24,976 nt of DNA, from positions 1 through 24,976 of IMG/VR virus record IMGVR_UViG_3300046820_000572; one strand, written 5' to 3'. This document shows, piece by piece, positions 1-24,976 of this stretch. How positions within the stretch are numbered: the first letter of the stretch is position 1; each line of letters starts with the position of its first letter. The notes under the pieces were generated by a model. That model saw only the letters and a list, made by a program, of their open reading frames with translations. It had not been told where the DNA came from and ran no database searches. Position numbers and translations under genes: made by a program. This stretch comes from a virus.

Positions 1-205
1 GATTAATAAACATTCCAGTTACTTTATCTTCCAGTGCGTAGTCGTATTGCAGTTCGATTGCATCGTGAACCACATTGCACTGCTCCAACTCTAATTGGTA
101 TACATCAACGTCTTGTAACTTGTTGAATGCATCCTTGACATTCTCTGCGTCAATCTCGATGATTGTCTCGTACACCCTTGTCATTTTAAATGTGTAAGTC
201 TCCAT
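1..205 (-). CDS. Small protein resembling DpnD/PcfM-like domains (partial)
   Basis: This minus-strand reading frame starts with ATG at 205-203 and stays open for 68 codons to the window edge, so its C-terminus is missing. The protein starts METYTFKMTRVYETIIEID and continues with an acidic helix (AENVKDAFNKLQ). That beta-strand, beta-strand, helix layout with a 'xxAENxxxAxxKL' turn is typical of the small DpnD/PcfM-like proteins found in phages and plasmids, whose function is unknown. The start lies 1 nt after the TAA of the upstream gene (207-440), so the two are probably translated together. The family match is by eye and weak; the coding call is stronger because of the tight spacing and the uninterrupted frame. 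Confidence 0.6.
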   Translation of the reverse strand, partial: METYTFKMTRVYETIIEIDAENVKDAFNKLQDVDVYQLELEQCNVVHDAIELQYDYALEDKVTGMFIN

Positions 206-206
206 A

Positions 207-440
207 TTATGTGTTTGCCTTGTTTACCTCTGACGTGCCGATTACTTTAACTCTGTCTTGGTTGCTGTCCATCCACCTTAGCCAATTGTCTAAGTGCCTG
301 TCGTCCTTGAACTCCTTTACTTGCGTGAAGTAAGTCCCGTACTTTCCTTTCATTTCTACCTTCACTATCATTGCTCCATTAGTTTGAGACCCAACATATA
401 CCCCAGTGCAAAGATTGGGGATAGTGCTATAATTGTCCAA
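207..440 (-). CDS. Hypothetical protein, 77 aa, probable TTG start
   Basis: I do not recognise this protein. It contains PNLCTGVYVG and a strand-rich middle (IVKVEMKGKYGTYFTQVKEF), followed by an amphipathic stretch (RHLDNWLRWMD), which suggests a small alpha/beta fold. No ATG lies in frame upstream. The best start is TTG at 440-438, 10 nt after the TAA of the preceding gene (451-627). A later ATG (MIVKVEMKG, about residue 24) is the alternative and would drop the first strand. The stop is 1 nt before the ATG at 205, consistent with an operon. Confidence 0.6.
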   Translation of the reverse strand: MDNYSTIPNLCTGVYVGSQTNGAMIVKVEMKGKYGTYFTQVKEFKDDRHLDNWLRWMDSNQDRVKVIGTSEVNKANT

Positions 441-450
441 ATGAATTCTA

Positions 451-627
451 TTACTTTTCGCATAGTGTTGAAATTTGAATGTATCTGTTAAAATCTTTTC
501 TACTTTTTAATTTACCTAATGCAACCTCAGTTGCCTCGTCTTCAGTTGTGGCGACCACTCTCATTCGAGCGGTACGCCATGTCAACTTGTTACTCTGCCA
601 GTCAATTACTACCGAATACCCTCTCAT
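451..627 (-). CDS. Hypothetical protein, 58 aa
   Basis: The start at 627 is chosen because its ATG overlaps the TGA of the upstream gene as ATGA (627-624). A longer form starting at 636 would lie inside that gene. The protein begins MRGYSVVIDWQSNKLTWRTA and continues with two predicted strands, then a helix (TTEDEATEVALGKLKSRK). This beta-beta-alpha layout is like that of the gene at 1-205, so the two may be distant relatives, but I cannot name the family. It has no signal peptide or membrane segment. The ATGA junction indicates translational coupling to 624-851. Confidence 0.62.
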   Translation of the reverse strand: MRGYSVVIDWQSNKLTWRTARMRVVATTEDEATEVALGKLKSRKDFNRYIQISTLCEK

Positions 628-851
628 AAGAACCATTGGTCATAGATGTATGAGTAAGGCATCTCAGCCAACTCTGCTAACTTTTCAAACAATCTTTCCC
701 GTACTACGGAGTCGTAAACTCCGATGTAATCGTACACATCTCTTCGTCTATCCAGCGTCTCGAATAGCCCGTCAAATGTTGCCGTGTCATCTATCTCAAT
801 TCCAAGTTCATCACTTGGAAAATTCGTGGTGTACCAGTCTCTAAGTCTCAT
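624..851 (-). CDS. Hypothetical acidic protein, 75 aa
   Basis: I do not recognise this protein. It begins MRLRDWYTTNFPSDELGIEI, has an acidic central part, and has a tail rich in aromatic residues (PYSYIYDQWFL). A run of charged residues (RRRDVYDYIGVYDSVVRERL, then FEKLAELAEM) should form helices. Both ends are coupled to neighbours: its ATG overlaps the stop of 848-1165 (ATGA, 851-848) and its stop overlaps the start of 451-627 (ATGA). This chain of four-base overlaps is the main evidence that it is translated. Confidence 0.65.
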   Translation of the reverse strand: MRLRDWYTTNFPSDELGIEIDDTATFDGLFETLDRRRDVYDYIGVYDSVVRERLFEKLAELAEMPYSYIYDQWFL

Positions 852-1165
852 AAGAATAGAAAGTATTTAATGTCAAAATCGTACTTGTCACCCTCATATA
901 GTGGGTTGTACACCAACTCGCCAACCTCCGTGTCGTGGTTGTAAATTGCAATGCAGTCTTGCGTCATGATTTCGCATAACGCCTCCACATGGTTAGCGGT
1001 GATTACCTCCAACTCCCCAACGAAAGTTGGTTCGTCCGCTCCTAAGTAGTCACCTAACTTCTCAGCGTAGTCGTTAAGTCCGAATAGTTTAAATTGGTTA
1101 AGCAACTTTGCTACCTGCTCTAAGTTTAGTGGGTTGTTATTCAACCCGATGTTGATTGTGTACAT
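848..1165 (-). CDS. Hypothetical protein, 105 aa
   Basis: The function is unknown. The N-terminal part (NPLNLEQVAKLLNQFKLFGL) looks helical. The middle (TFVGELEVITANHVEALCEI) and the end (VGELVYNPLYEGDKYDFDIK) look strand-rich and acidic. The ATG at 1165 lies 1 nt after the TAA of the 29-residue membrane peptide gene upstream, and its stop overlaps the next start as ATGA. No RNA element separates it from its neighbours, unlike the junctions further up the operon. Confidence 0.66.
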   Translation of the reverse strand: MYTINIGLNNNPLNLEQVAKLLNQFKLFGLNDYAEKLGDYLGADEPTFVGELEVITANHVEALCEIMTQDCIAIYNHDTEVGELVYNPLYEGDKYDFDIKYFLFL

Positions 1166-1166
1166 G

Positions 1167-1256
1167 TTATTTCTTTTCAGTGATTAATGAATAAATAAAA
1201 CCAAAGGCAAAGATAAATGCAGTGCCAAGTGCGATAATTAATAAGTCTTGTATCAT
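1167..1256 (-). CDS. Single-span membrane microprotein, 29 aa
   Basis: This is a short frame with ATG at 1256-1254 and TAA at 1169-1167. The product starts MIQDLLIIALGTAFIFAFGF and ends IYSLITEKK, so nearly the whole peptide is one hydrophobic helix with a positively charged C-terminus, as expected for an inner-membrane peptide. The start is preceded by the operon's recurring leader (CTAAACTAAAAAACAAATG) and the stop lies 1 nt before the next ATG (1165). The leader, tight spacing and hydrophobicity together support translation. Its role is unknown; such peptides can modulate host membrane proteins or act in exclusion, but nothing here shows which. Confidence 0.55.
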   Translation of the reverse strand: MIQDLLIIALGTAFIFAFGFIYSLITEKK

Positions 1257-1272
1257 TTGTTTTTTAGTTTAG

Positions 1273-1539
1273 TTAAAATTCGTTTAATAAGAAATTATTT
1301 AATTCAGTAATCCTTCTAAATCCCAAGAACTCACTTTCATCTTTAATCTGATAAAAAGCATCACTACCCACATTTGAGCAAATAAAAATGCCATTTTCAA
1401 GTTCAATATAAGACAAGCCATTACTTGGATTGTATCCAACTTCTTTAATTTCCTCTTCCGAAAAGTTATGAGCGTAAGATGCCCAAACAATTGACTTTCC
1501 AATTGCCTCTGTATAAGAAACCGATTTTTGATTGTCCAT
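1273..1539 (-). CDS. Hypothetical protein, 88 aa
   Basis: I do not recognise this protein. It starts MDNQKSVSYTEAIGKSIVWA and continues with a helix, then strands around NGLSYIELENGIFICSN, and ends in a helix (RITELNNFLLNEF). It looks like a compact soluble alpha/beta protein. The ATG follows the TAA of the upstream gene (1545-1823) by 5 nt, with the sequence TATAAAAATCATG, which keeps the A-rich ATCATG ending of the operon's leaders. An alternative overlapping frame (1299-1502) has no comparable leader and is discarded. Confidence 0.65.
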   Translation of the reverse strand: MDNQKSVSYTEAIGKSIVWASYAHNFSEEEIKEVGYNPSNGLSYIELENGIFICSNVGSDAFYQIKDESEFLGFRRITELNNFLLNEF

Positions 1540-1544
1540 GATTT

Positions 1545-1823
1545 TTATAGGTTATATTCGTTTAATACTTCTTTGAATCCATAGTACACTTGTTTTCTGT
1601 ATGCATCGGTGATATGACCAATCACGCTAGACATCATCAGAGATGTGGTCGTCACATAGTTAATTTCCACCAAGTTAAGCAACTGCTTGTAGGTGTACCC
1701 GTTTACAATACTATCTAGCAACTCCGCCTTACTTGTCACGTGTTGCTCCAAAAATTTGCCTGTGATTTTTGCCTCGATGTGGGCATCGGCAATTGCCTTT
1801 ACTTTTTTGCTGATTCGTTTCAT
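1545..1823 (-). CDS. Hypothetical basic helical protein, 92 aa
   Basis: The N-terminus is basic (MKRISKKVKAIADAHIEAK) and the rest is mostly helical, with TYKQLLNLVEINYVTTTSLMM and a tail ITDAYRKQVYYGFKEVLNEY. No conserved motif is recognised. The ATG overlaps the TGA of the upstream gene as ATGA (1823-1820), which fixes the start. A basic, helical and small protein could bind nucleic acid or a host protein; this is inference only. Confidence 0.65.
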   Translation of the reverse strand: MKRISKKVKAIADAHIEAKITGKFLEQHVTSKAELLDSIVNGYTYKQLLNLVEINYVTTTSLMMSSVIGHITDAYRKQVYYGFKEVLNEYNL

Positions 1824-2017
1824 GCGTCTAACTCTTTAACTTTGTCTAAGAAATTTAAAATTGATTCGTATGTACCAATGTTTCTACCATTTTCTAAATC
1901 CCATACTTCCCAGTCTTCATATAGTAGTATCAACTCCCCAAATAGTATATCGTATTCGGTTTTAGGATTAAATATAATCTCGTGTAGTTTGGTAAAAAGA
2001 AAGAAATTGTAGTCCAT
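1820..2017 (-). CDS. Hypothetical protein, 65 aa
   Basis: The frame could begin at 2050, but the ATG at 2017-2015 is preferred. It is preceded by the operon's shared leader (ACCTAAACAATTTAATCATG), and starting there leaves the structured RNA element at 2048-2088 outside the gene. The product starts MDYNFFLFTKLHEIIFNPKT and contains EDWEVWDLENGRNIGTYESI, rich in aromatic and acidic residues. The function is unknown. It is the first gene downstream of RNA element A. Confidence 0.62.
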   Translation of the reverse strand: MDYNFFLFTKLHEIIFNPKTEYDILFGELILLYEDWEVWDLENGRNIGTYESILNFLDKVKELDA

Positions 2018-2047
2018 GATTAAATTGTTTAGGTTATAAATAAATAG

Positions 2048-2088
2048 CACCTACTCGCAATCAAATGCCACGCTCAAGGCGGTAGGTG
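2048..2088 (-). ncRNA. RNA element A: three-stem intergenic motif, family unknown
   Basis: Read on the minus strand, this has a 7-bp outer stem (CACCUAC with GUAGGUG), then at once a 3-bp inner hairpin (CGC, loop CUUGA, GCG), then the 16-nt stretch UGGCAUUUGAUUGCGA, which may form a third small stem (GCA with UGC). Element B (3913-3951) has the same order and spacing with different paired bases and an almost identical 16-nt stretch. It lies between the stop of 2095-2295 and the leader of 1820-2017, the position that hammerhead ribozymes occupy at other junctions of this operon. I do not recognise it as a known riboswitch or ribozyme. The structure is well supported; the function is inferred. 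Confidence 0.6.
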
Positions 2089-2094
2089 TGTAAG

Positions 2095-2295
2095 TTAATC
2101 CTCTTCTTCATCGTACCAATCAGTCCAATAGATTGAGCCATCATCGTACGCTTCTTGTATATCCTTGTAATCATTTTCGATACACCATTGCAGTGCATCT
2201 TCCTCGTTTGCGAAGTACATTCCGCATCCTTCAGCGTACCATCCTTCATTCATCCCTTCTCCCGTTATGGAGCATTTTCTTGCAAACTTTTCCAT
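2095..2295 (-). CDS. Small acidic conserved phage protein, 66 aa
   Basis: The product begins MEKFARKCSITGEGMNEGWY and continues with a helix (ANEEDALQWCIENDYK) and an acidic aromatic tail (IYWTDWYDEEED). The CxxTGxGMNEG pattern followed by a helical 'YKDIQEAYDDG' segment is familiar from small proteins of many phages, whose function is not established. The two N-terminal cysteines (one in KCSITG, one in AEGCGM) could help bind a metal, but the set is too small for a firm zinc-finger call. The ATG is 1 nt after the TAA of the gene at 2297-2524. RNA element A follows directly after its stop. Confidence 0.68.
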   Translation of the reverse strand: MEKFARKCSITGEGMNEGWYAEGCGMYFANEEDALQWCIENDYKDIQEAYDDGSIYWTDWYDEEED

Positions 2296-2296
2296 G

Positions 2297-2524
2297 TTAC
2301 GCTAGTCTAGGTAAGAAAAATTCATCTTCAATTTTCAACCCATTGTAGTCGTGTATAATTGTGCCAGCAACTAGGTCGGGGCAATTTTTATCTAGTGATA
2401 CCAACTTATCGAAGTCGATTTTCATGTCTAAAGTCTGAGCAATATGAATGCAAGCCAAAAAAGAATGGTCTTTTTTCAGATGCTTTTCAACGATTGCTAA
2501 TGTTTTTAATATGTTACTTTCCAT
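2297..2524 (-). CDS. Hypothetical protein, 75 aa
   Basis: I do not recognise this protein. It has a helical N-terminal half (ILKTLAIVEKHLKKDHSFLA then CIHIAQTLDMKIDFDKLVSL) and a strand-rich C-terminal half (DLVAGTIIHDYNGLKIEDEF). Its start lies 2 nt after the TAA of the upstream gene, in the context AATAATCATGG, and its stop lies 1 nt before the next ATG. This junction carries no RNA element. Confidence 0.62.
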   Translation of the reverse strand: MESNILKTLAIVEKHLKKDHSFLACIHIAQTLDMKIDFDKLVSLDKNCPDLVAGTIIHDYNGLKIEDEFFLPRLA

Positions 2525-2526
2525 GA

Positions 2527-2799
2527 TTATTTTAGTGAAGATTTTTCGTTTATTATATTTTTTATATCATTAAATGTTTTAAATGTAAAATATCCTTTAC
2601 TTGGTATAAATACTCGTGAAGTTGAATACTCTATTTTAATTTCTTGTAAATCGTAATTGTATTTATCTTCAATATTATACTTTACACTAAAACTACTTAC
2701 ATTATCTCCATATCTATTTGGAAATTCTGAAAATTCCTTTACTTCCCCTACTCCATTTTTTGTTTTAAGAAATTCAAAAACATCATCGTGTATTTTCAT
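2527..2799 (-). CDS. Hypothetical protein, 90 aa
   Basis: The function is unknown. The protein starts MKIHDDVFEFLKTKNGVGEV and is rich in strands and aromatic residues (SSFSVKYNIEDKYNYDLQEI, then KGYFTFKTFNDIKNIIN), suggesting a small beta-sheet protein with a terminal helix. The gene is very AT-rich. It is the cistron just downstream of hammerhead ribozyme 1. Cleavage there would give its message a 20-nt 5' leader reading UUAACCUAAACAAUUUAAUC before AUG. Confidence 0.64.
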   Translation of the reverse strand: MKIHDDVFEFLKTKNGVGEVKEFSEFPNRYGDNVSSFSVKYNIEDKYNYDLQEIKIEYSTSRVFIPSKGYFTFKTFNDIKNIINEKSSLK

Positions 2800-2812
2800 G
2801 ATTAAATTGTTT

Positions 2813-2866
2813 AGGTTAAGACCAGCCGTAGGCTGGTTTCGTCCTTATGGACTCATCAGTTAACCT
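2813..2866 (-). ncRNA. Type I hammerhead ribozyme 1
   Basis: On the minus strand all core parts are present in order: stem I 5' strand AGGUUAA; core CUGAUGA (2859-2853); stem II GUCC, loop AUAA, GGAC; core GAAA (2840-2837); stem III CCAGCC, loop UAC, GGCUGG; then UC, with the scissile C at 2820; and stem I 3' strand UUAACCU. The last A of GAAA pairs with the U before the scissile C, as in canonical hammerheads. The ends are open at stem I, making it type I. It begins 1 nt after the TAA of 2868-3074 and releases the message for 2527-2799. No obvious stem I internal loop is seen, so tertiary loop contacts may be minimal. Confidence 0.93.
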
Positions 2867-2867
2867 G

Positions 2868-3074
2868 TTATTTGAAATATTCAACATGTATTACTCCACC
2901 ATGGAAGTGTGCCATGACCTTATCATCCGACATTAAAATCTTTAAAAATCCAGAGGATGAATCTGTTATTTCTACATGATTTTTGCATTTAGAAATTCTA
3001 AAACTAGGCTGACTTCCGCCATAGTTTTTTGCTAGGAAAATTACTCGGGATAAAGTGAATTCTAAAGTTTCCAT
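2868..3074 (-). CDS. Hypothetical protein, 68 aa
   Basis: I do not recognise this protein. It begins METLEFTLSRVIFLAKNYGG and is rich in predicted strands (FRISKCKNHVEITDSS, FLKILMSDDKVMAHFHGG, VIHVEYFK). Two histidines flank a GG turn (HFHGGVIH). It lies between two hammerhead ribozymes: cleavage by ribozyme 2 upstream gives a 26-nt leader ending ACACACACAUC before AUG, and ribozyme 1 would cut just after its stop codon. If both act, this gene becomes a separate one-gene message. Confidence 0.64.
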   Translation of the reverse strand: METLEFTLSRVIFLAKNYGGSQPSFRISKCKNHVEITDSSSGFLKILMSDDKVMAHFHGGVIHVEYFK

Positions 3075-3094
3075 GATGTGTGTGTTTAGGTTTT

Positions 3095-3144
3095 GGTTAA
3101 GACGCCCGTAGGCGTTTCGGATATTAAATCCTCATCAGTTAACC
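3095..3144 (-). ncRNA. Type I hammerhead ribozyme 2
   Basis: Minus-strand order: stem I GGUUAA; core CUGAUGA (3138-3132); stem II GGAU, loop UUAAU, AUCC; core GAAA (3118-3115); stem III CGCC, loop UACG, GGCG; UC, with the scissile C at 3101; and stem I UUAACC. Compared with ribozyme 1, stems II and III differ in sequence but still pair, which supports selection on structure. The first G of stem I is the last base of the TAG stop of 3144-3464, so the ribozyme is fused to the end of that gene. Confidence 0.93.
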
Positions 3145-3464
3145 TATGCAAGCCAATCTCCAATATTCCCGTCATCACTCCAGCCATTTGCATCAGCAAA
3201 CTGCTTCCATTCATTCCAAAATTTTGCTTCTTTTTTGTTATATCCGTAGCCGTTCCCGTTTAATAATTCGAGTAATTCACACCCTTCATTATATGGCTTT
3301 GAATAGCACATATATTCCCATGAATATCCAGCGTAAAGTAGGTTTCTACAAGTATTTACCCTCCTTGCCGCATTTAATAAAGTTTTTATAAATTCAGGAT
3401 TTTTTACTCCCGATTTTTCAATCATCACTTCGTACTCATTTTTGATGTCTAGCCAATTTGCCAT
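3144..3464 (-). CDS. Hypothetical protein, 106 aa
   Basis: The function is unknown. The protein begins MANWLDIKNEYEVMIEKSGV, is mostly helical, and is unusually rich in Trp, Tyr and Asn (YAGYSWEYMCYSKPYNEG, GNGYGYNKKEAKFWNEWKQF). A second helical region ends in an acidic, Trp-containing tail (NGWSDDGNIGDWLA). The ATG is preceded by the shared leader (CTAAACAAAAAAAATCATG), just after the stop of the small membrane protein gene 3482-3586. Hammerhead ribozyme 2 begins within its stop codon. Confidence 0.66.
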   Translation of the reverse strand: MANWLDIKNEYEVMIEKSGVKNPEFIKTLLNAARRVNTCRNLLYAGYSWEYMCYSKPYNEGCELLELLNGNGYGYNKKEAKFWNEWKQFADANGWSDDGNIGDWLA

Positions 3465-3481
3465 GATTTTTTTTGTTTAGA

Positions 3482-3586
3482 TTACCAAATAGTTTTTTCT
3501 AATTCAATTCCGAAGAAAGAACCGATTGTGATTGCAATTGCTAAGATTACAATTGTGATTACCCATGATTTTGTGTTATCGCTCAT
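3482..3586 (-). CDS. Single-span membrane microprotein, 34 aa
   Basis: ATG is at 3586-3584 and TAA at 3484-3482. The product starts MSDNTKSWVITIVILAIAIT and ends IGSFFGIELEKTIW: a short polar N-terminus, one hydrophobic helix of about 18 residues, then a mixed-charge tail. It is preceded by the shared leader (ATAAACTAAAAAATCATG), and hammerhead ribozyme 3 would cut 21 nt upstream of its AUG. Having its own processed leader supports it as a real gene. It is the second membrane microprotein in the operon after 1167-1256; they share no clear sequence. Confidence 0.6.
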   Translation of the reverse strand: MSDNTKSWVITIVILAIAITIGSFFGIELEKTIW

Positions 3587-3601
3587 GATTTTTTAGTTTA
3601 T

Positions 3602-3653
3602 GGTTAAGACTGCCTTTCGGCAGTTTCGGTCAATTAGACCTCTTCAGTTAACC
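3602..3653 (-). ncRNA. Type I hammerhead ribozyme 3 (CUGAAGA core)
   Basis: Minus-strand order: stem I GGUUAA; core CUGAAGA (3647-3641); stem II GGUC, loop UAAUU, GACC; core GAAA (3627-3624); stem III CUGCC, loop GAAA, GGCAG; UC, with the scissile C at 3608; and stem I UUAACC. The only core change is U to A at position 7, the one position of CUGANGA known to tolerate any base, so activity is expected. Stems II and III again differ from the other copies but pair fully. Stem I GGUUAA includes the last glycine codon and TAA of 3648-3884, so the gene ends inside the ribozyme. Confidence 0.92.
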
Positions 3654-3884
3654 TTTTGCAATTATTTTGGAAACTAACGTTTCTAGTTGGTCAATTACAT
3701 CGTTTGGGATATTCGAGCCATTTTTTGCAGTCCATTGCAATGGAGCGGATAACCCATTTAAAATTGCTATCCTCTGCCCTTTGTAAAACACATCTGTAAA
3801 TCCCTCGTACATAGTAGGGACTTTCTTGAATTGGAATGTGTTATTGTCACTCAAATTTTCAGTGTTGATAAGTAGATTTCTCAT
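3648..3884 (-). CDS. Hypothetical protein, 78 aa; first gene of the minus-strand operon
   Basis: I do not recognise this protein. It begins MRNLLINTENLSDNNTFQFK and has a strand-rich middle (YEGFTDVFYKGQRIAILNGL) and a C-terminal helix (VIDQLETLVSKIIAKG). No gene is evident upstream on this strand, so it probably opens the operon. Its ATG is preceded by the shared leader CTAACCTAAACAAATAATAC, and by RNA element B further upstream. Its last codon and stop form part of stem I of hammerhead ribozyme 3. Confidence 0.64.
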   Translation of the reverse strand: MRNLLINTENLSDNNTFQFKKVPTMYEGFTDVFYKGQRIAILNGLSAPLQWTAKNGSNIPNDVIDQLETLVSKIIAKG

Positions 3885-3912
3885 GGTATTATTTGTTTAG
3901 GTTAGTTATAGT

Positions 3913-3951
3913 CCCCTATCGCAATCGAATGCCACACCCATAGTGTAGGGG
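3913..3951 (-). ncRNA. RNA element B: three-stem intergenic motif, family unknown
   Basis: Minus strand: outer stem CCCCUA with UAGGGG; inner hairpin CAC, loop UAUGG, GUG; then UGGCAUUCGAUUGCGA directly before the closing strand. Against element A (2048-2088), both stems are re-paired with different bases, while the 16-nt stretch differs only at one pyrimidine. Order and spacing are the same, apart from one fewer outer pair. It sits 28 nt upstream of the first gene of the operon (3648-3884), followed by the ACCUAAAC leader. It could be a self-cleaving RNA, an RNase or protein-binding element, or a small regulatory aptamer; the sequence alone does not decide. Confidence 0.6.
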
Positions 3952-4524
3952 ATGTATACATTGGACATCTAGGTATAACGCTTAATTGGATGCTACCCTA
4001 CGATTCATCATTCGATGTCTAATGCTATGTTTTAATCCGTCCCTGTTACCCTAGCCGTCAGGTTACTCTACAGGTCATGTTATACACTTGTATTGTGTCA
4101 CACCCAGTGGGCGTATTTCAGCATGTCAAAGAACTTCAAGGCCGTGTGCCGTTGTTGATGATTCAAAGATGGGGGGACGGGCTTCAGAATTCCAAATTTC
4201 ATGCAAATATTTTTTTCAACTTTCTTGTAACTGCTTGATAATCAGGGAGAAAATTTTCAATCTAGGTCGGTTGGATATCCATGGTCTAAGTTGGCCTACC
4301 TTGGCCATTTGACACGAAATGCATGAAAAATGTCCGATATCGATCACTTTTGTCCGAAAATGAACACTATGGAGGAAATGCCCTAAGTTTTCTTTGTAAT
4401 GCATTGTAAATCAGTGAGTTATATTTTGTTTCTTGGAAATTTGTTGATTTTTTGAATCTTAAATATGATTGGAGGGATAAAGCAATCTCTGAGTATGTCT
4501 TGCATAAAATCCCATAAAGGAATT

Positions 4525-4538
4525 GCGTACGCGTACGC
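4525..4538. repeat. 14-bp perfect palindrome GCGTACGCGTACGC
   Basis: The sequence reads the same on both strands and is made of alternating GCGTAC units in otherwise unremarkable non-coding DNA. It lies just upstream of the TTGAC dyads. It could be a protein-binding site; no partner is identified. Confidence 0.5.
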
Positions 4539-4550
4539 GTGAGGGGAAAC

Positions 4551-4642
4551 TTGACTTCCGTTCAAAAAGTCTTTTTCGATAAATTGACCAGCGTTCAATT
4601 GCGTCATAATTGCGTCAGTTGAGTAAGTTGACCAGCGGTCAA
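4551..4642. promoter_or_regulatory. Three phased 15-bp dyads (TTGAC-N5-GTCAA type)
   Basis: TTGACTTCCGTTCAA (4551-4565), TTGACCAGCGTTCAA (4584-4598) and TTGACCAGCGGTCAA (4628-4642) are variants of one inverted repeat, the last having perfect arms (TTGACC-AGC-GGTCAA). Start-to-start distances are 33 and 44 bp, that is three and four helical turns, so all three face the same side of the DNA. Two AATTGCGTCA direct repeats, 11 bp apart (4597-4606, 4608-4617), lie between them. This is the layout of cooperative binding sites for a dimeric protein such as a repressor or replication initiator. Confidence 0.6.
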
Positions 4643-4747
4643 TAACTGCTTATCTGCATATTTGCATAAGCGGTTATGCTCGTACGGACATTGCGTAAAT
4701 GCTTATTTGCTTAGGCAACTTTGTCACTAATTGTCGCAAAGATGTGA

Positions 4748-4816
4748 CACAACTGCCGACACAAACGACACAAAGCCAGCACAAAATCGACACAAATGGC
4801 ACAAATATCGACACAA
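4748..4816. repeat. Helically phased CACAA array (iteron-like)
   Basis: CACAA occurs at 4748, 4760, 4769, 4780, 4791, 4800 and 4812, usually within CGACACAA or GGCACAAA. Intervals are 12, 9, 11, 11, 9 and 12 bp, averaging close to one helical turn, and the interval pattern is itself symmetrical. A GTGTCA at 4819-4824 gives an inverted copy of the GACAC part. The period is not a multiple of three, so it is not a coding repeat. Iteron-type replication origins and cooperative operator arrays look like this. Confidence 0.6.
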
Positions 4817-4837
4817 CTCGTGTCAAAATAGGCCTTT

Positions 4838-4896
4838 ATGCAACCATGTTGCATGGGAAAAAGCCAAAAAGTTAGGGTAAATGCAACCATGTTGCA
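4838..4896. promoter_or_regulatory. Two identical palindromic operator-like sites
   Basis: ATGCAACCATGTTGCA occurs at 4838-4853 and again at 4881-4896. Within it TGCAAC and GTTGCA are perfect inverted arms around CAT. The copies are 43 bp apart, about four helical turns. Two identical 16-mers this close in non-coding DNA strongly suggest binding sites for a dimeric regulator; the winged-helix gene at 6953-7540 is one candidate, by proximity only. Confidence 0.6.
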
Positions 4897-5161
4897 GCCC
4901 CCCATGCCAATTTTGGATCGTTTTCCACCTGCGGCCGCCACGCAATTTTTGGGGGTATAACCCAAAATGTACATATATCTCGCAAAAAGTGTAAATGAAA
5001 ACCATCAAAATGTCGAAAAAGTGTTAGTTAAGTCACTGATACTTAGCGAGATGCTCAAAATGCGCATTTTATCTTTAAAAAAATAAAAAAAAAATATCTA
5101 TTTATATACATCGTACATATATATATATATACGGACGTTTTTTCTGACATTTCTGTCATGC

Positions 5162-5191
5162 TTGTTAATTGGCATAGGGTTTGTATATTTG
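5162..5191 (+). promoter_or_regulatory. Bacteroidota-type promoter for groEL
   Basis: TTG at 5162-5164 is separated by 19 nt from TATATTTG at 5184-5191, matching the Bacteroidota sigma-factor consensus (TTG about 19 nt before TAnnTTTG). The groEL ATG follows at 5214, giving a short A-rich leader. It is the only copy of the TATATTTG box in the window with the -33 element at exactly this spacing, so it may be read by the unmodified host polymerase. Confidence 0.75.
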
Positions 5192-5213
5192 TCGTGAACT
5201 AAAAATCTAATTT

Positions 5214-6770
5214 ATGGAAGTTTACTTTGACCAAGAAGGTCGTGACAAACTACTACGTGGTGTCAAGATCATGTCGAGTGCAGTGAAGAGCACTCTTGGA
5301 CCGAGTGGTAAGACGGTGATCATTGACTCTCCGAGCCACACACGTGGTCTAACAATTACAAAGGACGGTGTTACAGTTGCAAAGAGTATCCACTTGAACG
5401 ATCCAGTGGAGAACATGGCTGTTCGAATCGTTCGAGAGGCCAGTGAGAGGACTGCGATGACGGCAGGCGATGGGACAACCACTGCGGTGGTGATAACCGA
5501 GGCCTTAGTTGAGGGAGGGATGGCGTTGAACGCTGACTGGGGTACAGTCAAGAAGATCAATGAGCTGTCAGACAGGACTGAGGGCTTGCTTGCCAAGATG
5601 GCAGTTCGGACAACTAAGCGTTGGATCGAGGACATTGCCACAATTTCTGCCAACAACGACAGACACATTGGGAAGCTAATCGCTGACACGTACAAGAAGA
5701 TCGGGAAGAACGGTGTGGTGACGGTTGAGAAGTCGATGACCACGGAGACCTACGCTGAGGTGATCAAGGGTATCCGCATGGATCGTGGGTATACAAACAA
5801 ATTGTTCGTGAACAACCAGAAGAATGACGAGTACGTGGCCGAGGACTGCTACATCTTGATGACAGACATTGAGCTATCGAGCATCACTCAGATCCAGAAC
5901 GCACTTGCGCCAGTGATTGACAGTCGGAAGCCATTGTTGATCGTTGCGCCATGCTCTGCGAACTTCACAAATACGATCGCAGCGAACGTGTTGAAGAACA
6001 ACTTGAAGTACTGCATCGTGGAGCCGCCTCAGTTTGGCTACAAGCAGCACGAGCTGATGCAAGATTTGGCTGTTGCGACAGGCGGACGGTTCTTCAGCCA
6101 GATGTCAGGCGATGACACAGCACTAATTGGCTTCGATGATCTTGGCTTCGCGTCTAAGGTAGTAGTATCGAGAGACAAGACTGTCCTGGTTCCGTCTCCA
6201 AACGTAGACAATACGGAGACACTTGAAGCTTTAGTGAGTGAGTTGAAGCAGGCGCACGACCAGGCGAACAAAAAGCAGGACAAAGACTTCATCAAGGAGC
6301 GTATTTCGTACTTGACTGGTGGTGTTGGTATCATCCACGTGGGTGGCAACTCAGACGTTGAGCAGAAGGAGCTGTACGATCGTGTCGATGACTCAGTCTG
6401 CGCGGTGCAGTCAGCCATGGAAGAGGGAATTGTTGCTGGTGGTGGCTTGGCCTTGTACCGAATCGGTGAGCAGCTGCTCAAGGAAAGCTACAACGACAGG
6501 GTTGTTGATTGCTTTGTGAACGCAATCCAGGCTCCATTCTATCAGATTATTAAAAATGCAGACCTAGATAGCGATTTTATTCTTGGAATGCTTCGAGATA
6601 CGTCAGGTAACGAGGGTATCAATGTTAAGACCAACGAGTTTGCTGACATGTTTGAGATGGGGATCGTTGATCCACTTAAGGTTACAAAGACCGCTCTGAA
6701 AAACGCCATCTCCGTGGCGACTACAATTTTAACTACAAACGCAATAATCGCAAATGAGACCAATAGGTAA
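5214..6770 (+). CDS. groEL: Phage-encoded GroEL chaperonin
   Basis: ATP-dependent group I chaperonin subunit; rings of it would fold phage or host proteins in the cytoplasm. At 518 residues it is slightly short of the usual 540-550. Visible landmarks: TLGPSGKTV (about 27-35), TKDG with D51, the nucleotide loop GDGTTT (85-90), an apical domain with GY and LF at the substrate and GroES contact region (192-198) and KPLLIVAP (239-246), the hydrolysis aspartate equivalent D393 in VDDSV, EEGIVAGGG (403-411) and MGIVDPLKV (482-490). The ATPase residues are therefore intact. The glycine-methionine tail of bacterial GroEL is absent; the protein ends NAIIANETNR. groES overlaps its end by 17 bp. Local G+C is about 50%, well above the AT-rich early genes. 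Confidence 0.96.
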   Translation: MEVYFDQEGRDKLLRGVKIMSSAVKSTLGPSGKTVIIDSPSHTRGLTITKDGVTVAKSIHLNDPVENMAVRIVREASERTAMTAGDGTTTAVVITEALVEGGMALNADWGTVKKINELSDRTEGLLAKMAVRTTKRWIEDIATISANNDRHIGKLIADTYKKIGKNGVVTVEKSMTTETYAEVIKGIRMDRGYTNKLFVNNQKNDEYVAEDCYILMTDIELSSITQIQNALAPVIDSRKPLLIVAPCSANFTNTIAANVLKNNLKYCIVEPPQFGYKQHELMQDLAVATGGRFFSQMSGDDTALIGFDDLGFASKVVVSRDKTVLVPSPNVDNTETLEALVSELKQAHDQANKKQDKDFIKERISYLTGGVGIIHVGGNSDVEQKELYDRVDDSVCAVQSAMEEGIVAGGGLALYRIGEQLLKESYNDRVVDCFVNAIQAPFYQIIKNADLDSDFILGMLRDTSGNEGINVKTNEFADMFEMGIVDPLKVTKTALKNAISVATTILTTNAIIANETNR

Positions 6771-7035
6771 GTATCTGGTAATCAGAAAAATAGAAAAAGA
6801 AGCCCGAACACAAGTCGGGCTTCTCCTGTCAGCTGATGACAAAAATAAAATGCGCTATGGTATAGGTGAGATTGTCAAGGTTGGTGACGATGTTAAGTCG
6901 GTCAACGATGGCGAGTTTATCTACTATGATAAGTTTGCTTCTCATGAGATGATTATTGCTGGAGAGGTTTTGACTGTAATACTTGAGCGAGACGTTGTCG
7001 TTGTTCTTGAATCTCCTGACGTCTTTGGCGTTTAG
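6754..7035 (+). CDS. groES: GroES co-chaperonin
   Basis: This is a 93-residue protein of the usual length, starting MRPIGKYLVIRKIEKEART. It has the mobile-loop segment with a GLLL tripeptide region (residues 22-25, in the place of GIVL) that docks on GroEL, the strand YGIGEIVKVGDD, an acidic turn, and the closing strands AGEVLTVILERDVVVVLE. It should cap the GroEL encoded just upstream. The ATG overlaps the groEL end by 17 bp, so the pair is probably translationally coupled; the gene order groEL-groES is the reverse of most bacterial operons. Two oddities: its last 83 bp overlap a convergent regulator gene, and a 10-bp perfect inverted repeat lies in the codons of the mobile loop. Confidence 0.93.
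   Translation: MRPIGKYLVIRKIEKEARTQVGLLLSADDKNKMRYGIGEIVKVGDDVKSVNDGEFIYYDKFASHEMIIAGEVLTVILERDVVVVLESPDVFGV
6784..6824 (-). terminator. Intrinsic terminator for the regulator gene, inside groES
   Basis: On the minus strand AGAAGCCCGA (6824-6815) pairs perfectly over 10 bp with TCGGGCTTCT (6807-6798) across a 7-nt loop, followed at once by a T-rich tract, TTTTTCTATTTTTC. That is a textbook intrinsic terminator for leftward transcription. It lies 129 nt downstream of the stop of the regulator gene 6953-7540. On the plus strand the same bases encode groES residues 15-24, the mobile loop. Confidence 0.78.
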
Positions 7036-7540
7036 CCTCCTTCATTTCCATGTTCATCTTTCTGATAAAGTTTCTCATGACCTTGTCTGAGTAGACAGTG
7101 TCCTTGAGGAACATTGGGTTAGTGTGTGGGTCCATTGAGATCTCCTCACGGTTTAGCTTCTTGTACATTGCGTTCACTGCTCGCCTACCCTTCTCAGTAA
7201 TTTCATATAGGGCCCTAGAGTTGTATGTCTTTTCACGCCAAACGTGAATCCATCCATTCTCTAGGAGCCTTCTAAATCTATCGATATCCCAGCTCAGTAC
7301 GTTGTTGTACTCCTCAAATCTTTCATTGTCAAAATAACCCTCGCTGTATAGGAACAGTAGCATGTCCAGGTCCTGACTTTTTAGATTGTATTTGCGTAGT
7401 GTCCAGTAACGTATTACCCTCCAGTACTTTAGGTAGTCGTGCTCTGGATGTCTTCTGTCGTATATTGGTCGCTTGATGTTTCTGATCGGGATGTTTTCTT
7501 TATCCCAAACTCTTTTTGCTCTTCTTTTGAATGAATTCAT
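6953..7540 (-). CDS. Winged-helix (MarR/PadR-like) regulator
   Basis: This is a probable DNA-binding transcription regulator of 195 residues. After a basic N-terminus (MNSFKRRAKRVWDKENIPIR), residues about 45-130 look like a winged-helix domain: helices around LKSQDLDMLLFLYSEGYF and RFRRLLENGWIHVW, then a wing and helix with ALYEITEKGRRAVNAMYKKL, similar to the 'Y.LT.KG' end of MarR and PadR domains. The C-terminus is a basic, Gln-rich coiled coil (MKEAKRQRRQEIQEQRQRLA). It is the only minus-strand gene amid plus-strand genes, divergent from 7574 with 33 nt between and convergent on groES with an 83-bp overlap. It may switch between early and late programmes; its targets are not shown. Confidence 0.75.
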   Translation of the reverse strand: MNSFKRRAKRVWDKENIPIRNIKRPIYDRRHPEHDYLKYWRVIRYWTLRKYNLKSQDLDMLLFLYSEGYFDNERFEEYNNVLSWDIDRFRRLLENGWIHVWREKTYNSRALYEITEKGRRAVNAMYKKLNREEISMDPHTNPMFLKDTVYSDKVMRNFIRKMNMEMKEAKRQRRQEIQEQRQRLAQVLQSKPLQQ

Positions 7541-7545
7541 ATTCG

Positions 7546-7553
7546 TATATTTG
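7546..7553 (+). promoter_or_regulatory. Late-type promoter box TATATTTG
   Basis: TATATTTG lies 20 nt before the ATG at 7574, in the short gap between the divergent regulator gene and the small-protein cluster. No TTG occurs at the 19-nt spacing upstream (the nearest, 7527-7529, is 16 nt away), unlike the groEL promoter. Because the gap is only 33 nt, this promoter overlaps the 5' region of the regulator gene, so the two may compete. Confidence 0.62.
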
Positions 7554-7573
7554 CAGTAAAGCTAAAAAAAATT

Positions 7574-7726
7574 ATGAACAGACCAACAAGAAGTATGACT
7601 GGAATCGAGAAATGCATTCAGGTCAAAAAGGCAAACGAGAAGAAAGAAGATCTTGCAGAAGCTCTTTTGGAAGCTATGACTATGGTGAAGACCAAAGAAG
7701 CGATTGGCTATGGTAAGAAAAAGTGA
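7574..7726 (+). CDS. Hypothetical lysine-rich protein, 50 aa
   Basis: The ATG at 7574 follows the TATATTTG box and an A-rich leader (CTAAAAAAAATT). The product begins MNRPTRSMTGIEKCIQVKKA and is a single predicted amphipathic helix (KKEDLAEALLEAMTMVKTKE) ending in a Lys-rich tail (IGYGKKK). It is the first of a run of small, mostly basic proteins leading into the virion genes. I do not recognise a family. The next gene begins 1 nt after its TGA. Confidence 0.62.
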   Translation: MNRPTRSMTGIEKCIQVKKANEKKEDLAEALLEAMTMVKTKEAIGYGKKK

Positions 7727-7727
7727 A

Positions 7728-7976
7728 ATGAAGTGTAACTCTCCAAAGAGTACACCATCACATCCTAAAAAATCACACGTTGTCAAGGCATGCTCTGCTG
7801 GAAAGGAGAAGGTTATCCGATTTGGTGAGCAGGGAGCTAAGACTGCTGGAAAACCAAAGGCTGGAGAGTCTGATACGATGAAGAAGAAAAGAGCGTCTTT
7901 TAAGGCAAGACATAGTAAAAATATTGCAAAAGGACCAATGTCAGCAGCTTATTGGGCAGATAAGGTAAAATGGTGA
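7728..7976 (+). CDS. Conserved small basic phage protein, 82 aa
   Basis: The ATG at 7728 is preferred over 7704 because it lies 1 nt after the stop of 7574-7726. The protein starts MKCNSPKSTPSHPKKSHVVK and contains KVIRFGEQGAKTAGK and then KKKRASFKARHSKNIAKGPM with SAAYWADKVKW. The pattern 'RFG..G...... KRRASFKARH ... YWA.KVKW' recurs in small basic proteins of phages and large DNA viruses, usually near virion genes. Its role is not established; the charge suggests DNA or RNA binding in the particle or during packaging. Confidence 0.72.
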   Translation: MKCNSPKSTPSHPKKSHVVKACSAGKEKVIRFGEQGAKTAGKPKAGESDTMKKKRASFKARHSKNIAKGPMSAAYWADKVKW

Positions 7977-8152
7977 TGAAAAAGAAATCTACTGTTAACT
8001 CTGCTGGTAACTACACAAAGCCAACTATGAGGAAGGCATTGTTCGAAAAGATCAAGTCTGGTAGTAAAGGTGGTGATCCTGGAGAGTGGTCGGCTCGAAA
8101 GGCACAGCTTCTTGCCAGTGAGTATAAGAAAAAAGGTGGGGAATACAAATGA
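7976..8152 (+). CDS. Conserved small basic phage protein, 58 aa
   Basis: The start is taken at 7976, where TGATG overlaps the previous stop by one base; an ATG at 7970 would add two residues. The protein starts MKKKSTVNSAGNYTKPTMRK and contains GDPGEWSARKAQLLASEYKK followed by KGGEYK. The motif 'G.WSARKAQ.LA..YK..GG.Y' is shared by many phage and giant-virus small proteins, often encoded next to relatives of 7728-7976 as here. The function is unknown. The stop overlaps the next start as ATGA. Confidence 0.72.
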   Translation: MKKKSTVNSAGNYTKPTMRKALFEKIKSGSKGGDPGEWSARKAQLLASEYKKKGGEYK

Positions 8153-8385
8153 AAAAGCAGCAGCAGGATCTAAATAGGTGGACTAAACAAAAATGGAGAA
8201 CCGCTAGTGGTAAACCATCTAAGGAGACTGGAGAGGTTTACGCACCTTCTGCCACTATTTCTAAATTAAAGTCTACTTCAGCTGGTAGGGCAAAGCTTGA
8301 TATGGCTAATAAAGAAAAGAGAGAGGCAACAAAATCTGGAAAACAATACGCTTCCCATGGTCTGCACAAGAATAAGAAGAGGTAA
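8149..8385 (+). CDS. Conserved small basic protein, DUF5872-like
   Basis: A 78-residue lysine-rich protein starting MKKQQQDLNRWTKQKWRTAS. Its layout, a 'DL.RW.K.KWRT.SGK' head, a 'Y.PSATISKLKSTSAG' middle and a 'KREATKSGKQ...H' tail, resembles small proteins of phages and large viruses sometimes grouped as DUF5872; the match is by eye. It is coupled to 7976-8152 by an ATGA overlap. It is probably soluble and nucleic-acid-associated. A promoter box follows directly after its stop. Confidence 0.68.
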   Translation: MKKQQQDLNRWTKQKWRTASGKPSKETGEVYAPSATISKLKSTSAGRAKLDMANKEKREATKSGKQYASHGLHKNKKR

Positions 8386-8392
8386 AAAGTCG

Positions 8393-8400
8393 TATATTTG
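8393..8400 (+). promoter_or_regulatory. Late-type promoter box TATATTTG
   Basis: GTATATTTGTCAAAA here is identical to the sequence at 16252-16266, and the longer match AGTnGTATATTTGTCAAAA differs at one base. No TTG lies at the usual -33 position. The ATG at 8416 follows with a short leader. It probably starts the late transcript for the virion genes. Confidence 0.68.
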
Positions 8401-8415
8401 TCAAAACATTTAGCT

Positions 8416-8544
8416 ATGCCATTAAAGTCTGGAAAATCACAAAAAGTGATTAGTGAGAATATAAAGAAAGAGATTAAGGCTGGTAAGCCTAGAAAGCAAG
8501 CTATTGCTATTGCTCTTTCTAAAGCTGGTAAAAGTAAAAAATAA
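8416..8544 (+). CDS. Conserved 42-aa basic protein, DUF6496-like
   Basis: The product starts [20 protein letters not shown] and ends in [20 protein letters not shown]. 'MPLK.G.S.K.ISENI..E...GKP.KQA.AIALS' is a recurring small-protein pattern in phages (annotated DUF6496 in some), encoded close to head or packaging genes. The role is unknown. It begins 15 nt after the TATATTTG box at 8393-8400. It is a basic helical peptide without membrane segments. Confidence 0.75.
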
Positions 8545-8550
8545 TTAACC

Positions 8551-8727
8551 ATGGAAGGGCTCGGAGACGTAATTGAAAAGGTAGTTGACTCCACAGGTAT
8601 TTCTTATGTAGTAAAAAAAGTTACTCGTAAGAAAGGTTGTGGTTGTGCTGCTAGAAAAGCTAAGTTAAACGAGTTATTTCCTTTTAAACAACAAGAAAAT
8701 GGCAGTACAAAAATTACAAGCAGCTAG
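8551..8727 (+). CDS. Conserved small phage protein with CGC motif, 58 aa
   Basis: Starts MEGLGDVIEKVVDSTGISYV and continues VVKKVTRKKGCGCAARKAKL then NELFPFKQQ. The 'LGD.I......TGI...V......CGC..RK.KLN.LFP' pattern is familiar from small proteins of Bacteroidota and marine phages. The paired cysteines could bind a metal or form a disulphide; function is unknown. Its 3' end overlaps the start of 8699-8965 by 29 bp in another frame, suggesting coupled translation. Confidence 0.7.
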   Translation: MEGLGDVIEKVVDSTGISYVVKKVTRKKGCGCAARKAKLNELFPFKQQENGSTKITSS

Positions 8728-8965
8728 AGCTGCTGCTGTTACACCAAGTAATACTGTTGATATTCCTAATATTGCAAACCAGAATGGCCTAGACAATAAG
8801 GGCTGTGTTTTGTATGTTGGAACTGGAGGTACTTTAAGAGTTACTACCGCTGGTGGTGACGATGTGACCTTTACTGGTATCGTGAGTGGAACATTTGTTC
8901 CAGTTCAGGTTATTAAGGTATGGGCTAGTGGTACCTCAGCTCTAAACATTATAGCATTATGGTAA
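8699..8965 (+). CDS. Small virion-type beta protein, 88 aa
   Basis: The product starts MAVQKLQAARAAAVTPSNTV and is almost all beta-strand, with GCVLYVGTGGTLRVTTAGGD, VTFTGIVSG and VPVQVIKVWASGTSALNIIA. 'QAGRA.AVTPSDTV.IP' followed by 'LYVG..G...V.T.GGD.VTF.G...G..PV.V..V' is a common pattern in small structural proteins encoded beside tail-fibre or head genes in phages. It could be a decoration or fibre-base component. It overlaps the preceding gene by 29 bp, and the fibre gene follows after 22 nt. Confidence 0.7.
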   Translation: MAVQKLQAARAAAVTPSNTVDIPNIANQNGLDNKGCVLYVGTGGTLRVTTAGGDDVTFTGIVSGTFVPVQVIKVWASGTSALNIIALW

Positions 8966-8987
8966 TTGTAATTGGAATAATCATCGG

Positions 8988-11900
8988 ATGAGATTTTCGG
9001 ACTTTCTATTAGTAAGCGATCCTGGCGATCTAGACTTCATTGTGGGTTATACTGAAGAACAGAACATTAGAATTAGTGTATCTGATATTTTTGGTGGCTA
9101 TATAAAAGGATCTGGTAACGCAGGTTATGTTCCTGTTTTCACATCAAATGATTCAATAGGTAACTCACAGATTTTCCAAGACGGTTCAAACATCGTGATT
9201 GGAGGCGTGAATGCCATGGGTTATCGTCTTGCTGTAGGGGGAACTATTTATGCCGTAAATGGAGCTGTAATAGAAACCACTAGCTTGGGTGCTGACGCAC
9301 TTAGAGTTATTTCAGAAGGGGAAAACATTTTTGTTATTCCAAATGACTTGGGCCAGTCTATTACAAGCTCAAGAAGAATTATTCATCCTCCAGCTGTTCT
9401 TACAACTGAGTCTGCAACACTTGGTCAGCTTAATGCTGCTATATCTAACTTAGATAACCAAATTGATATCTTGCTTGATCTTAAGGTTGACAAGACATCT
9501 GTTGGAGTTGCTAACGGGGTTGCTTCTCTAGATGCAGGCGGTAAGGTTCCATTGTCTCAGATTCCTGATTCTATTATTGGTCAGGTTCAGTACATGGGTA
9601 CTTGGAACGCATTTACAAATACTCCAACATTAAATCCACTAGTTCCAGAAGAAAAGGGACACTACTATGTAGTTTCTGTCGCTGGAGTTTTTGGTGGTGT
9701 AGATTATGCAGTAGGTGACTGGATTATATCTAATGGAGTTATTTGGGAGAAGGTAGATAACACTGACGCTGTAACTAGCGTATTTGGTAGAATCGGGGCT
9801 ATACTTGCTATTGAGGCTGACTATCAATCTTTTTATCCTAGACTTTCTCAGGCTTACGATAATCCAACATGGATTAACAGCCTTGCATTTACAAAAATTA
9901 CTGGCGTTCCTCCATTCCTTTTGGAGAACCAAACTATAACGCTCTCTGGAGACGTTACGGGCAGCGGTAAGACGTCTATTTCTACAACAATATCAAACAA
10001 CGCTGTGAGCAATGAAAAGCTCAGAGACAGCGTAGGAACGTCTGTAATAGGACGATCTGTATTTAGTACTGGTGATCCTGCTGACATACAAGCAAACTCT
10101 GATGGTCATGTTCTATTAAGATCAGCTGGTAACCTTTTGTTTGGCCTTATTTCAAGCGATTCAATTTCTTCTATAAACTGGTCAAAGATTACAGGAACAC
10201 CAACTACTTTGAGTGGTTATGGTATTACTGACGCTTATACGAAGACTGAGGCAGACAATAAGTTTGTTCCATACACTGGAGCAAGTGCTAACGTGAACCT
10301 TGGTTCAAATAACATTAATGCAAACTCTTTTATTAAGGCTGGAGGTACATCTTCTCAGTTTTTGAAGGCTGATGGATCTGTTGACGCTAGTCAATATGTA
10401 CCAACAACTAGATCAATTAATGCTGGTACTGGACTTACTGGTGGAGGCAACTTGTCTTCAGATGTAAACATCTCATTTGATACCACTTGGGGAGACATTA
10501 GGTATGCGTATAGAACTAGACAACTTACTATTAATGGAACAACTTACGACCTATCAGCAGATAGAACATGGAACGTAGGTACAGTTACTAGTGTAGGTCT
10601 TAGTATGCCATCTGCATTTACTGTTTCTAATAGTCCTGTAAATGGATCTGGAACACTTACTGTTGTTGGTGCTGGTACTACTGCTGATTATATACGTGGT
10701 GATGGATCTTTGGCTACATTCCCTTCTTTGGCAGGTTATGTTCCTTATACAGGGGCTACTCAAGATGTAAACCTTGGAACTTATGGATTAACTTCTGATT
10801 TTGTAAGATTTAATACAACTAACACTAGCATACCTTCAGCAGAGGGTGTAATGTGGTGGGATAGTGTAGATGGAACAGTAAGGCTTTCAGTTCAAGGTAA
10901 CATCTATAGTGTGCCAATTGGGCAAAGCATTATTTCTAAGGTAAGAAATAATACAAATGTTAATCTACTTAGAACTAATTATCAAGTAGTAAAAATTTCT
11001 GGAGCTCAAGGTCAAAGACTTGCTGTTACTTTAGCTCAAGCTAATAATGATTTAAACAGCGTATCAACTTTAGGATTGGTATGTGAGAACATATTTAAAA
11101 ATCAAGAAGGTTTTGTTATAAATATTGGTCAAATCACAAATATAAACACTACTGGAAGTCTTCAGGGTGAAACTTGGAATGACGGTGATGTAATTTATTT
11201 GAGTCCAACAATAGCTGGAGCAGTAACTAATGTTAAACCAATTGCCCCACAGCATACTGTTATCCTTGGATATGTTGAGTATGCTCATGCAAACAATGGT
11301 AAGATTTATGTAAAGATTGACAATGGTTATGAGCTTGAGGAACTTCACGATGTTTCTGCTGAACCATTTGTAAACAATGGATTGCTTTACAGAGACACTA
11401 CTTTAAATCTTTGGAAAAGTGCAACTATTAGCACTATCCTTGGATATACTCCTGCTCCTCAAGGAAATTATATTACTGCGTTAACAGGTGAAGTTACTGC
11501 TTCTGGCCCTGGTTCTGTAACTGCTACGCTATCAAACTCTGCCGTAACAGGAAAGGTGTTGACAGGATTAAATATAGCAGGTAACGCAATTCTTAGCACA
11601 GACTCAATATTAACTGCTTTTGGTAAACTTCAGCATCAAGTAAACCAATTAGTTGGTGGACTTCAGTATGAAGGAACTTGGAACGCATCAACAAATACTC
11701 CTACCATTACTTCAAGTGTTGGTACGGATGGTACTTTCTACATTGTAAACGTAGCAGGTACAACAAATATCAACGGAATTAATGATTGGGAAGTAGGAGA
11801 CTGGATTGTATTTCATGATACTGCTTGGCAGAAGGTTGATAATAGTGACTCAGTAAGTAGTGTGTTTGGAAGGGTTGGTAACATTGTTGCTAATCAATCT

Positions 11901-14900
11901 GACTACTCAGCATTCTATCCATTGATAGCAGACATTAAAAATGGAGTTCTTACTGTTCAGGGAACAGGAGTTCTTTCAGGATCTGGCACGTTTAGTGCAA
12001 ATCAGGCTACAAACAACACGATTTCTCTTGTACACAATTCTGTAACTAGAACAGATACAACATCTACTCAGACTCCATCTTTTGGTGGATCATTCACTGC
12101 TATAGATGGTGTTACATCATCTGCTGAGGGTCATGTTACTGCTATTAATCTTAAGACTGTAACTATTCCTTCTACTGTTGCTACTGCTACACAAACAGGA
12201 TTGTTAAGCAATGCTGATTGGATTACATTTAATGGCAAGCAAAATGTTATAACGCTTACAACAACTGGGACAAGTGGAGCGGCTACATTAGTAGGATCTA
12301 CGTTAAACATACCTAACTACACTCCTGATTTAAGTGGATACATAACTTTAGCTACCGATCAGACTATTACAGGTCTAAAGACTATTGTTAGAGGTGGTGA
12401 TGTGTTGAACTTTAAGATTGGAACGGACACTCTTTATGGTTTGAAAGTTGCTTACAATCAAAATGAGCTTGTTCCTAGCGGAGAGGCTACATGGAGTTTT
12501 GTAAATACATTTAACAGAAATGGTAGCGGTTTTGAAACAACTCCTATCTCATTCTTTAGAGGTGTACTTGTTACAGGAGAAAGACTTTTAAGTGCTTCTA
12601 TTAATTCAAATCTTTTAGACTACTACTCAAACAACCCATCTGGTAGATATCCTGTGTACGCTTACAATACAGGCGTACAGCAGTTCTCTACTGGCATTAT
12701 TGTTGGAAAGACCACTGGAGTTGTTAACGCTGCAACAGGAGCTATTTCTGACTTGCCTTCTGGTGTTGTTGCTAACTTTAATGGGCGAGTTATTGGATCT
12801 AATGCTGTAAACTCAAACGAATTTGTTGCGCTTGGTCAGCTTGGTAGTTATGTTCCAACATCTAGAACTCTTACGATTAATGGAGTTACATTTGACTTAT
12901 CTGCTAATAGATCATGGACTATTACAGCTGGTGTTTCATCTGTAACTGCGTCTAGTCCATTGTTCTCAAGTGGAGGTGCTACTCCTAATATTACCATTCA
13001 ACAAGCAACTGCGTCACAGAATGGATTCCTATCTAACTCAGATTGGACAACATTCAATAGCAAAGCAAATGCTAATGGTAGCAATGCAAGTGGTACATGG
13101 GGGATTAGTATTACTGGTAACGCTGAGACTGTAGATGGATTTAGTGCTTCTACTTCAACATTGGGTAATCATATTGTTGTTAGAGATGCGTCAGGATATA
13201 TTTTTGGTAACTATATCAATATGTCTGACGATGGTAATCCTGGAGCAGGAACATCCATTACATCATTTATTACCAAGCAAGGAGATAATTATTATAGATC
13301 TGTTTCTCCTACAAATGCAATGTCTTCTATTAGAAGTGTTGCATCTGGATCTTGGGGTATTAATATTACTGGAAGTGCAGGATCTGCATCAACAGCGTCA
13401 TTAGTAAATGGTACTTCTGGTGGAGCTATTCAGTCTTGGGATATAAGAACCATTTCTCCAAGTTCAATGACTGCTGCTCGTTTGGGATTTGGATTTACAT
13501 CTTGGTCTAATAACAACACTGGTCCATATGCTGACTATTTACATCTTAGGTCATATTCTGATGGATCAGGAGGAGCTGACAATCTAGTTATGTTCTTAAA
13601 GAGTGGTATAGGAATGAGAATATACCAGCAGGCATTTGGATCAGCTTCTGTTTATTCATCTTTTGCTGATGTTTTACTATCTACAAATTTTAGTTCTTAT
13701 GCTCTTCCATTAACAGGAGGAACTTTAAGTGGCCCGTTAACTATTAATGGAAATGACAATCAGTTAGTTATTAATGGTAGTACTGGAGCATTAGTCGCTG
13801 GAATGTTTTTTAGAGAGGCAGGAACTAATAAATGGGAATTATATCATTATAATGGTTCTTTTAGATTTTACAATTATAGTTCTGGAAGTGAAGAATTGTC
13901 TATTTCTAATTCAGGCGGTTTTGTAACAGCAAGAACATCTTTTAGAGCTCCTATATTTTATGATTCAGATAATACAGCTTATTATGTTAACCCTAATAGT
14001 GACACAAATTTATACGGTACGCTTCAAGTAAGTGGAGGGCATGGAAATTCTCAAATAGGTGTTAGACTTTTAGCATCAGAAAATGGTGGAGGAGGTGGTC
14101 AAATAAACTTAAGAATGTGGTGTTCTGAACCTGGTGTAACATGGAACTGGGGTGGATTTGGATATAACGTGACAAATGATGGTGGGTCTCCTGGTGGATT
14201 CGGTAGATTAAATACAAGTCATGGACAGGCTTATATGAGATTCTCAGATACTGGAGATTGGTATTTTTACAATACTAACACTTCTGGAACTAGAACTCAA
14301 TCTCTTCAATTTACTTCAGCTGGGGCTGCTATTTTTGGTAGCGCGATTACAACTACAAATGTTAATGCTCCATCTGGATATACAAGTTTTGGTAACCCTT
14401 GGGGTACAGCAAACTCAGCGTTTTTCCCTAACGGTATTACTACAGCTGGATCAACTAACTGGATTTATGGAAGTAATACATATATAGGCAACGCGCCTTC
14501 TAATGGAGCTGGGCATGAGTTCTTTGCTAGTGGTAGTTCAAATTCTACTGGGGATGTTAGTGCGTTTTCATCAATGCGTGCTCCTATATTTTATGATAGA
14601 AATAATACTGCATATTACGGAGACTTTGCAACTACCTCTAGAATGAATTCCATTCTTTTAGATTCACCTTCTACAACAGGTGGTGTTACAGCTTTAACTT
14701 TTGCTCCTATTTCAACTGAGTACGCAGATGCTGGATATGTGAATAGGTGGTATCCAATGACATATCAAAGAGCTAGATATGGTGATGGATATGTAACTCA
14801 CTTAAATACAGGATTATATAAAACCACAAGCGGTTGGGGGGCAGGTCAGAATGGATGGTATGCTGCTATAGGTGGTAGTGATGCTTCTCCAACAGAAGAG

Positions 14901-15890
14901 TGGAGATTAACTTATGGTGGTGAATTACGTCATTCATACGGTTATGTTACTATAGCTGGATCAGCTAGATCTCCAATCTTTTATGACTCTGACAATACAG
15001 CCTATTACATTAATGCTGCTTCAGGATCAAGCTTAAACTGGCTAACAATAAATGACTGGTACTATGTTGCTGCTGCTACTGGACTTTATTGGAATGCGTA
15101 CAGTAGAGCTATTGCTTCGCCTGAATATACTGGTAATGCATACGGTACTGTAGCAACAGTTGGTAGTAGAAATGGATGGGCTGGATATGGTATTGGATCT
15201 AGACACGTGTTCATGAGTACAGGTGGTGATAATGTTGGTGTACATGATAATAGCAGGGGGTGGATTTGGTATTGGAATGGGTCTTTTACTAGTTTTGATT
15301 TTGGATACCTTCAGGCCGCAGGCTCTATGCGTGCTCCTATTTTCTACGATTCTAATAATACTGGATACTACGTTGATCCTAGTGGTGGATCATATTTCGC
15401 TGGGTCTTTAGAAATAGCTAATGGGTACGTATTAACAAATGGAATTGGTGGTTCTATGTATATGACATCAGTATCTGGTTCATTTGGAGGATATCTAAGA
15501 ACCAGTGGACACATGGTGTTAGATCAGATGAATGCTGGGTATAATGTTTATGTACTTGATGGCAATAGCGTAGGTGTTGTTAAAAATGCTGGGTCACAAT
15601 CCTGGTCTGCATTTTCAGATAGAACAATTAAAACCATTCACTCCTTGATGGAAGATAATCTATCAAAACTTGAATCAATCAGTCCAATTTATTATTCTTT
15701 TAATAACTTTGCAGATGATAAGAACAGGATAGGATTGATTGCTCAAGAGGTACAAGAACATTTTCCTGAGCTCGTTGAAGTAGAACCAATGACTGAAAAA
15801 CTGGTTCTTGATTACACAGGTCTTATCCCAGTTCTTCTTGGAGCAATTAAAGAACTTAAAAAAGAAATTGATACATTAAAAGCAAACTAA
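8988..15890 (+). CDS. Giant tail fibre with S74 self-cleaving chaperone domain
   Basis: This 2,300-residue receptor-binding fibre is expected at the distal tail. The N-terminus (MRFSDFLLVSDPGDLDFIVG) is probably the virion anchor. Most of the chain is Gly, Ser, Thr and Asn-rich beta repeat. A domain of about 90 residues occurs twice (about 198-285 and 890-979), each copy with QY.GTWN at its start and SVFGR.G near its end. A motif P-I-F-Y-D-x-x-N-T-x-Y-Y occurs four times in the C-terminal third (near 13950, 14580, 14965, 15330). The end is a peptidase S74 intramolecular chaperone: SDRTIKT from residue 2210, IGLIAQEV (2249-2256), then a terminal coiled coil (IKELKKEIDTLKAN). In this family the chaperone helps trimerise the fibre and cuts itself off before the Ser-Asp. 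No domain for carbohydrate cleavage is recognised. Confidence 0.93.
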   Translation: MRFSDFLLVSDPGDLDFIVGYTEEQNIRISVSDIFGGYIKGSGNAGYVPVFTSNDSIGNSQIFQDGSNIVIGGVNAMGYRLAVGGTIYAVNGAVIETTSLGADALRVISEGENIFVIPNDLGQSITSSRRIIHPPAVLTTESATLGQLNAAISNLDNQIDILLDLKVDKTSVGVANGVASLDAGGKVPLSQIPDSIIGQVQYMGTWNAFTNTPTLNPLVPEEKGHYYVVSVAGVFGGVDYAVGDWIISNGVIWEKVDNTDAVTSVFGRIGAILAIEADYQSFYPRLSQAYDNPTWINSLAFTKITGVPPFLLENQTITLSGDVTGSGKTSISTTISNNAVSNEKLRDSVGTSVIGRSVFSTGDPADIQANSDGHVLLRSAGNLLFGLISSDSISSINWSKITGTPTTLSGYGITDAYTKTEADNKFVPYTGASANVNLGSNNINANSFIKAGGTSSQFLKADGSVDASQYVPTTRSINAGTGLTGGGNLSSDVNISFDTTWGDIRYAYRTRQLTINGTTYDLSADRTWNVGTVTSVGLSMPSAFTVSNSPVNGSGTLTVVGAGTTADYIRGDGSLATFPSLAGYVPYTGATQDVNLGTYGLTSDFVRFNTTNTSIPSAEGVMWWDSVDGTVRLSVQGNIYSVPIGQSIISKVRNNTNVNLLRTNYQVVKISGAQGQRLAVTLAQANNDLNSVSTLGLVCENIFKNQEGFVINIGQITNINTTGSLQGETWNDGDVIYLSPTIAGAVTNVKPIAPQHTVILGYVEYAHANNGKIYVKIDNGYELEELHDVSAEPFVNNGLLYRDTTLNLWKSATISTILGYTPAPQGNYITALTGEVTASGPGSVTATLSNSAVTGKVLTGLNIAGNAILSTDSILTAFGKLQHQVNQLVGGLQYEGTWNASTNTPTITSSVGTDGTFYIVNVAGTTNINGINDWEVGDWIVFHDTAWQKVDNSDSVSSVFGRVGNIVANQSDYSAFYPLIADIKNGVLTVQGTGVLSGSGTFSANQATNNTISLVHNSVTRTDTTSTQTPSFGGSFTAIDGVTSSAEGHVTAINLKTVTIPSTVATATQTGLLSNADWITFNGKQNVITLTTTGTSGAATLVGSTLNIPNYTPDLSGYITLATDQTITGLKTIVRGGDVLNFKIGTDTLYGLKVAYNQNELVPSGEATWSFVNTFNRNGSGFETTPISFFRGVLVTGERLLSASINSNLLDYYSNNPSGRYPVYAYNTGVQQFSTGIIVGKTTGVVNAATGAISDLPSGVVANFNGRVIGSNAVNSNEFVALGQLGSYVPTSRTLTINGVTFDLSANRSWTITAGVSSVTASSPLFSSGGATPNITIQQATASQNGFLSNSDWTTFNSKANANGSNASGTWGISITGNAETVDGFSASTSTLGNHIVVRDASGYIFGNYINMSDDGNPGAGTSITSFITKQGDNYYRSVSPTNAMSSIRSVASGSWGINITGSAGSASTASLVNGTSGGAIQSWDIRTISPSSMTAARLGFGFTSWSNNNTGPYADYLHLRSYSDGSGGADNLVMFLKSGIGMRIYQQAFGSASVYSSFADVLLSTNFSSYALPLTGGTLSGPLTINGNDNQLVINGSTGALVAGMFFREAGTNKWELYHYNGSFRFYNYSSGSEELSISNSGGFVTARTSFRAPIFYDSDNTAYYVNPNSDTNLYGTLQVSGGHGNSQIGVRLLASENGGGGGQINLRMWCSEPGVTWNWGGFGYNVTNDGGSPGGFGRLNTSHGQAYMRFSDTGDWYFYNTNTSGTRTQSLQFTSAGAAIFGSAITTTNVNAPSGYTSFGNPWGTANSAFFPNGITTAGSTNWIYGSNTYIGNAPSNGAGHEFFASGSSNSTGDVSAFSSMRAPIFYDRNNTAYYGDFATTSRMNSILLDSPSTTGGVTALTFAPISTEYADAGYVNRWYPMTYQRARYGDGYVTHLNTGLYKTTSGWGAGQNGWYAAIGGSDASPTEEWRLTYGGELRHSYGYVTIAGSARSPIFYDSDNTAYYINAASGSSLNWLTINDWYYVAAATGLYWNAYSRAIASPEYTGNAYGTVATVGSRNGWAGYGIGSRHVFMSTGGDNVGVHDNSRGWIWYWNGSFTSFDFGYLQAAGSMRAPIFYDSNNTGYYVDPSGGSYFAGSLEIANGYVLTNGIGGSMYMTSVSGSFGGYLRTSGHMVLDQMNAGYNVYVLDGNSVGVVKNAGSQSWSAFSDRTIKTIHSLMEDNLSKLESISPIYYSFNNFADDKNRIGLIAQEVQEHFPELVEVEPMTEKLVLDYTGLIPVLLGAIKELKKEIDTLKAN
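9579..9840 (+). repeat. Tail-fibre domain repeat, copy 1
   Basis: Encodes about 88 residues from GQVQYMGTWNAFTNTP to the FYP after SVFGRIGAILAI. It matches copy 2 (11655-11923) in order and in key positions: QY.GTWNA.TNTPT, YYVVSVAG, VGDWI, W.KVDN.D.V.SVFGR.G. Codon-level identity is low, so the duplication is old or the domain arrived twice. Confidence 0.72.
11655..11923 (+). repeat. Tail-fibre domain repeat, copy 2
   Basis: Second copy of the roughly 90-residue fibre domain, from GGLQYEGTWNASTNTP through VGDWIVFHDTAWQKVDNSDS to SVFGRVGNIV and FYP. It has a few extra residues in the loop before VGDWI compared with copy 1. The two copies are separated by about 600 residues of unrelated beta repeat. 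Confidence 0.72.
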
Positions 15891-15891
15891 T

Positions 15892-16242
15892 ATGATTTAC
15901 ACATGGAAAGTAACAGGCATGAAGGGCATGGACTTGCCTAACGAGCCAAACGCAATTATCCAGACTTACTGGACAAAGACAGGAGTAGACGAGCAAGGTA
16001 ACGAAGGAGTGTTCTCTGGAGCAACTCCATTTCCTCCTAGCTCAATTGATCCAGAAAACTTTATTCCTTACGATCAGTTGACAGAGGAGATTGTACTTGG
16101 ATGGATTCAGTCTGTTGTTGTTGGATCTTACGAAGAGCATGTAAACTCTCAGATTCAAAAGCAAATTGATCTATTGAAAGTTAAAGAAGAGCCACTTCCT
16201 TGGGCTCCTCCAACTCCTGATCCCGTGCCTAGCGCAGAATAA
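15892..16242 (+). CDS. Conserved fibre-adjacent phage protein, 116 aa
   Basis: The product starts MIYTWKVTGMKGMDLPNEPN and continues with IIQTYWTKTGVDEQGNEGVF, FSGATPFPP, YDQLTEEIVLGWIQSVVVGS, EEHVNSQIQKQIDLL and a Pro-rich tail. The order 'YTW.V.G......N...QTYW...G.DE.GN.G.FSGATPF.......F.....LTEE.VLGWIQ' is a widespread phage protein type (DUF7936-like), often near fibre genes. The function is not established; a role in fibre assembly or as a small virion part is plausible. The ATG comes 1 nt after the fibre stop. Confidence 0.75.
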   Translation: MIYTWKVTGMKGMDLPNEPNAIIQTYWTKTGVDEQGNEGVFSGATPFPPSSIDPENFIPYDQLTEEIVLGWIQSVVVGSYEEHVNSQIQKQIDLLKVKEEPLPWAPPTPDPVPSAE

Positions 16243-16252
16243 AAATTAGTAG

Positions 16253-16260
16253 TATATTTG
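16253..16260 (+). promoter_or_regulatory. Late-type promoter box TATATTTG
   Basis: The box lies 17 nt before the ATG at 16278, between the fibre-adjacent gene and the next one. It shares GTATATTTGTCAAAA with 8393-8400. No TTG at -33. Confidence 0.68.
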
Positions 16261-16277
16261 TCAAAAATTAAATCTTT

Positions 16278-16673
16278 ATGAAACTCAAATTAAAAGACCT
16301 AGTGCTCTTAAGACAAGAGCTTAACGGGTTGTCTGATCGGACAACTGGACAAGTTTTCTACAAAGGTCTCCTACTACAGGAGATTCACTTCAAGGCAAAG
16401 TATCAGCTTTCAAAACTTTCTAAAGAAATTGAGAAAGAAATTGAGGAGCTTACTGAGTCTGAGAAGGAGCTATTTAAGAAGCATTTCGGAGAGACAGAGC
16501 CAGAGCAAACAAAGGAATTCTTTGAAAGCGAGGCATTTGTTAACTATAGCACTGAAAGAGCTGAGTTGTTTGAAACAGAGATTGACTTTAAAGACTTCTA
16601 CTTTAACGTAGATGAATTTGACTTTAAGTCAAGTGAATCGTATCCATCTTTCATTGACCTATTCCTAAAGTAA
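16278..16673 (+). CDS. Conserved phage protein, 131 aa, unknown function
   Basis: Begins MKLKLKDLVLLRQELNGLSD and has a first half resembling 'L..EL.GL.....G...YKGLL.....KAKY.L.KL', a pattern I associate with small proteins of Bacteroidota phages, without a known role. The second half is highly acidic (EIEELTESEKELFKKHFGET) and ends in aromatic, acidic strands (FYFNVDEFDFKSSESYPSFI). The segment LSKEIEKEIEELTESEKE should form a coiled-coil helix. It is transcribed from its own TATATTTG box and followed by a strong terminator, so it forms a single-gene unit. Confidence 0.68.
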   Translation: MKLKLKDLVLLRQELNGLSDRTTGQVFYKGLLLQEIHFKAKYQLSKLSKEIEKEIEELTESEKELFKKHFGETEPEQTKEFFESEAFVNYSTERAELFETEIDFKDFYFNVDEFDFKSSESYPSFIDLFLK

Positions 16674-16701
16674 TACCACAATATTAACTAGGGTAAGAGA
16701 G

Positions 16702-16738
16702 TCCCACTTCAGCATAAGCTGTGGTGGGATTTCTTTTT
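16702..16738 (+). terminator. Intrinsic terminator after gene 16278-16673
   Basis: CCCACTTCAGC (16703-16713) pairs with GCTGTGGTGGG (16718-16728) over 11 positions, with one U-U mismatch and one G-U pair, around the loop ATAA. It is followed by the T-rich tail ATTTCTTTTT. It separates the fibre-region transcript from the lysis cassette. Confidence 0.85.
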
Positions 16739-16755
16739 ATGACATAAAAAATGAC

Positions 16756-16763
16756 TATTTTTG
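16756..16763 (+). promoter_or_regulatory. Promoter box TATTTTTG for the lysis cassette
   Basis: TATTTTTG fits TAnnTTTG and lies between the terminator and the first holin-like gene (ATG at 16785), with an A-rich leader. It differs from the TATATTTG boxes at one base, so it may be weaker or differently timed. Confidence 0.5.
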
Positions 16764-16784
16764 GGAAAAAAAACAATTACGTAA

Positions 16785-16997
16785 ATGAGTAATATTCCAC
16801 CATTTGAGCAGGTACTGGGTTTAGGGGTTATAGGGGCGGTTACTTCGGTAATGAACATGAACGAAACTCTTAAATTCTTTATTTTAATTTTGACGTTTCT
16901 AGGTTTGATTGTCAAATTGTGGGAGCAAATTAAAAAAAGTGAGTTTTTTTTAAATGATGTTAAAATTATCTGGCGCAAAATATTTAAGAAGTTATGA
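16785..16997 (+). CDS. Holin-like membrane protein, 70 aa
   Basis: This is a probable holin that would permeabilise the inner membrane at lysis. Two hydrophobic segments (about residues 8-25, VLGLGVIGAVTSVM, and 29-47, LKFFILILTFLGLIVKLW) are followed by a basic tail (IIWRKIFKKL). Its size, its two helices and its position at the head of a cassette with an endolysin support the call; no family-specific motif is seen. The stop overlaps the next start as ATGA. Confidence 0.65.
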   Translation: MSNIPPFEQVLGLGVIGAVTSVMNMNETLKFFILILTFLGLIVKLWEQIKKSEFFLNDVKIIWRKIFKKL

Positions 16998-17230
16998 AAA
17001 AGTTTTTTGAATGGTCAAAAGGATTCCTATCCGAAAACGGAGAGGCGTCAAGCAAAAGATTTGTAGGTGTATTTAGTGCTGTTGCTCTTTGCTACACGCT
17101 TTACGCTAACCACGATGCAGTTAATGAGCCTTCTGAAGCATTAGTATATTCAGTAGCGGCTTTGTCTGCTGCTGCGCTAGGAATTAGTGCTGCTGAAAAG
17201 ATATTTAAGAAGCCTAATAGTGAAGAATGA
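16994..17230 (+). CDS. Second holin-like protein, 78 aa
   Basis: Starts MKKFFEWSKGFLSENGEASS, with two hydrophobic helices (about 21-40, KRFVGVFSAVALCYTLYANH, and 49-67, ALVYSVAALSAAALGISAA) and a charged C-terminus (EKIFKKPNSEE). The pattern 'SSKRFVG..SA..LC.TLYAN ... LV..VA.L....LG....EKIF' is familiar from holin-type proteins of Bacteroidota phages. It may be the main holin, with 16785-16997 as partner or antiholin. It is coupled on both sides by ATGA overlaps. Confidence 0.72.
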   Translation: MKKFFEWSKGFLSENGEASSKRFVGVFSAVALCYTLYANHDAVNEPSEALVYSVAALSAAALGISAAEKIFKKPNSEE

Positions 17231-17970
17231 AGAACCTTAGCAAGGAAGAACTATTGAGCCGAATGGAGGCGATTAATCGTAGCAATGCGATTATTTACTT
17301 TGACTTGAATGGTTTTATTCTTGGAGTGAATGTTATTTTTTTAAAAGCTATGGGATTAGCTGAAGATGAACACAATAAATTAATTGGGAAACATCATTCT
17401 ATTTTTGTTAGTTACGAATACTCTAAATCAGATGAGTATACAAAGTTTTGGGAAACTCTACGTGAAGGAAAGTTTTTTGAAGGTGAATTTGAAAGAAGAA
17501 AAATAGACAGCAGTCCTATCTATTTACAAGCGACTTATAATCCTATATTTAATGAGGTTGGTGAAATAACAAAGATCATGAAGATCGCTACTGATATCAG
17601 CCAAACTATTGAAAGTAAGAATAAGATTGAGGAGCTATCTCAAAATATAAAAGCAGAGTTGGAAAACTCAAATAAATTAAAGGCCGCAATCGAAATTGAA
17701 AAGGATGCAGCATTAAATGACTTAGACGCTACTATTAAGAAAAGTCAAAACGAGTTAATTAAGGTCATCGTAAAGTCTGCTCTTTTCGTAATTATGTCTG
17801 TTGGCTTTATTACAACTATAATGTACTCGTTTGCCATTCTATCGAATAAAGACACGCAAATTATTGGTTCAACATGGTCAAACATGTTTTCAGTTTTATT
17901 AACAAATGCCTTCTCCATTGTTGGCACAATTATGGGAATTAAATACGCAACTCAAGAAGAAAAAAAATGA
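17227..17970 (+). CDS. PAS-domain protein with two membrane helices
   Basis: A 247-residue protein. Residues about 18-125 form a PAS domain of the type found in chemoreceptors and BdlA-like proteins: NAIIYFDLNGFILGVN at the start, GKHHSIFV, DEYTKFWETLREGKFFEGEF, then LQATYNPIFNEVGEITKIMK and IATDIS. Such domains sense redox state, oxygen or small ligands through bound heme, flavin or other cofactors; which applies here cannot be seen. A coiled coil (126-178) leads to two membrane helices (about 180-203 and 216-238). No kinase, cyclase or methyl-accepting output domain follows. It is ATGA-coupled to the holin-like gene before it and the endolysin after it, so it may sense the state of the cell and tune lysis. 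Confidence 0.82.
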   Translation: MKNLSKEELLSRMEAINRSNAIIYFDLNGFILGVNVIFLKAMGLAEDEHNKLIGKHHSIFVSYEYSKSDEYTKFWETLREGKFFEGEFERRKIDSSPIYLQATYNPIFNEVGEITKIMKIATDISQTIESKNKIEELSQNIKAELENSNKLKAAIEIEKDAALNDLDATIKKSQNELIKVIVKSALFVIMSVGFITTIMYSFAILSNKDTQIIGSTWSNMFSVLLTNAFSIVGTIMGIKYATQEEKK

Positions 17971-18572
17971 ACACATCAAATTTAGCAACAAAATTACCAA
18001 AAGCGGCATCTTCTTACATGCTACAAGTTGTCGATAAGTACGACATTAAAAATCCTTTACATCTTGCTCACTTTCTAGCACAAATTGCGCATGAGTCAGG
18101 TAACTTCCAATTTGTTACTGAGAATCTAAATTATTCTGCTGAAGGTCTTCGAAAGGTATTTCCTAAGTACTTTGCAGATAATATTATAGCGATGAAGTAC
18201 GCAAGAAATAATGAGGCAATTGGTTCACGAGTGTACGCCAATAGAATGGGTAACGGTGACGAGGCTTCAAAAGAAGGATTTAAGTTTAGAGGTAGAGGCT
18301 ATATCCAGTTGACAGGTAAGAGCAATTACAAGGCTTTTTCTGACTTTATTAAAGAAGACTGTGTTGCAAACCCAGACCTAGTAGCCACAAAGTATCCAAT
18401 GGACTCAGCAATCTGGTTCTTTGATAAAAACAAACTTTGGGATATTTGTTCTAAAGGTTCAGGTGATGATACCGTAACCGCAGTTACTAAAAGAGTTAAC
18501 GGTGGAACACATGGTTTAGCTGATCGAATTGCAAAGTTTAAGCTATACTATTCACTTCTACAACAAGCTTAA
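17967..18572 (+). CDS. GH19 endolysin (peptidoglycan hydrolase)
   Basis: A 201-residue glycoside hydrolase family 19 lysin, expected to cut peptidoglycan glycan strands. Conserved parts: AHFLAQIAHESGNFQFVTEN with the catalytic Glu43 in HES, NLNYSAEGLRKVFPKYF (53-69), SRVYANRMGNGDEAS (87-101), the FRGRGYIQLTG substrate-cleft motif (107-117) and VNGGTHGLADR (177-187). No signal peptide is seen, so release through the holins is expected. The start overlaps the PAS gene as ATGA. Length is typical of single-domain phage GH19 enzymes. Confidence 0.92.
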   Translation: MNTSNLATKLPKAASSYMLQVVDKYDIKNPLHLAHFLAQIAHESGNFQFVTENLNYSAEGLRKVFPKYFADNIIAMKYARNNEAIGSRVYANRMGNGDEASKEGFKFRGRGYIQLTGKSNYKAFSDFIKEDCVANPDLVATKYPMDSAIWFFDKNKLWDICSKGSGDDTVTAVTKRVNGGTHGLADRIAKFKLYYSLLQQA

Positions 18573-18573
18573 T

Positions 18574-19107
18574 ATGAACAAAAATATTCTAGAGGTATTG
18601 GCTTGGTTTCTTTTTGGGGCTGTTGTTACTATTATAATTTATCCTCGCGAAGAACAGGAGAGTACTTTTGAGGTTGTAACTGAAGTTAAGACTGACACAG
18701 TTTATACTGAGATTGTTGACACTGTTTACATCCCTAAAAAAGAAATAAAAACGCAAGTTTTAAGGGACACAGTATTGGTTGATTATAAGCCCACTATTAG
18801 CTCGTTTGAGACTACATTCCCATTTGAGTATGGAAGTACTAAGGTTAGTGGAGAAGTCTTGGGAGAGGTGCTTAAAATGACGGCTACTAACGATTATAAG
18901 ATACCAGTTGTTACAAATACAATTACTGAAACAAGAACAGAAACAATAGTAAAAAAGCCAAAGGGTATTTACGTTGGTGGTGCAGTTAACTCTTTACTTC
19001 AGCCAAGTGCATCTGTTTCCTATTTAGACAATAAATATTTATTCAGTTACCAGTACCAACCATTTACTCAAACGCATCAAATTGGCATTAGCAAAAAATT
19101 GTTTTAA
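18574..19107 (+). CDS. Spanin-like envelope protein, 177 aa
   Basis: The start at 18574 is 1 nt after the endolysin stop; an upstream in-frame start (18529) would lie inside the endolysin. The N-terminus is a membrane anchor (ILEVLAWFLFGAVVTIIIYP). A long polar region follows with repeated 'DTVY' strands (VKTDTVYTEIVDTVYIPKKE). The last 50 residues are amphipathic strands (GIYVGGAVNSLLQPSASVSY, YLFSYQYQPFTQTHQIGIS) ending in KKLF, with the terminal Phe typical of outer-membrane beta proteins. An inner-membrane anchor, a periplasmic linker and an outer-membrane-like end beside a lysin fit a spanin that disrupts the outer membrane. It is not homologous by eye to Rz/Rz1. Confidence 0.6.
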   Translation: MNKNILEVLAWFLFGAVVTIIIYPREEQESTFEVVTEVKTDTVYTEIVDTVYIPKKEIKTQVLRDTVLVDYKPTISSFETTFPFEYGSTKVSGEVLGEVLKMTATNDYKIPVVTNTITETRTETIVKKPKGIYVGGAVNSLLQPSASVSYLDNKYLFSYQYQPFTQTHQIGISKKLF

Positions 19108-19108
19108 T

Positions 19109-19139
19109 TTGCGATATTAGATAAAAAAACTCATATTTG
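19109..19139 (+). promoter_or_regulatory. Promoter for the packaging block
   Basis: TTG at 19109-19111 (within TTTG from 19108), then 20 nt, then CATATTTG at 19132-19139, close to the Bacteroidota TTG-N19-TAnnTTTG consensus with T to C at the first base of the -7 box. The first gene starts at 19157. It drives the small genes, terminase and portal. Confidence 0.55.
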
Positions 19140-19156
19140 TATTTAATTATAATCAA

Positions 19157-19387
19157 ATGGCACAAATCGAAAAAACACAACTAGAGAAGATCCACAGTCT
19201 ACGAGTAGCTTACGCAACAGCTAAGTTGAGAATTGCTGAGATCGAAATTGAGAAGCAGGGTCTTTTCATTCAACTTTCAAAGATATCTGAAAAGATCTCT
19301 GAAGAAGAGGAAGCTATTAAGGCTGAGTTCGGAGAGGACGCAGTCATCGACCTTAAGACAGGGGAGGTGACCAATGGTAATTCGTAA
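19157..19387 (+). CDS. Small coiled-coil protein, 76 aa
   Basis: The product starts MAQIEKTQLEKIHSLRVAYA and is one long charged helix (AKLRIAEIEIEKQGLFIQLS, KISEKISEEEEAIKAEFGED), followed by a short ending AVIDLKTGEVTNGNS. The 'L...FG..AVIDL.TGE.T' ending recurs in small proteins of Bacteroidota and marine phages. The function is unknown; it is probably a dimeric coiled coil. Its end overlaps the next gene by 14 bp. Confidence 0.7.
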   Translation: MAQIEKTQLEKIHSLRVAYATAKLRIAEIEIEKQGLFIQLSKISEKISEEEEAIKAEFGEDAVIDLKTGEVTNGNS

Positions 19388-19607
19388 AGTATCTATCGGT
19401 GCAGACTACAAGGGTAGTTCTATGCACTACGTTGTAGGTCAATCTGTATTTAATGACATGTACAAAATACATCTCATCAGAGAGGTGAATAGACGCATTG
19501 AGATATTTGTCATTCAAGGTGAAGATGGATCAGGCGAAATTTACCTATGGAAGACCTTTAACGAAAACATGCCAGCAACTTTAGAGTTTAATCTTGATTT
19601 TGAATGA
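19374..19607 (+). CDS. Conserved small phage protein, 77 aa
   Basis: Begins MVIRKVSIGADYKGSSMHYV and continues GQSVFNDMYKIHLIREVNRR then IEIFVIQGEDGSGEIYLWKT and FNENMPATLEFNLDF. The 'DYK..MHYVVGQ.V....K.HLI......I.I......GE...WK.FN.NMP...E.N..F' pattern is a recurring phage protein type near packaging genes. Predicted as a small beta protein; function unknown. It overlaps its neighbours by 14 and 4 bp. Confidence 0.72.
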   Translation: MVIRKVSIGADYKGSSMHYVVGQSVFNDMYKIHLIREVNRRIEIFVIQGEDGSGEIYLWKTFNENMPATLEFNLDFE

Positions 19608-20182
19608 GGTCACCATCTCACTTTATTGTAGAGCCAGTAGGTGGATCTAGGTACGATAACGTGAAGAGCATTGGAGGTATAGACTTTATAACTAGCTCTT
19701 CAAAGGAAGATCACAAGGCATCTAATAGACACGCTAAGGTTTTGGCTACACCTATTGGATATACTGGAGATGTTATGCCAGGAGATATTGTGATAGTTCA
19801 CCACAACGTATTTAAGTACTACAACGATGTTCACGGTAATGAGCGTAGCGGTAGGTCACACCTTTTTGAAAGCATATTCTTGATTGATGATGATCAGTTT
19901 TATCTTTACAAGAGAGACGGTGACTGGAAAGCTCACTCACGGTATTGCTTTGTTAAGCCAGAGAAACGAATGGATAACTACATTCTTTCAAAGATTGGAA
20001 ACGAGGAGTACTTGAGGGGAACTCTTATATACCCTAACCAAGATCTTATTGACAAGGGATTAAAGAGCGGTGACAAGGTTGCCTTTATCCCAGAGAGTGA
20101 GTATGAATTTGAGATAGATGGAGTTACCCTCTACAGAATGTATTCTAAAAATGTTTGCATAGAACTAAATGGAGTTAAATGA
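19604..20182 (+). CDS. Tandem GroES-like phage protein, 192 aa
   Basis: Two regions resemble the GroES beta-barrel. The first (about 42-105) has RHAKVLATPIGYTGDVMPGD then IVIVHHNVF. The second (about 113-188) has YCFVKPEKR, RGTLIYPNQ, GLKSGDKVAFIPESEYEFEI and DGVTLYRMYSKNVCIE, following the GroES order 'V.P..D...G.I......GD.V.F......E...DGE.LY.M...DI'. Related proteins occur upstream of terminase in phages and are sometimes annotated as co-chaperonin. No obvious mobile loop with a GIVL-type tripeptide is seen, so it may not work with GroEL. It overlaps its neighbours by 4 and 14 bp. Confidence 0.68.
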   Translation: MRSPSHFIVEPVGGSRYDNVKSIGGIDFITSSSKEDHKASNRHAKVLATPIGYTGDVMPGDIVIVHHNVFKYYNDVHGNERSGRSHLFESIFLIDDDQFYLYKRDGDWKAHSRYCFVKPEKRMDNYILSKIGNEEYLRGTLIYPNQDLIDKGLKSGDKVAFIPESEYEFEIDGVTLYRMYSKNVCIELNGVK

Positions 20183-20447
20183 AACAAAGAGAAAGATTAT
20201 CAGTGCTGGCCGAAAGGCTGTGATGCACTTGATAGAAGTTGCAGAGGAGAGAATCATCTCTGGAGGAGAAGAAGACCTTTCCGCTGACAAGCTAAAGAAC
20301 GCTGCTGCTACTAAGAAGCTGGCAATATTTGATGCGTTTGAGATACTTGATCGTGTTGAGGCAGAGGAAGAACTGCTAAATAAAACAGACGTAGATGAAA
20401 CTGGAAAAGGTGGATTTGCTGAACGAAGAGCAAAGAGACACGGGTAA
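20169..20447 (+). CDS. terS: Probable terminase small subunit
   Basis: A 92-residue helical protein starting MELNETKRKIISAGRKAVMH, then LIEVAEERIISGGEEDLSAD, KLKNAAATKKLAIFDAFEIL and a basic C-terminus (GGFAERRAKRHG). Small terminase subunits recognise phage DNA and regulate the packaging motor. The call rests on its position directly before terL, its size and the 'EDL.AD..KNAAATKKLAIFDAFEIL' segment, which I associate with this position in Bacteroidota phages. Its end overlaps the terL start by 53 bp, an unusually long overlap that may couple the two. Confidence 0.66.
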   Translation: MELNETKRKIISAGRKAVMHLIEVAEERIISGGEEDLSADKLKNAAATKKLAIFDAFEILDRVEAEEELLNKTDVDETGKGGFAERRAKRHG

Positions 20448-22677
20448 GTCCCTGTACACTATTATTGATGTTATACCTGAGAAGGATAGGATCAAGGGTA
20501 ATACCAAAAAGATATACCAGTACGGGTATAATTCTGAGTATGACCTTGTGGTTATATCTAAGGACGGTACCATTGGTGAAATATATCAGATTAATGGATT
20601 AAAAGTAGCATTACCAGAGGAGCCTAAGAAAGTTTACAGCAGGTCTGCAAAGAAAGAAGATCAGTACTGGGAGAGATCTGAGTTTCCATCAGCTCTTTCT
20701 AAGATAAAGTCAATCTTTCAGTGGAACAAGATGCCTCTCCAGTTTAGAAATAACTGGGTAGATTACATTGACGCTGAGTTCGACAGGAGAGATAATGGAT
20801 TCTGGTTTAAGAATAACGGGATCTCAACATACATCACTGGTGGTCACTACATGTACTTGCAGTGGTCTAGCATTGACGTTGGTTTCCCAGATTTCAGAGA
20901 GGCTAACAGAATCCTTTACATTTACTGGGAGGCTTGCAAGGCTGACCCAAGATCTTTTGGTATGGTGTACTTGAAGATCAGACGTTCTGGATTTTCGTAC
21001 ATGGCAGACGGTGAGATTGTTAACATCGGTACAAACATCCACAACGGACGTATAGGGATTCTATCGAAGACTGGTCCAGATGCGAAGACGATGTTTACGG
21101 ATAAGGTTGTACCTACGTTTAGGAATTATCCGTTTTTTTTCAAGCCTATTCAAGACGGTATGGACAATCCAAGGACTGAACTGGCATTTAGAATACCATC
21201 TTCCAAGATCACTGCAAAGAACTTTAAGACTATGCACGATGAAGAGGAGCCAGAGGAAGGTCTTAATACTACTATTGACTGGAAAAATACCGCAGACAAC
21301 AGCTACGATGGTGAGAAGCTACAGTTGTTGGTACATGACGAAAGTGGTAAGTGGTCACAACCAAATAATATTCTGAACAACTGGCGTGTAACCAAAACAT
21401 GTTTGCGTCTAGGTAGAAAGATTATTGGAAAGTGTATGATGGGATCTACATCCAACGCACTTGACAAGGGTGGCGAGAACTTCAAGAAGTTGTACGAAGA
21501 CTCAAGACCAAACAAGAGATCAGAGAACGATCAGACTAAGAGTGGTCTTTATGCCCTATTTATTCCTATGGAGTGGAACATGGAAGGCTTTATAGATAAG
21601 TACGGCATGCCAGTATTTAGAAAGCCTGAGAAGCCTGTAATAGGGGTCGATGGTGAGGTTATAAACCTTGGGGCTATAGACTATTGGGAGAATGAAGTAA
21701 AGTCTCTTAAAAGTGATCCTGATGCCCTTAACGAGTTCTATCGTCAGTACCCTAGAACAGAGTCTCACGCGTTCAGAGATGAGAGTAAGCAGTCGATATT
21801 CAACCTTACCAAGATCTATACTCAGATTGACTTTAACGACAGCTTGATAGCTGGCAGCTTTACCACTAGAGGATTCTTTAGTTGGAGAGATGGGAAGAAG
21901 GACAGCGAGGTTGTTTGGACTCCAGATCCAAGGGGAAGGTTCAACATATCATGGGTTCCTCCACGTGGTCTACAGAACAGGGTTGACAGGAGAGGCGATT
22001 TGTTTTACCCAATGAATGAGCACATCGGTGCGTTCGGTTGTGACTCCTACGATATCTCTGGGACTGTAGATGGATTTGGATCTAACGGAGCATTGCATGG
22101 TTTGACTAAGTTCAACATGGAAGACGCTCCAAGTAATGAGTTTTTTCTAGAGTATGTTGCACGTCCTCAAACCGCAGAAATATTTTTTGAGGAAGTATTG
22201 ATGGCATGCTTCTTTTATGGTATGCCAGTATTGGCAGAAAATAACAAGCCAAGACTATTGTACCACATGAAGAATAGAGGCTACAGACACTTCTGTTTGA
22301 ACAGACCAGATAAGCCACTGTCAAAGCTATCACCAACGGAGAGAGAGCTTGGTGGTATACCTAACTCAAGTGAAGATGTAAGGCAGGCTCACGCATCTGC
22401 GATTGAGACGTATATTGAGAAGAATGTTGGCCTAGATATGGAGGCTACGTACAGAGATCCTTCCGAGATGGGTTCGATGTACTTTAACAGAACTTTAAAT
22501 GACTGGGCTAAGTTTGATATTAGCAATAGAACAAAATACGATGCCTCTATTAGTTCTGGTTTAGCTATCATGGCTAATCAAAAACACATGTATCAGCCTG
22601 AGAGAAAAGAGTCAAAAATAAGCATTAAATTTGCAAGATACAAGAACAATGGGACAACCAGTCAAATAATTAGCTAA
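20395..22677 (+). CDS. terL: Terminase large subunit (packaging motor ATPase-nuclease)
   Basis: The product is 760 residues, long for a TerL. ATPase: KIRRSGFS (194-201) in the place of a degenerate Walker A, LLVHDE (311-316) as Walker B with the catalytic Glu, and GSTSN (350-354) as the coupling motif. YRQYPRTESHAF (449-460) is the usual link region. Nuclease: acidic strand FGCDSYD (548-553), then VLAENNKPRLL and a helix with HASAIETYI. The first 100 residues precede the ATPase core and are extra; the start at 20395 lies 53 bp inside terS, and a later start cannot be excluded. It pumps DNA into the procapsid through the portal encoded next. Confidence 0.92.
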   Translation: MKLEKVDLLNEEQRDTGKSLYTIIDVIPEKDRIKGNTKKIYQYGYNSEYDLVVISKDGTIGEIYQINGLKVALPEEPKKVYSRSAKKEDQYWERSEFPSALSKIKSIFQWNKMPLQFRNNWVDYIDAEFDRRDNGFWFKNNGISTYITGGHYMYLQWSSIDVGFPDFREANRILYIYWEACKADPRSFGMVYLKIRRSGFSYMADGEIVNIGTNIHNGRIGILSKTGPDAKTMFTDKVVPTFRNYPFFFKPIQDGMDNPRTELAFRIPSSKITAKNFKTMHDEEEPEEGLNTTIDWKNTADNSYDGEKLQLLVHDESGKWSQPNNILNNWRVTKTCLRLGRKIIGKCMMGSTSNALDKGGENFKKLYEDSRPNKRSENDQTKSGLYALFIPMEWNMEGFIDKYGMPVFRKPEKPVIGVDGEVINLGAIDYWENEVKSLKSDPDALNEFYRQYPRTESHAFRDESKQSIFNLTKIYTQIDFNDSLIAGSFTTRGFFSWRDGKKDSEVVWTPDPRGRFNISWVPPRGLQNRVDRRGDLFYPMNEHIGAFGCDSYDISGTVDGFGSNGALHGLTKFNMEDAPSNEFFLEYVARPQTAEIFFEEVLMACFFYGMPVLAENNKPRLLYHMKNRGYRHFCLNRPDKPLSKLSPTERELGGIPNSSEDVRQAHASAIETYIEKNVGLDMEATYRDPSEMGSMYFNRTLNDWAKFDISNRTKYDASISSGLAIMANQKHMYQPERKESKISIKFARYKNNGTTSQIIS

Positions 22678-24976
22678 TGCGGAAAGATTCGAATATAAAC
22701 ATATCTCCGATCCAGTTTCCAAGCCAACTTGCCACAGATGCAGAGAAGGCGAGTGTAGAGTTTGGATTAAGAGTAGGACAAGCCATCCAGTACGAATGGT
22801 TTAGGAGAGACAGTGGATCTGCAAGGTATTACAACCAGTGGAAAGACTTTAACCGTCTTAGGTTGTACGCTCGTGGAGAGCAGCCTATTCAGAAGTACAA
22901 GAACGAATTAGCTATTGATGGAGACCTTTCTTACTTAAACATTGATTGGACGCCAGTTCCAATTATCCCTAAGTTTGTAGACATCGTTGTTAATGGTATG
23001 TCTGACAGACTTTTTACAATTAAAGCCTACGCTCAAGATGCTCTTTCTGCCGATAGGAGAAATCAGTATCAGGACATGATCGAAGGTGAGATGGCAGCGA
23101 AAGAGGTTTTGATGGAGGTTCAAGATAAGTTTGGTGTAGATCCTTTCATGGTAAGTCCAGAAGATTTGCCAAACGATGACGAGGAGTTAGCTCTATTTAT
23201 GCAGCTTAACTATAAGCCATCTGTTGAGATTGCTGAAGAAGAAGCTATCAACACGATTCTATTAGAGAATCACTACGATGATACTAAGAGACGTTTTGAT
23301 TACGATCTAACAACTATCGGTATCGCTGTTGGTAAGCACGAGTTCCTTCCTGGAGAAGGCGTAAAGATTAACTATGTAGATCCAGCTAACGTGATCTACA
23401 GCTACACAGAAGATCCATACTTTAGAGATTGCTTCTACTGGGGAGAGGTTAAGACAGTTCCAATGAGTGAACTAATTAAGATTAACCCTAGACTTACTAA
23501 AGAGGATCTAGAAGAGATTGCAAAAACAAATCAGTCTTGGGGTGAGTACTACTCTGTATCAAGATTTTATTCTGACGATGTTTTTTCAAGAGACACATGT
23601 ACTCTACTTTACTTTAACTACAAGACCACAAAGACTTACGTTTACAAAAAGAAGATCCTAGACGGTAACGCTACTAGAGTAATCGAGAAAGATGAAAGCT
23701 TTAACCCTCCAGCAGAGATGATGGAGGAAGGTAGATTCGAAAGAATTGAGAAGACTATTGACGTGTGGTATGAGGGTGTGATGGTCGCTGGTACTCAGAT
23801 TGTACTTAAGTGGCAGTTGATGGAGAACATGGTAAGACCAAAGTCTGCATCTCAGATGGCTATGCCAAACTACGTTGCCGTTGCTCCAAGAATGTACAAG
23901 GGAACGATCGAGTCGTTGACTAGACGTATGATTCCTTTTGCAGATCTTATCCAGATCACTCACCTTAAGTTGCAGCAGGTTATTTCTAGAATGGTGCCAG
24001 ACGGTGTGTTCATTGACGCTGATGGTCTAAATGAGGTTGACCTTGGTAACGGTAACGCATACAATCCAGAGGACGCACTAAGACTATACTTCCAGACTGG
24101 TAGTGTTGTTGGACGTAGTTACACTGGTGACGGTGACTTCAACAACGCAAGAGTTCCTGTACAGCCTCTCACAGGCACTACGGGACAGTCTAAGATGGCT
24201 GCACTGATAAACAACTATAATCACTACTTGGAGATGTTGCGTGGCGTGACGGGGCTAAATGAGGCTCGTGACGGAAGTGATCCAGATCCACGTGCTTTGG
24301 TTGGCGTACAGAAGCTTGCAGCACTTAACTCAAACACTGCAACAAGACACATTCTTGACGCAAGTTTGTTTATGACCAAGACATTTGCTGAGGCACTTAG
24401 CGTTAGGGTTTCTGATATCTTGGAGTACGCTGACTTTGCAGAGGAGTTTGCGATGCAGATCGGTAAGTACAATGTTGGTATCCTAAGAGATATCAAGGAC
24501 TTGTACTTGCATGACTTTGGTATCTTTATTGAACTTTCTCCAGATGAGGAGCAGAAGGAGAGACTCGAGCAGAACATTCAGATTGCTCTATCTAGAAACG
24601 ATATCAACCTTGAGGACGCTATCGACATCAGAGAGATCAAGAACATTAAGATGGCTAATCAACTTCTTAAGGTTAAGAGAGCTAAGAAGATGGAGACTGA
24701 TCAGAAGAACGAGATGATGAAGCAGCAGATGCAGGCTCAGATCAACATGCAGTCTCAGGAGGCGGCTGCTCAAATGGCAATTCAAAAGATTCAACTTGAG
24801 ACAGAAAGTAAGATTCAACTCAAGCAGGCTGAGAACGCAATGGATCTAGAGAAGCTCAAGGGAGAAGCAATGTTGAAGCTACAGTTGATGGAGCGTGAGT
24901 TCCAGTACAACATGCAGTTAAACGGTATGCAAACTCAGTTGCTAAAGAATAGAGAGGAGATGAAGGAAGATAGAAA
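22677..24976 (+). CDS. Portal protein (partial, C-terminus beyond the window)
   Basis: The ATG at 22677 overlaps the terL stop as TAATG. At least 766 residues are present without a stop. It begins MRKDSNINISPIQFPSQLAT; then VEFGLRVGQAIQYEWFRRDS, KFVDIVVNGMSDRLF and YFRDCFYWGEVKTVP, as in portal proteins of Bacteroidota podophages. MAALINNYNHYLEMLRGVTG followed by NEARDGSD is the conserved clip and stem region. The last roughly 90 residues seen are a Gln, Met and Glu-rich coiled coil (MMKQQMQAQINMQSQEAAAQ), typical of a long helical barrel inside the capsid. It forms the dodecameric channel for DNA entry and exit. Confidence 0.88.
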   Translation, partial: MRKDSNINISPIQFPSQLATDAEKASVEFGLRVGQAIQYEWFRRDSGSARYYNQWKDFNRLRLYARGEQPIQKYKNELAIDGDLSYLNIDWTPVPIIPKFVDIVVNGMSDRLFTIKAYAQDALSADRRNQYQDMIEGEMAAKEVLMEVQDKFGVDPFMVSPEDLPNDDEELALFMQLNYKPSVEIAEEEAINTILLENHYDDTKRRFDYDLTTIGIAVGKHEFLPGEGVKINYVDPANVIYSYTEDPYFRDCFYWGEVKTVPMSELIKINPRLTKEDLEEIAKTNQSWGEYYSVSRFYSDDVFSRDTCTLLYFNYKTTKTYVYKKKILDGNATRVIEKDESFNPPAEMMEEGRFERIEKTIDVWYEGVMVAGTQIVLKWQLMENMVRPKSASQMAMPNYVAVAPRMYKGTIESLTRRMIPFADLIQITHLKLQQVISRMVPDGVFIDADGLNEVDLGNGNAYNPEDALRLYFQTGSVVGRSYTGDGDFNNARVPVQPLTGTTGQSKMAALINNYNHYLEMLRGVTGLNEARDGSDPDPRALVGVQKLAALNSNTATRHILDASLFMTKTFAEALSVRVSDILEYADFAEEFAMQIGKYNVGILRDIKDLYLHDFGIFIELSPDEEQKERLEQNIQIALSRNDINLEDAIDIREIKNIKMANQLLKVKRAKKMETDQKNEMMKQQMQAQINMQSQEAAAQMAIQKIQLETESKIQLKQAENAMDLEKLKGEAMLKLQLMEREFQYNMQLNGMQTQLLKNREEMKEDR

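Follow-up and report, generated by a model that had tools for sequence, protein, structure and literature searches.

Three hammerhead ribozymes (HHRs) lie between successive small genes on the minus strand of a 24,976-base virus record (the window, by which we mean the whole stretch analysed), and the locus raises the question of what self-cleaving RNAs would do at the gene junctions of a phage operon. Since 2011 it has been asked what the hammerheads of bacteria and phages are for. In Perreault et al. 2011 (PMC3088659), clustered phage HHRs are described, a role in transcript processing is already proposed, and self-cleavage of the HHR clusters is reported in vitro and, for one, in E. coli. 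The HHRs of the window likewise stand on either side of single phage genes or short blocks of them, as a cluster of this type.

The operon and its phage

The window terminase matches those of phages of Flavobacterium, Cellulophaga, Tenacibaculum and Maribacter, with 71% identity to that of an uncultured podovirus and 45% to those of the elemo phages. The other recognised genes are GroEL, GroES and an endolysin; a megablast search of the window against phage records gave no match. Elemo phage vB_FspP_elemoC_14-1A (Elemovirus, MT497067) is a cultured relative, with a 45% identical terminase and a GroEL/GroES pair. In its opposite-strand operon a small gene is preceded by a type I HHR, and the genome also has a type III candidate. 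It differs from the window in that its stem I starts GGCAAA and in having a single type I copy where the window has three. By terminase the nearest named record is MW202828, in which model searches gave no HHR match and no match to element E (described below).

The phage-encoded GroEL and GroES pair occupies 5214-7035 of the window, and 8988-15890 holds a repeat-containing ORF of 2300 aa that probably encodes a tail fibre. About 1.2 kb between divergent operons (4000-5210) is without convincing genes, contains repeated GCAACATGGTTGCAT and GTGTCG motifs, and is possibly a control or replication region.

The features of the HHR operon are listed below; no confident family was found for the genes around the HHRs, and other genes of the operon are without any element.

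3912..3952, minus strand: element E1, leader of the first ORF; 7-bp P1, P2, core UGGCAUUCGAUUGCGA, P1'
3648..3884, minus strand: ORF of 78 aa, the operon segment's first gene, after element E1 and before HHR1; without confident family
3602..3653, minus strand: HHR1, type I hammerhead ribozyme (structure, pattern, relatives' model)
3482..3586, minus strand: ORF of 34 aa, small hydrophobic protein (MSDNTKSWVITIVIL...), 21 nt past the predicted HHR1 cut
3144..3464, minus strand: ORF of 106 aa, between HHR1's gene and HHR2, without family
3095..3144, minus strand: HHR2, type I hammerhead ribozyme (structure, pattern, relatives' model)
2868..3074, minus strand: ORF of 68 aa, flanked by HHR2 and HHR3
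2813..2866, minus strand: HHR3, type I hammerhead ribozyme (as HHR1 and HHR2, plus sub-threshold Rfam matches)
2527..2799, minus strand: ORF of 90 aa, 20 nt past the predicted HHR3 cut, without family
2048..2088, minus strand: element E2; P1 and P2 differ from those of E1; core UGGCAUUUGAUUGCGA

Structure of the three hammerheads

Each HHR consists of CUGANGA, a 4-bp stem II, GAAA, stem III, UC, and UUAACC paired to GGUUAA, and the variable core position N7 is A, U and U in HHR1, HHR2 and HHR3, respectively. HHR1 has GGUUAA/UUAACC as stem I, GGUC/GACC as stem II, and a stem III of 6 bp with a GAAA loop; stem I of HHR3 is 7 bp long with the outer A-U included. The type I core (CUGANGA, GAA, A15.1-U16.1, H17) is present in all three, and three stems surround it with stem I open-ended, as seen in the single-copy folds and in the covariation described below. 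The predicted cuts fall at 3608 (C17)/3607 in HHR1, 3101/3100 in HHR2 and 2820/2819 in HHR3.

Folded alone, each copy takes up the type I hammerhead structure, with minimum free energies of -17.9, -14.3 and -20.2 kcal/mol and z-scores of -3.8, -2.4 and -3.1. The pattern CTGANGA..GAAA..TCTTAAC has three matches in the window and none in 100 dinucleotide shuffles; this result and a reversed-sequence control (below) rule out a chance origin. The initial annotation had described three complete type I HHRs here, each with an intact core, paired stems and a UC cleavage site, and pattern, folds and covariation bear this out. The three elements are real hammerheads and very probably active.

A match to the Rfam hammerhead covariance models had been suggested as a check, its absence counting as refutation. 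On that formal count the claim fails, since the whole window has no match at gathering threshold, and the ribozymes still look sound. A relaxed search (E up to 10, window 1-5200) matched HHR3 as the sole HHR, at 24.9 bits against Hammerhead_1 (RF00163; gathering threshold 34) and 28.7 bits against RAGATH-1-hammerhead (RF03152; gathering threshold 56.3), with alignments spanning the full length of both models; HHR1 and HHR2 were not listed by that search. The window HHRs share the core and the type I topology of RF00163 and RF03152, and at gathering threshold none belongs formally to either. Likewise, 12 loci of relatives yielded no HHR at Rfam gathering threshold, though several carry descriptor-defined HHRs. 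It seems to be the Rfam models that fall short here, their thresholds having overlooked HHRs in the window as well as in the scanned loci of relatives. We set Rfam aside as arbiter of HHR identity, and, because it gave no gathering match, models were made from relatives instead. Model R1, built from 70 relatives' rows that include the three window copies, scores these three training members at 74, 74 and 59 bits.

Relatives of the hammerheads

IMG/VR viral contigs were scanned twice, with the 3' arm of stem I held constant in the pattern (scan 1) and with stem I free (scan 2), each scan giving at least 120 loci; together they contain at least about 340 HHRs of this kind. A three-stem descriptor applied to scan 1 recovers at least 185 HHRs in 113 loci, 169 of them unique, as against one match in the reversed sequence. 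Across 70 aligned copies, 97.7% of cells are paired and 13 of the 16 pairs show changes on both sides, with a covariation score that none of 500 shuffles reached. Where HHR2 and HHR3 of the window differ from their counterparts in contig L004, the differences sit in loops, at N7 of the core, which is free, or in pairs that stay intact.

Stem I is GGUUAA in 147 of the scan 1 HHRs among the matches listed, which also include the compensated variants GAUUAA/UUAAUC, GGUCUA/UAGAUC and GGUGAA/UUCACC. The 6-bp stem is flanked by A in 97% of the scan 1 matches listed on one side and in 96% on the other, although the pattern does not require this. Of the 171 scan 2 copies among the matches listed, 159 have a 6-bp stem I, whose sequence varies widely but remains paired, and A stands on both sides in about 95%. 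Since its sequence is free while its length and its A flanks are constant, a 6-bp stem I between As is a broad family trait, and GGUUAA marks a subfamily. The idea that the UUAACC leader is a functionally invariant general rule was rejected on the same ground: scan 2 turns up other phages that share the layout but differ widely in the sequence of stem I, and UUAACC is a subfamily trait.

Loop II reads U-N-A-N-U in the 114 copies with a 13-nt stem-loop II, each fixed position being conserved in at least 90% of them (among the matches listed), and stem I has no internal loop in these HHRs. This suggests that a contact between the A-A flank and the conserved loop II may replace the usual one between stem I and loop II, a role that we assume by analogy with known hammerheads.

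Two or more HHRs are present at 42 of 113 scan 1 loci and 39 of 104 scan 2 loci, and all HHRs lie on one strand in 41 of these 42 and 39 of these 39 multi-copy loci, respectively, among the matches listed. Contig L045 has at least six type I hammerheads within about 5 kb, all on its minus strand, and the cultured pelagiphage HTVC019P (Pelagibacter phage, L129) has one at 2945-3011, upstream of MarR-like and integrase genes.

Position between genes and proposed function

The predicted new 5' ends in the window, 3607, 3100 and 2819, lie 21, 26 and 20 nt ahead of the AUGs of small ORFs, in agreement with the ends and the 20-26 nt spacing given in the initial annotation. Its statement that each HHR starts at or within a stop codon holds for two of the three: HHR1 contains the UAA of the upstream ORF within stem I and HHR2 shares one base with an upstream UAG, but HHR3 starts just past the upstream UAA and not within it.

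The same layout recurs in the relatives, where ORFs were called as simple ATG-to-stop readings and where the copies are mutually related, so that the counts do not represent independent events. Among the matches listed, 138 of the 154 HHRs with enough flanking sequence have an upstream ORF stop in range (26% of random positions) and 150 of 154 have a downstream ATG ORF (41% of random positions). The distance from the predicted cut to the AUG has a median of 22 nt (interquartile range 20-24), and the downstream ORFs are small, with a median of 74 aa (both among the matches listed). The GGUUAA copies among these matches number 135, of which 81 overlap the stop codon and 39 start 0-5 nt past it. 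The ribozyme itself offers stop codons, UGA in the CUGA core and UAA in GGUUAA, and the layout is compact because its 5' part often provides the upstream stop.

Anatomy and a comparison of at least about 340 copies support the identity as HHRs, the intercistronic position, the shared strand and the standard leader that precedes the AUG. We consider it probable, at roughly 0.7, that the three HHRs are functional and serve as processing sites between the cistrons of this operon, in a phage of Flavobacteriia that resembles Elemovirus. Structure, covariation, intercistronic geometry, a tandem same-strand layout and recurrence across phages are observed; cleavage in the cell, the chemistry of the ends and a benefit to the phage are what we infer. 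As RNA polymerase passes each junction, the RNA would fold and cut itself after C17, splitting the message. The upstream message would retain stems II and III as structure at its 3' end, which would carry a 2',3'-cyclic phosphate, and the downstream message would gain a uniform 5'-OH and an A-rich leader beginning UUAACC, 20-26 nt from the AUG. This chemistry (5'-OH and 2',3'-cyclic phosphate) is that of hammerheads in general. The outcome would be mRNAs of one or a few genes with defined ends, and small early proteins could be tuned independently; we call the transcript early from the position of its genes. Points against this reading are the stem I without an internal loop, the operon genes that have no element, and the many homologous genes in relatives that lack an HHR, so that one is not essential at a given junction; the descriptor finds no type I HHR at 221 homologous gene starts, some of which have variant cores or a long stem III that it misses.

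A second RNA element in the operon

At other junctions of the HHR operon there is a 41-nt element, E, that the initial annotation does not mention. It has a 7-bp P1, a short P2 hairpin, the core UGGCAUUYGAUUGCGA, P1' and then C, and would form a three-way junction. E2 begins 6 nt past a UAA stop and 30 nt ahead of the next AUG. We found 19 copies in all, including the two in the window; the core was fixed by the search pattern, and relaxing three core positions or using looser patterns gave no new genuine copies. Rfam 15 has no match to E, either at gathering threshold (window) or at E up to 10 (window 1-5200).

P1 and P2 covary, with 61 double-change cells, a number as high as which was seen in none of 500 shuffles. 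P1 resembles a 7-bp acceptor stem, with 97.5% of cells paired and five of seven pairs changed on both sides, and the 3-bp core-arm pairs never vary; two whole-structure measures (pairs changed on both sides, further pair types) were not above shuffles. The minimum-energy folds of single copies are not significantly better than those of shuffles, which leaves covariation as the evidence for the fold. As for the loop, UUYGAU is compatible with a T-loop, and the Y in it changes together with the final base of the P2 loop (nine C/G and three U/A in 12 unique copies, p = 0.005, the rows not being independent and the three U/A copies sharing most of P2), which is what a contact like G19-C56 of tRNA would give. 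Because P1 and P2 covary, a role for E as a DNA promoter only is not favoured.

E starts 5-9 nt past the upstream stop in 13 of the 16 copies for which a stop was found. HHRs occur in 5 of 17 E-bearing stretches as against 1 of 65 background stretches (p = 0.001; 0.005 without a duplicate). E may be a tRNA-like 'punctuation' mark or a ribozyme of a new type.

Interchange of elements at gene junctions

The element ahead of homologous genes differs among relatives: it can be a type I or a type III HHR, a tRNA-like element, a GC hairpin or E. The homologue of the 34-aa ORF, for example, is preceded by E in L096 and by a GC hairpin in L004, with no HHR there. One account of this variety is that a junction can be filled by various elements, which cleave themselves or are cleaved by RNases of the host, the HHR being one option and a tRNA-like element cut by RNase P/Z another; it is wider than the processing reading given above and compatible with it, and we rate it close to an even proposition. 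It fits a small set of swaps, all of them single examples found by inspection: the junction of one pair of homologous genes holds an HHR in L092 and E in L145, with flanking DNA that is about 82% identical on either side, L105 has a type I and L271 a type III HHR ahead of a 92%-identical gene, and L059 has an HHR and L111 a tRNA-like element ahead of another 92%-identical gene. The enrichment of HHRs in E-bearing stretches points the same way, as do type III HHR candidates before AUGs in several of the same contigs. RNase cleavage of the junction elements is predicted only, and genes that follow E are homologues of HHR-following genes in 3 of 18 cases compared with 26 of 285 genes on the same strand, which is not significant (p = 0.24); the proposal that E and HHRs share downstream genes above the rate of other genes was dropped.

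A scan of the same loci for a 7-bp stem with a T-arm gave 44 matches, 14 of which are called as tRNA by ARAGORN, as against two in reversed sequence. Linkers too short for an anticodon arm are found in 25 unique candidates (three in the control, so that a few are likely to be chance matches), a set that came in part from a pattern biased to such T-arms; 20 of the 25 have an ATG within 60 nt. L134 has E plus four T-arm elements.

Several observations at other junctions are recorded here. Elements that resemble tRNAs but lack a normal anticodon arm, mostly uncalled by ARAGORN, stand 14-54 nt ahead of ATGs in contigs that have HHRs or E (L134, L063, L041, L119, L111, L059 and others). Type III hammerhead candidates, counted without a control, are present in L015, L032, L051, L084, L105, L118, L130, L271, L299 and L313, mostly just ahead of ATGs, and several of these contigs also hold type I copies. 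A third intercistronic motif, UAGGAGCRAUACCUA within a long stem, lies close before ATGs in L005, L054, L079, L081, L085 and L229.

A broader generalisation, that Bacteroidota-type phages punctuate early operons with interchangeable modules (type I and III HHRs, armless tRNA-like elements, and E as either an RNase P/Z-cut mini tRNA mimic or a new self-cleaving ribozyme), is offered tentatively, and we think it somewhat improbable as it stands.

Alternative roles for the hammerheads

The HHRs could act mainly on the RNA upstream of the cut: transcription would continue while that message gained a 3' end that is structured and stable, so that the HHR would be a read-through substitute for a terminator and the leader a by-product. 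By type I topology stems II and III do stay on the upstream RNA, and hairpins take the place of HHRs in some relatives: L004 has a GC hairpin with a U-rich tail at the junction that HHR1 occupies in the window, and a GC hairpin in L110 and a terminator-like hairpin in L309 lie ahead of genes whose homologues follow an HHR. These hairpins were chosen by eye, without a background rate, and the tight spacing from cut to AUG noted above is left unexplained. We regard a primary role at 3' ends as plausible, though short of an even chance.

A possible DNA-level role concerns the 68-aa gene. A protein search with its product matched contig L004 and nothing else. The block HHR2-gene-HHR3 is nearly identical in the window and L004, while the neighbouring genes on both sides differ. 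The conserved GGTTAACTGA and TTAACCAAA could allow small genes to be exchanged as HHR-gene-HHR cassettes, with self-cleavage secondary. Homologue pairs of 70-90% identity have a different upstream neighbour in 17 of 21 cases with an HHR in both and in 175 of 332 without (p = 0.009), but the difference from other wide gaps (22 of 37 different) is not significant (p = 0.08) and the effect is absent in other identity bands, leaving one nominal signal that is weak overall. Recombination seams in DNA would, moreover, need no compensatory changes in pairs, and we consider this explanation unlikely.

The ends expected of hammerheads (5'-OH and cyclic phosphate) are substrates of RtcB-type ligases, and the 68-aa gene is flanked by two same-strand HHRs, so that excised HHR-gene-HHR RNAs might be circularised into stable mRNAs. 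This is very improbable, as Perreault et al. sought spliced or circular products of clustered phage HHRs and found none (PMC3088659).

Comparison with known systems

The initial annotation thought a tandem set of phage hammerheads used as operon splitters unusual; this does not stand, given the earlier work of Perreault et al. 2011 (PMC3088659) and the multi-copy loci counted above (42 of 113 and 39 of 104 among those listed). Its central idea is not new, as the same role is proposed in that paper. As in the prophage HHR clusters of PMC3088659, several HHRs lie between phage genes; compared with the accessible part of that report, the window differs in its Elemovirus-group phage, its GGUUAA/UUAACC subfamily, its fixed stop/AUG geometry and its element swaps. 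As far as checked, the GGUUAA/UUAACC subfamily, the quantified stop-ribozyme-AUG layout, E and the element swaps seem to be new. A search of the open-access literature, outside which most subscription journals lie, found no paper on hammerheads in Flavobacterium phages and none that we recognised on tRNA-like punctuation in phages.

In mitochondria, tRNA punctuation and t-elements are cases in which tRNA or tRNA-like RNA between cistrons defines mRNA ends. They are a proposed parallel for E and the armless tRNA-like elements. The Theta (HDV-like) ribozymes of gut phages (PMC10879173) are alike in being phage ribozymes proposed for transcript processing, in phages of Bacteroidota and Bacillota, but they have another fold, and their link is with the processing of tRNAs and not with junctions between protein genes.

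With its fixed stop-ribozyme-AUG layout and its relatives in Flavobacterium phages that are in culture, the subfamily opens the operon-splitting idea to direct tests. If it is true, an RNA enzyme would serve as routine gene punctuation, and if E and the armless tRNA-like elements act through host RNase P/Z, these phages would have reached one solution by several routes, comparable to the tRNA punctuation of mitochondria.
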